64,000 nt of DNA, from the NCBI RefSeq assembly GCF_902702915.1, contig NZ_LR738849.1:372001-436000 (forward strand). Direction: 5' to 3'. Under the pieces are notes generated by a model. The model was not told the DNA's origin. It was given only the letters and a program-made list of their open reading frames with translations, and ran no database searches. The translations under genes and the position numbers were made by a program. Below, piece by piece: positions 1-64,000 of this stretch (positions are counted from its first letter, which is position 1; the number at the start of each line of letters is the position of its first letter). Source of the stretch: Desulfovibrio sp. 86 (GTDB lineage: Bacteria; Desulfobacterota; Desulfovibrionia; Desulfovibrionales; Desulfovibrionaceae).

Positions 1-132
1 GCCCAGAAGCACCTGGGCGGGAACCCCTGCCTGAATATTGCTCACCAGTTCGTCAATGGCCGTGGGCTGGTCGCCTGTGGGAGCATACGCTGTTTCCAGG
101 CTGAAAGGGGTTGAGGACTTGTCTTCCATCAT
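1..132 (-). CDS. uvrB: Excinuclease ABC subunit UvrB, N-terminal fragment
   Basis: Only the first 44 codons lie in the window; the gene runs off the left edge. UvrB is the damage-verifying helicase-like subunit of nucleotide excision repair. The visible residues include PFSLETAYAPTGDQPTAI followed by AQVLLG, the conserved UvrB N-terminus (family pattern F-x-L-x-S-x-F-x-P-x-GDQP-x-AI) just before the Walker A loop, which lies outside. Two adjacent ATGs (132 and 129) are possible starts and no clear Shine-Dalgarno separates them. It is divergent from the small gene that follows. Family identity rests on this short stretch, but the GDQP block is distinctive. Confidence 0.85.
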   Translation of the reverse strand, partial: MMEDKSSTPFSLETAYAPTGDQPTAIDELVSNIQAGVPAQVLLG

Positions 133-186
133 ATTCTGTTTTGGGGTAAGAGGGTGTGAAATAATACGCTAACCACGGGAAGTGCT

Positions 187-681
187 ATGGAAAAGATCAT
201 CGTGCCCACGCAGTTCGACCTGCCGCTGGACAGAATTTACATTGTGGCCGCAACGCTCAAGACCTTCAAGGGCCGTCGCCATGTGGACGTGCAGGTTTTT
301 CGGCCCAATGGCAGTGATGAAGAACTGGAAGCCTTGCGCGGCCTTGGCCTGGTGGCTCCCCCCGACCCGTCCATTCCGGCCGAAGTGCTTCAGGGCGCTA
401 CGGAAGAAGCCGCCCTGCGCTGCATTCTTGAAGCCTTCACTGCCGAAGAAAGCCGCGCCCTGGCGGACTACCTTGAGCAGCGCTACGCCGATCATATCGA
501 AAAAATCACCGTCTGTCCGATGGACATGCCTGTTCCCCTGGGCGTAGCGCCCCTGGCGGGCATTACCGAAGGCAAGAGCACAGGCTTCATCCGTTTTGAA
601 GCCGTGCGCGACTACCCCCTGCCCTTTGTGGCTCACGGGTATTACGACCTGGAAGCCCACGCCCCGCTGGACAGCGAATAG
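187..681 (+). CDS. Conserved hypothetical protein, 164 aa
   Basis: I do not recognise a named family. The product is 164 residues, acidic, with no signal peptide or membrane segment and no obvious metal-binding cysteine set. It begins MEKIIVPTQFDLPLDRIY and has a central helical, Glu/Ala-rich part around residues 75-105. Codon use matches its neighbours. It is divergent from uvrB and convergent with aat, and its last 40 bp overlap the antisense end of aat. A purine-rich sequence stands just before the ATG but the ribosome site is weak. The first residues could be read as a small beta-sheet domain, but no function is assigned. Confidence 0.6.
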   Translation: MEKIIVPTQFDLPLDRIYIVAATLKTFKGRRHVDVQVFRPNGSDEELEALRGLGLVAPPDPSIPAEVLQGATEEAALRCILEAFTAEESRALADYLEQRYADHIEKITVCPMDMPVPLGVAPLAGITEGKSTGFIRFEAVRDYPLPFVAHGYYDLEAHAPLDSE

Positions 682-1466
682 TCATAGCGTTCACGCCAGG
701 GCTGCCAGACCTGCTCATCAGGAACCTTGTGGAGTGTATCCCCGCAGATGACATGATCCGTCGCAGGCAGTCCGACGCCGGGTTCCGCATCCGCAGGGGG
801 CGCCAGCGCCTCCCGCAGCCTTTGCATAAAGATCTCTCGAGGCAGAAGAACCCCGCCCATCTTCATGATGTGCGGGGTTTCCTGTTGGCAATCCAGCAAG
901 GTCACGCCGCGCAGGCGCAGCAGGCCCACAAGACCGGCCAGGGCCGCGCGCGACGCCTCGGAAATAACATGAAACATGGACTCGCCAAAAAACACCCTGC
1001 CAAAGCCCACGCCGTACAGGCCACCGGCCAGTTCTCCATCACGCCAGGCTTCCACGCTGTGGGCAAACCCCATGGCGTGCAGGCGATCATAGGCCTCAAT
1101 CATCGCAGGCGTGAGCCATGTGCCGCCATGGGGCGTACGCGCCTGGGCGCAGGCCCGTATGACTCTGCCGAAGGCCGCGTCAAGGGTGAGTTCAAAGGGC
1201 TTTTGCCGTAAGGCGCGGGCACTGCGTGCAGGAAGGCGAAAATCCTCCAGCGGCAGCACGCATCGCGGATTCGGCGACCACCAGAGGATGGGCTGCCCGG
1301 CCTCGTACCAGGGAAAAATCCCCCGGCTGTAGGCCGCCAGCAAGCGCTCCGGCCGCAGGTCGCCCCCGAAGCAAAGCAGACCGTCTTCACGGGCCGCTTC
1401 AAGCGGAGGAAACTGGGCGGCCAGCGCCGCGAAGATTGTCTCCACAGCCTGCCGCCCCGTTATCAA
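642..1466 (-). CDS. aat: Leucyl/phenylalanyl-tRNA--protein transferase
   Basis: Aat adds Leu or Phe from aminoacyl-tRNA to proteins with N-terminal Arg or Lys, creating N-degrons for ClpS/ClpA/ClpP. The 274-residue product carries the family blocks GDLRPERLLAAYSRGIFPWY (about residues 35-54), WWSPNPRCVLP, GGTWLTPAMIEAY, and GLYGVGFGRVFFGESMF followed by LLDCQQETPHIMKMGG. The start ATG overlaps the clpA stop as ATGA (1463-1466), so it is translationally coupled downstream of clpS-clpA. This places the adaptor, unfoldase and tagging enzyme of the N-degron pathway in one transcription unit. The C-terminal extension beyond the conserved domain is short and Ser/Trp-rich. The 3' end overlaps the opposite-strand hypothetical gene. 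Confidence 0.95.
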   Translation of the reverse strand: MITGRQAVETIFAALAAQFPPLEAAREDGLLCFGGDLRPERLLAAYSRGIFPWYEAGQPILWWSPNPRCVLPLEDFRLPARSARALRQKPFELTLDAAFGRVIRACAQARTPHGGTWLTPAMIEAYDRLHAMGFAHSVEAWRDGELAGGLYGVGFGRVFFGESMFHVISEASRAALAGLVGLLRLRGVTLLDCQQETPHIMKMGGVLLPREIFMQRLREALAPPADAEPGVGLPATDHVICGDTLHKVPDEQVWQPWRERYDYSLSSGAWASRS

Positions 1467-4069
1467 ACCTTGCTCTTGGGCGGCTTCTTGGCTGCTTTTT
1501 CACTTTTTGCAGCGCCAGCCCTGCCCTGGGTTTCCGCTTTGCCCTGGTTTTCCGCCGTGGCGGAAGAGCCCGCTTTACTCCTGGCGCGGGACTTGCCGCC
1601 GGATTTTTCTGGCGTGCCGGATTTACCGGGCTTGCCAGACTTGTCCGATTTACCGGACGTGCCAGCCTTGCCCTTGGCGCTGCCGGACTTTTCAGTCGTG
1701 TCGGCAGCGGCGGATTTGGCGTTCTTCGTCTTTCCGGCCGTGGCCCCCCTGGCGTGCGTCTTTACTGCCGCACCCATCGCTTCGAGCACAAGCGCGTCAT
1801 CCACAACATCAAGCCGCGCGCTGCCCCCCTTGGAGAGCGAGCCGAACAGCAATTCGTGGGCCAGCTTGTCTTCCAGCTCCGTACGCAGCAGACGCCGCAA
1901 CGGCCTTGCGCCCATGGCGGGGTCAAAGCCCTTGCGAGCCAGCCATTGCCGGGCGCTCAGGCTCAGATCAAGCTGCACGTTCCGCTGTTCAAGGCTGTGG
2001 GTGATTTCCCCGACAAACTTGTCCACAATGCGCAGCATCATGTCCTCGGTCAGGCTGCCAAAAGGCACGAGAGCGTCGAGCCTGTTGCGGAATTCGGGGC
2101 TGAAGGTATTTTCCACAGCCTTGAGGCCCTTGTGGGCCGCATCCTGCCGCGACGCTCCGCCAAACCCCATGGCCGGGCGCGACATGTCGAAGGCCCCGGC
2201 ATTGGAGGTCATGATCAGGACCACGTGCGAGAAGTCCGTTTTCCTGCCCGTATTGTCGGTCAGGGTGGCGTAGTCCATCACCTGAAGCAGCACGTTGAAG
2301 ATGTCGGGATGGGCCTTTTCCACTTCGTCCAGCAGCACTACGGAATACGGGGCCTTACGCACGGCCTCGGTGAGCAGGCCGCCCTGATCGAAGCCCACAT
2401 ATCCCGGAGGCGCGCCGATAAGACGCGACACCGAGTGCTTTTCCATATACTCGCTCATGTCATAGCGCAGAAACTCCACGCCCATGAGCTTGGCAAGGCT
2501 GCGGGCCACTTCTGTCTTGCCCACGCCGGTGGGGCCATAGAACAGAAAGGCCCCTGCCGGGCGCTGCTCCTGACCAAGCCCCGCACGGGCGCGCAGGATG
2601 GCCCGCACCGTAAGCTCGATGGCCGGATCCTGGCCAAACACAAGTTCCTTGAGGTCTGTTTCAAGCGACGCAAGACGGTTGCGTTCCGTGCCGGACACGG
2701 TACGCACGGGAATGCCCGCCATGCGCGCCACAATGCGCTCCACATCGGCCACGCCCACAGTGGGGCGCGCAGTCTTGCCGCCCGCAGCGGATTTGCCGCC
2801 CGCAGGCTGCTTGCGCGCGCCGGTCTGCACGCCACGCCCAAGGTGGACGGCTGCGCCGGATTCGTCCAGCACGTCAATGGCCTTGTCAGGCAGCAGGCGG
2901 TCGCGCACATGCCTGGCCGTCAGATCGACCATGGCCTTGAGGGCCGTCGGGCTGTACTTGACCTTGTGGAAGTCGGCATAGCGCTTTTCAAGCCCCTGAA
3001 GGATGGCGAGGCATTCCTCAATGTTCGGTTCCGTAAGGTCTATGCGCTGGAACCGCCGGGCCAGAGCACGGTCTTTTTCAAAGTGGTTGCGAAACTCTTC
3101 ATAGGTCGTGGAGCCGATACAGCGCAGATCGCCGTTGGCCAGCATGGGCTTGAGCAGGTTGGAGGCGTCCATGGAGCCGCCGGATGTGGAGCCCGCCCCA
3201 ACGATTGTATGAATTTCGTCAATAAACAAAATGGCGTCCGGAATTTCCATCAAACGCTGCACCACAGCCTTGAGGCGGCTTTCAAAGTCGCCCCTGTAGC
3301 GGGTGCCCGCCAGCAAAAGCCCCATATCCAGGGCAAACAACTGGGCCTTGGCGAACATTTCCGGCACGTTGCCCTCAACAATGCGCAAAGCCAGCCCTTC
3401 GGCCAGAGCTGTCTTGCCCACGCCGGGATCGCCCACAAAAAGCGGATTGTTTTTGCGGCGACGGCACAACACTTCCACCGCGCGGTCAAGCTCGGTCACG
3501 CGCCCCACCAGGGGGTCTATCTTGCCCTCGCGGGCGCGGGCGGTAAGATCAACGGCATACTGGGCCAAAGGATCGGCCTTGCCTTCCTTGTCGTCAGCGT
3601 CGCCGCCCTGGCCAGCGCCCGTGGAGCCGCCGCCTTCGTCCATGCCGTGCGACACGAAGGTCAACACATCCAGACGCTCCACGCCCTGCTTGCGCAGATA
3701 GTAATGGGCATAGCTTTCTTCTTCATCCATGATGGAAATGAGCAGATCGCCCAGTTCCACGGTGTCGCGCCCGGCGGAACGGATATGGCTCAAGGCGCGT
3801 TCAAGCACGCGCTGTACGCCTTCTGTCTGGGCCACTTCATGATTGCCAGCCAGAGGCACGACTTCCATTTCGCGGTTAAAAAATTCTTCAAGCTGCTCGC
3901 GCAGCACGGCCACACTGGCCCCGCTGCCCTCAAGCAGAATACGCCCGCGCATGCTGTTGGTGAGAGCAAAAAGAACATGCTCCACAGTCAGCAGGTCGTG
4001 GCGACGCCGGTGCGCTTCCATAAGGGCGTCACGAATGACGCTTTGAACACTCTTGCTCAACATAGGCAT
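1463..4069 (-). CDS. clpA: ATP-dependent Clp protease ATP-binding subunit ClpA
   Basis: ClpA is the hexameric AAA+ unfoldase that feeds substrates to ClpP in the cytoplasm. The 868-residue product has the Clp N-domain (about 1-145), a first AAA domain with Walker A GDPGVGKTAL and Walker B ILFIDEIHTIVGAG, and a second AAA domain with Walker A GPTGVGKTEVA, Walker B VVLLDEVEKAHPDIFN and the arginine-finger region NRLDALVPFG. The IGL/F loop used for ClpP docking should lie between about 600 and 630. The core matches the usual length of about 755. Roughly 105 extra residues at the C-terminus form a Lys/Ser/Gly/Ala-rich low-complexity tail not typical of ClpA. One base separates it from the clpS stop upstream, and its stop overlaps aat. 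Confidence 0.95.
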   Translation of the reverse strand: MPMLSKSVQSVIRDALMEAHRRRHDLLTVEHVLFALTNSMRGRILLEGSGASVAVLREQLEEFFNREMEVVPLAGNHEVAQTEGVQRVLERALSHIRSAGRDTVELGDLLISIMDEEESYAHYYLRKQGVERLDVLTFVSHGMDEGGGSTGAGQGGDADDKEGKADPLAQYAVDLTARAREGKIDPLVGRVTELDRAVEVLCRRRKNNPLFVGDPGVGKTALAEGLALRIVEGNVPEMFAKAQLFALDMGLLLAGTRYRGDFESRLKAVVQRLMEIPDAILFIDEIHTIVGAGSTSGGSMDASNLLKPMLANGDLRCIGSTTYEEFRNHFEKDRALARRFQRIDLTEPNIEECLAILQGLEKRYADFHKVKYSPTALKAMVDLTARHVRDRLLPDKAIDVLDESGAAVHLGRGVQTGARKQPAGGKSAAGGKTARPTVGVADVERIVARMAGIPVRTVSGTERNRLASLETDLKELVFGQDPAIELTVRAILRARAGLGQEQRPAGAFLFYGPTGVGKTEVARSLAKLMGVEFLRYDMSEYMEKHSVSRLIGAPPGYVGFDQGGLLTEAVRKAPYSVVLLDEVEKAHPDIFNVLLQVMDYATLTDNTGRKTDFSHVVLIMTSNAGAFDMSRPAMGFGGASRQDAAHKGLKAVENTFSPEFRNRLDALVPFGSLTEDMMLRIVDKFVGEITHSLEQRNVQLDLSLSARQWLARKGFDPAMGARPLRRLLRTELEDKLAHELLFGSLSKGGSARLDVVDDALVLEAMGAAVKTHARGATAGKTKNAKSAAADTTEKSGSAKGKAGTSGKSDKSGKPGKSGTPEKSGGKSRARSKAGSSATAENQGKAETQGRAGAAKSEKAAKKPPKSKV

Positions 4070-4070
4070 C

Positions 4071-4391
4071 TCAATAAATTTTTTCCATGGTGCATTTGAG
4101 GGGGAATCCCGCAGCCTGGGCCGCCTGATGAACCCTTTTCACCTTGGTCTCAGCTACTTCATGGGTGTATACACCGCACTGTCCCACGCCTTGCTGGTGT
4201 ATTTGCAGCATGATGACAGTGGCCTCTTCCGTGGATTTGTGAAAGATGCTGCATAATACAGCCACCACAAAGTCCATACTGGTGTAATCATCGTTGTGCA
4301 GGAGCACCCGATAGCGGTCGGGCTCCTTCAATTTTTTTTCCACAATGACCTGGCTTTCGCCGCCATTCTGGTTCTCGTTAGAAACGGGCAT
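4071..4391 (-). CDS. clpS: ATP-dependent Clp protease adaptor ClpS
   Basis: ClpS binds N-degron substrates and delivers them to ClpA. The 106-residue protein has the ClpS fold signature: YRVLLHNDDYTSMDFVV with the Asn-Asp-Asp substrate-binding motif, a following FHKSTEEATVIMLQIHQQG helix, and CGVYTHEVAETK. I chose the ATG at 4391 (MPVSNEN) because GGAG stands seven bases upstream. A frame extension six codons longer exists at 4409 but lacks a ribosome site. It leads the clpS-clpA-aat unit; only one base separates its stop from the clpA ATG, so coupling is likely. Confidence 0.95.
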   Translation of the reverse strand: MPVSNENQNGGESQVIVEKKLKEPDRYRVLLHNDDYTSMDFVVAVLCSIFHKSTEEATVIMLQIHQQGVGQCGVYTHEVAETKVKRVHQAAQAAGFPLKCTMEKIY

Positions 4392-4425
4392 GCAATTGCT
4401 CCACGGCACAAGTATTCAGCGCTGT

Positions 4426-5061
4426 TCAGGGGATAATGGGGCAGTCTTCATCCGGCAGCCCCAGCTGCCGCCGCCATGCCCGCCTCTGCGTTTCGTCAAA
4501 CACAAAGGATCGTCTGGGGGGCAGGTTGTTGCGGTGCAGCCAATCCTGATGCAGCTGATGATAATTCTTGGTACTGATCGTCACCTTGTCAAGGCCCAGG
4601 CTTTTTTGAACGGCATTGATGGCCTCTGCCGGGCCTTCCAGTTCCGCCCCCTGCATGAAGGACAGAATATCCAGTTCCACTTCCACGCCGTTCAGGTGCC
4701 AGGGCTCGCGGACCTTCTCATACCTCGCTGTGGGGCTGTAGCCAAGGCCTTCGAGGATGCGACGCATGGCAGCGGCATCAGCCACCCCCACCTCGCGCTC
4801 ATCGCGCACCTTGCAGTGCTCCGCCCCGGTGGGGGCCGCAGCGGGCAGCTTGAGGGTCAGCACGCAGCGGGACTTGTCGGGCCACTCCTGGCTGCGCAGG
4901 CGCAGCAGCCGCCCGCTGGAAAAAAGATCGCCCTCCGGCGTGTCAAAAACCGTATTGCCCTCAAAGTGCGCGCCAAGGCAGCGCGCGCCCTGCTCTCGCA
5001 GCCGGTTGCGCAGCTCGTCCAGATCAACATCCAGAAATTTACGTTCCACTTCCAGGGCCAT
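4426..5061 (-). CDS. CYTH-domain protein (class IV adenylate cyclase / triphosphate tunnel family)
   Basis: The 211-residue product begins MALEVERKFLDVD, which contains the ExExK signature of CYTH / triphosphate tunnel metalloenzymes. Further family features are RLLRLRSQ, a run of basic and acidic strands (CVLTLKLP), REVGVADAAAMRRILEGLGY, and YEKVREPWHL leading to VEVELDILSF. Such proteins are class IV adenylate cyclases (CyaB) or thiamine/tripolyphosphatases, and sequence alone does not decide which. The ribosome site GGAGGA lies inside the last codons of radA, seven bases before the ATG, so it is the distal gene of a radA-cyaB-like unit. About 35 C-terminal residues lie outside the tunnel domain. 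Confidence 0.8.
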   Translation of the reverse strand: MALEVERKFLDVDLDELRNRLREQGARCLGAHFEGNTVFDTPEGDLFSSGRLLRLRSQEWPDKSRCVLTLKLPAAAPTGAEHCKVRDEREVGVADAAAMRRILEGLGYSPTARYEKVREPWHLNGVEVELDILSFMQGAELEGPAEAINAVQKSLGLDKVTISTKNYHQLHQDWLHRNNLPPRRSFVFDETQRRAWRRQLGLPDEDCPIIP

Positions 5062-5063
5062 GA

Positions 5064-6440
5064 CTATTCCTCCGGCCTCTGGCGTCGGTGAAAAAGACGC
5101 TGTTGCAGGGCCGCGATGGTGGCAATGCCGCCCTTGTCGTCGCCAGGGTGCACAATGGGGTCAAAGCCCAGCCGACGGGCCTGGGTGAGGCGCAATTCCT
5201 GCGCGGCCACGGGCCGTATCTGACCGTTGAGGTCCACCTCGCCCCACAACACGCATTTTTCCGGCAGAGGCACGTCATAATACGACGAAAGCACGGCCGC
5301 CACCAGCGCAAGGTCCAGCCCCGGCTCGTTGAGTTTCATGCCGCCGCCCACCTTGGCGTAAATATCCACCTGCCCGAAATTGAGTTTAAGACGTTTTTCC
5401 AGAACAGCCAGCAGCAGGTGCAGCCGCCCCACGTCAAAACCGAGGGCCGCCCGGCGCGGAATGCTCAAAAAGGTTCGGGACACAAGGGCCTGCACCTCGA
5501 CGGCAAGCGGGCGCTGACCATCCACGGCCATGACTACGGCAGTGCCGGACAGCGTGGCGTCGCGCTGACCCAGAAAGAAGGTGGAGGGGTCGTCAACGAT
5601 CTGCATGCCCTGCTGCCCCATGCGGAAAACCAGCAGTTCCTCGTTGGGGCCAAAGCGGTTCTTGAACACGCGCAACAGGCGGAACATCTGACGGCGGTCG
5701 CCTTCAAGCGAAATGACCGTGTCCACCATATGCTCCAGCAGGCGCGGTCCGGCGAGCACGCCGTCCTTGGTCACATGACCCACCAGAATGAGGGTGCAAC
5801 CGAGGCGGCGGCAGAGTTCCAGCAGGGACGTGGCCACAGCCCGCACCTGACTGACGTTGCCCGGCAGGCCCTCGGCCTCAAGGCTGGTGAGGGTCTGCAC
5901 AGAGTCCACCACAAGCAGGGCCGGATTCTGCGCGTTGGCGGCCTCCACCACGTCTTCCACGCGGGACGTGGCGAGCGCCAGCAGATTTGCGTCAAGCATG
6001 CCAAGGCGCTCCGCCCGGCCCTTGATCTGCGGCAAAGACTCTTCGCCGCTGGCATAGAGCACTGGACGGTCTCTGGCGGCCATCTCTGCGGCCACAAGCC
6101 CTGCCACCTGCAATAAAAGCGTGGATTTTCCTATGCCGGGCTCGCCGCCCACAAGAATGGCCGCTCCGGGCACAAGCCCGTTGCCCAGCACCCTGTCCAG
6201 CGCCTGCAGGCCGCTGCCGTAGGGTTCGTAACCGGAATCCTCCACATCGCGCAGGGATACGGGACGCCCGGCAGGAGTCTCGCCACTTACAGATACAGAC
6301 GCGCGCGCCTTGCCAGCGGAGCGCGCCTGCACGGACGCCTGCAGCGTATTCCACTCATGGCAGCCGGGGCACTGCCCCCGCCATTGCATGGTCTGTGCCC
6401 CGCAGGAAGAGCATACATATATTTCACGTAGTTTCGCCAT
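5064..6440 (-). CDS. radA: DNA repair protein RadA (Sms)
   Basis: RadA is a DnaB-like, RecA-related ATPase that drives branch migration of recombination intermediates. The 458-residue product has the N-terminal C4 zinc finger (CSSCGAQTMQWRGQCPGC), Walker A GGEPGIGKSTLL, Walker B ALLVVDSVQTL, the RadA-specific KNRFGP loop and a C-terminal Lon-protease-like domain (from about 290; GGMKLNEPGLDLALVAAVLSSY), as is usual for the family. It overlaps the ribosome site of the downstream CYTH gene. The upstream intergenic region ends at a strong terminator belonging to the gene further upstream, so radA probably has its own promoter between about 6440 and 6530. Confidence 0.95.
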   Translation of the reverse strand: MAKLREIYVCSSCGAQTMQWRGQCPGCHEWNTLQASVQARSAGKARASVSVSGETPAGRPVSLRDVEDSGYEPYGSGLQALDRVLGNGLVPGAAILVGGEPGIGKSTLLLQVAGLVAAEMAARDRPVLYASGEESLPQIKGRAERLGMLDANLLALATSRVEDVVEAANAQNPALLVVDSVQTLTSLEAEGLPGNVSQVRAVATSLLELCRRLGCTLILVGHVTKDGVLAGPRLLEHMVDTVISLEGDRRQMFRLLRVFKNRFGPNEELLVFRMGQQGMQIVDDPSTFFLGQRDATLSGTAVVMAVDGQRPLAVEVQALVSRTFLSIPRRAALGFDVGRLHLLLAVLEKRLKLNFGQVDIYAKVGGGMKLNEPGLDLALVAAVLSSYYDVPLPEKCVLWGEVDLNGQIRPVAAQELRLTQARRLGFDPIVHPGDDKGGIATIAALQQRLFHRRQRPEE

Positions 6441-6530
6441 GATTCAAGACTACGGAAAAAGTCCAGGTGGCGCAAGCTGGCGGGCATGCCGCCACATAAC
6501 ACCTTATCCCCCCACATAACTGGTAGCTCC

Positions 6531-6573
6531 CTGTTTCGCGCGCTGGCTCGCTCAAAAAGGCTAAAGCCATAAA
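6531..6573. repeat. Dispersed repeat adjacent to terminator (copy 1)
   Basis: A stretch of about 42 bp starting ctgtttcgcgcgctggctcg and ending ggctaaagccataaa recurs with few differences at 29842-29884. Both copies lie on the far side of a strong GC hairpin that terminates a minus-strand gene. This suggests a dispersed intergenic element or an extended terminator module; its role is unknown. Confidence 0.6.
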
Positions 6574-6610
6574 AAAGCGCGGCCCGGATGCTACATCCGG
6601 GCCGCGCAAA
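6571..6610 (-). terminator. Rho-independent terminator of the DUF3426 gene
   Basis: A perfect 14-bp stem (6577-6590 with 6594-6607; gcgcggcccggatg) closes a 3-nt loop. On the minus strand it is followed by six T residues. A-rich sequence on the other side could also let it work weakly in the opposite direction. Confidence 0.9.
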
Positions 6611-6666
6611 AAGAATACGGCCTGCAAGCCAGCCGCAGCCCTGAGGCTACCGGGTTTGTCAGACGC

Positions 6667-7380
6667 CTACTGGGCTTTCGCCGCGTCCTTATCCTGCGCA
6701 GGCACATCCTTGACGTCAACAATCCGCACGCCAAACTCGGCGATGCCCTCGGGCGGCGCATAAAACAGCACCATAAAGGGAACCTCGCCGCCATGCGGCA
6801 CATTGGTATTGTTGGTCAGAATCTCCACCTTGTTGTTGAGGAAGGATTCCATTTCCTTTTCGCTCAACACCTGCAACTGAAAAAGCGAAAGCTGCACGCC
6901 GCCCAGTTGCTTCTTGGTGGCCAGCGTTTTTTTATCTTTATCGTAAATGGCCGCCTCAACAGACACCAGTTCCTTGGGATCAGGAAATTCGTTAACGACC
7001 TTGCCTTCAATGACAAAGACCTTGCCGACTTTTTCATTATCCACATAGTACTGGCGCACATTGCGCATGGTGAGCAATTCCACCTTTTTGGCCAATTCCT
7101 GCTCTGTGGGCGGGCTCGCCGGGGTGGCCGCAAAATACTTGAAATATCCATAGCCGCCGCCAGCGCATACCAGAACCAGCAGCAGCGCTCCCAGGATTTT
7201 TCCAAGCCGCCCCCGCCCCTTGACCGGCATGTCCGGCAACGGGCCCTGAGTCGCAAGCTGTTCCGCCGGGTCAAAAGCAAAAACAGTTTTGCAAACCGTG
7301 CAGCGCAGCTTTGTGCCCGCTTTGGCAAATTGCTCCGGCAGGTTAAAGCGGCTTGAGCAATTGGGACATCTTACTTCCAT
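6667..7380 (-). CDS. Zinc-ribbon membrane protein with DUF3426 domain
   Basis: The 237-residue product starts with an MJ0042-type zinc ribbon (CPNCSSRFNLPEQ ... LRCTVCKTVFAFDP, two CxxC pairs at about residues 5-8 and 27-30). One membrane helix follows at about 62-84 (ILGALLLVLVCAGGGYGYF). The rest is an extracytoplasmic beta-rich DUF3426 domain (VFVIEGKVVNEFPDPKELVSV is characteristic). Such proteins are common in Desulfovibrio-type genomes; their biochemical role is unknown. It has its own terminator downstream and a hairpin-free gap to hpt upstream, with which it may be cotranscribed (46 bp). Confidence 0.85.
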   Translation of the reverse strand: MEVRCPNCSSRFNLPEQFAKAGTKLRCTVCKTVFAFDPAEQLATQGPLPDMPVKGRGRLGKILGALLLVLVCAGGGYGYFKYFAATPASPPTEQELAKKVELLTMRNVRQYYVDNEKVGKVFVIEGKVVNEFPDPKELVSVEAAIYDKDKKTLATKKQLGGVQLSLFQLQVLSEKEMESFLNNKVEILTNNTNVPHGGEVPFMVLFYAPPEGIAEFGVRIVDVKDVPAQDKDAAKAQ

Positions 7381-7426
7381 GCCGTTACTCCCAAAAACCG
7401 TATCCGGCAGTCATAACAGCAGGATT

Positions 7427-7978
7427 TTATTCAGGTATGATCTCAAAAATACCAGGCAGATTACGATAGTGTTCTGCATAATCGAGACCATAACCAACAA
7501 TGAAACCTTCTGTCAGCTTGAAGCCGGCAAAGTCAACGTGTACGTCAATTTCACGCCTTTCATTCTTGTCGACCAGGGCAGCCAAACGCAGGCTGCGGGC
7601 CTTGCGGGCGGCAAACTGCCCAAGCAGAAAACGCATGCTGTACCCGCTGTCCACTATGTCTTCCACTATCAGCACATGCTTGTCGCAAATGTCAATCTCT
7701 ACATCCTTGTTGAAAATGACATGCTTGGTGGAGGACGACGACTTGCCGTAGCTGGACAGGCGCACAAAATCCAGCTCCAGATTCTTATTGTGCAAAGCGC
7801 GTACCAGATCGCTGAAGAAGACAAAGCCGCCCTTGAGAACACATACGGCCACCAAGGGTTCCTGGCCATAATGAGCGTCAATCTCAGCTGCCAGTTCTTT
7901 TACCCTTTGGGCAATCAACTCCGCGCTGTAAACGGTTTTCAATTCTTTGACTTTGATCTCATGCCCACCCTTCGACAT
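7427..7978 (-). CDS. hpt: Hypoxanthine phosphoribosyltransferase
   Basis: Purine salvage enzyme that converts hypoxanthine or guanine plus PRPP to IMP or GMP. The 183-residue product contains the PRPP-binding loop HVLIVEDIVDSGYSM, the flexible catalytic loop region with LSSYGKSSSSTK, and the C-terminal FIVGYGLDYAEHYRNLP block that contacts the base. The ATG at 7978 was preferred over an in-frame ATG 24 codons upstream because GGAGGA lies five bases before it and the added residues are not family-like. It lies upstream of the DUF3426 gene on the same strand. Confidence 0.93.
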   Translation of the reverse strand: MSKGGHEIKVKELKTVYSAELIAQRVKELAAEIDAHYGQEPLVAVCVLKGGFVFFSDLVRALHNKNLELDFVRLSSYGKSSSSTKHVIFNKDVEIDICDKHVLIVEDIVDSGYSMRFLLGQFAARKARSLRLAALVDKNERREIDVHVDFAGFKLTEGFIVGYGLDYAEHYRNLPGIFEIIPE

Positions 7979-8203
7979 CTGATCCTCCGGCACGGGCCGC
8001 GCGGGCGACCCCGTTTTCAGGGGCCGTGGCGTTTGCCGGCTCCAGTGCAAAATATCCGCGCCGTTTCGCGCGGCCGTAACAGCAGCCGCAAGCCGCTTCT
8101 GCCATTCCTTGTAAGAGTGCCATTACGCCCTGGCCTCAAAATGGGCAACGCTGACGGCGCAACCCTCCATAATCATGAACATGAAAACCGTTCCCGTATC
8201 TTC

Positions 8204-8695
8204 CTATTTTTGCTCAAGCAGCTTATTGAACACCATTTCCAACATCTCGGTATCGGCTATGCCTGGTTCAGATATGACCCTCTGCCCGCTCTTGGCGTAA
8301 AAAACATTGTGCGGGATGCTGCTGACCTGGAAGGCCTTGGTGATGTCACGTCCAGCCATGTATACAGGATAATCCATATTCATTTTTTTCATGAAGGGAA
8401 CAACGACCTTGGAGTCTTCGTCCACTGAAAGACTGATGATGAGCACGCCCTTGTCCGCGTATTTTTTGTTCACGGCCACAAGATCGGGCACTTCCACCTG
8501 GCAGGGGGGGCACCATGTGGCAAAAAAGTTGAGCATAACGACCTTGCCCTTGTTCTTGGCCAGAAGATCCATCAACCCGGCAAGATTGAGGGAAGGCACA
8601 GACGCGGAAGGCGAGGAAGGCGAAGCGGACGAGGCCGCAAAAGCTGCGCAGGGCAACAGCAGGCAAAGCAAAAGGGGAAGGATGATTTTTTTCAT
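8204..8695 (-). CDS. Periplasmic TlpA-like thioredoxin-fold protein
   Basis: The 163-residue product has a cleavable signal peptide (KKIILPLLLCLLLPCAAFA, cleavage near residue 20), a short Ser/Pro linker, and a thioredoxin domain with the redox motif WCPPC in the context VVMLNFFATWCPPCQVEVP. The cis-proline region is seen as VSSIPHNVFYAKSG. This is the TlpA/ResA class that reduces periplasmic disulfides, for example during cytochrome c maturation, which fits an organism rich in cytochromes. It stands alone between hpt and metH; no clear partner is adjacent. Confidence 0.88.
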   Translation of the reverse strand: MKKIILPLLLCLLLPCAAFAASSASPSSPSASVPSLNLAGLMDLLAKNKGKVVMLNFFATWCPPCQVEVPDLVAVNKKYADKGVLIISLSVDEDSKVVVPFMKKMNMDYPVYMAGRDITKAFQVSSIPHNVFYAKSGQRVISEPGIADTEMLEMVFNKLLEQK

Positions 8696-8801
8696 ATGAT
8701 ACCTTGATGAGTTTTGGACCCATATATTCCGTCAACAGTTACATGCCGCCCATGACTGCCTGCGGACGCCCGGCATGACTACGCCCGCGCATCAAGTCAG
8801 T

Positions 8802-11210
8802 CTACATAAAATTTTTGGCAGCCCGCACAGCCCCCACCGCGTCGGCGCAATATGCGTCCGCTCCGATGGAATCGGCAAAAGCCTGGGTGACGGCCGCGCC
8901 TCCTACCATAACCTTGATCGGCAGCCCTTTTTCTTTCACGATCTGTATGGTGTCTTCCATACGTACCATGGTGGTGGTCATCAAGGCCGACAAGCCGATA
9001 ATACTCGCTTTATGCTCCAGGGCGCAAGCAACGATGGTCTCCGCAGGCACGTCCTTGCCCGCGTCAACGACGTCAAAACCGTGGTTGCCAAGCAGCAGGG
9101 ACACAATATTTTTGCCAATATCATGAATGTCGCCCTCCACCGTGGCCATGACAACCACAGGCCTTTCTTCCGGCCCGCGCCCGGCTTCGAGCAGGGGTTT
9201 CAGGTGGGCAAAGGCCGTCTGCATGGTTTCCGCTGCGCGGATAAGCTGGGGCAAAAAATACTCGCGCCTCTCATAGCGCGCCCCAACTTCGGTGATGGCC
9301 GGAATAAGCACTTCCTGCACAAGGGTGAACGGTTCCGCACCGCTCTTGAGTTCGGCTTCAAGCAGGGGCAGCACATTTTCCCTGTCGCCGTTAAGTACGG
9401 CCTCCCCCAGGCTTTTGGCCGCCCCCCCGCCGCCCTGGCGTTGCAGCACGCTGCCCTCTCCCGGTTTCCAACCGGCATATCCTGAAATAAAGGAAGCCGC
9501 GTGCGGGTCATGCTCACCCAGAACCTTGAGCGCGTCAGCCGCCTCACGCAGGCGCTGCGCCGAAGGGTTGGCGATGCAGGAGGAAAGCCCGGCCCCGGCC
9601 GCGTAAGCCAGAAACGTGGCATTGAGCAGGTCGCGCGCGGGCAGGCCGAAAGAAAGGTTGGAAAGGCCCAGGGTGGTGGGCAGCCCCTCGCTGGAGCACC
9701 AGCGCGTCATCTCAAGGCACTGCCGCGCGCCATCCGGGCTGGATGAAACCGCCAGGGCAAGAATGTCCACCATCAAAAGGCGGCGCGGTATGCCCAGTTG
9801 TTCGGCACGCCGGATCAGGCTTTCCACCGTGCGAATGCGCTCAGCGGCCTTTTCGGGCAGGGTCGCCCCTTCAAGGGGCAGCAGGATAAAGGGCGCGCCA
9901 TAGTCGCGGCACAGCGGCCCCAGCAGTTCCATACGTCCGGCTTCGCCGCTGATGGAATTCACCAGAAAGGAACCGGGACAGTACGGAAGGGCATTGGCTA
10001 TGGCCTGCGCATTGGACGAGTCCACAGAAAGCGGCACGGTAAGACGTCCCACGAGCCTTTGCACCAGTTCCGGCAGCAGGGTCGTTTCATCCACCAGGGG
10101 CGCGCCCACGTTGACATCAAGAACGGTTGCCCCGGCCTCAAGCTGGGCGTCGGCAAACTGCATGGCCGTGTCAAAGCGGCCTTCCTGCAATTCCAGCGTA
10201 AGCTGCTTTTTGCCTGTGGGATTGATGCGCTCGCCAATGATGGCCAGAGGCTGCCCCGTGCCGATGCGCACCAGTTGCGAGCGGCTTGTGAGGCAGATGC
10301 CCCTGCGCTCGATCCTGGGCGCGCTAATTTCGCCAAGGCCCTGCAATGCCTGCGACAGCGCCGCCAGGTGGTCGGGCGTGGTGCCGCAGCAGCCGCCGAG
10401 CACCTGTGCGCCCATGTGGGCAAAGGGGGCGGTTTTTTGGGCAAAGCCTTCCGGCCCCAGGGGAAATACAGTTTTCGTGCCGTGCAGTTCAGGCAGCCCA
10501 GCATTGGGTTCGGCCATGACGGGGCAGGCGCAGACGCCCAGAAGTTCCGCCACCACGGGTTTCATCTGTTCCGGCCCGAGGCTGCAGTTGGTTCCCACCA
10601 CATCCACACCCATGTTCTGCATGGTCTCGGCGAAAATGGTGGGCGTGGAGCCTGTAAGGCTGACGCCCTGCTCAAACGTCATTGAAACCATGACCGGCAG
10701 GTCGCATTCCTGCCGGGCGGCCACCACCGCCGCCCTGGCCTCGGCCAGATCGAACTGGGTTTCAATAAAGATAAGATCCACCCCGCCCGCCACAAGGCCA
10801 CGGATCTGCTGGGCAAAGGCCTCAATAAGCTCACGGGGTTCCACGGGGCCAAGGGGCTTGATGAAGTGCCCGGTGGGACCCACATTGCCCGCAACAAAAA
10901 CGGGGCGGTCCCCCGGACGGGGAACGTCTGCGGCGGCAGCCCGCGCAACGGTGGCCATGCGTTTGTTGAATGCAAAAACATCCATTTCTTTCGGAAGCTT
11001 ATAAGAATTTCCGCCAAAGGTGCAGGAGGTCAGAATATCAACTCCGGCCTTGAGATAGGAAGCATGGATCCCCCGCAGAATATCGGGGTTTTCCATACAG
11101 AATTCTTCGGGGCTTGTACCTGCGGGAAGGCCCGAAGCCTGGAGCATGGTGCCCATGGCCCCGTCCAGAAAAAGAGGACGTCTCGCGCCGAGCGCTTGTC
11201 TGAATGTCAT
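8802..11210 (-). CDS. metH: Cobalamin-dependent methionine synthase, short form
   Basis: The product is about 802 residues from the ATG at 11210. Domains in order are homocysteine-binding (to about 300, with Zn-ligand Cys in GTNCSLG near 207 and GGCCGTT near 273), pterin/methyltetrahydrofolate-binding (GERINPTGKK near 325), B12-binding cap, and B12 Rossmann domain with the cobalt-ligand motif GDIHDIGKNIV near 690. The C-terminal S-adenosylmethionine reactivation domain of E. coli MetH is absent, so reductive reactivation must use another protein. Starts at 11210 and 11234 are both in frame; the former has a purine-rich stretch eight bases upstream. The frame stays open for 70 codons into the leader, but that part looks non-coding. 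Confidence 0.93.
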   Translation of the reverse strand: MTFRQALGARRPLFLDGAMGTMLQASGLPAGTSPEEFCMENPDILRGIHASYLKAGVDILTSCTFGGNSYKLPKEMDVFAFNKRMATVARAAAADVPRPGDRPVFVAGNVGPTGHFIKPLGPVEPRELIEAFAQQIRGLVAGGVDLIFIETQFDLAEARAAVVAARQECDLPVMVSMTFEQGVSLTGSTPTIFAETMQNMGVDVVGTNCSLGPEQMKPVVAELLGVCACPVMAEPNAGLPELHGTKTVFPLGPEGFAQKTAPFAHMGAQVLGGCCGTTPDHLAALSQALQGLGEISAPRIERRGICLTSRSQLVRIGTGQPLAIIGERINPTGKKQLTLELQEGRFDTAMQFADAQLEAGATVLDVNVGAPLVDETTLLPELVQRLVGRLTVPLSVDSSNAQAIANALPYCPGSFLVNSISGEAGRMELLGPLCRDYGAPFILLPLEGATLPEKAAERIRTVESLIRRAEQLGIPRRLLMVDILALAVSSSPDGARQCLEMTRWCSSEGLPTTLGLSNLSFGLPARDLLNATFLAYAAGAGLSSCIANPSAQRLREAADALKVLGEHDPHAASFISGYAGWKPGEGSVLQRQGGGGAAKSLGEAVLNGDRENVLPLLEAELKSGAEPFTLVQEVLIPAITEVGARYERREYFLPQLIRAAETMQTAFAHLKPLLEAGRGPEERPVVVMATVEGDIHDIGKNIVSLLLGNHGFDVVDAGKDVPAETIVACALEHKASIIGLSALMTTTMVRMEDTIQIVKEKGLPIKVMVGGAAVTQAFADSIGADAYCADAVGAVRAAKNFM

Positions 11211-11238
11211 GAATGCCGCCACCTTGGCCGTCATATGT

Positions 11239-11265
11239 AAAAAACTTGAGGGGGCGTCAGCCCCC
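11239..11265 (-). terminator. Terminator-like hairpin in the metH leader (attenuator candidate)
   Basis: On the minus strand GGGGGC-TGAC-GCCCCC is followed by TCAAG and a six-T run, ending only a few bases before the first possible metH start. No gene ends here on this strand, so this is an intrinsic terminator inside a 5' leader, the arrangement of a riboswitch or attenuator expression platform. Confidence 0.7.
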
Positions 11266-11555
11266 GTCTGCCTGCAAAGCCCGTCTTTGCTTTCCGGACA
11301 TAATGCCTGTATGCTGCAAAAACGTCCCCAAGGCCCAGACCGTTCCGGACAGGCTAGCGCCTTGCCGTACCCTCCGGAACCCGCACAACATCCAGAAGGA
11401 TCTGAGACGGCGTGCCGGACAGATTTCTTAACATGGTCGCACACGGCAGAGGGGATATGGTTGGCCTTTCAGTACTGAATAATATTGAAAAGAACAAACC
11501 AAAACTATAGCATACAGACATTGCAGCGCCTTTTTTAGAGCGCCAATGACTGAGT
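11266..11555. promoter_or_regulatory. Divergent metH/rpoH intergenic region with structured leader
   Basis: About 290 bp between the metH terminator hairpin and rpoH. On the metH side an 8-bp perfect helix, gttccgga with tccggaac (11342-11349 and 11373-11380), encloses a small hairpin aggc-gcta-gcct (11351-11362). It does not match the cobalamin, SAM-I or SAH riboswitch consensus elements that I know. The rpoH side is A/T-rich and probably holds its promoter. Confidence 0.5.
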
Positions 11556-12899
11556 ATGGATAAAATGAAAAAAAATAGCAAGATAGCCTCCAACACGGCC
11601 AAGGCCGCCCCAAAAACGGTGAAGGGCGAAAAAAATACGCCCCCGGTTGGGGTTGTGGAAATTCTTGATGTGCCCCAAAAACCCAAGGCCCCCAAAGGCC
11701 CAACCCGGGGCAGTTCCAGCGCCCGGCCCTCCGCCAGGGCTTCGAAAAAAACGGCTTCCAGCCCGGACGCCGCTCCCCCTCAAGGCAACAGGAAAAAAAA
11801 GCTCTCCCCCGTTGCGCCTGATGACGAAAGCCTCCATGACGGCCTGGTGCTTGATGTGGACGAACTGGAGCCAGCCGCCGAACACGACGATGACGACGAG
11901 CTTGAGCTTGAGTCCCACGACGATCAGGATGATATCCTTGATACCGCTCTGGACGTGGACATGGACGAGCCCGCCCTGCCCCTTGAAGAAGGTCCGGAGG
12001 GCGGCGTGCCTGCGCCCGCGTCCACCCGTCTGCCTGCGGTAGGCACACGCGACAGCCTGCACCTGTACCTGCGGGAAATGAGCAAGTTTCCCATGCTCAA
12101 ACCCGAAGAAGAGCACGAACTGGCCTTACGCGTACGCGACCATAACGACGCGGACGCGGCCTTTCGTCTTGTGTCGTCGCATCTGCGGCTGGTGGTGCGC
12201 ATCGCCATGGATTTTCAGCGCCGCTGGATGCAGAACGTGCTGGACCTTGTGCAGGAAGGCAACGTGGGGCTCATGCGCGCGGTCAACAAGTTTGATCCGG
12301 ACAAGGGCATCAAGTTTTCCTACTATGCCTCGTTCTGGATCAAGGCCTACATTCTCAAGTTCATCATGGACAACTGGCGCATGGTCAAAATCGGCACCAC
12401 CCAGGTGCAGCGCAAGCTGTTCTACAATCTGAACCGCGAACGCCAGAAGCTCATCATGCAGGGTTTTGACCCTGACGCGGCCATGCTGTCGGAGCGCCTC
12501 GGCGTGACCGAAGACCAGATCAACGAGATGGATCAGCGGCTGGCTTCATCCGACATGTCGCTGAACGCACAAGTGGGTGAGGAGTCTGGCGGGGCCACAC
12601 GCATGGACTTTCTGCCCGCTCTCGGCCCCGGCATTGAAGACAGCCTGGCCTCTGACGAAATCGCGGGACTCGTGCGGTCAAAACTCAAAACCATCATACC
12701 CAAACTCAACGAAAAAGAACTGTACATCCTGCACAACAGGTTGCTGACAGACGAGCCGATTACCTTGCGCGAGATAGGCGAACGGTATAATATAACAAGA
12801 GAGAGAGTGCGCCAGCTTGAGGCGCGACTGGTGGAAAAAATCGGCCAGCACATGAAGAATGATATAGAAGACTTCTCCGATCACTGGATTCAATCCTAA
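11556..12899 (+). CDS. rpoH: RNA polymerase sigma factor RpoH (sigma-32 type) with long acidic N-terminal extension
   Basis: The C-terminal 285 residues form a group 2/3 sigma factor of the heat-shock type. Region 1.2 is [16 protein letters not shown] and region 2 is [20 protein letters not shown] followed by [20 protein letters not shown]. Next come the RpoH-box-like [17 protein letters not shown], region 3, and region 4.2 with [20 protein letters not shown]. About 165 residues precede this: a basic, Pro/Ala-rich part and then an Asp/Glu-rich stretch (roughly 85-145). E. coli RpoH lacks such an extension. The start at 11556 has a poor ribosome site; ATG 11565 is possible. Confidence 0.88.
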
Positions 12900-12920
12900 G
12901 CATCACGGATACAGTCCGCA

Positions 12921-14672
12921 ATGAAACGTAAGCACCTAGCGCTCTTTTGCGCCCTGACTCTGGCCGCCGTCACCTCCTTTTCCCTTCTTGGCTGTGGGGG
13001 CTGTGCCGGCACCAAGGCTGCCGCCGAAAAAAACGCCGCCGTGGGCGACGCCTGCCCAACCGCACTGCGCAATGTCGAAGTGCGGCAGCCAGAGGATCGT
13101 CTTTCGCCTGAAGCAAAAAGTACCTACGCTTTTCTGCTCTATTCCCAGGCGCTCAACGCCGAGGACGAAGCCGCCCTTTTGCAGGCCGCGCCCCTCATGG
13201 CCGCCGCAAAACTGCCGCCCAACATCTGGCTTGAGGGCGGCGTCTGGCTGGTAAGCCGCAAGTCCGAAGGGGCCATCCCCTATCTGGAGCAGGGGCTTTC
13301 CGTTGCGCCCGACGACATGTCCCTCAACCTGCTCCACGCCGAAGCGCTCATGGAACAGGGCACGCCGGAGCGCGGCGTGGAACTCATGCGGGCCTATCTG
13401 AAAAAGCATCCGGGTTCTCTGGACGCGCGCCTGGAACTGGCCCTGCTGCTGGTGAAAAGCAAGGAATATCCCGAAGCCGAAACCCTGCTCAACAGTGTGA
13501 GCGCCAAAGAGCGCACGCCGCTGGTGGACTACTACCACGCCCGCGCCCTCATCGGCATGAACCGTCAGGCTGACGCCATACCCTTCCTCCAGAAGGCCAT
13601 CAAAGAAATGCCGGACTTTGTGGAAGCCATGGCCGAACTGGCCTTCATCCACGAACAGCGCTCGGAATTCAAGCCCGCGCGCGCCCTGTACGAAAAGCTG
13701 CTCAAGCTCAATTTTTCGCCTCAGGACGTGCTGCTGCGCCTCATCGGCCTTTCGCTGCGCATGAACCAGCCCGAAAAAGCCCTCAAGTACATGCGCCAGG
13801 GGCCGGACACCATACCCTTCAAGCTTACCGTGGCGGGCCTGTTCATCGACTCGCGCCACTACCTTCAGGGAGAAACGCTGCTCAAGCAGATTGCCGCCAG
13901 GGACGACGCCCCTGTTGACGTATACCTTTTGCTGGCTGATCTGAACTATGAACAGCGCCGCGACCTGCCCATGGCCCTTTCATGGCTGGACAAAATCCCG
14001 CCCAACAGCAAGGCCGCGCCCAGAGCGGCGCTGCTGCGCATACAGCTGCTTGGCGAAGCGGGCAAGGAGCAGGAAGCCCTGACCGTGACCCGGCAGGCCC
14101 AAAAACAGTTTGAGGACGCGCCCCAGTTCTGGGAACTGGAAATCCGCCTGCTGGCGCGTCAGAAGCAGCTGCCCCAGGCCCTTGAGGTGGCGCGCAAGGC
14201 CTCCAAAAAGTGGCCCGACAATGCGGAAATGGCCTTTCTTCTGGGCTCCCTGCTGGACGAGTCCGGCGACAAGAAGGAAGCCTTCAAGGTTATGGAACAC
14301 ATAATCACCCTGCATCCGGAAAATTATCAGGCCCTCAACTACGTGGGCTATACGCTGGCCGAAGAAAACCGCGATCTTGAAAAGGCCCTGAGCCTGCTCA
14401 CCAAGGCTGACGCGCTTTCACCCGACCAGTCCTACATTGTGGATTCCCTGGCCTGGGCCCTTTACAAGCTGGGCAGAAATGAAGAGGCCCTCAAGGCCAT
14501 ACGCCGTGCCGTCAAACTCGACGAGCATGTTGACGCTTCCATCTGGGAGCACTATGGCGACATAGCCCTTAAAATGGGGCTCAAAGACGAGGCCCGCACC
14601 GCCTATCAGAAGGCGCTGGATCTCAAACCCGCCAATGCGGATGCATTGCGGCAGAGGCTTTCACAGTTATGA
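12921..14672 (+). CDS. TPR-repeat lipoprotein
   Basis: The 583-residue product begins with a lipoprotein signal (MKRKHLALFCALTLAAVTSF, lipobox SLLGC with the acylated Cys at about residue 25). It continues as tandem tetratricopeptide repeats; clear units include FVEAMAELAFIHEQRSEFKP, PENYQALNYVGYTLAEENRD, and VDASIWEHYGDIALKMG followed by DEARTAYQKALDLKPANADA. TPR proteins are scaffolds; no enzymatic motif is visible. Its last codon overlaps the next lipoprotein gene as ATGA, so the two envelope proteins are coupled and may act together in outer-membrane assembly. Confidence 0.88.
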   Translation: MKRKHLALFCALTLAAVTSFSLLGCGGCAGTKAAAEKNAAVGDACPTALRNVEVRQPEDRLSPEAKSTYAFLLYSQALNAEDEAALLQAAPLMAAAKLPPNIWLEGGVWLVSRKSEGAIPYLEQGLSVAPDDMSLNLLHAEALMEQGTPERGVELMRAYLKKHPGSLDARLELALLLVKSKEYPEAETLLNSVSAKERTPLVDYYHARALIGMNRQADAIPFLQKAIKEMPDFVEAMAELAFIHEQRSEFKPARALYEKLLKLNFSPQDVLLRLIGLSLRMNQPEKALKYMRQGPDTIPFKLTVAGLFIDSRHYLQGETLLKQIAARDDAPVDVYLLLADLNYEQRRDLPMALSWLDKIPPNSKAAPRAALLRIQLLGEAGKEQEALTVTRQAQKQFEDAPQFWELEIRLLARQKQLPQALEVARKASKKWPDNAEMAFLLGSLLDESGDKKEAFKVMEHIITLHPENYQALNYVGYTLAEENRDLEKALSLLTKADALSPDQSYIVDSLAWALYKLGRNEEALKAIRRAVKLDEHVDASIWEHYGDIALKMGLKDEARTAYQKALDLKPANADALRQRLSQL

Positions 14673-15463
14673 AAAAATTTCTTGCGCTTTGCTGCCTTTG
14701 CAGCCTTGTGCTGCTGACCGCCTGCGCCAAGCAGCCCTCCCTGGAAATGACGCCTGAAGCCCAGGCCAGGCTTGCGGAACGCTGGCAGAAATTCGCGGCA
14801 AGAGGGCAGGACGCCGCCATGGCCCCCTACCGCCTGCAAATGAGCCTGCGCTTTGGTACTGAGGGCGATACCCGCCGTGTTACCGCCCTTTTCTGGGGCA
14901 ACAGCCAGCGCAGGCTGCGCATGGACGTCATGGCCGGAGTCGGAGCCACCGTGGCCAGAATTCTTGAAGACGGCCAGCATTTCCTTGTCTACAGCCCCAC
15001 GGACAACAAGGCGTATTTCTATCAGGGCGCTTCCAAACCCCTGCTCCAGGTGGGCGTGCCCGTGCCCTTCAATCTGGAACATCTGGCTGATCTGCTCAAC
15101 GGCCGCTACAGTCAGGTTTTCGGCAAAGATTTCGCCTCCGCCAGATTTGTGTCAGGCGACCTTGCCCAGTACACCCTGTCCGGCAAACTCGGCGGCGAGC
15201 TGACCCTCGATGCCGCTGGCCTGCCCGTGGCCTGGGCTGAAAAAAGCGACAACGGCAAGGGCTGGAAGATGGAAGTGGCCTTTGACGATGCGGCTTCTCC
15301 CCTGCCCCAGCGCCTGAATCTGGCGCATGGCAACGGCAAGCGCGCCATCGTGCTTGTCAAGGAAAGGGAAAAGCCCGCCGCGCCCTTTACAGACGGGCAG
15401 ATGACCTTATCCATACCAGAGGGCGTTCCCCTGCTGCCGCTGTCCAAATACCAGCAGCGCTAG
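14669..15463 (+). CDS. LolB-like outer-membrane lipoprotein
   Basis: The 264-residue product has a lipoprotein signal peptide (KKFLALCCLCSLVLLTAC, lipobox LTAC with Cys at about 19). The remainder is a beta-rich domain with features of the LolB/LppX-type lipid-binding fold: YRLQMSLRFG, TALFWGNSQRRLRMDVMAG, YSPTDNKAYF, LNLAHGNGKRAIVLVKERE. LolB inserts lipoproteins into the outer membrane; the assignment here is by shape and by strand pattern, not by a decisive motif. It overlaps the preceding TPR lipoprotein gene by four bases. Confidence 0.7.
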   Translation: MKKFLALCCLCSLVLLTACAKQPSLEMTPEAQARLAERWQKFAARGQDAAMAPYRLQMSLRFGTEGDTRRVTALFWGNSQRRLRMDVMAGVGATVARILEDGQHFLVYSPTDNKAYFYQGASKPLLQVGVPVPFNLEHLADLLNGRYSQVFGKDFASARFVSGDLAQYTLSGKLGGELTLDAAGLPVAWAEKSDNGKGWKMEVAFDDAASPLPQRLNLAHGNGKRAIVLVKEREKPAAPFTDGQMTLSIPEGVPLLPLSKYQQR

Positions 15464-15866
15464 GCCGTGCCGCGTCCACTGGTTTCGGCCGTCCGAACGC
15501 TTTTCCGGGTTCCGGGCAGCGAGCGGAGCCAAGCCAGTGCGGACAGGCCCGCAGGTTCCACAGCTTGCAAAAAATGCGCACTCCCGATGCCAGAGCAGTT
15601 TTTCTAGCGATGCTGTCGCCATCAATAAGGCTTCTTCGTCGCCTAAGGGCTGCCCTTGAAATTGCTCTGGCGTATGCGGGAGCAGACGCCCGCCGCAGAG
15701 GCGTAAGCGCAGTTTATCTGCGCAGGTTATCTGCGCGGTTACACGCCGGAGCGGGCGTCTTGGAAGCATTGGGAATAAATATTCTCAATGCGAAAATGCT
15801 CTAAGAAGTTCTGGCAGGCTGATCGGCGCAACCGGTCAGCCTGCCCTCACCCTTGAAGGAGTTGTT
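15464..15866. repeat. Gene-free region with AGAGCA-type inverted repeat
   Basis: No credible gene. A roughly 80-bp palindromic unit is bounded by gccagagcagttt (15588-15600) and aaattgctctggc (15659-15671). The same core word AGAGCA-A/G-TTT occurs as a tight hairpin at 22766-22794 and in degenerate form near 27760, suggesting a dispersed intergenic repeat. Directly repeated short GC words (ctgcgcaggtta / ctgcgcggtta) lie near 15720-15745. Confidence 0.5.
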
Positions 15867-16301
15867 ATGCAGTCCATCCATATTGCTTCGGACCATACCG
15901 GCGTTGACCTTAAAACCACCCTGGCCGAGCATTTGGGTAAAAAGGGTTTCACTGTCGTCAATCACGGCACCGACTCTTCCGACAGTTGCGACTATCCCGT
16001 GCTGGCGCACAAGCTTTGCGCCGCCGTGGAAGCTTCGGGCGATCCGGGCATTCTCATCTGCGGCACGGGGCTCGGCGTTTCCATTGCCGCCAACCGTCAT
16101 CCCGATATCCGCGCCGCCCTCTGCACCACAGAACTGCACGCGCGCATGGCGCGCCAGCACAATAACGCCAATGTTCTCTGCCTTGGCGCGCGCATAACCG
16201 GCGTGGAGCTGGCGAAAGCCATTGTAGACGCTTTTATGGAAAACACCTTTGAGGGCGGCCGCCACCAGCGCCGTCTGGATATGCTCAACCTCCCAGCATA
16301 A
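15867..16301 (+). CDS. rpiB: Ribose-5-phosphate isomerase B
   Basis: RpiB interconverts ribose 5-phosphate and ribulose 5-phosphate. The 144-residue product shows the LacAB/RpiB features: SDHTGVDLKTTL at residues 8-19, VNHGTDS, DYPVLAHKLC, the catalytic Cys region GILICGTGLGVSIAANRHPDIRAALC with Cys near residue 66, and HNNANVLCLGARITG. A purine-rich ribosome site (AAGGAG) lies ten bases before the ATG. It is followed 10 bp later by cysS, with which it is probably cotranscribed. Confidence 0.95.
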   Translation: MQSIHIASDHTGVDLKTTLAEHLGKKGFTVVNHGTDSSDSCDYPVLAHKLCAAVEASGDPGILICGTGLGVSIAANRHPDIRAALCTTELHARMARQHNNANVLCLGARITGVELAKAIVDAFMENTFEGGRHQRRLDMLNLPA

Positions 16302-16311
16302 AAGGAAGATC

Positions 16312-17763
16312 ATGCAGCTCTACAATACCCTTGGCCGCCAGAAGGAAACATTTGTGCCGGTACACCCCGGCAAGGTGAACATGTATGTCTGCGGCATCAC
16401 TGCATATGACTACTGCCACATAGGGCACGCCCGCTCGGCGCTGGTGTTCGACGTGCTTGTGCGCCAGTTGCGCCATCTGGGGCTGGACGTGACCTTTGTG
16501 CGCAATTTTACGGACGTGGACGACAAGATCATCAACCGCGCCAACAAGGAAAACCGCGACTGGCGCGAAGTGGCCCAGACCTATATTGACGCCTTTCACG
16601 AAGACATGGACAGGCTGGGCGTACTGCGTGCGGATGTAGAGCCGCGCGCCACGGATTATATCAAGGAAATTCAGGATCTCTGCGCAAAGCTGATCGCTGG
16701 CGGCAAGGCCTATGCCACCCCTTCGGGCGACGTGTACTTCAGGGTGCGCTCGTATGCGCCTTACGGCAAGCTCTCAGGCCGCAGCCTGGACGAACTGCTT
16801 TCCGGCGCGCGCGTGGCTCCTGGCGAAGAAAAGGAAGACCCGCTGGACTTTGCCCTGTGGAAGGCCGCCAAGCCCGGCGAACCCTCGTGGGAAAGTCCCT
16901 GGGGCCAGGGCAGACCCGGCTGGCACATCGAGTGCTCGGCCATGAGCGAATCCTATCTGCCCCTGGATATTCACGGCGGCGGGCAGGACCTCGTGTTCCC
17001 GCACCACGAAAACGAAATCGCCCAGACCGAGGCCGTCTGCCATTGCCATCTGGCCCGCTACTGGGTGCATAACGGCTTTGTGCAGGTCAACGCGGAAAAG
17101 ATGTCCAAGTCCCTTGGCAACTTCAAGACCATCCGCGACATCCTTGAAAGCTATTTGCCGGAAACCCTGCGCTTCTTCTTGCTGGGCAAGCACTACCGCA
17201 GCCCCATCGATTTCACGGCCGACAGCATGGACGAGGCCGAAAAAGCCCAGCACCGGGTGTACACCGCCCTGCGCGAAGCGGAAAAAGCCCTCCAGCGCGA
17301 AAAGTGGAAAAAAATCCCCCTGCCCCAGGAGACAGCCGACGAATGGGCCGCGCAGCCCAAGGCGCTGGACGAGGCCATGGACGATGACCTTAATACCGCG
17401 CAGGCTCTGGGGCACATCTTCACCCAGGTGCGTATCGTGAACCGCCTGCTTGAAGACAAGAACATGCGCGCCAGCGAAGCCGTGCGGGACATCCTGCGGG
17501 AGTTTCTGGTCCGTGCGGAACAGTGGAACGCGCGACTGGGCCTTTTTGGCCAGCAACCCGACGCGTTTTTGACCGCCTTGCGGGGCATACGCGCCAGCCG
17601 CAAGAACATTGACATGCCCCGTGTGGAAGCCCTGCTGCAAGAACGGCAGGCTGCCCGCGCCAACAAGGATTTTGCCACCTCCGACGCCCTGCGCCAGGCT
17701 TTGCTCGATCTCGGCGTAAGCGTGCGCGACACCCCTGAAGGGCAGGACTGGGATCTCGAGTAG
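16312..17763 (+). CDS. cysS: Cysteinyl-tRNA synthetase
   Basis: Class I aminoacyl-tRNA synthetase charging tRNA-Cys. The 483-residue protein carries the zinc-site Cys in [19 protein letters not shown] with the HIGH sequence, the zinc and cysteine site further on in [13 protein letters not shown] and [15 protein letters not shown], and the KMSKS loop as [10 protein letters not shown]. The length is normal. I chose the ATG at 16312 because GGAAG stands six bases upstream and the N-terminus aligns with the family ([12 protein letters not shown]); an upstream in-frame start would overlap rpiB. Confidence 0.96.
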
Positions 17764-17790
17764 ACCCAGCGCGGGCACTCAGGAGAACCT

Positions 17791-19200
17791 ATGCTGCATT
17801 ACTGTGCTCCCCGCCGATGGACGGCCCTGATCGTGCTGCTGGCCTTTCTGCTGCCGCAGATATGCCCCGCGCCCGCTCAGGCCTTCTTTTTCGGCGGTGT
17901 TACCATTAAAGACGAAAAGGAGATGGGAGAAAAATTCGATGTTATGGTGCGTTCCAATCTGCCCATCATCGAAGACCCTGAGGTCAAGCAGTATGTGGAC
18001 TATATGCTGGCCCGGCTGGTAAAGGCCATTCCGCCCCAGCCGTTCACCTTCAAGGCCACCACCATACTGCATAATTCTCTCAACGCCTTTGCCGTTCCCG
18101 GCGGGTACGTATACGTATTCACCGGGCTTATCATGAATCTGGACAAGGAAGAGGAACTGGCGGGCGTACTGGCCCACGAACTGGCCCACGTCACCCAGCG
18201 CCACGTGGCCTCGCGCCTGCAAAAGGCCCAGTTCGTCACCCTCGGCTCACTGCTGCTGGCCGTGGCGGGCGTGGCTGCGGGTGGCGCGGGCGGCGGGGCT
18301 CTGGCCATGGGCGCTCTGGGGGCCGGGCAATCGGCCATGCTCAACTACAGCCGCCTGGATGAAAATGAGGCTGACCAAATCGGCCTGCAATACCTCATTG
18401 CCGCTGGCTATCCGCCCGAGGGCATGGTGGCGGGCTTCAAGGTGCTGCGCCAGAAAAGCTGGATGAGCGGCATCAGCGTGCCCACCTACCTCTCCACCCA
18501 CCCCGCCCTGGGCGACCGCATCAACGGGCTCCAGGCCCGCATCCAGACCATGGGCAAGTCCGTCCAGAACCGCAGCCAGGACAACAAGCGCTTCACCCGC
18601 GTGAAGACCCTGCTTTGGGCCAGATATGGCGACGATCAGGCGGCCCTGCAACGCTTTTCCGGCAGCGACGGCCTTTCAAGCATGGGCCGGGGCATTGTGC
18701 TCGCGAGGCAAAACCGCATAAACGAGGCCAGCACGGCCTTTGACCAGGCCCTCAAGGCCTCCCCGGACGATCCGCTGGTGCTGCGCGAGGCAGGAGCCTT
18801 CCACTACCGCAAGGGCGACATGGGCCGGGCTGACGGGCTGCTGTCCAAGGCCATGCGCATTGACCCCAAGGACTACATGGCCGCCTTTTTCTATGCCCGC
18901 ATGCTGGACGAAACAAACAGGCAGGCGCAAGCGGTCGGTTACTACAAACAGGTGCTGCGCTATGTGCCCGAGGATGCCGAGGTGCACGAAGCCTACGCCC
19001 GTTCGCTGGGCAAGACGGGCAATACGCCCGACGCCTACATTCACATGGCTTACAGCGCCATCTACTCACACAACAAAAAACTTGCCGAGCGTTATTTTAA
19101 CGAGGCCAAGAGCATGTCGGCCCGCACCACGGACAAAACCGCCTTCAAGCGCCTTGAAACCGTCTATAAAGAACGCAAGGAAATCTGGGATAAAAATTGA
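17791..19200 (+). CDS. BepA-like M48 metalloprotease with TPR repeats
   Basis: The 469-residue product has a signal peptide ending in APAQA (about residue 31), an M48 peptidase domain with zinc motif HELAH (in [14 protein letters not shown]) and a downstream Glu ligand in [15 protein letters not shown], a Gly/Ala-rich segment that may be a membrane-associated loop ([16 protein letters not shown]), and C-terminal TPRs from about residue 310. E. coli BepA has this architecture and acts in outer-membrane protein quality control. It lies between cysS and hslV; its TGA overlaps the hslV ATG by one base (TGATG). Confidence 0.9.
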
Positions 19201-19733
19201 TGGAAACGCACGCCACTACTATTCTCGCCGTTCGCAAAAACGGCCTGGTGGCCCTGGCTGGCGACGGCCAGGTGACCATGGGACAGAACATGATCATGAA
19301 GCACGCGGCGCAAAAAGTGCGCCGCCTGCATGACGGCAAAATTCTGGCGGGCTTCGCCGGCGCCACGGCCGACGCCTTTACCCTGTTTGAACTTTTTGAG
19401 GCCAAACTCAAGGAAGTGCGCGGTAATATGGTGCGCGCCGCCGTGGAAATGACCAAGGACTGGCGCAAGGACAAATACCTGCGCAAGCTTGAAGCCATGC
19501 TGCTTTTGGCCGACACCGAGCACATACTCGTGCTTACGGGCACGGGCGACGTCATTGAACCGGACGACAATGTGGCCGCCATCGGCAGCGGCGGCCCCTA
19601 CGCTCTTGCGGCGGCACGGGCGCTGTCGCGCCACAGCGACCTTGACGCTGAAACCATAGCGCGCGAATCCATGCGCATTGCCGCCGAGATCTGCGTGTAC
19701 ACCAACGACCACGTGACGCTTGAAACCCTGTAG
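19200..19733 (+). CDS. hslV: ATP-dependent protease subunit HslV (ClpQ)
   Basis: Threonine peptidase of the HslUV proteasome-like protease. The sequence [20 protein letters not shown] followed by GDGQVTMG matches HslV; the short METHA leader would have to be removed to expose the catalytic Thr. Other blocks are [37 protein letters not shown] and [15 protein letters not shown]. The ATG at 19200 overlaps the stop of the protease gene; a TTG one codon earlier is in frame. The partner ATPase hslU is not in this window, whereas in many bacteria the two are adjacent. Confidence 0.94.
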
Positions 19734-19763
19734 GCCCGACCGGCTGAAAAACAAGGATAGGCC

Positions 19764-20651
19764 ATGAGTGTTGTCATTGCGGGCTGCAAGGTGAATCTCG
19801 GGCTGCGCATCACCGGCGTGCGCCCGGACGGCTATCACGAGATAGATTCACTCTTCTATCCTCTGTCGCGCCCCTGCGATCAGCTGAAACTGCGTATCAC
19901 GGAAACCCCCGGCATTGTGGTGCGCTGCGAGGGGCCAGCCAGCGCAACGCTGGACGAAAGCGACAATACCCTTACAAGGGCCTACGCGGCCTTTGCTGCG
20001 GCTGTTGCCAGCCCCATGCCCGGCCTTGAAGTGCGCCTGCGCAAAGGCATTCCTTCCGGGGCAGGGCTTGGCGGCGGCAGCAGTGACGCGGCAGCCCTTT
20101 TGCGCTGGCTCAACAGCAGGACGACCACGCCGCTGGACGCGCAGGCCCTGGCGGCGGTGGCGCTGAGCGTGGGCGCCGACGTGCCCTTTTTTCTTCATGA
20201 AGGCCCCTGTCGCGTTCGCGGCATAGGCGAAATCGTCGAGCCTGTCCGGCCCCATCTGTCCGGCCTGCGCCTCGTGCTGGTATGCCCCGGCATCCACGTG
20301 AGCACGCCGCGCGCCTTTGCCGATTACGACGCCCATATGGCTTCCGTGGGCGGCAGCGAAAGCCAAAACAACTTGACAAGAGACCAAAGCAAGGCTAATG
20401 GAACTTTTCTCTCCCGAGGGCGGTTTGATGCTGACCTGGACAATGACCTCGAAACTGTTGTCTTTGCACGTCACCCCGAACTTGCCGACATCAAGGCCAC
20501 CCTGCTGCGCTGCGGCGCCGTAGCGGCCTCAATGAGCGGCAGCGGTTCCAGCATACTGGGACTTTTTGGGCGCGAGGCCATTGTGGAAACACAGGCGGCC
20601 ACGGCCACGCTTCAGGGAGAGAACAGGCGCGTCTACGCGCATGTGCTGTAA
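19764..20651 (+). CDS. ispE: 4-diphosphocytidyl-2-C-methyl-D-erythritol kinase
   Basis: GHMP-family kinase of the MEP isoprenoid pathway. The 295-residue product contains the substrate motif AGCKVNLGLRITGVRPDGYH, the ATP-binding GHMP motif IPSGAGLGGGSSDAAALL at about residues 95-112, GADVPFFLHEGPCRVRGIGE, and the C-terminal MSGSGSSILGLF motif. In many proteobacteria ispE is followed by a tRNA-Gln and prs, exactly as here: the tRNA starts seven bases after the stop, so processing from the ispE transcript is likely. Confidence 0.95.
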   Translation: MSVVIAGCKVNLGLRITGVRPDGYHEIDSLFYPLSRPCDQLKLRITETPGIVVRCEGPASATLDESDNTLTRAYAAFAAAVASPMPGLEVRLRKGIPSGAGLGGGSSDAAALLRWLNSRTTTPLDAQALAAVALSVGADVPFFLHEGPCRVRGIGEIVEPVRPHLSGLRLVLVCPGIHVSTPRAFADYDAHMASVGGSESQNNLTRDQSKANGTFLSRGRFDADLDNDLETVVFARHPELADIKATLLRCGAVAASMSGSGSSILGLFGREAIVETQAATATLQGENRRVYAHVL

Positions 20652-20657
20652 CAGCAC

Positions 20658-20732
20658 TGGGATGTAGCCAAGTGGTAAGGCAACGGGTTTTGGCTCCGTC
20701 ATTCGAAGGTTCGAACCCTTCCATCCCAGCCA
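20658..20732 (+). tRNA. tRNA-Gln (anticodon TTG)
   Basis: Cloverleaf with acceptor stem TGGGATG / CATCCCA, D-arm TAGCCAAGTGGTAAGGC, anticodon loop TTTTGGC giving TTG, and T-arm GGTTCGAACC. The CCA end is encoded at 20730-20732. It lies between ispE and prs, a conserved position. Confidence 0.97.
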
Positions 20733-20926
20733 CAGCATACTGCCGGGCCGCGCTTTGATTGCCGGGCGGGCGTGGCCGGAAAGTATCCGGGCGCTCCCAT
20801 TGCCGTGCGGGCCACTGTCCGCATCCGGCGCCGCAACGGCGGCTGTCTGATTGTCAGCACCGCTGGCTGGCGGGCAAAGGTTTATAACCCAAATTGCTCT
20901 TTGACGCGCACAAGGCAGGGCGGTTC

Positions 20927-21874
20927 ATGTTCAGCGATCTAAAGATCGTCACCGGTTCTTCCAATCCGGAGTTGGCCAAGGCAATCTGCGACCATTTGGG
21001 CTGTCAGCTCACCCCGACGTTGGCTACGACGTTCAGCGACGGGGAGTTGCGTATTGAAATCGGTGACAATGTCCGTGGCGACGACGTTTTTGTGGTGCAG
21101 CCCACGTGCCCGCCAAACGTCAACCGTAACCTGGTGCAGCTCTGTCTTATGCTGGACGCCCTCAAGAGGGCCAGCGCCGGGCGCATCACAGCCGTGATTC
21201 CCTACTACGGCTATGCCCGCCAGGACCGCAAGGTCAGCCCCCGCGCGCCCATAAGCGCCAAGATGGTGGCCGACTTCATCAGCGTGTCCGGGGCGGAACG
21301 CGTGGTTACCATAGATTTGCACGCGGGCCAGATTCAGGGCTATTTTGACTGCCCTGTGGACAATCTTTTTGCCGTGCCCGTCATGCTGGACGCCCTGCGC
21401 AAGCTCGGCGACGAAAAAATGGTCATTGTTTCACCTGATGCCGGCGGTGTGGAAAGAGCCAGGGCCTATGCCAAGCGCCTCAACGCTCCGCTGGCCATCG
21501 TGGACAAAAGACGCGACAAGCCCAATCAGGCCCAGGCCATGCATGTCATCGGCGACGTGGAAGACCGCTTGGCCATTATGGTTGACGACATGATAGACAC
21601 TGCGGGCACCCTGTGCGCCGGAGCTGAAGTTCTGCTGAAAAACGGGGCCAGAAGAATTGTGGCCTGCGCCACGCACCCCGTGCTGTCCGGCCCTGCCATT
21701 GACCGCATCAATAGCACCGAGGCGCTTTCGCAGGTCTTTGTTACCGACACTATCCCGCTGGGCGACAAGTTGGAACGCTGCCCCAAGCTTAAGGTCATTT
21801 CTGTGGCCGCCATCTTGGGCAAAACCATCCACAACATCCATACCGGCTCGTCGGTCAGCGTGTTGTTTGTTTAG
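20927..21874 (+). CDS. prs: Ribose-phosphate pyrophosphokinase (PRPP synthetase)
   Basis: Makes PRPP from ribose 5-phosphate and ATP, feeding hpt-type salvage and nucleotide synthesis. The 315-residue product shows DVFVVQPTCPPNVNRNLVQL, the ATP loop region IPYYGYARQDRKVSPRAPIS, the PP-binding VTIDLHAGQIQGYF and the PRPP loop MVDDMIDTAGTL. The ATG at 20927 aligns with the family N-terminus (MFSDLKIVTGSSNPELA) and has GGGCGG upstream; an ATG 11 codons earlier is unlikely. It probably forms a unit with rplY and pth downstream. Confidence 0.96.
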   Translation: MFSDLKIVTGSSNPELAKAICDHLGCQLTPTLATTFSDGELRIEIGDNVRGDDVFVVQPTCPPNVNRNLVQLCLMLDALKRASAGRITAVIPYYGYARQDRKVSPRAPISAKMVADFISVSGAERVVTIDLHAGQIQGYFDCPVDNLFAVPVMLDALRKLGDEKMVIVSPDAGGVERARAYAKRLNAPLAIVDKRRDKPNQAQAMHVIGDVEDRLAIMVDDMIDTAGTLCAGAEVLLKNGARRIVACATHPVLSGPAIDRINSTEALSQVFVTDTIPLGDKLERCPKLKVISVAAILGKTIHNIHTGSSVSVLFV

Positions 21875-21998
21875 CAAAATCCGTCGGCTCAAAGCCTTCG
21901 CGCATGACCGCACGGCATAACTCCCGCAAGGGAATGGCAAGTTTACAGTAAAGAACTTTTCCGCACGTATCAGGCGGCGGTAAGCCAAGGAGTGGACC

Positions 21999-22595
21999 AT
22001 GAATATTGAAAAGACTTTGAGCGTGCAGAAGCGCGAAGGTTGCGGCAAGGGCCCCAGCGGTCGCCTGCGTGCCGAGAAACTGATTCCCGGCGTGTTCTAC
22101 ACCGCCAACGGTGAAAACATTTCCGTGCAGGCCCCCGTGCTGCCCCTTGAAAAGATCTACGGTGAAATGGGCCACACCACTGTGTTCAATCTCGAAATTG
22201 AAGACAACGGCAAAAAGACCCTGCACCCCGTGCTCATCTGGCAGGTGCAGTTTCACCCCTACAAGCGCGCCTTCACCCACATCGACTTCTACGGCGTCGA
22301 TCTGGACAAGGAAGTCACCGTTGACGTGCCCGTGGAATTCGTGGGTACCTCGCGCGGCGTGAAGCTTGGCGGCCGCCTTGAAACCTACCGCGAAATGGTG
22401 CGCCTGTGCAGCAAGCCGCTGACCATGCCCCAGAAGATCACCGTTGACGTGACCGACATGGGCATCAATGACACCGTCACCGTGTCTGATCTCAAGCTGC
22501 CCGAAAACGTGCGGGCCATATTTGATCAGAACTACGCTCTGGTCAGCGTTATCTCCAAGAGCAAGGACGAAGAGGCCGAAGGCGAAAACGCCTAA
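21999..22595 (+). CDS. rplY: 50S ribosomal protein L25 (general stress type CTC)
   Basis: Binds 5S rRNA. The 198-residue product has the L25 domain (about 5-95: KREGCGKGPSGRLRAEKLIP ... VLIWQVQFHPYKRAFTHIDF) and the C-terminal TL5/CTC domain (DVPVEFVGTSRGVKLGG, VDVTDMGINDTVTVSDLKLP). It is thus the long two-domain form, and ends in an acidic tail. AAGGAG lies six bases before the ATG. A terminator-like hairpin follows. Confidence 0.95.
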   Translation: MNIEKTLSVQKREGCGKGPSGRLRAEKLIPGVFYTANGENISVQAPVLPLEKIYGEMGHTTVFNLEIEDNGKKTLHPVLIWQVQFHPYKRAFTHIDFYGVDLDKEVTVDVPVEFVGTSRGVKLGGRLETYREMVRLCSKPLTMPQKITVDVTDMGINDTVTVSDLKLPENVRAIFDQNYALVSVISKSKDEEAEGENA

Positions 22596-22654
22596 GACTG
22601 TTCGCGGCCTGCATGACCGGGCGAGCCCGGTTACGGCCATTCCGCCTTATATAT

Positions 22655-22678
22655 GGCCGGTTCCCTGCGGAACCGGCC
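22655..22678 (+). terminator. Hairpin terminator after rplY
   Basis: Ten-bp perfect stem ggccggttcc / ggaaccggcc with a ctgc loop, followed by tccttgttt. It is the first of several palindromes in this gap. Confidence 0.7.
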
Positions 22679-22696
22679 TCCTTGTTTCAACGCATC

Positions 22697-22794
22697 ATTC
22701 TGGCGAAAAACGTGATTTTCGCCAGAATTCACGCCACTTCGTGGCAGCTGCCGCCTTCGCGTCAGCAGAGCAATTTCAAGGTGAAATTGCTCTG
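22697..22794. repeat. Two further palindromes between rplY and the hydrolase gene
   Basis: A 13-bp stem attctggcgaaaa / ttttcgccagaat (22697-22728) is followed by a 13-bp stem cagagcaatttca / tgaaattgctctg with a 3-nt loop (22766-22794). The second contains the AGAGCAATTT word seen also near 15.6 kb. Neither is followed by a T-run, so they look like dispersed repeats rather than terminators. Confidence 0.6.
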
Positions 22795-22867
22795 GAATGA
22801 TAAACGCCGGATCTGGCGTGACTGAAAACGCCAGCCCGAAAACCTCTCACCGCACCCCGTACCGGAC

Positions 22868-23767
22868 ATGTCGCAGCCAACCGTGACCTACCATTCCCTG
22901 CGCTCCCTGGGCAGCAAGGCAAGCCTGGAACTCTGGCCCAAGCGGGATGCCGGGGTCATACTGTTTTATCCGGGGACCATGCTCTCCCCCCGGCAGTACC
23001 GGCCGCTTCTTGCGGCGCTGCACGAGGCGGGCTTTGCCGTGGCCGCCCTGCACCTCACGGGGCATGGCCGCAACTGCCACTGGACGGGATTCACCTTTGC
23101 GGATCTGTTGCGGGACGGACTTGCTGCGGAGCGCTGGTTGCGGCAAGAAGGATTCAATGCCATCGCCGTATGCGGACACAGCCAGGGGGGCATTTTGACC
23201 ATGGCTCACGCGGCCGCGTCGCAGGGCCTCACGGCGGCGTTCCCCATCACAGGCACGCTGCCGCAAAACGATGCTGCGGTGGACCTCACACGCTTCAGGC
23301 GCTGGAAAAACAGGCGGCACGAATTTCTTGCAAACATCAACGCGGCTGCGGCCTGGCTTCCGCGTTTTCCCCTGCCCCTGCTGGCCTATTTGTCCGTGCG
23401 ACGTATAACCTCCGGTGCGCGGCGCATAGTCTATGACAGAAAAGGTTCCCGGCTGACCTATCCGCTGGCTTATCTGGCCAGCCTGTTTTCGGCCAATGTG
23501 TCAGAAGAAATGCACTGCCCGCTCTATTTTTTCAGCGCCGTCAACGACGCCCTGTTTACACCGGCCAACACCAAGGCCACCTTTGAAATGCTGCGCGCGC
23601 CCGTCAAGAAACTTCTCTGGCTGCCCGGCGGCGGGCATCTGGCTGCCATGAACCCCCCGCTCTGCCGGTTTATCGCGCGTTCTGCGGCGGCGGTTTGCGC
23701 GGGACAGGGCTTGCCCTTGCGGATGGAAGCCAGCGCGGCGCGAGGAGGCGCACACTATGGACTATAA
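22868..23767 (+). CDS. Alpha/beta hydrolase, uncharacterised
   Basis: The 299-residue product has the alpha/beta-hydrolase nucleophile elbow GHSQGG (CGHSQGGILTMAHAAAS, Ser about residue 102), an oxyanion region YPGTMLSPRQYRPLLAALHE, a candidate acid in FFSAVNDALFTPANT, and the catalytic His in LPGGGHLAAMNP. There is no signal peptide. It overlaps the start of pth by 11 bp, so it is cotranscribed with it. The substrate is unknown; the family includes lysophospholipases and esterases. Confidence 0.85.
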   Translation: MSQPTVTYHSLRSLGSKASLELWPKRDAGVILFYPGTMLSPRQYRPLLAALHEAGFAVAALHLTGHGRNCHWTGFTFADLLRDGLAAERWLRQEGFNAIAVCGHSQGGILTMAHAAASQGLTAAFPITGTLPQNDAAVDLTRFRRWKNRRHEFLANINAAAAWLPRFPLPLLAYLSVRRITSGARRIVYDRKGSRLTYPLAYLASLFSANVSEEMHCPLYFFSAVNDALFTPANTKATFEMLRAPVKKLLWLPGGGHLAAMNPPLCRFIARSAAAVCAGQGLPLRMEASAARGGAHYGL

Positions 23768-24407
23768 CGGCGTTCTGGTAGGCTTGGGCAATCCCGGCTC
23801 GCGGTATGAGGGCACCAGGCACAATTACGGCTTTGCCGTTGTTGACGCGCTGGTGGATTTTGCGCAGCGCCATGGCGTTGCGGAATCGCTCAATGGCGGC
23901 AAGTTCTCCTGTGAACTGTGGCGTATACGCCTTAAAGAGCTGGATGGAGTCTGGCTGGCCGCCAAGCCGCAAACCTTCATGAATCTCAGTGGGCAAAGCG
24001 TCCAGCCCCTTCTGGCCTGGCACAAACTGCGTCCTGCTGATCTTGTGGTGGCCCATGATGAACTGGACATCCCGGCAGGAGAGATGCGCTTCAAGCTTGG
24101 CGGGGGCAACGCCGGGCACAACGGGCTGAAATCCATTACCGAACTTCTGGGCACGCCGGATTTTTACCGCCTGCGTTTGGGCATTGGCCGCCCTCCGCAC
24201 AAGGGTGACGTGACCAACTGGGTGCTGGGGCGCGCGCAGGGCGACGATGCCGAACATATGCTGCAAGCCGTGCCCGCGGCTCTGGATACCCTGTTTGCCT
24301 TTGCCGACAAGGGTCTGGACGGAGCGTTGCGCGCTGCCCGCAAAACGGCGCAGCCACGCAAAAAAGCCGCCCCTGAGGCCGCGCAGGCCCCTGATCGGGC
24401 CGAATGA
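23757..24407 (+). CDS. pth: Peptidyl-tRNA hydrolase
   Basis: Releases tRNA from prematurely dropped peptidyl-tRNA. Family features are VGLGNPGSRYEGTRHNYGF (catalytic His in RHNYGF), KPQTFMNLSGQSV, VAHDELDIPAGEMRFKLGGG, GHNGLKSI and LRLGIGRPP. At 216 residues it has a typical core plus a basic/Ala-rich tail of about 25 residues. GAGG lies upstream of the ATG inside the hydrolase gene. The order prs-rplY-pth is a common conserved arrangement. Confidence 0.95.
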   Translation: MDYNGVLVGLGNPGSRYEGTRHNYGFAVVDALVDFAQRHGVAESLNGGKFSCELWRIRLKELDGVWLAAKPQTFMNLSGQSVQPLLAWHKLRPADLVVAHDELDIPAGEMRFKLGGGNAGHNGLKSITELLGTPDFYRLRLGIGRPPHKGDVTNWVLGRAQGDDAEHMLQAVPAALDTLFAFADKGLDGALRAARKTAQPRKKAAPEAAQAPDRAE

Positions 24408-24712
24408 CAATTTTGCTCTGCGCCGGAGACAACAGGCGGGCATGAACAAAAATGGACCGGGGGCGGTTCAGAGTATGGCACATGCCCGATCGGCTGTGAC
24501 GGATGTGGAGGTGCGCGAAAAAGAGCATCTTTGTCCCTTTCGGGACACTGTGCATTTTTGCTTTTTCGGCTGGACTCTTCAACACATTTAGACTACTATG
24601 TTTGAAGAGTAAGTTTCCCACTCATCTATTTTTCAAAAAAATTTCGTGACTTCCAGCTAATTTCGCTCCAGGTCTCGTACAGTGGCGCTCCTTTGGGGCG
24701 TGTGGTGACAGC
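24408..24712. other. Intergenic region pth-carD
   Basis: About 300 bp without a credible gene. It contains an interrupted inverted repeat actcttcaa (24574-24582) / ttgaagagt (24602-24610) flanked by T-rich sequence, which may act as a terminator for pth or as a control site for carD. AT content rises toward carD. Confidence 0.4.
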
Positions 24713-25231
24713 ATGTTCACGCCGAACGATCTTGTGGTATATCCGGCCCAGGGGGTGGGTAAGATAGAACGCATTGACAGCCAGACCATTGGCGGTATCG
24801 CATGCGATTTCTATATTGTCCGCATTCAGGCCAATAATGTCACACTGATGGTTCCCGTCAACAATGCGGCCCACGTCGGATTGCGCACGCTCACCCCTCA
24901 TGAAGAAGCCGGGCGCATTCTTGAAGGTCTGCGCAACAGCACCGGCAAAATCGTACACACGGGACAGAACTGGAACCGACGCTTTCGTGAATATTCTGAG
25001 CGGCTCAAGAGCTCCGACCTGGCCGTTGTTACAGAAGTTTTGCGCGAACTGCTGCTGATCAGCCGCACCAAGGATCTTTCTTTCGGTGAACGCCGTCTGC
25101 AGGAACAGGCCATGGGCCTTGTGACCGGCGAACTGGCCGAAGTGCTGCAAGTTGAGGAAGACAGCCTGCGGGACGAATTGCTCAAACTGTACGCGCCTCC
25201 GCCGCAACCGGAAGCAGCCGCCAAAGAATAG
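24713..25231 (+). CDS. carD: CarD/CdnL family RNA-polymerase-binding regulator
   Basis: The 172-residue product has the CarD RNAP-interacting Tudor-like domain (FTPNDLVVYPAQGVGKIERI, YIVRIQANNVTLMVPVNNAA) followed by a helical DNA-binding domain with RELLLISRTKDLSFGERRLQ. CdnL proteins stabilise open promoter complexes, especially at rRNA promoters. No clear ribosome site is seen: TGGTGACAGC precedes the ATG. It lies upstream of rho, so two general transcription factors are neighbours. Confidence 0.92.
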   Translation: MFTPNDLVVYPAQGVGKIERIDSQTIGGIACDFYIVRIQANNVTLMVPVNNAAHVGLRTLTPHEEAGRILEGLRNSTGKIVHTGQNWNRRFREYSERLKSSDLAVVTEVLRELLLISRTKDLSFGERRLQEQAMGLVTGELAEVLQVEEDSLRDELLKLYAPPPQPEAAAKE

Positions 25232-25564
25232 TTTTTTGCTGACGCGAGATTGCCCCTTTACGCCCGGCAGAGCACAAAAGCTGCAACAGCTTTAAATAAC
25301 TACCGGATATCTTTTGCAACCTCCATATACATAGTGTGCGCTGTGCCGTGCGGCACAGGTCTGCCAGCCCCGAGCACGACTCAAACTACCAGATGACGTA
25401 TTTTTTTATGGTGTGAACGTCATTTTTCCCTTGCCATAATGCAAAAGATAAGCTAATCGCAATCTCGCACACCTATTTTGTCTCCTTACATCCGCTCATC
25501 TGCAATACAGTGTTCATTGATACTGTATAGTTTTGGTTTGTCTTCTTCAAAAGATCGGACAGTT
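25232..25564. other. Intergenic region carD-rho (rho leader)
   Basis: About 330 bp with no gene. It contains a GC hairpin ctgtgcc-gtgc-ggcacag (25341-25358) and long T/A-rich stretches. Rho is often autoregulated through its leader, so this region could be the rho 5' UTR; that is inference only. Confidence 0.4.
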
Positions 25565-26860
<1,296 letters not shown>

Positions 26861-26898
26861 CCGCCGCGTTCACCATACAATTCCGCACGAGCCATCAC

Positions 26899-26932
26899 AG
26901 GCCCTGGCAAAAGCCGGGGCCTTTTCTTTTTT
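26899..26932 (+). terminator. Terminator after rho
   Basis: Stem aggccctgg / ccggggcct with a short A-rich loop, followed by ttttctttttt. Confidence 0.85.
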
Positions 26933-27070
26933 GCGTAGGCTCATGGCGTTTTGGCTCCCGCATAAATCTGCTGTATGTCTTTTTTCTCTGTGCTAGCATG
27001 GAGCCACAGGCGGCTTCTGCCCCTGTTTCGCCTACCCTGGGCGAGTACACATATAAACAAGGAGAAAACC

Positions 27071-27388
27071 ATGACCAGATATTTGCGACACGGAATTCTC
27101 ATGCTGGCGGCAATCCTGCTTGTGGCTGGCGTGCAAACGGTTGTGGCCCAGGACGCCGCACAGAAAAAAGGCGCGGAACTGTACGCCAGCCTGTGCGAAT
27201 CCTGTCACACCCCCACCCCTGCCAAGATGATGGGCAAACCTGTGGAAGCCCTGACGGCTGGTATGGATAAAGTCAAAAATATGAGCTCGCCCTCAGGCCC
27301 CCTGCTGAAAATGCAACAGAACCTGAAGACGTTGAACGCGGAGCAGATAAACGACATCGCCGTGTACATCAATCAGCTTAAGCCATAA
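27071..27388 (+). CDS. Monoheme class I cytochrome c, periplasmic
   Basis: The 105-residue precursor has a signal peptide (about residues 1-26, ending VVAQ) and one heme motif, CESCH, in ELYASLCESCHTPTPAKMM. Candidate Met axial ligands follow (KVKNMSSPSGPL). The C-terminal helix is TLNAEQINDIAVYINQL. This is like the small soluble c-type cytochromes that carry electrons in the periplasm of sulfate reducers. AAGGAG seven bases before the ATG supports the start at 27071. It is not the classical cytochrome c-553 by sequence, but is of that size. Confidence 0.88.
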   Translation: MTRYLRHGILMLAAILLVAGVQTVVAQDAAQKKGAELYASLCESCHTPTPAKMMGKPVEALTAGMDKVKNMSSPSGPLLKMQQNLKTLNAEQINDIAVYINQLKP

Positions 27389-27401
27389 ATGACCACACGG
27401 G

Positions 27402-27424
27402 CCCCCTGGGAACACCCCAGGGGG
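27402..27424 (+). terminator. Hairpin after the cytochrome gene
   Basis: Nine-bp stem ccccctggg / cccaggggg with a short loop. It lacks a T-run, so termination strength is uncertain. Confidence 0.55.
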
Positions 27425-27562
27425 TCCCGGCGCTTCTGTTCGAAGGACACGCACTACACGCCGCCAGCCATAGGCCAGGAGCACGCCGTCTGCGCCAGCC
27501 GCATTTTGTGCAAAGCGCGACAAGCAGCCAGTTTTCTTGAAAAAGTGGCGCACGATTTGATG

Positions 27563-27591
27563 ATGACAACAGCATCAAAATAGCCTATAAG
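27563..27591 (+). promoter_or_regulatory. Candidate sigma-70 promoter of tRNA-Val
   Basis: ATGACA at 27563-27568 and TATAAG at 27586-27591 are separated by 17 bases, which would place the start of transcription about 15 bases before the tRNA. Confidence 0.5.
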
Positions 27592-27613
27592 GCTTTTCTT
27601 GGTTGAGAATTTC

Positions 27614-27689
27614 GGGCAGTTAGCTCAGTTGGTTGAGCACCGCCCTTACAAGGCGGGGGCCACAGGTTCAAGTCCTGTACTGCCCACCA
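27614..27689 (+). tRNA. tRNA-Val (anticodon TAC)
   Basis: Acceptor stem GGGCAGT / ACTGCCC, D-arm TAGCTCAGTTGGTTGAGC, anticodon stem CCGCC/GGCGG with loop CTTACAA giving TAC, T-arm AGGTTCAAGTCCT, CCA encoded. The zone of mobile elements starts just downstream. I found no second copy of its 3' end in the window that would mark an integration site. Confidence 0.97.
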
Positions 27690-27697
27690 ATGATACC

Positions 27698-27735
27698 GAT
27701 GGGTTGCAGATTTATCTGCAACCCATCTTTTTTTC
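27698..27735 (+). terminator. Terminator after tRNA-Val
   Basis: Perfect 12-bp stem gatgggttgcag / ctgcaacccatc with a 6-nt loop, followed directly by a run of T residues. Confidence 0.92.
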
Positions 27736-27791
27736 CCAGCACCATGCCCAATACGCCTGCTAGAGCAGATCAACTTTGAAATGAGAAGAAT

Positions 27792-27848
27792 AAGCGGGCG
27801 CGATTGTTGGCACTGGTTCGCGCGCACGTTGCGCATAAAAAGATACAT
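27792..27848. repeat. 57-bp dispersed repeat, copy A
   Basis: A 57-bp sequence starting aagcgggcgcgattgttggc and ending ataaa-a-agatacat recurs at 31503-31559 with one visible difference. Copy A abuts the right-end hairpin of the IS200-type element. Confidence 0.85.
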
Positions 27849-27962
27849 CAGCACCACCCGCATAGCGGGTGGTTTGCTCTGGCCCTGTAAGGGCCTGTTG
27901 CCGGCTGCGCCTAAAGACGCTGGCTTTCACTGCGTTCAAGCCCAGTGCCATTGTCGCTTTGG

Positions 27963-27999
27963 CTACCCCTTGAAGGGGTCTTGATACTCGCGCGTACTC
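27963..27999 (-). pseudogene. tnpA: Displaced 3' end of tnpA
   Basis: If the IS2-like element and one copy of the 5-bp duplication (GAGTA on this strand) are removed, the reading frame of tnpA continues through TREYQDPFKG to a TAG at 27965-27963. The restored tail matches the usual TnpA C-terminus, so these 37 bases are the original 3' end of the gene now lying 1.3 kb away. Confidence 0.9.
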
Positions 28000-28013
28000 T
28001 GGAGTTGCCCCTG

Positions 28014-28853
28014 CTAAACCGGACACTCCAAGATTTGCAATGAACGGATAAACTCACGAGGCGAGAGCATCCGCAGGGCCTTGTGCGGGGCATTTTCATT
28101 ATAGTCTTCAAACCAGCAAGGGAGTAGCGCCATCACAGTTTCGGCATCCGGTCGATCATTGCAGAAGACGTAATCCCTTTTGAATGTTTTGACGAGAGCT
28201 TCAGCCATACCGTTACTTTGAGGGCTGCGAACTGGAGTAAACTTGCTGACGATGCCCAAGGCGGCGGCAAACGTTACTGTTTCTCTTGCCGTGTAGCAGG
28301 AGCCGTTGTCGGAGAGCCATTCAACTGGCTGCAATGTTTTGACATCCCCAAACCGCTTTTCAACGCATGCCAGCATGACGCTTTGCGCCATGTCAGCACT
28401 GTACCCGCCAGTGGTGGCGGCATAGGCCATAACTTCTCGGTCGCAAGTATCCAGGGCAAAAATGACGCGCACCCGCTCACCGTTGTCGCAGGCAATCTCA
28501 AACCCGTCAGAGCACCAACGCTGATTTCTTTGTAGTGTGGAAACCTTGCCCGTGTGTGCCTTGTCAGGTTGGCTGCCAGTAAACCGTGCCAGCAACAGGT
28601 TATTTTGCCTCATTATCCTGTACACACGTTTATGGTTGACCGGAGTGCGCCCATCGGCAACCAGTTGCCGATTAAGCAGTCGCTGGATACGCCGATAGCC
28701 GTAGGTCTGGCGTCCGCCCAAAAGTTCGACGATCAGCGGTAGAAGGAATGCGTCTTCTGCTTTGCTGTATCGTTCCGGGCGAGGCCGTGGGCTGCGGCTA
28801 CGTTCATAGGTGTTGGATCGGGACACCGCCAGGGCGTCTGTGACCCGTTTCAC
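28014..28853 (-). CDS. IS2-like transposase OrfB (catalytic part)
   Basis: About 279 residues with an HTH_21-like part (GGRQTYGYRRIQRLLNRQ) and an integrase core. DDE residues are seen in RWCSDGFEI / FALDTCDREVMAY, EWLSDNGSCYTARETV and SPQSNGMAEALVKTFKRDYV. The GTG at 28853 overlaps the orfA stop as GTGA, but the active enzyme is probably the OrfAB fusion made by -1 frameshifting. It stops 14 bp inside the left inverted repeat. Confidence 0.92.
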   Translation of the reverse strand: MKRVTDALAVSRSNTYERSRSPRPRPERYSKAEDAFLLPLIVELLGGRQTYGYRRIQRLLNRQLVADGRTPVNHKRVYRIMRQNNLLLARFTGSQPDKAHTGKVSTLQRNQRWCSDGFEIACDNGERVRVIFALDTCDREVMAYAATTGGYSADMAQSVMLACVEKRFGDVKTLQPVEWLSDNGSCYTARETVTFAAALGIVSKFTPVRSPQSNGMAEALVKTFKRDYVFCNDRPDAETVMALLPCWFEDYNENAPHKALRMLSPREFIRSLQILECPV

Positions 28854-29248
28854 TGGAAATCCTCCACGCCGGACAAGGGCAGCCGCGAGATAAGTTTTTT
28901 TTCGCGGCCAATGCGAACAGCTTCTTTGAGGATTTCCACTTCCAGTGTTTTGTTGCCAAGGACGCGTTCCAACTGACGGATTCGCTTTTTCAGGGCCTTT
29001 ACTTCGGCAACGCTGACAACCTCGTCATTGGCTTCAATGGCTGTTTTGCCGCCTTCACTCATCTGCTTTCTCCAGCGGTAAAGCAAATTGGGAGCAACGC
29101 CATACGTTCGTGCCACCAGAGAAACCGACTGACCTGGGGCCATGCTGGCCTCTATCAGGCGAACTTTCTCGCCGACAGACCAACGGCGACGGGGCGTTAT
29201 GTTTACTATCTCCACCGTTGAACTTGTTTTAGCACTAGTTCCAGACAT
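28850..29248 (-). CDS. IS2-like OrfA (DNA-binding part of transposase)
   Basis: 132 residues: an HTH domain (RRRWSVGEKVRLIEASMAPG, SVSLVARTYGVAPNLLYRWR) followed by a leucine-zipper-like coil (VKALKKRIRQLERVLGNKTL). Near its end the codons GAA AAA AAA contain eight A residues (28895-28902). A -1 slip there opens a frame running through YLAAALVRRGGFPVKRV straight into OrfB, producing OrfAB. The ATG has a GGAGGAGGTGC-type ribosome site upstream. Confidence 0.92.
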   Translation of the reverse strand: MSGTSAKTSSTVEIVNITPRRRWSVGEKVRLIEASMAPGQSVSLVARTYGVAPNLLYRWRKQMSEGGKTAIEANDEVVSVAEVKALKKRIRQLERVLGNKTLEVEILKEAVRIGREKKLISRLPLSGVEDFQ

Positions 29249-29298
29249 AGTTCCAGCACCTCCTCCTTAGTTAGAGGGGTGTCCGGTCGAAATGGGGG

Positions 29299-29730
29299 CT
29301 ACTCCATACTCAACTTATCTTGCAAAATGTCATGCTTCTCCTGCTGCTGGATATATTTTCTGATCGTTGCCTCGTTGAGTCCGACTGTGCTGACATAGTA
29401 TCCTTCGGCCCAAAATTTTCTGTTGCCGAACTTGTACTTAAGGTTTGCGTGTTTATCAAAGATCATCAGTGAGCTTTTGCCTTTCAAATACCCCATAAAA
29501 CTCGATACGCTGATCTTTGGCGGGATACTCACCAGCATGTGTATATGGTCTGGCATCAAATGCCCTTCTAAAATCTCTACCCCTTTGTACTTACAAAGAC
29601 TCTGCATGATTTCTTTTATACTATCGCGCAGTTGTGCGAATATTATTTTTCTTCGATACGTAGGTGTAAACACGATATGATACTTGCACAGCCATTTTGT
29701 GTGAGCTAAGCTTTGGGCCTTGGTTCCCAT
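29299..29730 (-). pseudogene. tnpA: IS200-type transposase TnpA (HUH/Y1), 3' end replaced by insertion
   Basis: Single-strand transposase of about 153 residues originally. The HUH motif is seen in LMPDHIHMLVSIP and the catalytic Tyr region in EGYYVSTVGLNEATIRKYIQ. The last sense codons are now Met-Glu and the stop, contributed by the inverted repeat of the IS2-like element, in place of the native TREYQDPFKG tail (see 27963-27999). Most of the fold remains, so residual activity cannot be excluded. Its ribosome site AAGGG lies inside one arm of the upstream hairpin, the known way IS200 keeps TnpA low. Confidence 0.9.
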
Positions 29731-29731
29731 A

Positions 29732-29801
29732 ACAAAAACACCCTTCTTTATAAGTTACGATGGGCTTGAACAACTTCATCGTACAGGAAGGGTGTTTTTG
29801 T
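29732..29801. repeat. Long interrupted hairpin at the 5' end of tnpA
   Basis: Outer 15-bp stem acaaaaacacccttc / gaagggtgtttttgt (29732-29746 and 29787-29801) and inner stem tacgatg / catcgta. It spans the tnpA ribosome site and is comparable to the IS200 left-end structure that blocks incoming transcription and sequesters the start. Confidence 0.85.
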
Positions 29802-29841
29802 GTGTATAACACTTTGTCCCCACCCGCATAGCGGGTGGTTC

Positions 29842-29884
29842 TCTGTTTCGCGCGCTGGCGCGCTCAACTGGCTAAAGCCATAAA
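29842..29884. repeat. Dispersed repeat adjacent to terminator (copy 2)
   Basis: Second copy of the roughly 42-bp sequence at 6531-6573 (ctgtttcgcgcgctgg ... ggctaaagccataaa). It stands between the IS200 left end and a terminator hairpin. Confidence 0.6.
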
Positions 29885-29889
29885 TCTAA

Positions 29890-29917
29890 ACGGCCCGTTT
29901 CGCGAGAAACGGGCCGT
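29890..29917 (-). terminator. Terminator of the PAS / flavin-reductase-fold pair
   Basis: Perfect 12-bp stem acggcccgtttc / gaaacgggccgt with a gcga loop, downstream of the minus-strand gene ending at 29951. Confidence 0.75.
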
Positions 29918-29950
29918 GGTTGCAAGAACGCTGGTACAGGCGTTAGTGAG

Positions 29951-30346
29951 TTAGAGCGGTAGCTCCTGCTTCTCGCCGCTTATGCTCTGGCAGACAGCTT
30001 TCGCCTCATCAATGTAGAAAATTTCAAACCTGCCATCGCCCACCGCATATATTTTCTCCAGATCGGGCATGACTTCAAAGGCTTTCTTTTGGGTCTCGGG
30101 TGAAGTGGCGAAAACAGCCTTACCGCAGATGCGCAGGGTGTTGTATTTTTCATCCACAGCGCAAATCTCCACCTTGGGGTTGTTCGCCATTTGCTTGCAC
30201 ATATTTTTGTCATTACTGGTACAGAACGCGAGCTTTCCACCGCAGTCCATCACAAAACCGATCGGGCGGACATGAGGTTGATCGCCTTCACAAGTGGCCA
30301 GATAGAACACCTTGGCATCTTGCAAAAAATTCAGAGCTTCTTTCAT
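29951..30346 (-). CDS. Pyridoxamine 5'-phosphate oxidase-family (FMN-binding split-barrel) protein
   Basis: The 131-residue product begins MKEALNFLQDAKVFYLATCE, then QPHVRPIGFVMDCGGKLAFC, the split-barrel signature of small PPOX-type flavoproteins (NimA/HugZ-like), and ends with FEIFYIDEAKAVCQSISGEK. Such proteins bind FMN, F420 or heme and often act as general reductases; the substrate is unknown. GGAG eight bases before the ATG at 30346 supports this start over a longer frame from 30511. It follows the PAS-like gene by 46 bp and is likely cotranscribed. Confidence 0.85.
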   Translation of the reverse strand: MKEALNFLQDAKVFYLATCEGDQPHVRPIGFVMDCGGKLAFCTSNDKNMCKQMANNPKVEICAVDEKYNTLRICGKAVFATSPETQKKAFEVMPDLEKIYAVGDGRFEIFYIDEAKAVCQSISGEKQELPL

Positions 30347-30392
30347 GATCTGGACTCCTCTAAGTTGTGAAATTGAGAGCCTACTGGTGGAC

Positions 30393-30797
30393 TCAATTTG
30401 CGACTTTCTGGAATAGTTGCGCCAGTTCGGCGGGGTTGCGGTGCTCTCCAGTTCTATAATTGATAGTCTGGCCCACGCTGAAATGGAGATAGTATTCCGG
30501 GTGTCCTTCAAGCGGAACCCAAAATCCTACAGCATAGCCGTCAGCCAAGGGCATAAATACGTGGGTAGCCTTTTCCTCTGCCAAGGCTTTGTTGGCAAGG
30601 CAACCTTTGTGCATTTCAGGAGTTCCAACACTTGAGCACTTTATGCCCTGTTTAAGGACTCCCAGCTTATCAGCGGCTTTGTTTAGGGCGATTACCTCCC
30701 TGCTTTTGTGGAGGAGGACAACGCCTTCGGGGAAATTCCCCCACATCATGTGAAAAGCGTCTATCGCTGCACTTGGGAGTGGATGTTTAAGCTCCAT
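30393..30797 (-). CDS. Small PAS-like sensor protein, 134 aa
   Basis: The sequence AFHMMWGNFPEGVVLLHKSR, EVIALNKAADKLGVLKQGIK and HVFMPLADGYAVGFWVPLEG reads as a single PAS fold without an effector domain. Two Cys (about residues 54 and 66) might ligate a cofactor. With the downstream split-barrel flavoprotein it forms a two-gene unit, perhaps a redox sensor and its partner. Start ATG 30797 has AAGGA a few bases upstream. I do not know a characterised homolog. Confidence 0.65.
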   Translation of the reverse strand: MELKHPLPSAAIDAFHMMWGNFPEGVVLLHKSREVIALNKAADKLGVLKQGIKCSSVGTPEMHKGCLANKALAEEKATHVFMPLADGYAVGFWVPLEGHPEYYLHFSVGQTINYRTGEHRNPAELAQLFQKVAN

Positions 30798-30941
30798 AGC
30801 AGTTCCTTTTTAAAGTTTTGTAACCTATAGGCGCATCTTTTATCATTGCTGTAAATGGTAGTATATGACGAAAAATATATAGTCTATTGTCAAAAACAAG
30901 AACAATGTCTCAAAAAAGCCACATTGGACTTACAGAGGTAC

Positions 30942-31500
30942 TCCCCAAAATTCGGACAGGTGTGGAAACTACACTTGAACGCAAGGAGAGTACGAATGAG
31001 CGCGCGCAAAAATCACACCCCCGCCTTTACGGGCCAAGGTAACCTTGTTGGCCCTTTCCGGTGAGAAAACTATCGCCGAATTGAGTTCGGAATTTGGCGT
31101 TCACCAGACGCAAATTCACCGGTGGGTCAAGCAGGTCAAGGATTCTGTCGCGGGTATATTTTCCGGTGAAATCAAGACCGGAGAAGCCAAAGGGGAAAAA
31201 ACTCCGTGGGTTGCACGCCAAAATCGGCCAACTCACCGTGGAACGCGATTTTTTAGCCAAAGCCTGGGGGAAGCGGTGAGCGTCTCCCGCAGGCAAAGCA
31301 TGGTGCAGCACGGCCATGTCACGCTCAGTGTTGTCCGGCAATGCGATCTGCTCGGCGTTTCCCGCTCCGGCCTGTACTGCACGGCCAAGGGCGAGCCAGC
31401 TATGAACCAGATTTTGATGCGAGAAATAGATTTGGCCTTTACCGAGTGGCCCATCCTTGGCGTACGCCAGATGCGGAGTTATTTGCGATTGCTGGGTTAA
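30942..31500 (+). pseudogene. Decayed IS3-family transposase (orfA frameshifted, orfB truncated)
   Basis: A left-end-like sequence tactccccaaaattcggaca begins near 30944. OrfA starts at ATG 30996 (SARKNHTPAF), then needs a one-base correction near 31034 to continue as RAKVTLLALSGEKTIAELSS and VHQTQIHRWVKQ. A second shift near 31190 is needed to read LRGLHAKIGQLTVERDFLAK. OrfB (from about 31275) reads VSVSRRQSMVQHGHVTLSVV, RQCDLLGVSRSGLYC and ends after about 75 of roughly 280 residues, exactly where the 57-bp repeat copy B begins. It is not functional. Confidence 0.88.
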
Positions 31501-31502
31501 CA

Positions 31503-31559
31503 AAGCGGGCGCGATTGTTGGCACTGGTTCGCGCGCACGTTGCGCATAAACAGATACAT
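31503..31559. repeat. 57-bp dispersed repeat, copy B
   Basis: Second copy of the repeat at 27792-27848, here at the breakpoint of the truncated transposase and just before a terminator. Confidence 0.85.
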
Positions 31560-31562
31560 AAG

Positions 31563-31589
31563 AAAGCGGGGATATGCCCCGCTTTTTTG
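31563..31589 (+). terminator. Rho-independent terminator
   Basis: Nine-bp stem aaagcgggg / ccccgcttt with loop atatg and a run of T residues. Confidence 0.85.
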
Positions 31590-31703
31590 TTATTATCAAC
31601 ACGCTTCCTCCGGCTTGGCATAAGGCTCTATGGCCAGTCTCAAGCGGCGTTGCCAATCAGTTTTTGAGACACCATATATGAATCACACGCCTGAGAGGGC
31701 GAG

Positions 31704-31734
31704 AGCAAACCACCCGCTATGCTGGTGGTTTGCT
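31704..31734. repeat. Orphan IS200/IS605-type end hairpin
   Basis: Sequence agagcaaaccacccgctatg followed by ctggtggtttgct resembles, on the opposite strand, the right end of the element at 27.85 kb (agagcaaaccacccgctatg then cgggtggt). An 11-bp stem agcaaaccacc / ggtggtttgct can form. It looks like a remnant or minimal copy of an end. Confidence 0.6.
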
Positions 31735-32191
31735 GATTTTATCCAGCACCACAAATGTTGATAACAAAAACTTATCAACGGCCATGTCTTTTTTATCACT
31801 AGGGGTCCCTGCCAGCACGTTTCATGATCGCGGACAGCTGAGAAAAATGGAACATTTCATTGTTCGTCTCAATGCTCACTGCCTGCCGATTGCTCTTGGC
31901 ATTCCTCATTTCCCCTAGAGCCGCCTGCATTTCTTCTTAATCTCATACGCTTTCGTATTTTCGACAATCACATGTTTTGCCTGAGTATTTGGGGCAAAAC
32001 GTATCAATCCAGTCAAGATGGACCGCCAGGCACCGTATAACGACAACCTATCACAAGCTGCGTTTAATTTGATTTCTCACTCATCCACCATGTGTGTATC
32101 AAAGATCCAAGTTGAGATTAATTTCGCAAGCTGGCGATCAAATCTGGTTCCTAACTGATCGGGTAACCAGCCCAAAACAGGAGCAGAACAC
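31735..32191 (+). promoter_or_regulatory. Upstream region of the malonate decarboxylase operon
   Basis: About 450 bp without a gene. It holds a perfect 8-bp inverted repeat gttttgcc-N11-ggcaaaac (31974-31981 and 31993-32000). This is the spacing and symmetry expected of a LysR-type operator, and it lies about 190 bp before the first mdcA. The sequence is AT-richer than the housekeeping part. Confidence 0.5.
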
Positions 32192-33850
32192 ATGGTTAGT
32201 GATTCGTCATATCGCGGTACAGAGCGTTGCTGGTCCACAAAGCGAGACGCCAAAAAAGGCAAGATGTCACGCATTGCCCACCTTTTATCCGGCAAGTTTG
32301 TTCTTGAAAAAAATTTTAGCGAGCTGCTTCGCCATGTCGTTGCACCGGGCGAAACCGTCGTTGTTGAAAGCGGCCAAAAACAGGCCAGCTTTCTGTCTGA
32401 AGCTTTGGCCAGTGCAGATCCTTCAGTCCTGCACGACATTCACATGGTCATTCACGCAGTGGCCCGACCCGACCATGTTGAAGTTTTTCAGCGCGGCATC
32501 GCCAGCACCCTCGATTTTGGCTACGCAGGCCCCATGAGCCAGCAGGTGGCGTCGCTCGTCAAGAGCGGAGAGCTCACCATCCGCTCCCTGAATACCTATG
32601 TGGAACTTTCAAGCCGTCTGTTTGTGGATCTGATACCCCACGTTGCATTTATTTGCGCGGATGCCGCCGACAGCCAAGGCAACCTGTTTACCGGCGCAAA
32701 TACCGAAGACACCCCTGCTATTACGGAAGCCGCAGCCTTTGGCAACGGCATCGTCATCGCGCAGGTCAACGAAGTGGTTGATAAGCTGCCCAGAGTAGAC
32801 ATTCCCGGTGGATGGGTGGACATCATAGTCCGCACAGAAAAACCCTACGCCCTGGAACCCATCCAGACTCGTGACCCCAAGGACATAACCGAGTTGCAGA
32901 TCCTTATGGGGATGATGGTTATCCGCGGCATCTATGAACGGCATGGCGTTGTTTCGCTTAACCATGGCGTTGGCTTCAACACGGCCGCCATCGAGCTGCT
33001 GCTGCCTACGTACGGCGAAAGCCTGGGGCTCAAGGGAAAGATTTGTCGCAACTGGACGCTTAACCCGCAGCCAACACTTATTCCGGCCATTGAACACGGC
33101 TGGATAGAGAGCGTGCACAGCTTTGGCAACGAAGATGGCATGCAGGAATACATCAAGGCACGCTCGGATATCTTTTTTACAGGCCCTGATGGAAGTTTGC
33201 GCTCAAACCGCGAATTTTGCCAACTCGCGGGCCATTACGCCGTGGATTTATTTGCCGGTTCCACGTTGCAGATTGATGCGGTTGGCAACACCTCCACCGT
33301 CACCAAGGGGCGCATCACCGGTTTTGGCGGGGCGCCGAACCTCGGAAGCGATGCGCGGGGCCGTCGGCACAGTTCGCCCGCATGGCTTTCGATGATCAAC
33401 ACGGACTCTCCCACAGCGCACGGCAAAAAACTGGTCGTCCAACTGGCTGAAACCTACAAGGCCGGCGGCGTGCCAACCTTTGTGGAAAATCTGGATGCCA
33501 TTGAAGTTGGCAAGGATGCCAACCTGCCCTGCACCCCGATCATGATCTACGGTGACGATGTCACCCACATCGTTACCGAGCAGGGCATCGCCTACCTCTA
33601 TCTCGCGCAATCACTTGAAGAAAGGCGCGCAGCCATCGCTGCGGTAGCCGGCGCCACCACGCTGGGGCTGCGTTCATCACCCAAGAAAAACGCAGAACTC
33701 CGCCAGCAGGGTCTTGTCGCTTACCCAGAAGATTTGGGCATCAACCGCAACGAAGCCAAGCGTTCCCAGCTTGCAGCAAGGAATATGAAAGATATTGTTG
33801 ATATCTCAGGTGGTCTTTATGAACCTCCTGCACGCTTTAAGAACTGGTAA
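32192..33850 (+). CDS. mdcA: Malonate decarboxylase alpha subunit, first copy
   Basis: MdcA transfers the carrier protein from acetate to malonate (acetyl-ACP:malonate ACP transferase). The 552-residue product matches MdcA throughout: RCWSTKRDAKKGKM, ASTLDFGYAGPMSQQV, DLIPHVAFICADAADSQGNL, SLNHGVGFNTAAIELLLPTY, GKICRNWTLNPQPTLIPAIE, VHSFGNEDGMQEYI, GRITGFGGAPNLGSDARGRR, and the C-terminal GGLYEPPARFKNW. The fold is that of CoA transferases. AGGAG eight bases upstream supports ATG 32192. A second, very similar mdcA of the same length follows after a 160-bp gap with its own inverted repeat. Confidence 0.95.
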   Translation: MVSDSSYRGTERCWSTKRDAKKGKMSRIAHLLSGKFVLEKNFSELLRHVVAPGETVVVESGQKQASFLSEALASADPSVLHDIHMVIHAVARPDHVEVFQRGIASTLDFGYAGPMSQQVASLVKSGELTIRSLNTYVELSSRLFVDLIPHVAFICADAADSQGNLFTGANTEDTPAITEAAAFGNGIVIAQVNEVVDKLPRVDIPGGWVDIIVRTEKPYALEPIQTRDPKDITELQILMGMMVIRGIYERHGVVSLNHGVGFNTAAIELLLPTYGESLGLKGKICRNWTLNPQPTLIPAIEHGWIESVHSFGNEDGMQEYIKARSDIFFTGPDGSLRSNREFCQLAGHYAVDLFAGSTLQIDAVGNTSTVTKGRITGFGGAPNLGSDARGRRHSSPAWLSMINTDSPTAHGKKLVVQLAETYKAGGVPTFVENLDAIEVGKDANLPCTPIMIYGDDVTHIVTEQGIAYLYLAQSLEERRAAIAAVAGATTLGLRSSPKKNAELRQQGLVAYPEDLGINRNEAKRSQLAARNMKDIVDISGGLYEPPARFKNW

Positions 33851-34010
33851 TATTTAATTTTGAACTTTTACCATAATTAAAAACTATCAATAGACGAAAA
33901 AAAGTAATTTCACACAGTTTTGTACGACTGTTACATTTGCGTATAATTGGCAATACACTTTAATAATATAAGTGTATTTCCATCAACAAACAACGATTGT
34001 GGAGAAAAGT
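33851..34010 (+). promoter_or_regulatory. AT-rich gap between the two mdcA copies, with inverted repeat
   Basis: A 9-bp perfect inverted repeat aatacactt / aagtgtatt with a 9-base AT spacer (33952-33978) lies about 30 bp before the second mdcA. The gap is unusually AT-rich for this genome. It may carry a separate promoter or operator for mdcA' and the downstream genes. Confidence 0.5.
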
Positions 34011-35669
34011 ATGGCTACATCGTCAGATCAGACGCATGTTATCCGTTCGTGGACAACCAAGAGGGATAACAAGAAGAAAAAGCTTTCTTCTGTCGCTTCA
34101 ATGATGAAGGGGAAATTTCTTCCCACAAACAGGATTATTGATGCCTTTCATGCCCTGATTGAGCCCGGCGACACCGTTATTATGGAAGGTGTGCAGAAAC
34201 AGGCCGACTTTCTGTCCCGCTCGCTGGCGCAGGTCGATCCCAAAAAAATCCACGGCCTGGAAATGGTTTTGCACGCGATTGAGCGCCCTGACCATATCTC
34301 GATTTTTGAAGACGGCATCGCCTCTACGCTTGACTTCAGCTTTGCCGGGCCCCAAAGCCGCAAGGTTGCCGAGCTGCTTTCCAAGGGCGTCATCAAGGTT
34401 CGTTCGATGAACACCTACGTTGAACTTTCCGCCCGCCTGTTTGTCGATCTGATCCCCAAGGTGGCCCTGGTTTGCGCTGACGCCGCCGACGCCGAAGGCA
34501 ACCTTTACACCGGCGCCAACACTGAAGACACGCCTTCCATCATTGAAGCCACCTCCTTCAGCAACGGCATTGTCATTGTCCAGGTCAATGAAATCATGGA
34601 CAAGCTGCCCCGTATCGACATCCCCGGCGGGTGGGTTGATGTGATTGTCCAGGCCGACCGCCCGTTTGAAATGGAGCCCATCCAGACCCGCGACCCCAAG
34701 GACATCAGCGAGCTTCAGATTCTGATGGCCATGATGGCCATCCGCGGCATCTATGAAAAGCACAACGTCATTTCGCTTAACCATGGCGTTGGCTTTAACA
34801 CGGCGTCCATTGAACTTCTGCTGCCGACCTACGCTGCCAAACTTGGGCTCAAGGGCAAGATCTGCCGCAACTGGGTGCTCAACCCCCAGCCAACCCTTAT
34901 CCCGGCCATCGAAAGCGGATGGGTCGAAAGCGTGCACAGCTTCGGCAACGAAGACGGCATGCAGGAGTATATCAAAGCCCGCCCGGACATCTTCTTTACC
35001 GGGCCTGACGGCAGCCTGCGCTCAAACCGTGTTTTTTGTCAGCTGGCCGGTCACTACGCCATTGACCTCTTTGCAGGGTCCACGCTGCAAATCGACCCCG
35101 CAGGCAATACGTCCACAGTGACAAAGGGCCGTATCGCCGGCTTTGGCGGCGCACCCAACCTGGGCGGCGATGCCCGCGGGCGTCGCCACAGTTCGCCCGC
35201 ATGGCTCTCCACAATGGACACCACAAGTTCCACCGCTCACGGGCACAAACTGTGCGTGCAGATGGTGGAAACGTTCAAGGCCAGCGGTGTGCCGACCTTT
35301 GTGGAAAACCTTGACGCCATTGAAGTGGGCAAGGAAGCCAACCTGCCCTGCGCCCCCATCATGGTCTATGCGGAAGATGTGACGCACATCGTTACCGAAC
35401 AGGGCATTGCCTACGTGTACAAGGCCCAGTCCCTTGAAGAACGCCGGGCCGCCATCGGTGCTGTTGCCGGTGCGACCAACCTTGGCCTCAGCGCCAACCC
35501 CAAGAAAACAGCAGAACTGCGCCGCAGCGGTGTTGTCGCCTACCCCGAGGATCTCGGCATTGCCCGTTCCGAGGCCAAGCGTTCCCTTCTCGCGGCCAAG
35601 AACATGAAAGATCTTGTGGAGTGGTCTGGTGGTCTCTACGAACCCCCGGCCCGCTTCAGGAACTGGTAG
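34011..35669 (+). CDS. mdcA: Malonate decarboxylase alpha subunit, second copy
   Basis: 552 residues, same length as the first copy and strongly similar by eye from end to end (for example ASTLDFSFAGPQSRKVAELL, SLNHGVGFNTASIELLLPTY, GGLYEPPARFRNW). Differences are spread over the whole protein, so this is an old duplication or the import of a paralog, not a recent copy. All conserved MdcA blocks remain. The ATG at 34011 has GGAG seven bases before it; a frame extension to 33972 is unlikely. The next gene, mdcB, starts 12 bp after its stop. Confidence 0.95.
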   Translation: MATSSDQTHVIRSWTTKRDNKKKKLSSVASMMKGKFLPTNRIIDAFHALIEPGDTVIMEGVQKQADFLSRSLAQVDPKKIHGLEMVLHAIERPDHISIFEDGIASTLDFSFAGPQSRKVAELLSKGVIKVRSMNTYVELSARLFVDLIPKVALVCADAADAEGNLYTGANTEDTPSIIEATSFSNGIVIVQVNEIMDKLPRIDIPGGWVDVIVQADRPFEMEPIQTRDPKDISELQILMAMMAIRGIYEKHNVISLNHGVGFNTASIELLLPTYAAKLGLKGKICRNWVLNPQPTLIPAIESGWVESVHSFGNEDGMQEYIKARPDIFFTGPDGSLRSNRVFCQLAGHYAIDLFAGSTLQIDPAGNTSTVTKGRIAGFGGAPNLGGDARGRRHSSPAWLSTMDTTSSTAHGHKLCVQMVETFKASGVPTFVENLDAIEVGKEANLPCAPIMVYAEDVTHIVTEQGIAYVYKAQSLEERRAAIGAVAGATNLGLSANPKKTAELRRSGVVAYPEDLGIARSEAKRSLLAAKNMKDLVEWSGGLYEPPARFRNW

Positions 35670-35681
35670 GCAGGTAACGAT

Positions 35682-36611
35682 ATGGAGGCAGTTCTCGGAA
35701 CAGAGCACCTTTGGGACAGGCAACAGCTTTTGCCGGTAGACCTGACTGCAAAAGATTCACGCAAACTGTCAGGCAGTCCAGAAGATCTGACGCCAGAGGT
35801 ACTGGCAGATCTGGCTGTAAATGCCCTGATAAATGAGGTGGATCTAACGCCCAAGCCGGGGTTGGTGGACCAGCGAGGCTCAGGAACACACGTGGACCTC
35901 ACCCGCCAGCTTATGCACCGCTCTGCAAGATCATTGCGGGCATGCTTCAGGGCGATGGCCCATGAAGCCTTGATTCCTCAACCATATTCGTTGTTGAGGG
36001 AAAGGCTGGGGGCCATTGGACGTCAGGGCGAGATCGACATGTTTGCCGCCACTGAAGGCTGCAATACCCATAAAGGCGCCATTTGGGCCCTGGGATTGCT
36101 TGTTGCGGGGGCCTCCATTTGCCGCAAGGCAAAAAATCCTGCCGAGATGGCTGCTGTGGCTGGCGCCATTGCCAGATGCCCGGACCGTCATGTCCCGGTG
36201 CAGGACACGAACGGGAGCAAGGCTGTAAAGCGCTATGGCGTCAGCGGCGCGCGAGGTGAAGCCCAGGCTGACTTTCCACATGTCGTATGCGTTGGATTGC
36301 CGGCGCTGTGGGCGGCTCGCAACCGGGGATTGGCAGAAGATCATGCAAGGCTTGATGCCCTGATGGCGATTATGGCGGAGCTTGACGACACCTGCGTTTT
36401 GCACCGCGGCGGAGCAAAGGCCCTTGCCGCCACCAAACAGGGGGCACGCGAAGTGCTGCTCGTTGGGGGCACCGGCACCCAACGAGGCTATGAAGCCCTG
36501 ATGGCCTTGGACAAAAGGCTGTCCAGCCTGGGCGTTTCACCTGGCGGAAGTGGTGACCTGATAGCAGCAACGCTTTTTTTGGATTCAATGGTCCCAGGAT
36601 TCAACCTTTAG
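35682..36611 (+). CDS. mdcB: Triphosphoribosyl-dephospho-CoA synthase MdcB
   Basis: Makes 2'-(5''-triphosphoribosyl)-3'-dephospho-CoA, the precursor of the MdcC prosthetic group, from dephospho-CoA and ATP. The 309-residue product has the CitG/MdcB family sequences ALINEVDLTPKPGLVDQRGS, EIDMFAATEGCNTHKGAIWA, VKRYGVSGARGEAQADFPHV, DDTCVLHRGGAKALAATKQG and SPGGSGDLIAATLFLDS. About 35 N-terminal residues precede the conserved part. It is the third gene of the operon, closely spaced on both sides. Confidence 0.94.
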   Translation: MEAVLGTEHLWDRQQLLPVDLTAKDSRKLSGSPEDLTPEVLADLAVNALINEVDLTPKPGLVDQRGSGTHVDLTRQLMHRSARSLRACFRAMAHEALIPQPYSLLRERLGAIGRQGEIDMFAATEGCNTHKGAIWALGLLVAGASICRKAKNPAEMAAVAGAIARCPDRHVPVQDTNGSKAVKRYGVSGARGEAQADFPHVVCVGLPALWAARNRGLAEDHARLDALMAIMAELDDTCVLHRGGAKALAATKQGAREVLLVGGTGTQRGYEALMALDKRLSSLGVSPGGSGDLIAATLFLDSMVPGFNL

Positions 36612-36627
36612 CCTTTAGAGGTTCGTT

Positions 36628-36921
36628 ATGGAAACAATGCGTTTTGATTACCCGGCTTCGACCACGGTGCCCAAAAGGGTGTGCCTTGGCGTCGTAACTT
36701 CGGGAGACCTGGAAATACTGCTGCAGCCCTCAAGTGACGGGCGGTCCCATGTATTTGTTCAAACCAGCATCACCGGCTTTGGTGAAACCTGGAAAGCCGT
36801 GCTTGACTGGTTTTTCAGCACCTATACTGATGCTGCCGATATAGTGATTCATGATGCCGGCGCTACGCCCGGCACCGTAGCAATGCGTTTGCAGCAGACT
36901 GTGGAGGAAAGCAGATCATGA
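36628..36921 (+). CDS. mdcC: Malonate decarboxylase acyl carrier protein (delta subunit)
   Basis: 97-residue carrier that holds acetyl and malonyl through a phosphoribosyl-dephospho-CoA group. The serine that accepts the group is expected at position 25 in KRVCLGVVTSGDLEILLQPS, and Ser25 is present. GSITGFGETWKAVLDWFF-like sequence (here TSITGFGETWKAVLDWFF) is also family-typical. The stop overlaps the mdcD start as ATGA. GAGG lies nine bases before the ATG. Confidence 0.95.
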   Translation: METMRFDYPASTTVPKRVCLGVVTSGDLEILLQPSSDGRSHVFVQTSITGFGETWKAVLDWFFSTYTDAADIVIHDAGATPGTVAMRLQQTVEESRS

Positions 36922-37778
36922 GCGTGACCATGAACGAAGCAATCAATGAAGAATCGCGCCGCAGTTACATTGAACTGAAAGCCCGCGAACGTGCGCAACA
37001 GATCCTTGATCCGGGCACGTTCCACGAACTGCTTGGCCCCTTCGATCGCGTGGAGTCCGTTTGGTTGCCCATGCAGGGCATCGTTCCGCAGTCTGATGAC
37101 GGCTGCGTGGTCGCAAAGGGCAAAATCGACGGCCAGCCCGCTGTGGTCATCGCCATGGAGGGCAAATTTCAGGGCGGCAGCATAGGTGAAATATGCGGCA
37201 TGAAGATGGCCATGGCCTTTGCCCTTGCCCGCAAGGACAATGAAAAAGGCATCCCCACCCGCGCGGTTCTTTCCCTTGAGAGCGGCGGCGTGCGCCTGCA
37301 AGAAGCCAACATCGGCGAACTTGTCATTGCCGAAATTTATGCGGAACTGGTTGCACTGCGCAAATATACTCCGGTGGTTGTGGTGATCGCGGGCAACACG
37401 GGCTGCTTTGGCGGCATGTCGCTGGCAGCGGGGCTTTCCAGCTACGTTATCATGACCCGCCAGGCCCGCCTGAGCATGAACGGCCCGGAAGTTATTGAAC
37501 AGGAAGCCGGACTGGAAGAAATTGTTGCCAGTGACAAGGTCTTTGTCTGGGGCATGTGCGGTGGCGCTCAGCGTTACGCCACCGGCGCCGTTGATATTTT
37601 GGTTGAAGACGATGCTGATGCCATCACCGATGCTGTCAAGGACGTCTTCCGTAAAGGGCTCCCCCCTGTGCTGCGCACCAGCCAGTATGACCTCTTCATT
37701 CGCCGGCTGGAAGCAATGGATACCAGCAAGCAGTGGACAGCCGAAGACATCCGCAAAACCTGGAAGGAGATTGAGTGA
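36918..37778 (+). CDS. mdcD: Malonate decarboxylase beta subunit
   Basis: With MdcE it decarboxylates malonyl-S-MdcC to acetyl-S-MdcC. The 286-residue product has the carboxyltransferase (crotonase-like) fold: ARERAQQILDPGTFHELLGP, VAKGKIDGQPAVVIAMEGKF, GGSIGEICGMKMAMAFALA, LESGGVRLQEANIGEL, and AGNTGCFGGMSLAAGLSSYV, which should supply the oxyanion hole. No biotin subunit gene is nearby, consistent with the biotin-independent type. It overlaps mdcC (4 bp) and mdcE (1 bp). Confidence 0.95.
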   Translation: MSVTMNEAINEESRRSYIELKARERAQQILDPGTFHELLGPFDRVESVWLPMQGIVPQSDDGCVVAKGKIDGQPAVVIAMEGKFQGGSIGEICGMKMAMAFALARKDNEKGIPTRAVLSLESGGVRLQEANIGELVIAEIYAELVALRKYTPVVVVIAGNTGCFGGMSLAAGLSSYVIMTRQARLSMNGPEVIEQEAGLEEIVASDKVFVWGMCGGAQRYATGAVDILVEDDADAITDAVKDVFRKGLPPVLRTSQYDLFIRRLEAMDTSKQWTAEDIRKTWKEIE

Positions 37779-38611
37779 TGGGTAACAACGCTAAAGTATC
37801 GATGCGTGGACGCGCCTGGTTTGAAGCTTTGACCGGCAGCAACGGCAAACTGCCCGATGGCCCCGGTTCCCTGCTTGCGGCTGAAGCTCCTCTGGGCAAC
37901 GAACAGGCTGTCTTTGTGGGCCTTGCCCCTGACCCGCATGCGCGTTTTCCCCGCGTTAAAAACACGGAAGTTGGCCTTGAAGAAGGATTTTACGGCACCA
38001 GGGCCCTGCGCCAGGTCATGGCCCAGGATGCGGACAAGGCCGTGAAGCGCCCCATCATTTCGGTCGTTGACTCCATTTCGCAAGCGTATGGTCGGCGTGA
38101 AGAACTTGTGGGCATCCATATTGCCGCAGCTGCCATCATCGCCGCTTTTGCAGAAGCGCGCATGGCTGGCCACCCTGTGATTGCCCTGATTGTCGGCCGT
38201 GCCGTGTCCGGTTCATTCCTGACCCTTTGTGCCCAGGCCAACCACATGATTGCCTTCGATGACCCCGAAGTGCTCATCCACGCAATGTACAAGGATGCCG
38301 CAGCCCGCATCACCAAGCGCAGCGTGGCCGAACTGGACAAGCTCGGTGAAGAGATTGTGCCCATGGCGTATGACATTCGCTCGTTTAACAAGCTGGGCGG
38401 ACTGTACAAGCTGCTGCAGGTGGAAACCCCCGACGCCCCCAATGCCAGCACCGTCAAAAAGGTCAAGGATGTGCTGGCTGAAGCGGTTGCCGATGCGCGC
38501 AACACGCCCGCGACTCTTGACCGGCGTCTGGAAACTGAAGGCGCCAAGGAATACCGCAAAATGTCCATCAAGGTGCGCGACATGATGACCGCGCAATGGG
38601 CTGCAGTCTAG
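37778..38611 (+). CDS. mdcE: Malonate decarboxylase gamma subunit
   Basis: Partner of MdcD in the decarboxylase. The 277-residue product shows SMRGRAWFEALTG, VKRPIISVVDSISQAYGRRE, ALIVGRAVSGSFLTLCAQAN, MIAFDDPEVLIHAMYKDAAA and SVAELDKLGEEIVPMAYDI, all family-typical. AAGGAG lies seven bases before ATG 37778, which overlaps the mdcD stop (TGATG); a GTG one codon earlier is possible. A large hairpin follows its stop. Confidence 0.95.
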   Translation: MGNNAKVSMRGRAWFEALTGSNGKLPDGPGSLLAAEAPLGNEQAVFVGLAPDPHARFPRVKNTEVGLEEGFYGTRALRQVMAQDADKAVKRPIISVVDSISQAYGRREELVGIHIAAAAIIAAFAEARMAGHPVIALIVGRAVSGSFLTLCAQANHMIAFDDPEVLIHAMYKDAAARITKRSVAELDKLGEEIVPMAYDIRSFNKLGGLYKLLQVETPDAPNASTVKKVKDVLAEAVADARNTPATLDRRLETEGAKEYRKMSIKVRDMMTAQWAAV

Positions 38612-38622
38612 CCCCGTGCACG

Positions 38623-38655
38623 ATGGGGGGCATCACTGCAAGTGATGCCCCCCAT
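38623..38655 (+). terminator. Large hairpin between mdcE and mdcF
   Basis: Perfect 15-bp stem atggggggcatcact / agtgatgccccccat with a gca loop, 12 bases after the mdcE stop. There is no T-run, so it may be a partial terminator or an mRNA-stability element that sets the ratio of enzyme to transporter. Confidence 0.6.
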
Positions 38656-38846
38656 AACCACGAGCAAGGGCTGCCCAAACGCCTAAACGACAAAATGACA
38701 GGTGATCGGCTGGTGGCTCACACGATACCACGCTATTGCTGTTTATTCTGCTGTGATGTCGGCACATAAATCTGCGTTTGCGCGAACTGCCATGGTATTT
38801 CTTTGTCGATAGTACGGCATAAAAGAAAGGACTTACGGAGATCATG

Positions 38847-39836
38847 ATGGAAATATTGCAATCGCTTAGTGGGGTTTTTAGCTGCATGCTGATGATTGGC
38901 GTGGGCTTTTACCTCTCCAGCAAGAAATGGTTCGATCAGTCGTCAGCCAAATTGTTTTCCAAGATGGCCATGACCCTTACCATCCCCCTGTATATGATCG
39001 TCAGCATGATGAAGTCGTATACAAAGGCTGACCTCATGCAGCTGGGCGTGGTTGTTATTGTGCCGTTGTTAACGATGCTGATCACGTTTATTGTGGGCAT
39101 CATCACATCCGTTGTTTGCCGCATTCCCGATTACCGCCAGGGAACCTTCCGCTGCATGTTTTTTGTCGCCAACACCGCATTTATTGGATTTCCAGTAAAC
39201 GTGGCCTTGTTTGGCGACAAGGCCTTGCCCTACGCGGTCATGTACTACCTTGTTCAGTCGCTTCTCTTCTGGACGATTGGCACATATGCCATGAGCCTTG
39301 ACGGTCCCAAAATGGTTGCGCAGGGCCTGAGTGAAAACGATGAGCCCATGCAGTCTCCCAAGATTTTCAGCATGCAGACCGTCAAAAACATCCTGACCCC
39401 CCCGCTTATCGGTGCGATGGTTGCAATTTTGCTGATTGTAACTGACGTAAAACTTCCCAAATTCATCAGCTCTACCTTCGCGTCCTTCGGCGGCATGACC
39501 ACGCCGCTGGCCATGCTCTTCATCGGCATATCAATATTTCTGGTCAATCTGCGCTCCATCCGTCTGACATATGATGTTGTCATTCTGATTGCCGCGCGCT
39601 TTATCATTGCGCCGGCCATTATTGTAATCACCTGCCACTTCATAGAAGTGCCGGATCTGATGCGCAAGGTTTTCATCATTGAATCGGCCATGCCTGTCAT
39701 GACGCAGTGCTCCATTGCGGCGCGGGCCTTCAAGGCCGACTATTCCTATGTGGCTGTTGTTACAGCTGTAACCACATGCATGTCTTTAATTACAATTCCA
39801 ACGTTCTTCATACTCCTTTCGTTCGGGATTATCTAA
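38847..39836 (+). CDS. mdcF: AEC-family transporter MdcF (malonate carrier)
   Basis: About 329 residues with roughly ten membrane helices (SGVFSCMLMIGVGFYLSS, LGVVVIVPLLTMLITFIVGI, FFVANTAFIGFPVNVALFGD, PLAMLFIGISIFLVNL). The TAFIGFPV block and the weakly duplicated five-helix halves are typical of the auxin efflux carrier family, to which MdcF belongs. Genome position fixes malonate as the likely substrate. ATG 38847 was preferred to ATG 38844 because GGAG is then six bases upstream. A 230-bp gap with a hairpin separates it from mdcE. Confidence 0.88.
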   Translation: MEILQSLSGVFSCMLMIGVGFYLSSKKWFDQSSAKLFSKMAMTLTIPLYMIVSMMKSYTKADLMQLGVVVIVPLLTMLITFIVGIITSVVCRIPDYRQGTFRCMFFVANTAFIGFPVNVALFGDKALPYAVMYYLVQSLLFWTIGTYAMSLDGPKMVAQGLSENDEPMQSPKIFSMQTVKNILTPPLIGAMVAILLIVTDVKLPKFISSTFASFGGMTTPLAMLFIGISIFLVNLRSIRLTYDVVILIAARFIIAPAIIVITCHFIEVPDLMRKVFIIESAMPVMTQCSIAARAFKADYSYVAVVTAVTTCMSLITIPTFFILLSFGII

Positions 39837-39840
39837 AAGC

Positions 39841-39868
39841 AGTTCACCCCATGAAAATGGGGTGAACT
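39841..39868 (+). terminator. Hairpin with GAAA tetraloop between mdcF and the ligase-like gene
   Basis: Twelve-bp perfect stem agttcaccccat / atggggtgaact closed by a GAAA loop, just after the mdcF stop. No T-run; a terminator or RNA-processing or stability structure. Confidence 0.6.
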
Positions 39869-39895
39869 GTTCAATCATGCTGCCTGGAGGTGCCC

Positions 39896-40999
39896 ATGTG
39901 TCAAAAACAACTTGAAAATCTTGCAGCCGTTGTAGAAAAATTTGGCAGCGCCCCCACAATTGCAGACATGCCGCGCCGCACCCTTGCTGACAAGGGCATA
40001 AACGGGCCCACTGCGGCTCACGTTATTGAAGAAGTACATAGCCCCTACAACCTTGCATACCTGACGTTTACTACCGGCTCATCGGCTTTTCAGAACATTG
40101 TGGGCGTCACGTTTGAAGAGCTGCCCGACAGAAAGCGCGCCACGCAAAAAGCCCTGGAGATGGCCAACATTTCCAGGGGGGCGCACGCGCTTGTTACCTA
40201 TGCGCCGCTGGTAAATGTTTACTCCGCGCAAGCGCTGCACGAATACGGCATGACATGGTCTTTTTTGCTTCGCTCAAGCCGTGATGCGCTCATAGTGGCG
40301 CTGTGCAGGGACAAACCAAAAGTTTTGATTGGAGAATCCGGTTTTTTGAAGGTTGCGCTTGAAGACGTCGCCAATCTGGGACTTGCCGAAGCCATGCCGC
40401 GAGACTGCATCGTCCTCTGTTCAGGAACCCCTCTGGACCTGGACATCATCCCTCTCGCTCAAAAATACGGCTGGCAGATCCATGACCTGTACGGATGCCA
40501 GGAGTTCGGATGGATCGCTCTTGATGGACGCCCGTTGCGCGATGACATCTCCCTTGTGCCATCCCCCCTCGGAGATGATTACAAAGAGCTTGTACTTGGG
40601 GGTCTTCCGCTTGCAGACAGCTTTATCATTGGTGCAGGTGGGCATGAGTGCAACAGTAGCGGACAAATTTTGACGTACAGAAGAAAACGCACGCATCCAG
40701 AATATGAAGTACTGATAACAGCAACAACGTTTTCTGACCCGACAATAATAGAAAAAGCTGCGCGCAGTATTCTTCGCATAAAAAGCCGTGTGGTTAAAGT
40801 GCATCCGCATATCAAATGCAATGCGGAGGCGACAGAAATGCAGCTTGTGACAAACATGGCCCTCACAGAACGCGATGCCAAGCCTGCGGCAACAATTACC
40901 GGCCCGCAAAAAACGCGCTTGTTCGATTCTCTCGTGGAAGCTCAGATTGCCTTTCAGAAGGCCGGCAAGACAGACCCTACTTGGGTCAAAAAAAGCTGA
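39896..40999 (+). CDS. ANL/LuxE-PaaK-like adenylate-forming ligase in the mdc operon
   Basis: 367 residues, not an mdc gene that I recognise. LTFTTGSSAFQN at about 57-68 looks like the Ser/Thr/Gly phosphate loop of adenylate-forming enzymes (compare TSGTTG). DLYGCQEFGWIALDGRP at about 196-212 sits where the family has its Y-x-x-x-E motif. ILRIKSRVVKVHPHIKCNAE resembles the hinge and start of the C-terminal lid, which is short. Size and motifs recall LuxE acyl-protein synthetase and phenylacetate-CoA ligase. It lies exactly inside mdcF-X-mdcG while mdcH (malonyl-CoA:ACP transacylase) is missing. My inference is that it primes MdcC by ATP-dependent acetylation or malonylation. TGGAGG five bases before ATG 39896. 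Confidence 0.6.
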   Translation: MCQKQLENLAAVVEKFGSAPTIADMPRRTLADKGINGPTAAHVIEEVHSPYNLAYLTFTTGSSAFQNIVGVTFEELPDRKRATQKALEMANISRGAHALVTYAPLVNVYSAQALHEYGMTWSFLLRSSRDALIVALCRDKPKVLIGESGFLKVALEDVANLGLAEAMPRDCIVLCSGTPLDLDIIPLAQKYGWQIHDLYGCQEFGWIALDGRPLRDDISLVPSPLGDDYKELVLGGLPLADSFIIGAGGHECNSSGQILTYRRKRTHPEYEVLITATTFSDPTIIEKAARSILRIKSRVVKVHPHIKCNAEATEMQLVTNMALTERDAKPAATITGPQKTRLFDSLVEAQIAFQKAGKTDPTWVKKS

Positions 41000-41053
41000 A
41001 CGAGCAGATAGTTGCCACCGCCTCGACGTAAGATTACCGTAGCCGGAGTTGAT

Positions 41054-41779
41054 ATGCAGCAATACGAACGCCATACCCTGTTGGATATTAACTTTGAAGG
41101 AAGGATGCGGATTTTTACCGAGGCGGTGGCAAAAGGTTATGGCCGAGATGCCTGCTTGGAAATGCTATTGCCGGAGATGCAGAAGCCGGGGAAGGACAGC
41201 GTTGCCAGAGACAAAAGGTTTCTTGCCATTCCCGGAATTGTCAGACGCGAAGATACTGCCCCACGCCCGGGGGAAATCGCGGTGGGTTTTACCTCTGAGG
41301 CCTCGGGTGCCATGGGGCGCTTGCGCCTGCCTGGCTTTGTCCTGCCGGACGCGGTGCTGCGCTCGCGAACGCCTGTGGACGTTCTGCAACAAGCCCTTGG
41401 CTCTGCTTCTTTTTCCAGGACTCCAGCCCTTCAGGCTCTGGAGGCCGTAGTCACTTGCGGACTGCGGGGAACACGTATTGGAGTTTGGGGTTCAACAGGG
41501 TTGGAGCTTGCAACTGGCTACAAGTACACGCACAAGGCGTCGGATCTTGACGTGCAATTGCAACCCGAAGTGGGCTTGAGCCCCGATCTGCTGGAAGAGT
41601 GGCACGCATTGATGCTTACTGTAGAAAACAGGTTTGAGATCAGGATTGATGCAGAAATTCAGCTTAAAAGCGGATATGGCGTTTCATTAAAAGAGTGCTG
41701 CAAAAAAACAAAAACAGTACTTGGAAAAGGCCTGGATGACGTCAGACTGCTTTCAAGGGATGATATTTTTACAGGATAA
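41054..41779 (+). CDS. mdcG: Phosphoribosyl-dephospho-CoA transferase MdcG
   Basis: Attaches the prosthetic group made by MdcB to Ser25 of MdcC. The 241-residue protein shows the nucleotidyltransferase pair GVWGSTGLELATG and HKASDLDVQLQP (metal-binding Asp in SDLDV), and the N-terminal RHTLLDI expected for MdcG (consensus RHDLLW). FRIDAEIQLKSGYGVSLKE-like text (here IRIDAEIQLKSGYGVSLKE) matches the C-terminal part. GGAG six bases before ATG 41054. It follows the ligase-like gene by 54 bp. Confidence 0.92.
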   Translation: MQQYERHTLLDINFEGRMRIFTEAVAKGYGRDACLEMLLPEMQKPGKDSVARDKRFLAIPGIVRREDTAPRPGEIAVGFTSEASGAMGRLRLPGFVLPDAVLRSRTPVDVLQQALGSASFSRTPALQALEAVVTCGLRGTRIGVWGSTGLELATGYKYTHKASDLDVQLQPEVGLSPDLLEEWHALMLTVENRFEIRIDAEIQLKSGYGVSLKECCKKTKTVLGKGLDDVRLLSRDDIFTG

Positions 41780-41839
41780 TTATGTTAACTGGGGCGTTCC
41801 GCTCATTGTATCACTGTGTAAATTCAGGCTATAAAATAT

Positions 41840-42736
41840 ATGCAGTTAAAGTCAATACAATGTTTTATGGCGGTGTCCGAGTTGCTCAATTTTCACAGTG
41901 CCGCCGAACAGCTTGGCATGAGCCAGCCCGCACTTACGGCTCAGATACAGGCTCTTGAGGAGTGCCTTGGCGTCCAACTGTTTGTGAGAAACAGGCAAAA
42001 AACAGAACTTACCTATGCAGGAAATATTTTTCGCAAAGAAACTGCGGATCTGTTGCATATAGTTGACAGCGCCATTGCTCGAGCTCGAGCGACCGCGCAC
42101 GGCCTGGCCGGATATTTACGGATTGGATTCATATCAACAGCTGTGGCGGCAGGTGTTCTCTCACCATTGATTTCTGAATTCCGCCAGTTGAAGCCGGACA
42201 TCGAGTTGAACCTGCAAAGCATGTCCACAGAGTCTCAACTGGAAGCATTGCATGATGGAAGAATTGATATCGCCATTGTGCGCCTTCCATTAAAAAATAT
42301 TAATCACTTTGAAATCACGCCACTGTATTTTGAGCAACTCATTCTGCTATTGCCCAAAGCGCATCCTCTCTCATCAAGATCGTATATAGATTTATCTGAA
42401 CTTTCTGAGGTTCCTTTTATCCTCAATGCTCGCCATCGGGCCACAGGGTATTATGATTTTATTCAAAAAATGCTTTCCAACTCTGGCGTCATATTAAATA
42501 TACAGCAAGAAGTCGAAGAAATGTACACTCTGTGCTCGCTGGTTTCATCTGGTTTGGGGGTGGCTGTGGCTCCATGCTCTGTAAAATGCTACCGTTTGCC
42601 AGGAATTGAGTTTAAAAAATTGCCCGAACTGCCAAGGGTGGGCATTGCGCTTGTGACTCGAAAGAACGAAACGCTCGAGTATGTGCAGCTGTTTTCTGCC
42701 ATAGCAAAAGAGCGTAAAAATATTTCACATGATTAA
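41840..42736 (+). CDS. LysR-type transcriptional regulator, first of two
   Basis: 298 residues: winged HTH (LKSIQCFMAVSELLNFHSAA, EQLGMSQPALTAQIQALEEC, VQLFVRNRQKTELTYAG) and a periplasmic-binding-protein-like effector domain (LRIGFISTAVAAGVLSPLIS; LVSSGLGVAVAPCSVKCYRL). It stands after mdcG, where mdcR is found in several malonate loci. A likely target is the inverted repeat upstream of mdcA. It is AT-richer than the housekeeping genes. No strong ribosome site precedes the ATG. Confidence 0.88.
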   Translation: MQLKSIQCFMAVSELLNFHSAAEQLGMSQPALTAQIQALEECLGVQLFVRNRQKTELTYAGNIFRKETADLLHIVDSAIARARATAHGLAGYLRIGFISTAVAAGVLSPLISEFRQLKPDIELNLQSMSTESQLEALHDGRIDIAIVRLPLKNINHFEITPLYFEQLILLLPKAHPLSSRSYIDLSELSEVPFILNARHRATGYYDFIQKMLSNSGVILNIQQEVEEMYTLCSLVSSGLGVAVAPCSVKCYRLPGIEFKKLPELPRVGIALVTRKNETLEYVQLFSAIAKERKNISHD

Positions 42737-42811
42737 TCAGCAACGGCTTTTGTATTTCAAATAACCAGTACCTCCCGATGTAACTTTGCTGCCGTTGTGG
42801 AGGAGGACTTT

Positions 42812-43738
42812 ATGGAATTTATCCAGATACAGAGTTTTCTCGCCGTTGCAGAACTGCTGAATTTCAGTCAGGCCGCCAAAAAAGTTTTTTTAAGCCAGCC
42901 AGCCGTGAGTCATCAAATACACTCTCTTGAAAAAGAGCTGGGATTTCTGCTGTTCGAGCGTTCGCATAAAAAGGTGGAGCTGACCCCTGCGGGAAAAACC
43001 CTGTACAGGGAGCTGGCCCTCTATGGCGAGCAGTTTGAAAAAACTGTGAGCCAGACAAGGCTGGCCTCCAGGGGAGAAATTGGCAGGGTGCGTGTAGGCT
43101 TTATATCTACAGCTGCAGTGGATATCGTGCCAAACCTGATCCATCGTTTTAGTGAAAGTCATCCGCATGTAGAGTTGGAGCTTTGTAATGGGCTGACTGC
43201 CAGCCTGATAAGGCAGCTTGAACGTCAGCAAATAGATGTGGCTTTTTTTCGAACACCATATGCTTCTTCCGGTCTGTTGCAGCATATTGTCATTCACAAC
43301 GAACCGTTCAATGTGTTTCTGCCTGCCAATCACAAGCTTTGCTCCAAGACGACAGTGTCATTGCACGATCTGGATAAAGAAGTGCTGGTCTCGTACGCGC
43401 GTAACAACGCGCCTGGATACCACGACTTTCTAAATACAAATCTTCGAGCATCGGGGGCGGAACCAGCCAATGTGCATTTTGCAAACGACATGTACACCCT
43501 CATTTCAATGGTTTCTGCCGGAGTAGGTGTGGCCATAGCGCCTGCATCCCTCGACCGCTATGGACTCGCGGACGTTCAGGCGCGGCCCATCAGGGACGAC
43601 ATTGCCCCATCACAAATAGCGATAGCTTTTCACGCACAACTGACGCACCCGGCTGCAAGGGCTTTTATCGATCTGGCACTGTCTGAGGCCACTGTGCGCC
43701 TGGACGCGCGTCATGATGCTGCCGCTCTTGCTGAGTAA
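42812..43738 (+). CDS. LysR-type transcriptional regulator, second of two
   Basis: 308 residues with HTH (IQIQSFLAVAELLNFSQAAK, KVFLSQPAVSHQIHSLEKEL) and a co-inducer domain (VRVGFISTAAVDIVPNLIHR, VSAGVGVAIAPASLDRYGL). It resembles the preceding LysR throughout (both have FISTA at the domain start), so the two are paralogs. AGGAGG about seven bases before ATG 42812 argues for this start rather than the in-frame ATG five codons earlier. One of the pair may control mdc and the other the permease gene that follows. Confidence 0.88.
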   Translation: MEFIQIQSFLAVAELLNFSQAAKKVFLSQPAVSHQIHSLEKELGFLLFERSHKKVELTPAGKTLYRELALYGEQFEKTVSQTRLASRGEIGRVRVGFISTAAVDIVPNLIHRFSESHPHVELELCNGLTASLIRQLERQQIDVAFFRTPYASSGLLQHIVIHNEPFNVFLPANHKLCSKTTVSLHDLDKEVLVSYARNNAPGYHDFLNTNLRASGAEPANVHFANDMYTLISMVSAGVGVAIAPASLDRYGLADVQARPIRDDIAPSQIAIAFHAQLTHPAARAFIDLALSEATVRLDARHDAAALAE

Positions 43739-43770
43739 GACACCAGTCTGAGATGAAGGCGCAATAATTC

Positions 43771-43829
43771 ATGTATCATAGCATGTTCGTCATAAAGAAT
43801 ATGATGGACATGCTATGATACATTTTTAC
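43771..43829 (+). terminator. Long inverted repeat / terminator after the second LysR gene
   Basis: Perfect 16-bp arms atgtatcatagcatgt (43771-43786) and acatgctatgatacat (43808-43823), with a further 7-bp inner helix, followed by TTTTTA. It is a strong terminator on the plus strand; its AT-rich arms also look like a protein-binding palindrome upstream of the permease gene. Confidence 0.7.
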
Positions 43830-43952
43830 TGATGGATTTATGAAATACAAAATATGCTTATCGTCATTGCCAGTAAAAAACATGGCACGCACTACATAGT
43901 GTAATGCGCAATCCAGGAAAAGTATCAATAAATAACAGTTGAGGTCTATTGT

Positions 43953-45626
43953 ATGATCTGGGCGCAGGCTTACGATCCATTGGAAAAGATGCTGGGGACT
44001 ACTGGTTATCTTTTATCCGCCTTGATTGCAGGCATTCCCTTGTACATTCTTTTTTACATGCTGGCTGTAAAGCGTGTAGCGGGGCACAAGGCCGCTTTTT
44101 TCGGAACGATTGCCGCAGTTATTCTGGCGATTGCTGTTTGGCGCATGCCCACTGTATTGGCCATCAACGCTACGGTCAAAGGCGCTTGCTTCGGCCTCTT
44201 TCCCATTGTCTGGATTATCGTCACCGCTGTATGGATTTACAATATGACAGTGGAATCCGGCGAATTTGAGATCATTAAAAACTCTCTGGCCAGCATGACA
44301 GATGATCGACGCCTGCAGGCAATTTTTATCGCCTTTGCCTTTGGTTCCTTCATCGAAGGCACCGCTGGTTTCGGCACGCCTGTGGCCATCACCGCCGCCA
44401 TGCTGGTGGGACTCGGCTTTAATCCTCTATACGCTGCGGGCATCTGCCTTATCGCAAACACGGCGCCTGTAGCCTTTGGCGCCATCGGCGTGCCTATTCT
44501 TGTTGCAGGCGCCGCTTCCGGTTTGCCCAACGCCAATGGCGAGGCCGTGCACCATATCAGTCAGATCGTGGGCCGTCAGCTGCCCTTCCTGTCCGTGATA
44601 GTGCCCTGCTGGGTTTCCATTACCATGTGCGGCTTCAAACGCACCCTTGAGGTGTTGCCCGCCCTGATAGTTGCTGGCGTGTGCTTTGCCGGCACACAGT
44701 TCTGGACCTCGAACCACCTTGGCCCCTACCTGCCAGACATCCTGTCGGCAATGGTGACCATTGTTGCCCTTATTCTTCTGTTGCGCGTGTGGAAGCCCAA
44801 AAGCATCTTTCATTTCCCTGATGAAGAGGTCGCAACCAGCACGGTTAAAGCCAGTTATACCCCTGGCGAAATGATACGGGCATGGATGCCCTACATGATT
44901 CTGGCCGCCTTCGTCACCATATGGGGGCTGCCCGCCTTCAAGGATGCAATGAAACCTCTGGAGCAATGGGCTTTGGGCATTCCGTGGCCCGGCATGAACG
45001 GCGTCATTGAAAAAATGCCCCCGCTTGTCAACGCTACCTCGCCATATGCCGCTACGTTTAACTTCAATTTTATCACTTCTGGCGGCACGGCCATCTTTCT
45101 TGCCGGCATTATCTCCGCCTTTGTGATGCCAGCATATTCCGCTCGCAGGGGAATCGCGTGTTTTGTTCGCACCGCTTATCAACTGCGCTTTCCTATTGCG
45201 ACCATCGCCATGATTTTGGGCCTGGCCGAAATCATGAACGCCTCGGGCATGAGCGGAACTCTGGGTCTGGCCTTCACCATGACTGGCGCCCTGTATCCAT
45301 TCTTTGCCCCTCTCCTGGGCTGGTTGGGCGTTTTTCTGACTGGTTCGGACACCTCGTCCAACGCCCTGTTTGCCAACCTGCAGGCCACAACGGCCCATCA
45401 GGTCGGCGTTGACCCATATTTGACGGTTGCCTCCAATTCCTCAGGCGGCGTGACTGGCAAAATGATTTCGCCCCAGTCCATTGCCGTGGCGACTTCCGCA
45501 ACCGGCATGGTAGGTCAGGAAGGAAACCTCTTCCGCTTCACCGTGTTCCATTCTTTGGCCATGACTCTTGTCGTGTGCCTCCTGACCTTGCTTCAGGCGT
45601 ATCCGCTTAAATGGATGTTGCCCTAA
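43953..45626 (+). CDS. lctP: L-lactate permease family transporter
   Basis: 557 residues with about 12-14 membrane helices and LctP family blocks: AFAFGSFIEGTAGFGTPVAI, NTAPVAFGAIGVPI, VPCWVSITMCGFKRTLEVLP, GWLGVFLTGSDTSSNALFAN, and SSGGVTGKMISPQSIAVATS. LctP carries lactate or glycolate with protons. No lactate dehydrogenase gene is adjacent, so in this locus a related acid is also possible. GAGG eight bases before ATG 43953. The stop overlaps the end of the IS481 remnant on the other strand. Confidence 0.9.
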   Translation: MIWAQAYDPLEKMLGTTGYLLSALIAGIPLYILFYMLAVKRVAGHKAAFFGTIAAVILAIAVWRMPTVLAINATVKGACFGLFPIVWIIVTAVWIYNMTVESGEFEIIKNSLASMTDDRRLQAIFIAFAFGSFIEGTAGFGTPVAITAAMLVGLGFNPLYAAGICLIANTAPVAFGAIGVPILVAGAASGLPNANGEAVHHISQIVGRQLPFLSVIVPCWVSITMCGFKRTLEVLPALIVAGVCFAGTQFWTSNHLGPYLPDILSAMVTIVALILLLRVWKPKSIFHFPDEEVATSTVKASYTPGEMIRAWMPYMILAAFVTIWGLPAFKDAMKPLEQWALGIPWPGMNGVIEKMPPLVNATSPYAATFNFNFITSGGTAIFLAGIISAFVMPAYSARRGIACFVRTAYQLRFPIATIAMILGLAEIMNASGMSGTLGLAFTMTGALYPFFAPLLGWLGVFLTGSDTSSNALFANLQATTAHQVGVDPYLTVASNSSGGVTGKMISPQSIAVATSATGMVGQEGNLFRFTVFHSLAMTLVVCLLTLLQAYPLKWMLP

Positions 45627-46103
45627 CCGCGCACATAAATAGCGGTGCTGGCTTCGAAGCTGGAGGTTTTCTGCCAAGGGCCGAATGTGGCCGCAAAAAG
45701 GTATAACGCTGCGTCCATCGGCAGATAAGCCTTTCTCTTCCATGAGTGGGCATACGTTTCGGCGTATGCCCACTCATTCAATGCCGTTCGACTGAAGCGT
45801 TCTGCCTTGCCATTGGCCTGGGGCCGGCAAGGCTTGGTTCGCTTGTGCTTTATCCCAAATTCACGACAGGCATCACGAAACTTCCACGACCTGTAGGTCG
45901 GTCCGTTTATCCGTCAAAGTTCGTTCTACCTTGATGCCGCGCGAGGCATGCCAGAAGTCAAAAAAGAGCTTTCCTGCCACATCTTGGCGATCTGTTATTT
46001 CCCCTTTCTCATTTACCCGCAGCTCAAAATGAACTCGGGTGTTTTCCATAAAGCGGATGAAGACTTTTTCAGGGCGCATCCTGGCGGATAATCCTGCAAA
46101 CAT
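45623..46103 (-). pseudogene. IS481-family transposase remnant
   Basis: On the minus strand VERTLTD continues, after correction of one extra A in a GATAAACGG context near 45910, as NGPTYRSWKFRDACREFGIK, HKRTKPCRPQANGKAERF and ALNEWAYAETYAHS. This is the DDE core end of IS481-type integrases (TDNG ... NGKAERFIQTALREWAYA). Upstream of about 45980 the frame no longer looks like a transposase, and after YLPMD the normal C-terminus is replaced. So it is frameshifted and truncated at both ends. Its stop lies antisense to the lctP stop. Confidence 0.85.
45742..45777. repeat. Perfect palindrome within the transposase remnant
   Basis: Fifteen-bp arms atgagtgggcatacg / cgtatgcccactcat with a 6-base loop, about 115 bp after lctP. 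It encodes part of the EWAYAETYAHS stretch on the minus strand. It could serve as an lctP terminator-like structure. Confidence 0.6.
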
Positions 46104-46780
46104 TGCGGTTGTCAGTTTTCACTGTTGGCGGCAAAACCACAGCAAATCTATTTGTGAATATCTTCATTTTTTAATATTTATTCAATTTTTCAAAATAGTT
46201 ATAAAATTTTTCGTTCGACACAGAACAGACGTAGGCAACCAGTAAACCTGGCGGCTCCTTTCGATGCGTCTGCCGCAGGTCCGCGCAAGCCACTCCACGC
46301 GCGACGGAAAATCTGGCGTCAGTGAACGGCAAACGCACGAACGCCCACCCTTGGCCCCCATGAGGGCTAGGGAGAACTGCGGCGCATGGCCTCGCGACTT
46401 TTTTACATAAAACAACACCGATCCACTAAGAATTATTGAAAAAAATGTGAAATAAATCTTTATCGACAGGCTTTTTGGAGGCCTCTGCGCCGTTTTTATC
46501 TCTTCATTACGTCATATTACACATATCAACATGTAATTTTTATAAGAAAAAAAATTCACATCTTTTCTTATGTTGTGAGTATATGCACATCTAGCTGATC
46601 CTTTTTTCAATAGGGTATTGACATAATAGTTCCAGTGGCATAGCCATAAAGAAAATATTCCGACATAGCTTTTACTTCTGCTGCACAATATACATTGGAT
46701 TGAATCTGGACTGTCCGGCAAAGTCATTTACGTCTGTCCGGGTGCATGTACTGGTCTTTTTATGCCAGGAGGCGTCAAAC
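46104..46780. other. AT-rich intergenic region before the nuo operon
   Basis: No credible gene. Base composition changes abruptly: AT-rich (46140-46210), GC-rich (46230-46400), then AT-rich again up to about 46690, as in a region rebuilt by insertions. TTGACA at 46618-46623 with a weak TAGCCA 17 bases later (46641) is a possible nuo promoter, about 130 bp before nuoA. Confidence 0.4.
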
Positions 46781-47191
46781 GTGACCTCTCAAGAGTTGAT
46801 TGACCTCGTTTATATTATTGTGTTCTGCATGGGCGGCATTGCTTTTGCCGTCGGCCCCTTTATTCTAGTGTACTTCCTCCAGCCGCGCTCCACCAGAAAC
46901 ACTGTTGGCAAAACACTTCAGGTGGTGGAATGCGGCATGCCGCCCATTGGTGACGCCTGGATCAAATTCAGCGCTGTCTACTATCTCTATGCACTGATGT
47001 TTGTGGCCTTTGCCGTTGACATTCTCTTTCTTATGCCTGTGGCGCTCGTATACAACCGCCCCGGCCCTGTGGGCGATTTGCAGGCATTTGTGGAGATACT
47101 CATATTTGTGGGCATTCTGTCCCTGGTCATTGTCTACGCATGGAAAAAGGGAGTGTTCCAGTGGCAACGCAAGACGTACTCGGATCAATAG
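46781..47191 (+). CDS. nuoA: NADH-quinone oxidoreductase subunit A
   Basis: 136-residue membrane subunit of complex I with three helices. Family blocks are [40 protein letters not shown] and [21 protein letters not shown] set a GTG start at 46781 because AGGAGG lies eight bases upstream; the frame is open farther upstream but without a ribosome site. It heads the operon nuoABCDHIJK and overlaps nuoB. Confidence 0.93.
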
Positions 47192-47805
47192 TCCAGTTCT
47201 CAAAGCTGGATCAGCTTCTGGACCTGTGCCGGGCCAATTCGCTCTGGCCCATGACCTTTGGCCTGGCCTGCTGTGCCATTGAAATGATGGCCACCGGCGC
47301 TTCGCGCTTTGACCTGGCGCGCTTTGGGGCTGAGGTTTTTCGCCCGTCTCCGCGTCAAAGCGACGTAATGATCGTTTCGGGCACCATCAATAAAAAAATA
47401 GCTCCCGCCGTACAGACGCTGTACGACCAGATGCCTGAACCCAAGTGGGTTATCGCCATGGGCAACTGCGCCATTTCAGGCGGACCTTTCGCGTACGAGG
47501 GGCAGTACGGCATTGTTGAGGGTGTGGACAAGCTCTTTCCCGTGGATGTTTTCGTTCCTGGCTGTCCGCCGCGCCCTGAAGCCCTCATTGAGGGCATTCT
47601 CAAGCTTGAAGAAAAGCTCACGGGCAAACGCCGCTGGCCCCGCGTGGATCCGATCCCTCTGCCCGGCCCCGCTGCGGCCAGAGCCAGGGCGGCGGCTTCC
47701 GCATCCAGCGAGCCGCAGGCTTTGCACACGCCGGACGCGCCGTCCGGCGAAGCTTCCGCCGCCCCCTCCCCCGAGACAGCCCCTGCTGCGGAGGTCAAGC
47801 CATGA
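47140..47805 (+). CDS. nuoB: NADH-quinone oxidoreductase subunit B
   Basis: Carries the terminal N2 [4Fe-4S] cluster. Cluster ligands appear in [34 protein letters not shown] and [20 protein letters not shown]. The core fits the usual 160-180 residues; a 45-residue Ala/Pro-rich tail (from about 175) is extra. Two starts are possible: ATG 47140, overlapping nuoA by 52 bp, or GTG 47161 with GGGAG eight bases upstream. The second looks better supported but the ATG is kept as the outer limit. Confidence 0.92.
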
Positions 47806-48467
47806 ACCAGCAAAACACGCGGCCTGAAGCCCTCGCCACAAGTCTTGCCGCCCTGCCGGGAGCCGTTGTGCGCACCACGGAACATGCGGCCAAAGGTTAT
47901 GACCTCGATGTGAGCCTGCCCCCGGAAGCGCTTGTGCCCGCCGTCAAGAGTATAGACGCGGCCGGATATTTTCTTGAAACCATCACCGGCGTTGACTGGC
48001 TTGGTGAGCAGGCCGCGCTGCGCAAGGCGGCCGAAGCGGCTGAAGTAGCTGAGGCCAAAAAGCGTGAAGAAGCGCTGGCAAAACAGGCCGAAGCGGCAGC
48101 AGCGGAAGCTTCGGGTGGGGAAGCCGCGCCTGCCGACGCCACCGCGCAACCTGCCGCACAGCCAGCCGCGCCGCCTGTCGAGCAAACGGTGCCTGCGGAC
48201 AAGGCCCCCCTGCCCGAAGACGACATCGAAGTGGTGTATGACTTCAACCATTTTGAGTCACGCCACAGGGTCGTTTTGCGTGTCCGCACGCCGCGCAGCC
48301 AGCCGCAGGTTCCCACAATCCAGACCATCTATCCCATTGCCCATTGGCACGAGCGCGAGGCCCACGACTTCTTCGGCATCGTCTTTACCGGGCACAATTA
48401 CCTTGTCCCCCTGCTGTTGCCCGAAGATGCGGACTTTCACCCTCTGCTCAAGGATTACGGCGCATGA
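47802..48467 (+). CDS. nuoC: NADH-quinone oxidoreductase subunit C, with Ala-rich insertion
   Basis: The 221-residue product is split. The N-terminal part has [17 protein letters not shown]; then come about 65 residues rich in Ala, Glu, Pro and Gln (about 70-140, [20 protein letters not shown]). The C-terminal part [20 protein letters not shown] and [20 protein letters not shown] has the NuoC signature. The low-complexity part is inside the conserved fold rather than at an end, which is unusual. It overlaps nuoB and nuoD by four bases each. Confidence 0.9.
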
Positions 48468-49582
48468 ACGTTCTGCCACAATGCCCCATTGACGAATATT
48501 TCGTGCTGAACCTTGGGCCGCAGCATCCTGCCACCCACGGCGTGCTGCGCATCAAGCTGGTCATGGACGGCGAGTATGTTTTCGAAGCGGAGCCGGTGCT
48601 GGGCTACATCCACCGCATGCACGAAAAAATGGCTGAAAACCGCACATGGGCGCAGTTTTTCCCCAATACAGGCCGCATGGACTACCTGCACGCCCTGGCC
48701 TACAACCACGGCTACGCCTGTGTTGTGGAACGCGCCGCCTCCATCGAGGTGCCGGAACGCGCCGAATATATCCGCGTCATCACGGCGGAGCTGAACCGCA
48801 TATCCAGCCATTTGCTCTGGTTCGGAGCCTTTGTGCTGGACCTCGGGGGATTTTCGCCCCTGCTGTACGCCTTTGACGACCGCGAACACATCCTTGATCT
48901 TCTCGAATCCGTCACAGGCTCGCGCCTGACCTACTGCTACTTCCGCTTCGGCGGCGTCGCCAACGACATCGACGACGCATTCATCACGGGCACGCGCGCC
49001 TTCATCAAGCGCATGCGCAGACGGCTCATCAAATATCATGATCTTGTGACCAAAAACATCATTATCATGAAGCGTCTGAAGGAGATAGGCTATGTCCCGG
49101 CAGAGATGTGCCGCAAGTACGGCGCTACAGGGCCGGTGGCCAGAGGCGCGGGCATTGAGTACGACGTGCGCCGCCATGAGCCCTATTCCGTTTATGACCG
49201 CTTTACCTTTGACGTGCCGGTCTACACCGAGGCGGACTCCATGGCCCGCTACATGGTGCGCATGGACGAGATAGAGCAGAGCCTGCGCATCATCGAGCAG
49301 GCTCTGGACCAACTGCCCAACGGCCCCGTCATGGCTCCCAAGGTTCCCAAAAACATCAAGCCGCCCAAGGGCGACTACTATCATGCTGTTGAAACGGCGC
49401 GGGGCCTTCTTGGCATGCGCGCGGTGAGTGATGGAAGCACTACCCCCTGGCGGCTCAAGCTGCGCACCCCCTGCTTTGCCAACCTGCTGGTTTTTGGCGA
49501 GGCCAGCCGGGGCATGCTGTTGCCTGACGCCCTTGCCATGCTTGGCAGTTTGGATCTGGTTATTCCCGACATCGACAGGTGA
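48464..49582 (+). CDS. nuoD: NADH-quinone oxidoreductase subunit D
   Basis: 372-residue quinone-site subunit related to the hydrogenase large subunit. Typical blocks are LNLGPQHPATHGVLRIKLVM, YIHRMHEKMAENRTWAQFFP, TAELNRISSHLLWFGAFVLD, and SDGSTTPWRLKLRTPCFANL. C and D are separate genes, unlike the fused NuoCD of E. coli. The ATG overlaps the nuoC stop as ATGA (48464). Confidence 0.95.
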   Translation: MNVLPQCPIDEYFVLNLGPQHPATHGVLRIKLVMDGEYVFEAEPVLGYIHRMHEKMAENRTWAQFFPNTGRMDYLHALAYNHGYACVVERAASIEVPERAEYIRVITAELNRISSHLLWFGAFVLDLGGFSPLLYAFDDREHILDLLESVTGSRLTYCYFRFGGVANDIDDAFITGTRAFIKRMRRRLIKYHDLVTKNIIIMKRLKEIGYVPAEMCRKYGATGPVARGAGIEYDVRRHEPYSVYDRFTFDVPVYTEADSMARYMVRMDEIEQSLRIIEQALDQLPNGPVMAPKVPKNIKPPKGDYYHAVETARGLLGMRAVSDGSTTPWRLKLRTPCFANLLVFGEASRGMLLPDALAMLGSLDLVIPDIDR

Positions 49583-49589
49583 GGACATC

Positions 49590-50585
49590 ATGCAGCTGCC
49601 TGATCCCGAAGTATTGCGCCTTATTGCCTATCTGGTGGGTTTTTTCGCCTTTGTGGGTCTTAACGCCGCCTATCTTGTCTGGCTGGAACGCAAGGAAGCC
49701 GGGCATATACAACGGCGTATAGGCCCCAAAGAAGTTGGCCCGTTCGGCCTGTTTCAGCCCCTGGCCGACGCGCTCAAGCTCATGAGCAAGCAGGTGTTTA
49801 TCCCCCAGGGGGCCGACCGGGTGCTGTACCTTGTGGGGCCGGTGCTGGTCATGACCCCGGCGTTCATGAGCTTTGTCACCATCCCCTATGCGGAAAACCT
49901 GGGCGCGCGAAACCTGAACGTGGGTCTGCTGGCCATATTCTCCTTTGCCTCCATCAACGTGCTGGGGCTGCTGCTGGGCGCATGGGGTTCGCGCAATAAA
50001 TACGCCATCATATCGGCCGCCCGCGTGGTTTCGCAAAACGTGGCCTATGAAATACCCATGCTGCTGGTGGTGGTGAGCCTCGTAATGGTGACCGGTTCCC
50101 TGAACCTGCACGACATCGTCATTACCCAGGCGGGCGGCTTCTGGAACTGGAACATACTGCGGCTTTCGGCCAGCCCGCTCATGCCCGTGGCCTTTGTCAT
50201 CTTCTTTATCTGTATGCTGGCAGAAACCAACCGCGCCCCCTTTGACATGGCCGAAGCCGAAAGCGAGCTTATTGCCGGAGCCTTTACCGAATACGGCGGC
50301 ATGGGATTTGGCGTGTTCTTTATGGGTGAATACGCCAACATGGTGGTGGGCAGCAGCGTTCTCACCATTCTTTTCCTGGGCGGCTGGGGCTGCCCCCTGG
50401 GTCTGTGGCCCGGCGTCCACTGGTTTCTCATCAAGCTTTATGCCGTCATCTTCACGGTCATCTGGATACGCTGGACCTTTCCGCGCACCACATTTTACGG
50501 TCTGCTCAACCTTTCATGGAAGGTGCTTATTCCCATAGCCCTTGCAAACCTCATTCTTACGAGCGCGCTGCTCAAGGTGCTGTAA
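49590..50585 (+). CDS. nuoH: NADH-quinone oxidoreductase subunit H
   Basis: 331-residue membrane subunit next to the quinone chamber, about eight helices. Family blocks are YLVWLERKEAGHIQRRIGPK, PLADALKLMSKQVFIP, SRNKYAIISAARVVSQNVAY, ETNRAPFDMAEAESELIAGA and WIRWTFPRTTF. GAGG five bases before ATG 49590. Confidence 0.95.
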   Translation: MQLPDPEVLRLIAYLVGFFAFVGLNAAYLVWLERKEAGHIQRRIGPKEVGPFGLFQPLADALKLMSKQVFIPQGADRVLYLVGPVLVMTPAFMSFVTIPYAENLGARNLNVGLLAIFSFASINVLGLLLGAWGSRNKYAIISAARVVSQNVAYEIPMLLVVVSLVMVTGSLNLHDIVITQAGGFWNWNILRLSASPLMPVAFVIFFICMLAETNRAPFDMAEAESELIAGAFTEYGGMGFGVFFMGEYANMVVGSSVLTILFLGGWGCPLGLWPGVHWFLIKLYAVIFTVIWIRWTFPRTTFYGLLNLSWKVLIPIALANLILTSALLKVL

Positions 50586-50587
50586 TC

Positions 50588-51028
50588 ATGACTGCCTATT
50601 TCAAAGACATCCTGGGCGGCGCATGGAGCCTGGTAGTGGGGCTGTCCATCACCCTGCGCTATTTCTTCAAGCCCGTGGTGACCAAACAGTACCCCTATGA
50701 GGTGCTGCCCATTCCACCACGCTATCGCGGGCACATCGACCTTGTGTATGACGAAAAAACCGGCTCGGACAAATGCATTGTCTGCGGGTCCTGCCAAAAG
50801 GCCTGCCCCTCGGGCTGCATTTCCCTTGCTGGCGAGAAACCCGAGGGCGCCAAACAGAAGAAGCTCACCACCTATCAACTGGATTTCACCAAGTGCAGCC
50901 TTTGCGGACTGTGCGTTGAATCCTGCCCCACGGATGCCCTGACTTTTTCGAGGGATTACAACCTGGCAGGCTTTGACGCTGACGAATACCGCTTCGATCT
51001 TGTCAAAAGACTCAAGGAGCGCCCGTGA
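50588..51028 (+). CDS. nuoI: NADH-quinone oxidoreductase subunit I
   Basis: 146-residue ferredoxin-like subunit carrying clusters N6a and N6b: CIVCGSCQKACPSGCISL and CSLCGLCVESCPTDALTF, each CxxCxxCxxxCP. In complexes that lack NuoEFG, this subunit may receive electrons directly from ferredoxin. The N-terminus contains a membrane-facing helix (LGGAWSLVVGLSITLRYFF). The start lies two bases after the nuoH stop. Confidence 0.95.
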   Translation: MTAYFKDILGGAWSLVVGLSITLRYFFKPVVTKQYPYEVLPIPPRYRGHIDLVYDEKTGSDKCIVCGSCQKACPSGCISLAGEKPEGAKQKKLTTYQLDFTKCSLCGLCVESCPTDALTFSRDYNLAGFDADEYRFDLVKRLKERP

Positions 51029-51555
51029 TGCCCACTTCCGATTTGTTGCAGACCATCGCCGAGATCATCTTTCTGGTCTTTGTGGCGGCGACCTTTTTCG
51101 GGGCTGCGGTAGCCGTGACCACGCGCCGGCTCATACGCAGCGTGGCGGGTCTGGCCCTGTGCCTCATGGGTGTGGCGGGCCTCTACTACTTCCTGTCCAG
51201 CCCCTTTCTGGCTTTCATGCAGATACTCATCTACGTCGGGGCCGTCTGCGTAACCCTCGTTTTCGCCATCATGCTGGCTGAGCGGTCATACCGCGCGCAA
51301 GAGGTGAAAAAAGGGCCGCTGGTCCTGGCCCTGGGCACTCTGGGCGGCAGCGTGTTTACGGCTACCCTGCTGGCCACGTCCATGACCGCCCGCTGGAGCG
51401 ACATTCCGCTGAAACAGGCCGACGGTTCGCTTGAACGCATCGGGCAATCCCTGCTTTCCACCTATTCCATGAGTTTTGAACTCATTTCCGTGGTGCTGCT
51501 GGTGGCCATGGTCGGCGCTCTTGTGCTGGCCCGCGAAGGGAGGGACAGACAGTGA
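51028..51555 (+). CDS. nuoJ: NADH-quinone oxidoreductase subunit J
   Basis: 175-residue membrane protein with five helices; typical are LALCLMGVAGLYYFLSSPFL and AFMQILIYVGAVCVTLVFAI. ATG 51028 overlaps the nuoI stop by one base with GGAG eight bases upstream; GTG 51025 is an alternative. Confidence 0.93.
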   Translation: MPTSDLLQTIAEIIFLVFVAATFFGAAVAVTTRRLIRSVAGLALCLMGVAGLYYFLSSPFLAFMQILIYVGAVCVTLVFAIMLAERSYRAQEVKKGPLVLALGTLGGSVFTATLLATSMTARWSDIPLKQADGSLERIGQSLLSTYSMSFELISVVLLVAMVGALVLAREGRDRQ

Positions 51556-51878
51556 ATATTCTCAATCTGAGCCAGTACATTGAAACATATTTGTTCATCG
51601 GCGCGGTGCTGTTCTGCATGGGGCTTATGGGCATGGCTTTCAGGCGTACCTTCATCGGCATGCTCATCGCCTCCGAGCTTATCCTGAGCGGGGCCTCCGT
51701 AAACTTCATGGCTTTTGGCCGGTTTGTGGCCCAAGACCAGACCACCGGGCAGATAGCCACCCTTTTTGTCATGGCCATCGCCGCGGCAGAGGCTGTGGTG
51801 GCGCTTTCCATCATCATGGTTGTTTACCGCAATTATCGCACGGTGGACGCTGACGCCCCGAAGGAACTCAAAGGGTAG
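51552..51878 (+). CDS. nuoK: NADH-quinone oxidoreductase subunit K
   Basis: 108 residues, three helices. The family block GMAFRRTFIGMLIASELILS and the Glu in helix 2 plus AAAEAVVALSIIMVVYRNY are typical. Start is a GTG at 51552 that overlaps the nuoJ stop (GTGA). Confidence 0.93.
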   Translation: MNILNLSQYIETYLFIGAVLFCMGLMGMAFRRTFIGMLIASELILSGASVNFMAFGRFVAQDQTTGQIATLFVMAIAAAEAVVALSIIMVVYRNYRTVDADAPKELKG

Positions 51879-51941
51879 GGCTGAACGGAATTTTCGGTTC
51901 CGTACCGCAATCCCGCGCTCCGACGAACAGGAGAGGAACAG

Positions 51942-53438
51942 ATGGAGATTGTTGCATCCGTAAAACCGCTGGCAGCCGTGCTTTCGGCCCTTATAGGGGC
52001 CTGCATGGTCATGCTTTCCAGACGGTCCCCCAACGTGCGTGAGTCCTGGTCGCTGGTAGCGGCGCTGGTCATGTTCGGCATTATCCTTTCAATGGTGCCG
52101 GATGTGGCCCCGCAACCCGTGGGGCGCGGCCTTACGCTGCACCAGACGCTCTTCCCCATACTCCCCGGCCTTTCGGTGAGTTTTCGCGCCGACGCCTTTT
52201 CAATGGTCTTTGCCCTGGTGGGTTCATTCCTGTGGGTCATCACCATCTTCTATTCGGCAGGCTACATGCGCAGCCTGGAAGAACACGCCCAGACGCGCTT
52301 TAACGCCTGTTTTGCCCTGACACTTTTTGGGGCCATGGGCGTGGCCTTTGCGGACAACCTTTTTACGCTCTACCTGTTCTATGAGGTGGTGAGCATCTGC
52401 ACCTACCCTCTGGTGGCCCACCATCAGGATGAAGAAAGCTACAGCGGCGGGCGCAAGTACATCGTTTACCTGACCACCACGGCCAAGGGTCTTGTGCTTC
52501 CTGCCATGATACTCATCTACGTGCTCACCGGCACGCTGGACTTCACCCACAACAGCCATTTGAGCGTTCTTGCCCCTGAAATAAACACGACGCTCGTGAC
52601 CATTCTTTATGTCTGCTGCCTGCTGGGCTTTGCCAAAAACGGCATCATGCCCTTCCACAACTGGCTGCCGGGCGCAATGGTGGCCCCCACGCCGGTTTCC
52701 GCCCTGCTGCACGCCGTGGCAGTGGTCACGGTGGGCGTGTTCTGCACCACGCGGGTCATGCTCTATGTCTTTGGCACCGACCTCATGACCAGGCTCAACC
52801 TGGGCATACCCACAGCCTACTTTGTTTCCTTTACCATTCTGATGGCTTCAATCATTGCCCTGAGCAAGGACAACCTCAAGGCCCGCCTGGCCTACTCCAC
52901 TGTGAGCCAGCTTTCCTACATCATACTGGGTGTGGCCCTGCTCACCGTGGACGGCATACAGGGCGGTGTGGTGCACATGGCCAACCACGCCTTCGCCAAG
53001 ATCACGCTCTTCTTCTGTGCTGGCGCAGTTTACGTGGCCACCCACAAGAAGTGCATTTCCGAAATGAGCGGTCTTGGCCGCTCCATGCCCATCACTTTTG
53101 CCGCGTTTGGCGTGGCCTCGCTTTCAATGATTGGCGCGCCGCCAGTGGCGGGCTTTGTGACCAAATGGAAGCTGCTGACCGGGGCAATGGAAATGCCCAC
53201 GCACGCCATGGGCATTCTGCTTGTGCTGCTGGCCAGTACCCTGCTCAACGTGGCCTACTTTGCGCCCGTGACCTTCAAAGCCTTTTTCGGCAAGCGCCCG
53301 GAGGGAGAGCCTGAAACCGGCATGCGCGAAGCTCCGATGGCCATGGTTATTCCCATCCTCGTCGCGGCGGCCATATCCGTTATTCTAGGCATCTATCCCG
53401 ACATCATCATGGTTTTTGTGAAGGCGGTGACAGGATGA
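51942..53438 (+). CDS. Complex I antiporter-like subunit (MrpD/NuoL-like), 498 aa
   Basis: Membrane protein of about 14 helices of the Mrp/NuoLMN family. Conserved residues are the Glu in TLYLFYEVVSICTYPLVAHH, Lys in LLGFAKNGIMPFHNWLPGAM and the His/Lys rich SALLHAVAVVTVGVFCTTRV, SKDNLKARLAYSTVSQLSYI, and MANHAFAKITLFFCAGAVYV. It stands at the nuoL position but is closest in pattern to MrpD-type proteins; the C-terminal lateral helix of true NuoL is not obvious. AGGAG lies nine bases upstream of the ATG. Confidence 0.85.
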   Translation: MEIVASVKPLAAVLSALIGACMVMLSRRSPNVRESWSLVAALVMFGIILSMVPDVAPQPVGRGLTLHQTLFPILPGLSVSFRADAFSMVFALVGSFLWVITIFYSAGYMRSLEEHAQTRFNACFALTLFGAMGVAFADNLFTLYLFYEVVSICTYPLVAHHQDEESYSGGRKYIVYLTTTAKGLVLPAMILIYVLTGTLDFTHNSHLSVLAPEINTTLVTILYVCCLLGFAKNGIMPFHNWLPGAMVAPTPVSALLHAVAVVTVGVFCTTRVMLYVFGTDLMTRLNLGIPTAYFVSFTILMASIIALSKDNLKARLAYSTVSQLSYIILGVALLTVDGIQGGVVHMANHAFAKITLFFCAGAVYVATHKKCISEMSGLGRSMPITFAAFGVASLSMIGAPPVAGFVTKWKLLTGAMEMPTHAMGILLVLLASTLLNVAYFAPVTFKAFFGKRPEGEPETGMREAPMAMVIPILVAAAISVILGIYPDIIMVFVKAVTG

Positions 53439-53686
53439 TCGTAAAACTCATTGATTTCTTTCGTGACAGGCTCGCTGCCACTATCACGGCGTGCCTTGCC
53501 GTGCTGGTACTGCTGGTGCTGTGGGACGCCCTGCTGGTCGACAAGAGTGACGCGCACACGCTGGTGGAGCGGATACCCGGATTCTGGGCCGGATTCGGCT
53601 TTCTGGCCTGCGTGCTCATCATCATTGTCTCCAAATGGTTCGGCCATCTGGGCATCATGACCCGCGAGGACTACTATGATGATTGA
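53435..53686 (+). CDS. Small two-helix membrane protein in the nuo operon
   Basis: 83 residues; helices at about 12-34 (AATITACLAVLVLLVLWDAL) and 50-66 (FWAGFGFLACVLIIIVSKWF), with a conserved-looking tail GHLGIMTREDYYDD. It overlaps genes on both sides by a few bases (ATGA junctions), so it is translated with them and probably belongs to the complex. I know no named homolog. Position between two antiporter-like subunits suggests an accessory subunit like the small Mrp proteins. Confidence 0.75.
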   Translation: MIVKLIDFFRDRLAATITACLAVLVLLVLWDALLVDKSDAHTLVERIPGFWAGFGFLACVLIIIVSKWFGHLGIMTREDYYDD

Positions 53687-55472
53687 TACCTGGATTCATC
53701 CCTCGGCCATCCTGCTGGCTGGAGCCGTCATTCTGCCCTGTCTGCCCAAGGCGTGGCGCAAGATCTTCCTGGTTATGGTGCCCCTGCTGGCCTTTGCGGA
53801 CGTGGTGAGCATGCAGGGTCACAATGGCGTGTTCGGAAGCCTGCGCTTTATGGACGCCACCATGATATTCGGCAGGGTGGACGCCCTGAGCATGGTCTTT
53901 GCCTACATCATGTCGCTCATGTGCATTATCGGCACGGTCTACGGGCTGCATGTGGAAAACCCGTTGGAGCAGTCCGCTGCCTGGGTTTACGTGGCGGGCT
54001 CACTGGGGGTCATCTTCTGCGGCGACTACCTGACGCTCTTCCTTTTCTGGGAGATCATGGCCTTTTCGTCGGTATTTCTGGTCTGGTTCCGCCGCCGCAA
54101 GGAATCGCTGGCCACGGGCTACAGATACCTGCTGGTGCATACGGCTGGCGGCCTCATGCTGCTGGCGGGCATTGTGCTGCGCTACAAGGCCACAGGCGGC
54201 GACATGTCCTTCGGCCCCATTGGCGTGGATTCACCGCAGCTTTACACCTGGCTCATCCTGGCCGGATTCCTGCTCAACGCGGCCGTGCCGCCGCTGCACG
54301 CCTGGCTGCCTGACGCTTATGGCGAAGCCACGGTGGCCGGCGCGGTGTTCATGTGCGCCTTTACCACCAAGACAGCCGTATACGCCTTGGCAAGAGGCTT
54401 TGCGGGCATGGAAATTCTGGTGCCGCTCGGCGTCATCATGGCTCTGTACGGCGTGGTTTACGCCGTGCTCGAAAACGACGCACGGCGGCTGCTGGCCTAC
54501 CACATCATCAGCCAGGTGGGCTACATGGTGGCCGGTGTGGGCATAGGCACGCAACTGGCCATCAACGGCGCGTGCGCCCACGCCTTTGCCCATATTCTCT
54601 ACAAGGGATTGCTCTTCATGGGTTGCGGCGCGGTGCTGCAGATGACCGGAACCAGCAAGTTCACGGAGCTTGGCGGGCTGTACAAAAAAATGCCCAAAAC
54701 CTTCCTCTATACCCTTATTGGCGGCCTTTCCATCTCCGCCTTCCCCCTGTTCAGCGGTTTTGTGAGCAAGGCCATGATAGTGGCCGCCGGGTACGAAGTG
54801 CATAATTACTGGGCAGCGTTCCTGCTCACGCTGGCCTCTGCTGGTACATTCCTGCACACCGGGCTCAAGGTTCCCTACTTTATCTGGTTCGGCAAAAACA
54901 ACTGCTCAAAAAAGACGTGGCAGCGCGCGGGCGATCCGCCCAAGAACATGCAGCTGGCCATGTTCATGGCCGCTGCCCTGTGCATCTTTGTGGGCTGCTA
55001 CACCCCGTATCTCTACGACATGCTGCCCTTCCCGCAGGCTGCGGCCACATACCACCCCTACACTGCCTACCATGTGGCGGAAACCCTTCAGATCCTGCTG
55101 TTTACGGCTTTGGGCTTCTTTTTGCTGCTCAAAAAGCTTTCGCCGGAACCCACCATCAGCCTGGATCTGGACTGGTTTTACCGCAAGGGTGGAAGGCTTT
55201 TTTACTGGCTTGCGCGCAAGCCCGTACAAACGGCCGACACGGCGGTGGGCGAAGCCTGGAACAAGGAAGGCATTGTGCCGCTCATGCGGACGGCCCGCTT
55301 CTGGTCATGGTTTGATTGGCACGTCATTGATACCGTGGTTGACGGCACTGCCCGCGGCGTGCGGGCGCTGGGCGGCAAACTGCGGCTCGTGCAGCGCGGC
55401 AGGTTGCAGATCAGCATCACCTATATGGCCGTCCTGATGGCCTTTGCACTCGCGTTCCTGGCCTTGGCCTGA
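53676..55472 (+). CDS. Complex I antiporter-like subunit (NuoL/MrpD-like), 598 aa
   Basis: Large polytopic protein with the antiporter core: Glu in YLTLFLFWEIMAFSSVFLVW, AAVPPLHAWLPDAYGEATVA, KTAVYALARGFAG, NDARRLLAYHIISQVGYMVA and AHAFAHILYKGLLFMGCGAV. After the 14-helix core, about 130 residues follow with a final hydrophobic helix (ITYMAVLMAFALAFLALA), which could be the long C-terminal extension seen in NuoL and some MrpA/D proteins. It overlaps the small membrane gene by 11 bp. Confidence 0.85.
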   Translation: MMIDTWIHPSAILLAGAVILPCLPKAWRKIFLVMVPLLAFADVVSMQGHNGVFGSLRFMDATMIFGRVDALSMVFAYIMSLMCIIGTVYGLHVENPLEQSAAWVYVAGSLGVIFCGDYLTLFLFWEIMAFSSVFLVWFRRRKESLATGYRYLLVHTAGGLMLLAGIVLRYKATGGDMSFGPIGVDSPQLYTWLILAGFLLNAAVPPLHAWLPDAYGEATVAGAVFMCAFTTKTAVYALARGFAGMEILVPLGVIMALYGVVYAVLENDARRLLAYHIISQVGYMVAGVGIGTQLAINGACAHAFAHILYKGLLFMGCGAVLQMTGTSKFTELGGLYKKMPKTFLYTLIGGLSISAFPLFSGFVSKAMIVAAGYEVHNYWAAFLLTLASAGTFLHTGLKVPYFIWFGKNNCSKKTWQRAGDPPKNMQLAMFMAAALCIFVGCYTPYLYDMLPFPQAAATYHPYTAYHVAETLQILLFTALGFFLLLKKLSPEPTISLDLDWFYRKGGRLFYWLARKPVQTADTAVGEAWNKEGIVPLMRTARFWSWFDWHVIDTVVDGTARGVRALGGKLRLVQRGRLQISITYMAVLMAFALAFLALA

Positions 55473-55486
55473 GCCCACCAGAGGAG

Positions 55487-57019
55487 ATGGCAGCCATGCA
55501 ATTTCTGAGCATGAACACTTCAGGTTTTCCCATTCTTTCCGTGCTGATATTCCTGCCGTTGGCGGGGGCCGCCATTGTGCCTTTGCTTGGCAGTGAAAAA
55601 CAGGCGAAAATATGGGCCTTGTTGATTACCTTGGTCAACGGCGCGCTGTCGCTCCCGCTTTTTTGCGACTTTTCCCTGGCGTCGGCGCAGTACCAGTTCG
55701 CCGAACACCATTCGTGGATCGCGTCTTTCAACATCAACTACACGCTTGGGGTGGACGGCATATCCCTGCTGCTGGTGCTCATGACCACGCTCATCATGCC
55801 CCTGTGCGTTCTGGGATCGTGGAAGTACATCCAGAGCCGGGTCAAGGAGTTCATGATCTGCCTGCTTATTATGGAGACGTCCATGCTGGGCGTGTTCATG
55901 GCCCTTGACCTTGTGCTCTTCTATATTTTCTGGGAAGCCATGCTCATCCCCATGTTCCTGCTCATCGCCGTATGGGGAGGGCCGCGCAAGACCTACGCCT
56001 CCATCAAGTTCTTTCTCTACACCCTTGCGGGTTCGGTTTTTCTGCTGGTGGCCATTGTGGCCCTGTACATACACGAGGGAACCTTCAGCATTCCCACCCT
56101 TATGGGGCAGCAATACGCGGCCAACTTCCAGTTGCTGATTTTTCTGGCTTTCTTTGTGGCCTTTGCCATCAAGGTGCCCATGTTTCCCTTTCACACATGG
56201 CTGCCGGCAGCCCACGTGGAAGCGCCCACGGCAGGCTCCGTCATTCTGGCCTCTGTCCTGCTTAAAATGGGCACCTACGGCTTTATGCGCTTTTGCCTGC
56301 CCATCACGCCCACCGCCACGGTAAGCCTGATGCCCGCCCTGCAATGGCTTTCCATCGCGGGTATTCTCTACGGCGGTTTTACCGCCCTGGCCCAGCAGGA
56401 CATGAAAAAGCTCATTGCCTATTCCAGTGTGGGCCACATGGGTTTTGTGACGCTGGGAATATTCGCCCTTGACGCGCGTGGGCTGGAAGGCGCGTTATTG
56501 CAGATGATCAATCACGGCATCACCACTGGGGCCTTGTTCTTGTGCGTGGGCATGATCTATGAGCGCAACCACAGCCGCGAGCTTTCAGCGGCGGCCGGGC
56601 TTGGTCGGTTTATGCCCATCTACGTGACCTATCTGACGATTTTTTCTCTTTCGTCACTAGCCTTCCCCGGCACCAACAGCTTTGTGGGCGAGTTCCTGAT
56701 TCTGGCCGGGGCCTTCTTCAACAACAAGATTGTGGCCGCCTGCGCCATACCCGGCGCGGTGCTTGCCGCAGCCTACATGCTGCGCATGCTGCAAAGGGTC
56801 ATATGGGGCGGCACCCACAATCCCGACCAGTCAAAGCTGTGGGATCTGGGCTGGCGTGAAACCGTGACCCTGGCTCCCCTGATGGTCTTTGTTTTCTGGA
56901 TTGGCCTGGCTCCCGAGCCTTTTCTGCGCGTCATGCGCCCGAGCCTTACCCACCTTCTGGTACAGACGGGCTACCACGCCCCCCAAACGCAGGCTCTGGC
57001 GGAATTTTTCGCCCGCTGA
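55487..57019 (+). CDS. nuoM: NADH-quinone oxidoreductase subunit M
   Basis: 510-residue antiporter-like proton-translocating subunit. Blocks include LGVDGISLLLVLMTTLIMPL, DLVLFYIFWEAMLIPMFLLI, KVPMFPFHTWLPAAHVEAPT, SVILASVLLKMGTYGFMRFC and DMKKLIAYSSVGHMGFVTLG. The start ATG 55487 has GGAGATGG upstream; a second ATG at 55496 also fits. Confidence 0.95.
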   Translation: MAAMQFLSMNTSGFPILSVLIFLPLAGAAIVPLLGSEKQAKIWALLITLVNGALSLPLFCDFSLASAQYQFAEHHSWIASFNINYTLGVDGISLLLVLMTTLIMPLCVLGSWKYIQSRVKEFMICLLIMETSMLGVFMALDLVLFYIFWEAMLIPMFLLIAVWGGPRKTYASIKFFLYTLAGSVFLLVAIVALYIHEGTFSIPTLMGQQYAANFQLLIFLAFFVAFAIKVPMFPFHTWLPAAHVEAPTAGSVILASVLLKMGTYGFMRFCLPITPTATVSLMPALQWLSIAGILYGGFTALAQQDMKKLIAYSSVGHMGFVTLGIFALDARGLEGALLQMINHGITTGALFLCVGMIYERNHSRELSAAAGLGRFMPIYVTYLTIFSLSSLAFPGTNSFVGEFLILAGAFFNNKIVAACAIPGAVLAAAYMLRMLQRVIWGGTHNPDQSKLWDLGWRETVTLAPLMVFVFWIGLAPEPFLRVMRPSLTHLLVQTGYHAPQTQALAEFFAR

Positions 57020-57046
57020 CACGAAACTTCGAGACAAGGCGCACGC

Positions 57047-58471
57047 ATGAACATACACCTTTTTCTTCCTGAGTTGGCCCTTCTGGCAGGCTGCCTTGCG
57101 GCTTTCTGCATGACCATCGGCAAGGCTGGAAAAAACGCCATGCGCGTTTCAATACTCTGCGCCGCCCTGGCCTACACCCTGGCCGCCATATGGACGTTGC
57201 CGCTCAAGGGCAGCCTTTTTTACGACGCATACCGTGTGGATCTTTTTTCACAGATGGTAAAATGCGCCATGGGCCTCGGCTTTTGCCTCATGCTGTTCTT
57301 CGGGGGTGAGGTCAAGGGCATTGATGACGACGTAAAGGCCGAATACTACCTCTTTTTACTGACGGCACTGCTGGGGCTGACCCTGCTTGTCAGCAGCGTC
57401 GAGCTTGTGACCCTGTTTATCGCGCTGGAACTGTCGTCCTACTCCCTCTACCTTCTCGTGCCCATGCGCTCCGCGACTGACGGGCAGACGTGGCATGTGG
57501 AGGCGGCCGTCAAATATCTGTTCTTCGGTGTTGCCAGTTCGGGTATCATGCTGTTTGGCATAAGCTGGATATTCGGCCTGACCGGAACCACCTACATGTC
57601 CGGCATACTGCCCGTGCTGCACACGGTTTCCTCCCAGCCCGTGGGCGTCATGGCGCTGGTCATGCTGCTGTGCGGCATGTTCTTCAAGCTGGCGGTATTT
57701 CCTTTCCACTTCTGGACGCCCGATGTTTACCAAGGCGCGTCCAACGAAACCACGGCCTTTATTTCCGCTCTGCCCAAGGTGGCGGCTGTGGCTGTTCTGG
57801 CACGGTTCTGCGCGCTGGCGGCTCCGGATTCCATAGCCTTGCCAACCCTGCTCACCGTGCTTTCCGTGTGTTCGATGTTTTATGGCAACCTGACGGCCCT
57901 TGTGCAAAAAGACGTCAAACGCATGCTCGGTTTTTCGGGTATAGCCCATGCGGGGTACATCCTGCTGGGCATGGTCACCCTCAAAGCCTGGGGCTTCGCC
58001 ACTGCCCTGTACTACGGCATCGGCTATCTCTTCATGATGCTGGCGGCCTTTCTGGTGCTGTACACCGTGGCTCCCAACGGCGGCAATGTGACCGTCAAGA
58101 ATCTCAACGGACTTTCCCGCCGTTCGCCCCTGCTGGCCTTCATCATGACCGTGAGCATGTTCGCCCTGGCGGGCATTCCGCCTTTTGCGGGCTTTATGGG
58201 CAAGTTCATGCTGCTCACGAGCGCGTACAAGTCCGGCTATGTGCTGCTGGTGGTCATCGCGGCCATCAATACGGCCATTGGCATCTATTATTACCTGCAG
58301 GTGGTTCGCGCCGTGTACGCCGAGGACGAAGCCAATGCGGCGGACGTTCCTGTGACGACGGCCGGAACCCGCGTTGCTGGCGTCTGTCTTGTGGCCATAA
58401 CGCTCGCGCTGGGCATTATGCCTGAAACCGTGGTGGACATGGCGGTCAAGGCCATGCAGGCCGCCTGGTAA
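57047..58471 (+). CDS. nuoN: NADH-quinone oxidoreductase subunit N
   Basis: 474-residue antiporter-like subunit. Blocks include VTLFIALELSSYSLYLLVPM, AAVKYLFFGVASSGIMLFGI, LAVFPFHFWTPDVYQGASNE, VQKDVKRMLGFSGIAHAGYI and LAGIPPFAGFMGKFMLLTSA. It is the last gene of the operon, starting 27 bp after nuoM. A very large hairpin lies downstream. Confidence 0.95.
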   Translation: MNIHLFLPELALLAGCLAAFCMTIGKAGKNAMRVSILCAALAYTLAAIWTLPLKGSLFYDAYRVDLFSQMVKCAMGLGFCLMLFFGGEVKGIDDDVKAEYYLFLLTALLGLTLLVSSVELVTLFIALELSSYSLYLLVPMRSATDGQTWHVEAAVKYLFFGVASSGIMLFGISWIFGLTGTTYMSGILPVLHTVSSQPVGVMALVMLLCGMFFKLAVFPFHFWTPDVYQGASNETTAFISALPKVAAVAVLARFCALAAPDSIALPTLLTVLSVCSMFYGNLTALVQKDVKRMLGFSGIAHAGYILLGMVTLKAWGFATALYYGIGYLFMMLAAFLVLYTVAPNGGNVTVKNLNGLSRRSPLLAFIMTVSMFALAGIPPFAGFMGKFMLLTSAYKSGYVLLVVIAAINTAIGIYYYLQVVRAVYAEDEANAADVPVTTAGTRVAGVCLVAITLALGIMPETVVDMAVKAMQAAW

Positions 58472-58603
58472 GATCTCGGGCAAACGCGGGGTTTCAAAAC
58501 GGGGGACTGGGGTTTCACACTGTGTTGTACAGGCGTTTTTCAAGCAAAATCACCTGACATTCCCGATTTCAATGGCGACAAAATTTCCATGAGTGGCTCA
58601 TAC

Positions 58604-58656
58604 GACAGACCGGGGGCCTTGCAGGCGTTCTAGCGCTGCAAGGCCCCCGGTCTGTC
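58604..58656 (+). terminator. Very large hairpin downstream of nuoN
   Basis: A 21-bp perfect stem gacagaccgggggccttgca(g) with its exact complement encloses an 11-base loop. There is no T-run directly after it, but strength and position suggest it ends or protects the nuo transcript. Confidence 0.7.
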
Positions 58657-58744
58657 ATCTTGGGGCAGAGTGCCTTTGCAAACAGACTCAACCCTTCGAG
58701 CATTTACTATGCCCTATAACAAGAGTTTTAGGGGGTGGGGGCGA

Positions 58745-58785
58745 GGGGGAGGAGACCCTTTTGCAAAAGGGTCCCTCCCCCACAA
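58745..58785 (-). terminator. Terminator-like hairpin downstream of the chemotaxis receptor
   Basis: Imperfect palindrome ggggaggagacccttttg / caaaagggtccctcccc. It is 55 bp after the minus-strand receptor stop and G/C-rich; between it and the nuo hairpin no gene is seen. Confidence 0.6.
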
Positions 58786-58839
58786 CGCATTCATTCCTCT
58801 ACAAAATATTTCAAAATACCAGCCCTGCCCGTCCAGCCG

Positions 58840-61254
58840 TTACCGCAGTTCTTCCATGGTGGTTCGCAGTTCCTGGGCCATTTGCGACAGCTCCTGCAAG
58901 GCCACGGAAGACTGCACGATGCCTTCGGAGGTTTCGCCGACAATGCGGTTGATTTCTTCAATGGCCCGGCTGATTTCCTCTGACGCGGCGCTTTGCTCTT
59001 CCGCCGCCGCAGCAATGGAACTTACCACAGTGGAGTTGTCCGACGCCAGCGTCACTATTTCATCAAGGGCAGCGCCGGAAGCGTTGGCCAGCCCCGTTGC
59101 TTCTGTCACGCTTTGCACGGCGCTGTGCACCTCGTCGATATTGGTGCGGGCCGAAGCCTGAATCGCGGTGATGGCGGCGCTTACTTCCAGTGTGGCGCTC
59201 ATGGTTTTTTCCGCCAGCTTGCGCACCTCGTCGGCAACCACCGCAAATCCCCTGCCCGCATCACCAGCGCGGGCGGCCTCGATGGCCGCATTGAGGGCAA
59301 GCAGGTTGGTCTGATCGGCAATATCGGAAATAACGCCCATGATGCTGCCGATATTTTCCGCCTGGCCTCCCAGTTCGCTCATATTGTCTTGCAGGGTGTG
59401 CGCCACGTTGTTCACGGCATTGATGGACTGGACAACCCTGTTGACCAGGCCGGAACCGTCCTCGGCCTTGTGCCGCGAGTTCTGGCTCTGGTCGGCGGCC
59501 TGAGCCGCGTTTCGCGCAACTTCCAGAACGGTGGAGTTCATTTCCGCCATGGCGCTGGCCGTGGATTCCACACGGGTGCGCTGAATTTCGGCGCCGCGAG
59601 AGATTTCACCCACCTGGGTTGAAAGCTCTTCAGAAGCAGCCGCAAGCCGGTCGGATATGTTTGAGGCATGATTGGCGACCTCAAGCATGGTCCGCTGCTG
59701 GGTTTTGATTTCGGTAAGGTCGGTCAAAAGCTGCATGACGGAAGTGATGTTGCCCTGCTCGTCAAGCATGGGAATGGCAGTGTACGCCACATCCATGGTA
59801 TGGCCCTGCGGATGGGCCTTGGTTTCGCCGCTGGCCGGAGCCTTGGTATTCACGGATGTGGTGAGACCGCAGCGCTCGGTGCCGTAATCGTCACGGTGGA
59901 ACATTTCATAGCAGGTCATGCCCTGCCAATTATCCCCAACCAGTTTACGGGCGATTTTATTGATGTACGATGCCTTGAGGTCCTTGTTCAGCACAATGAC
60001 GGGCGAAGGGATGTTTTCCAGAACCGTGTGAAAACGATTAAGAATATTGTTTGTGCCACGAACAAGCACCGCAAATTCACCCTCGAACTTGCCCGCATCG
60101 CCTTCAGAACTCAGATAGCCTTCTTCGACCTTACGTTCCAGCCACTTGTATTCCTCAAGAATTCTGTTGAGGGCCAAGGGGACCATCTTCATGGCTCCGA
60201 CCATTCTGCCGATTTCGCCTTTTTCGCGTGTTTTCAGTTGGCGGGAGAAATCGCCGTGCGCCAGTGCGCTTGCGTAGCCTGAAAGATCGGTAAGCAGGCG
60301 TACAAAGCCAATAACTATACCTGCCGCAAGCACTGCGCCAAAAAAGATGCCAGCAATGCTTGTGATCAGCATGTACTGCTGGGCGTTCCGATTTTCATTC
60401 AGTATCTGCGGCCCAAGGGGGGTCAGTTCCGCTGTCACGCTGTCATTGAGCGCCACAAGCGCCTCGCGGCCCTTGGCTATTTCTGCAAACAGGCTGGACA
60501 TGCCGGTATTGCCCTGTTCAAACATTTTTTCCAGCTTGGCGAGGCTTACGCTTATGGCGTCCCTGCTTTTCGCAAGATGGGCATAGAGGTCGCGGCTCTC
60601 CTGCGTGAAAAGGTATGGCGCTATCTTTTCCATGCTCCCCTTCAGAGATTCCAGAGAGCCACGGGCTTTTTTACCTTCTTCCATATCACGCGAGCCTGCA
60701 AAACGCTCAAAGCTGCCCTGGGCGGAGGCCAGATAGGGCCAGGCCTGGACCAGACCCGCAAGGGCTTCAGCGGTGCCGGCATCATGCAGCCTTTGCCCCA
60801 AAACGCGCATGTCTTCAACCATGGCTCGCATGGCGGGTTGCACATCTTTGTCAAACAGCTCGTTGGCTCCTGTCAGGCTATTTGTAACCACATCAATCTG
60901 CCCATCAAGATTTTGCGCGGCCGCAAGCAGTTTTTTGAGAAACCCGGTACGTTCGGCGCTCTCAACCAGCGCCTCAGAACGTCTGCCCTGCGAGATCAGA
61001 GCTTTTACGGAATCATGAGCCACCTTGATGGCGTTCTTGTTCCTTGTATCGTGCTGAAACCGAAAAACATCGGACGTTATTGCATTGAGCGCGCTGGAAG
61101 CTTCGCTGCACAGTACACTCAACTGCGCAACTTTTTGGTATTCCTCAAAGTTCGCCGAAGACATGCCGATGTTTCTATGGCCGAAGAATGCCATAGAGAC
61201 AAGCAACAATACCATAAAAGCGAATCCGATAATTATTCTGTACTTGGTTGTCAT
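58840..61254 (-). CDS. Methyl-accepting chemotaxis protein with PAS domain
   Basis: About 804 residues. A first membrane helix ([20 protein letters not shown]) is followed by a helical extracytoplasmic sensor of about 300 residues and a second helix ([20 protein letters not shown]). Next come a HAMP-like linker, a PAS domain ([36 protein letters not shown]) and the methyl-accepting signalling domain with the hairpin tip [20 protein letters not shown] and [15 protein letters not shown]. Cys in the PAS part could bind a cofactor. Start is uncertain: ATG 61254 or 61266, no clear ribosome site. No che genes are adjacent. The receptor probably senses a periplasmic signal and a cytoplasmic (redox) signal. 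Confidence 0.93.
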
Positions 61255-61799
61255 GCTGGCATCCATAGGGAGGTTGAAGATGCATTTGCCTGCGGGGCTG
61301 CTACATAACTTTGGCTGGCGACAATCGTGCCTTTTTCCGCAAAGCTGGCCGTCAGTATATCTTGGCCATAGCAAGGTATATTTATTAATCTATACAGAGG
61401 ACATATGCGTATACGTGGATGATTGCCTGTTTCAAACTGCGATAGTGGCAGGAATTACGTCCGCCTTGTTGCCTCTTGTGACGAGGGCGGACAAAGAAAA
61501 CAGCGGGGCAAGGGGTAAGGTTGGCGCTACTGTGCGGCCGTTATCCCTAACTTCTTATTATCAAAAACTGTCCCCATTGCAACTAATAATCTATAACGTA
61601 TTTTCGGTTTTACGGTAAAAAAGAATAGGGGCAGCGCCAATTTTTGACGCCGCCCCCTACAAAGTATGGTATTTTTAGTCTCTAACCATATATTTTTACA
61701 GTATTCTTACCACTGCACCCAACGTTGAAAAACGCAATGCTTGAGGCTCCTAAACAGCATCGCCCGCGCCGCGTCGGCATTGTGCATTGCGACCGGGCG
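61255..61799. other. Intergenic region between receptor and metallophosphoesterase genes
   Basis: About 540 bp without a supported gene. It is AT-rich, with TATA-like words near 61380 (tatatttattaatctataca) upstream of the minus-strand receptor, and a GC patch near 61630-61660. No repeat or RNA was recognised. Confidence 0.4.
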
Positions 61800-62948
61800 T
61801 CAGGCGCTGCGTAAAATTATCCTGGGAATCTCCGACGGCACGCCAAGACGCACGGGAAATCCGTTCCATACCCCCGCTCCGGAGGTAACGTACATGCTCA
61901 GCGCGTCAGCCGTGTACCGACCGTACAGATAGCCGCCGTTGAACTGCGCCACCAAGGCGTTCAGGCCCAGTATCTGCCCCCCGTGGGTGTGCCCTGAAAG
62001 CTGCACATCAATGCCGCGTCGGGCGTTTGCAGGCGCGTTGGCGGGCCTGTGCTCCATAAGGACGCGCACAGCGTCTTCGGGCGCACCCTGAAGCGCCGCA
62101 GGCAGATCCGGCCCAGGCAGGCCAAGGCGCTCCGCAGCCACATCCGTAACACCGGCGAGAACCAGCGGATGCTCCTGGATGTGCAGCACCGCGTGCTGGT
62201 TCAGCAGCATGCGCATGCCCAGGGCTGGAAAGGCCTTCATCCAGCCGGGAAAATTGCTGTAATACTCGTGGTTGCCCACTGAACCCCAAATGCCGTAGTT
62301 CGCCCGCAGCCGCCGCAAGGGAGCCACGTCCGCAGCCCTGGCTGCAGGGCTGCCGTCAACCATATCCCCTGTGAACAGAATCAGATCCGGCTTCAGGGCA
62401 TTGACGCGATCCACCAGGGCGTCCACCCAGACGCTCTGCAAAAGCGGGCTTACGTGCATATCGCTGATCTGTACGATGCTCAGCCCGTCCAGAGCCTTGG
62501 GGAGACGAGGCACAAGCATTTCAACATTCCGCACCTCTGGCACGCCAACGGCTTCACGCAGGCCCCAGAAGGCCGTGCCTGCGGCAAGAGTCACCATTAT
62601 GGCCTGCCGTCTGCCCGACGAAAAGGCGGGCTGTGGGGCGGCGGGCTTTGCGCCGCCACGAATTTTTCGGGCAAGCCAGCCAATGATGCAGACCAGATCG
62701 CGCAAAAGCGTGAACACCAGCAACAGCACCAGCAAGAGAAAGCACCAGCCCTGCGCCAGCAGCAGAAAGGGGGGAATTTCAGGAGACGCCAGCCCCCCAA
62801 AGGCCATGCGGTTGATAAAGTGTTGCTGTGTGATGAAAAGCAGCAGCGCGGCCAGTGCGGCTTTGATTTTCCAACCTGCCCGCAGGGGCAGCAAAAGCCG
62901 GGCCGCCAGATATATGAAGACGACCCCGCCCATCAAATGTATGAACAT
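61800..62948 (-). CDS. Membrane-anchored metallophosphoesterase
   Basis: 382 residues. The N-terminal 95 residues hold about three membrane helices (VFIYLAARLLLPL, LAALLLFITQQHFINR, FLLLAQGWCFLLLVLLLVF). The catalytic calcineurin-like domain follows with all metal motifs: QISDMHVSPL, LFTGDMVDGSP, SVGNHEYYSN and LSGHTHGGQI. This arrangement is like YaeI/YkuE-type UDP-2,3-diacylglucosamine or phospholipid-related phosphohydrolases; the substrate is unknown. No cotranscribed neighbour is visible. Confidence 0.9.
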   Translation of the reverse strand: MFIHLMGGVVFIYLAARLLLPLRAGWKIKAALAALLLFITQQHFINRMAFGGLASPEIPPFLLLAQGWCFLLLVLLLVFTLLRDLVCIIGWLARKIRGGAKPAAPQPAFSSGRRQAIMVTLAAGTAFWGLREAVGVPEVRNVEMLVPRLPKALDGLSIVQISDMHVSPLLQSVWVDALVDRVNALKPDLILFTGDMVDGSPAARAADVAPLRRLRANYGIWGSVGNHEYYSNFPGWMKAFPALGMRMLLNQHAVLHIQEHPLVLAGVTDVAAERLGLPGPDLPAALQGAPEDAVRVLMEHRPANAPANARRGIDVQLSGHTHGGQILGLNALVAQFNGGYLYGRYTADALSMYVTSGAGVWNGFPVRLGVPSEIPRIILRSA

Positions 62949-63652
62949 GCTTGATTTCCTGTATGGTCAATAAAACTGCTTTTGTAGAAGCAGGAGCTTT
63001 AGGCAGATCAGCCACCTGGCGTGGCCAAAACACCGCGCACGACTTTTGCCTGCCCGGTTTTACACAACTTTACCCCGGCTGTGGAATCACTTTCACCAGA
63101 AATGTATTTCTTTTTCACACCGGCAGGGTTTGTGCCGGCTTGCCGGTGGCAACGCAGCATGACGCTGATTTTCCCATCAGACAACAGACGACAGAGTATC
63201 CGAACGCGCCGGGCAGATGGATATACTATTACGCGATGTCAGAAAGTATTCATGATTTTTCTTATGTCCATTACGCCACATTTTTTCGCCAAAGGCACAT
63301 CACTGCGCCTGACGCTCCCCCCCCTGGCAACCCTCCAGAAGCGGATACGCCAAGGACCAACTGCCTGTTAATATAATGACTACACCATCATATATGATTA
63401 CCCGTGCAAAAAATCAGGTGGGCGGCTGTTGAAAAACAACGGGCACTTCCGTCGCCGGCCTCTGCGCGTACGCCAAAAGCATGGTTGGCACGACGGTCTG
63501 GTACGGGTATGATGCCCTGAAATGTCTGCTCTGTTTGCAGGGGCGCTGCATTCCCTGCTCGCGCAGCAGCCAGAGCGGTTTCGCATGAAATCTCTTCTGG
63601 TGCCGCCCCAGGCGGCATGACGGCAATCGCAACACCTTTCAGGAGAACCGTT
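62949..63652. other. Intergenic region upstream of the methyltransferase
   Basis: About 700 bp without a supported gene. The reading frames here lack family features and good ribosome sites. A tgccgcc-cca-ggcggca hairpin (63601-63617) lies shortly before the methyltransferase ribosome site and the region from 63410 is GC-rich, so a structured leader is possible. No known riboswitch consensus was recognised. Confidence 0.35.
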
Positions 63653-64000
63653 ATGGGCACAGCGCCTTTTGACCATCTCAGCCAAGAAATGACAGGCTTC
63701 ATGCGCTCCAGCGTTCTTGGGGCCCTGGCCGAACTTGATCTTGGCACAGTCATCCTCAGCAACGGCAACAGCCTTGGCGCTGCCGAGCTTGCCCGGCTGT
63801 GCGCGTGCGATGAACGGGGCGTCGAGGCCCTGCTGGACGCGCTTGCAGCCCTGGGCTATTTCGCCAAAGCAGGAACAGGGGCCGCAGCCCGGTATTCCGT
63901 GGCAGAAGAATACAAAAGCTTTCTGGATAGCCGCCACCCATCAACATTTATTCCAATGATGCGGCACATGGCCGGTCTGCAGCGCTCGTGGGCGCGCCTT
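63653..64000 (+). CDS. SAM-dependent methyltransferase, N-terminal part
   Basis: The first 116 residues are in the window; the gene continues beyond the right edge. The N-terminal part is a winged-helix dimerisation domain like that of O-methyltransferases (MRSSVLGALAELDLGTVILS, SLGAAELARLCACDERGVEA, LLDALAALGYFAKAGTGA, ARYSVAEEYKSFLDSRHPST). The catalytic SAM domain would follow and is not visible, so the substrate class is unknown. AGGAG seven bases before ATG 63653 supports the start. Confidence 0.7.
   Translation, partial: MGTAPFDHLSQEMTGFMRSSVLGALAELDLGTVILSNGNSLGAAELARLCACDERGVEALLDALAALGYFAKAGTGAAARYSVAEEYKSFLDSRHPSTFIPMMRHMAGLQRSWARL

Follow-up and report, generated by a model that had tools for sequence, protein, structure and literature searches.

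How is the acyl carrier protein of a malonate decarboxylase primed when the operon that encodes the enzyme carries no gene for MdcH? In the Mdc enzyme, MdcH charges the ACP from malonyl-CoA (PMC5534430). The question is raised by a 64,000-nucleotide stretch of Desulfovibrio sp. 86 (contig NZ_LR738849.1, positions 372,001 to 436,000; hereafter the window, from whose first letter all coordinates are counted), which contains a malonate decarboxylase operon with a ligase-like gene between the mdcF position and mdcG. An earlier note, made from the sequence alone, had proposed that this gene takes the place of mdcH and that its product could be an ATP-dependent enzyme acylating MdcC.

The operon occupies 32192-41779 on the plus strand, in the order mdcA1, mdcA2, mdcB, mdcC, mdcD, mdcE, AEC permease, ligase-like gene, and mdcG, and two LysR genes and a lactate-permease-family gene lie downstream. 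The gene set first read from the sequence, mdcA to mdcG without mdcH, holds for A, B, C, D, E, and G, all of which exceed their NCBIfam equivalog cut-offs, and for mdcH, which is absent from the operon; however, mdcA is double, and the gene at the mdcF position can be assigned just to the AEC family. The two mdcA genes, of the acetyl-ACP:malonate ACP transferase family (copy 1, 32192..33850, TIGR01110 833 bits; copy 2, 33972..35669, 855 bits), form a tandem duplicate whose copies are 72% identical to each other, and copy 1 is perhaps a paralogue of different function, e.g., malonate CoA transfer. They are followed on the same strand by mdcB, for triphosphoribosyl-dephospho-CoA synthase (35682..36611, TIGR03132 313 bits), mdcC, for the acyl carrier protein with its GVVTSGDLE site (36628..36921, TIGR03130 100 bits), and mdcD and mdcE, for the beta and gamma subunits of the decarboxylase (36918..37778, TIGR03133 366 bits, and 37775..38611, TIGR03134 283 bits). 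The gene at the mdcF position (38844..39836, plus strand) encodes an AEC-family (Mem_trans) transporter (PF03547 118 bits) whose similarity to Klebsiella MdcF is marginal (E 0.006). Between it and the ligase gene (39896..40999, plus strand) there is a perfect 13-bp hairpin (39840..39869), possibly a minus-strand terminator or a processing site at the junction of two modules. The mdcG/madK-type gene for holo-ACP synthase (41012..41779, plus strand, TIGR03135 113 bits, over the cut-off) begins 13 bases downstream of the ligase gene, and the LysR-type regulators 1 and 2 follow at 41840..42736 and 42797..43738, both on the plus strand.

The surroundings of the operon show further features. A 24-bp inverted repeat (92%) at 43771-43823, in the gap that separates LysR gene 2 from the lactate-permease gene, is possibly an operator or a bidirectional terminator. 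Just upstream of the operon, 27614-31729 holds a tRNA-Val, then transposases of the IS3 and IS200 types and a transposase remnant, with repeated ends of 40-60 bp at 27792-27892, 31503-31562, and 31690-31729, and this region is likely an insertion hot spot.

A priming enzyme encoded elsewhere could account for the missing gene, and the complete genome (3.46 Mb, one contig) was searched accordingly. No MdcH-grade protein was found genome-wide: PF00698 matched only FabD and a PKS-like frame of 1491 aa, and the best score to the MdcH model was the 175 bits of FabD, against a cut-off of 297.9 and against 246 bits for the same protein to TIGR00128. Since these are the sole PF00698 proteins, the check for an MdcH outside the operon was negative, which agrees with the placing of the ligase in the position of MdcH.

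The ligase-like gene itself was read as predicted. The mechanical open reading frame, 39890-40999, has 369 aa, and the ATG at 39896 gives 367 codons; the latter start is preferred, since a ribosome-binding site, GGAGG (39886-39890), directly precedes it. Both motifs singled out in the earlier note are present, TTGSS at 62-65 and YGCQEFGW at 201-208 (numbering of the 369-aa frame), and nearly every one of their residues is invariant in 10 relatives. In comparison with a copy in a second genome (G977, described below), dN is 0.31 and dS is saturated, indicating purifying selection and, therefore, that this is no chance reading frame.

Its enzyme class is less readily found by profile methods. 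Pfam and NCBIfam searches with the window ligase alone gave nothing useful, the best being a sub-threshold FAAL match (E 0.054), and phmmer against the PDB returned a single match, by chance. PF00501 is matched by four of nine relatives (best 2.4e-6) and not by the window ligase itself. An AF2 model built from five relatives has a mean pLDDT of 52, with a core (80-200) of about 60-86; a structure search with this weak model placed PaaK2 at the top (Z 11.4, rmsd 2.5, 132 aligned), and ANL enzymes made up nearly all of its top 50 matches. Moreover, the top Foldseek match of the ligase model was PaaK1 (E 4.9e-5). In an hhalign comparison (probability 56%, E 1.1e-4), residues 58-207 of the ligase profile aligned with E. 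coli PaaK, in register at both motifs: TFTTGSSAFQNIVGVT faces the A3 loop and DLYGCQEF the A5 motif. The active-site residues are only partly those of the canonical enzymes: the A5 motif YGCQE is kept, with E205 invariant among the relatives, as is the TTG of the A3 loop, whereas the canonical second Gly and the Lys of A3 are replaced by Ala66 and Phe67, so that TTGS(S/T) is followed by an invariant AFQ in the ligase family versus GKP in PaaK. The position of the A10 lysine, which is catalytic, was not found. By its modelled fold and motifs, the protein encoded at 39896-40999 is of the PaaK-like adenylate-forming (ANL) type, as the earlier note had supposed. Its further comparison with LuxE did not survive: the LuxE model PF04443 matched neither the window ligase nor eight relatives (E up to 1), the closest structure is PaaK, and membership of that family was dropped.

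The relatives of the ligase place it in a known pathway. Proteins 50-57% identical to it are encoded by Rhodobacter capsulatus, Klebsiella, and MAGs of Clostridia (two) and Deferribacteraceae (two), in each case within a MadB-type cluster, the kind that specifies the sodium-pumping, biotin-dependent malonate decarboxylase. More genomes from the phylum of the Clostridia MAG likewise carry the ligase in MadB-type clusters, some of them on cut contigs, and, where the locus is complete, the ligase is immediately upstream of an MdcG-type gene. On the R. capsulatus plasmid pRCB133, the order is HutP, mdcB, madB, biotin ligase, mdcA, C, D, E, ligase, mdcG, biotin protein, madL, and madM. K. pneumoniae 176 has a cluster like that of pRCB133, and its Mad-cluster ligase (L010 12001-13043) matches in two pieces, so that the gene may be interrupted or the sequence may contain an error. 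In Malonomonas rubra, the order is madB-A-E-C-D-H-K-F-L-M, MadH being the ATP-dependent acetate:ACP ligase (EC 6.2.1.35). Judged by gene order, the position of the window ligase matches that of M. rubra madH, and it adjoins carboxyltransferase and MdcG/MadK genes, the context expected of MadH. It is, then, not a new type of enzyme but the ligase that MadB-type clusters carry in the place of madH.

No other copy of the ligase was found in 100 near relatives or in 395 genomes of the phylum. Strong mdcA matches in this phylum sample number just five beyond those of the window itself. Four of them stand without a local mdc operon (L040, L041, L043, and L044, about 9-10 kb in each), and these solitary mdcA-like genes are possibly stand-alone malonate CoA-transferases. 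Phage records gave no ligase match.

The earlier note had suggested a survey for anticorrelation of the ligase with mdcH, and this came out as expected. In Mdc loci located via mdcA, not via the ligase, MdcH is present in 10 of 10 and the ligase in none, while none of the 11 ligase-bearing genomes has an MdcH above the curated cut-off; as these genomes were collected by searching for the ligase, only the absence of MdcH from them constitutes an independent test. MadB (OAD_beta) is encoded in nine of the 11 and missing only in the two chimeric ones described below. In a plasmid collection, two of 48 mdcA records contain the ligase, and the same two have a close MadB. K. pneumoniae 176 carries both systems, the Mad cluster and an ordinary MdcH-bearing mdc operon, and each has a primer of its own. 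Mutual exclusion of the ligase and MdcH is thus supported in the loci examined.

The core of the operon is of another type than the ligase would suggest. In trees, window A and D/E fall within the Mdc clade with support of 100/100 and B with 96/91, while C is placed more weakly. The window G, in turn, lies outside seven core Mdc G proteins, on a branch supported by 100/98-99, and has several N-terminal blocks in common with Mad G (RH-L, IPGIVRR, and VGF-S); it falls below the cut-off of PRK01293, though above that of TIGR03135. The AU test did not reject joining it to the Mdc G proteins (p 0.185, and 0.167 once the second chimera was included); window G is probably of the Mad type. Third-position GC is 0.535 in the ligase gene and 0.523 in mdcG versus 0.66-0.69 in A2, D, E, and F, with B (0.59) and C (0.55) intermediate. 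On the other side, MadB/OAD_beta (PF03977) has no match in the complete genome, no biotin-type reading frame (a MadF-like carrier) occurs in or beside the operon, and MadL and MadM are absent from the operon. An Mdc-type core with a Mad-cluster ligase, probably a Mad-type MdcG, and no MadB identifies the operon as a chimera: judged from sequence, A, B, D, and E are of the Mdc type, C less firmly so, and the mdcG-mdcH end would have been swapped for a ligase and a G resembling those of Mad. The swap probably covered a two-gene module, ligase and MdcG, rather than one gene.

A second such operon was found when 257 genomes of the class were searched, the ligase being present in only one other, G977, from a different genus of the same family. 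Its operon (L072) reads A-B-C-D-E-F-MFS-ligase-G-LysR-LysR, with the ligase and G genes overlapping, both LysR genes kept beside G as in the window, and a single mdcA that is closer to copy 2 (74%) than to copy 1 (66%). The MFS transporter gene (L072 6750-8045) separates the AEC permease gene from that of the ligase. Identity to the window is 75% for C, 85% for D, 80% for E, 76% for F, 63% for the ligase, and 44% for G, and the genome encodes neither MadB nor an MdcH-grade protein. The two G proteins are sisters in the tree (100/97), and both ligases group with that of R. capsulatus (98/94). As both operons are of the Mdc type and bear the ligase, the arrangement has been kept across two genera.

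The family of the ligase and the place of its gene point to ATP-dependent acylation as the priming step, with acetate as the inferred substrate and MdcC as the inferred target. MdcB and the Mad-like MdcG would build the prosthetic group and attach it to MdcC. The ligase would then convert acetate and ATP into acetyl-AMP and transfer the acetyl group to the holo-MdcC thiol, the net reaction being acetate + ATP + holo-MdcC -> acetyl-MdcC + AMP + PPi. The steps after priming follow known Mdc biochemistry: MdcA would exchange acetate for malonate on acetyl-MdcC, and MdcD-MdcE would decarboxylate malonyl-MdcC and so return it to acetyl-MdcC. In this way, both the first charge and the repair of deacetylated enzyme could proceed without malonyl-CoA or MdcH. 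That such ATP-dependent acetyl priming of holo-MdcC replaces the malonyl-CoA-dependent priming is considered likely, with a probability of about 0.75.

The ligase could also form malonyl-AMP and charge MdcC with malonyl, which MdcD-MdcE would turn into acetyl-MdcC. The cycle could start from either acyl group, and substrate residues are unreadable in the low-confidence model; however, the M. rubra enzyme encoded at the corresponding position uses acetate, all relatives but one are in Mad clusters, and the motifs of the chimeras are identical to those of their Mad-cluster relatives, so that no change of substrate is indicated and direct malonylation seems unlikely. Less probable still is a stand-alone acyl-CoA synthetase making malonyl- or acetyl-CoA, with FabD as the transacylase of MdcC. 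The ANL fold is common to MatB and acetyl-CoA synthetases and the genome encodes FabD, but the protein, at ~367 aa, is far shorter than either, and the loci examined pair the ligase with malonate decarboxylase genes, next to an ACP-modifying enzyme and without MdcH. Priming in trans by FabD or the PKS-like transacylase domain, both of which the genome does have, with the ligase as a passenger or in some other role, is very improbable in view of the purifying selection on the ligase in two genera and the retention of its motif residues.

The acyl-priming step may be a swappable module. It seems fairly probable that ligase and MdcG were transferred together out of a Mad system to an Mdc core, giving a cytosolic, biotin-independent decarboxylase that at least two genera of one family would prime with acetate and ATP. 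The hybrid envisaged in the earlier note is thus borne out at the gene level, by an Mdc core with a Mad-type ligase and no MadB, but the kind of enzyme is already known from the Mad pathway; what seems new is its combination with an Mdc core that needs no biotin. A search of open-access text on MadH, on acetate ligases with malonate decarboxylase, and on malonate decarboxylase in Desulfovibrio gave, among its titles and abstracts, no description of this chimera. The gene content indicates that MdcH is replaceable in a biotin-independent malonate decarboxylase, by a putative ATP-dependent priming ligase uncoupled from the sodium pump that accompanies its other relatives, and suggests that natural gene swapping can alter how malonate decarboxylase is switched on. 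Such an Mdc enzyme is predicted to run without malonyl-CoA, which could be of use to anaerobes and in engineered malonate use, and the system offers a direct test of how a small ANL ligase, poorly annotated and mostly missed by profile libraries, recognizes an ACP.

Among known systems, the proposed way of working can be likened to that of CitC, the citrate lyase ligase, which performs ATP-dependent acetylation of an ACP bearing the same prosthetic group; the fold of CitC, a nucleotidyltransferase, is unrelated to ANL. PaaK phenylacetate-CoA ligases are the top structural match and align at motifs A3 and A5, but identity is ~15% over 145 columns, and the window protein is shorter, with an altered A3 loop and another gene context. 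The operon resembles MadB-type clusters such as that of pRCB133 in having a ligase of the same family (50-57%) upstream of an MdcG/MadK-type gene and no MdcH. It differs from them in its Mdc-type A, B, D, and E and its AEC permease, in a genome without MadB and an operon without biotin protein or MadL/MadM. With the Klebsiella and Pantoea Mdc operons it shares the order mdcA-B-C-D-E-F-G and, more generally, with the biotin-independent Mdc systems that have MdcH (Klebsiella, Pantoea, Acinetobacter, and Pseudomonas), the Mdc-type core subunits, whereas it is set apart from these MdcH-bearing operons by the replacement of MdcH with a ligase between F and G, a Mad-like G, and a doubled mdcA.
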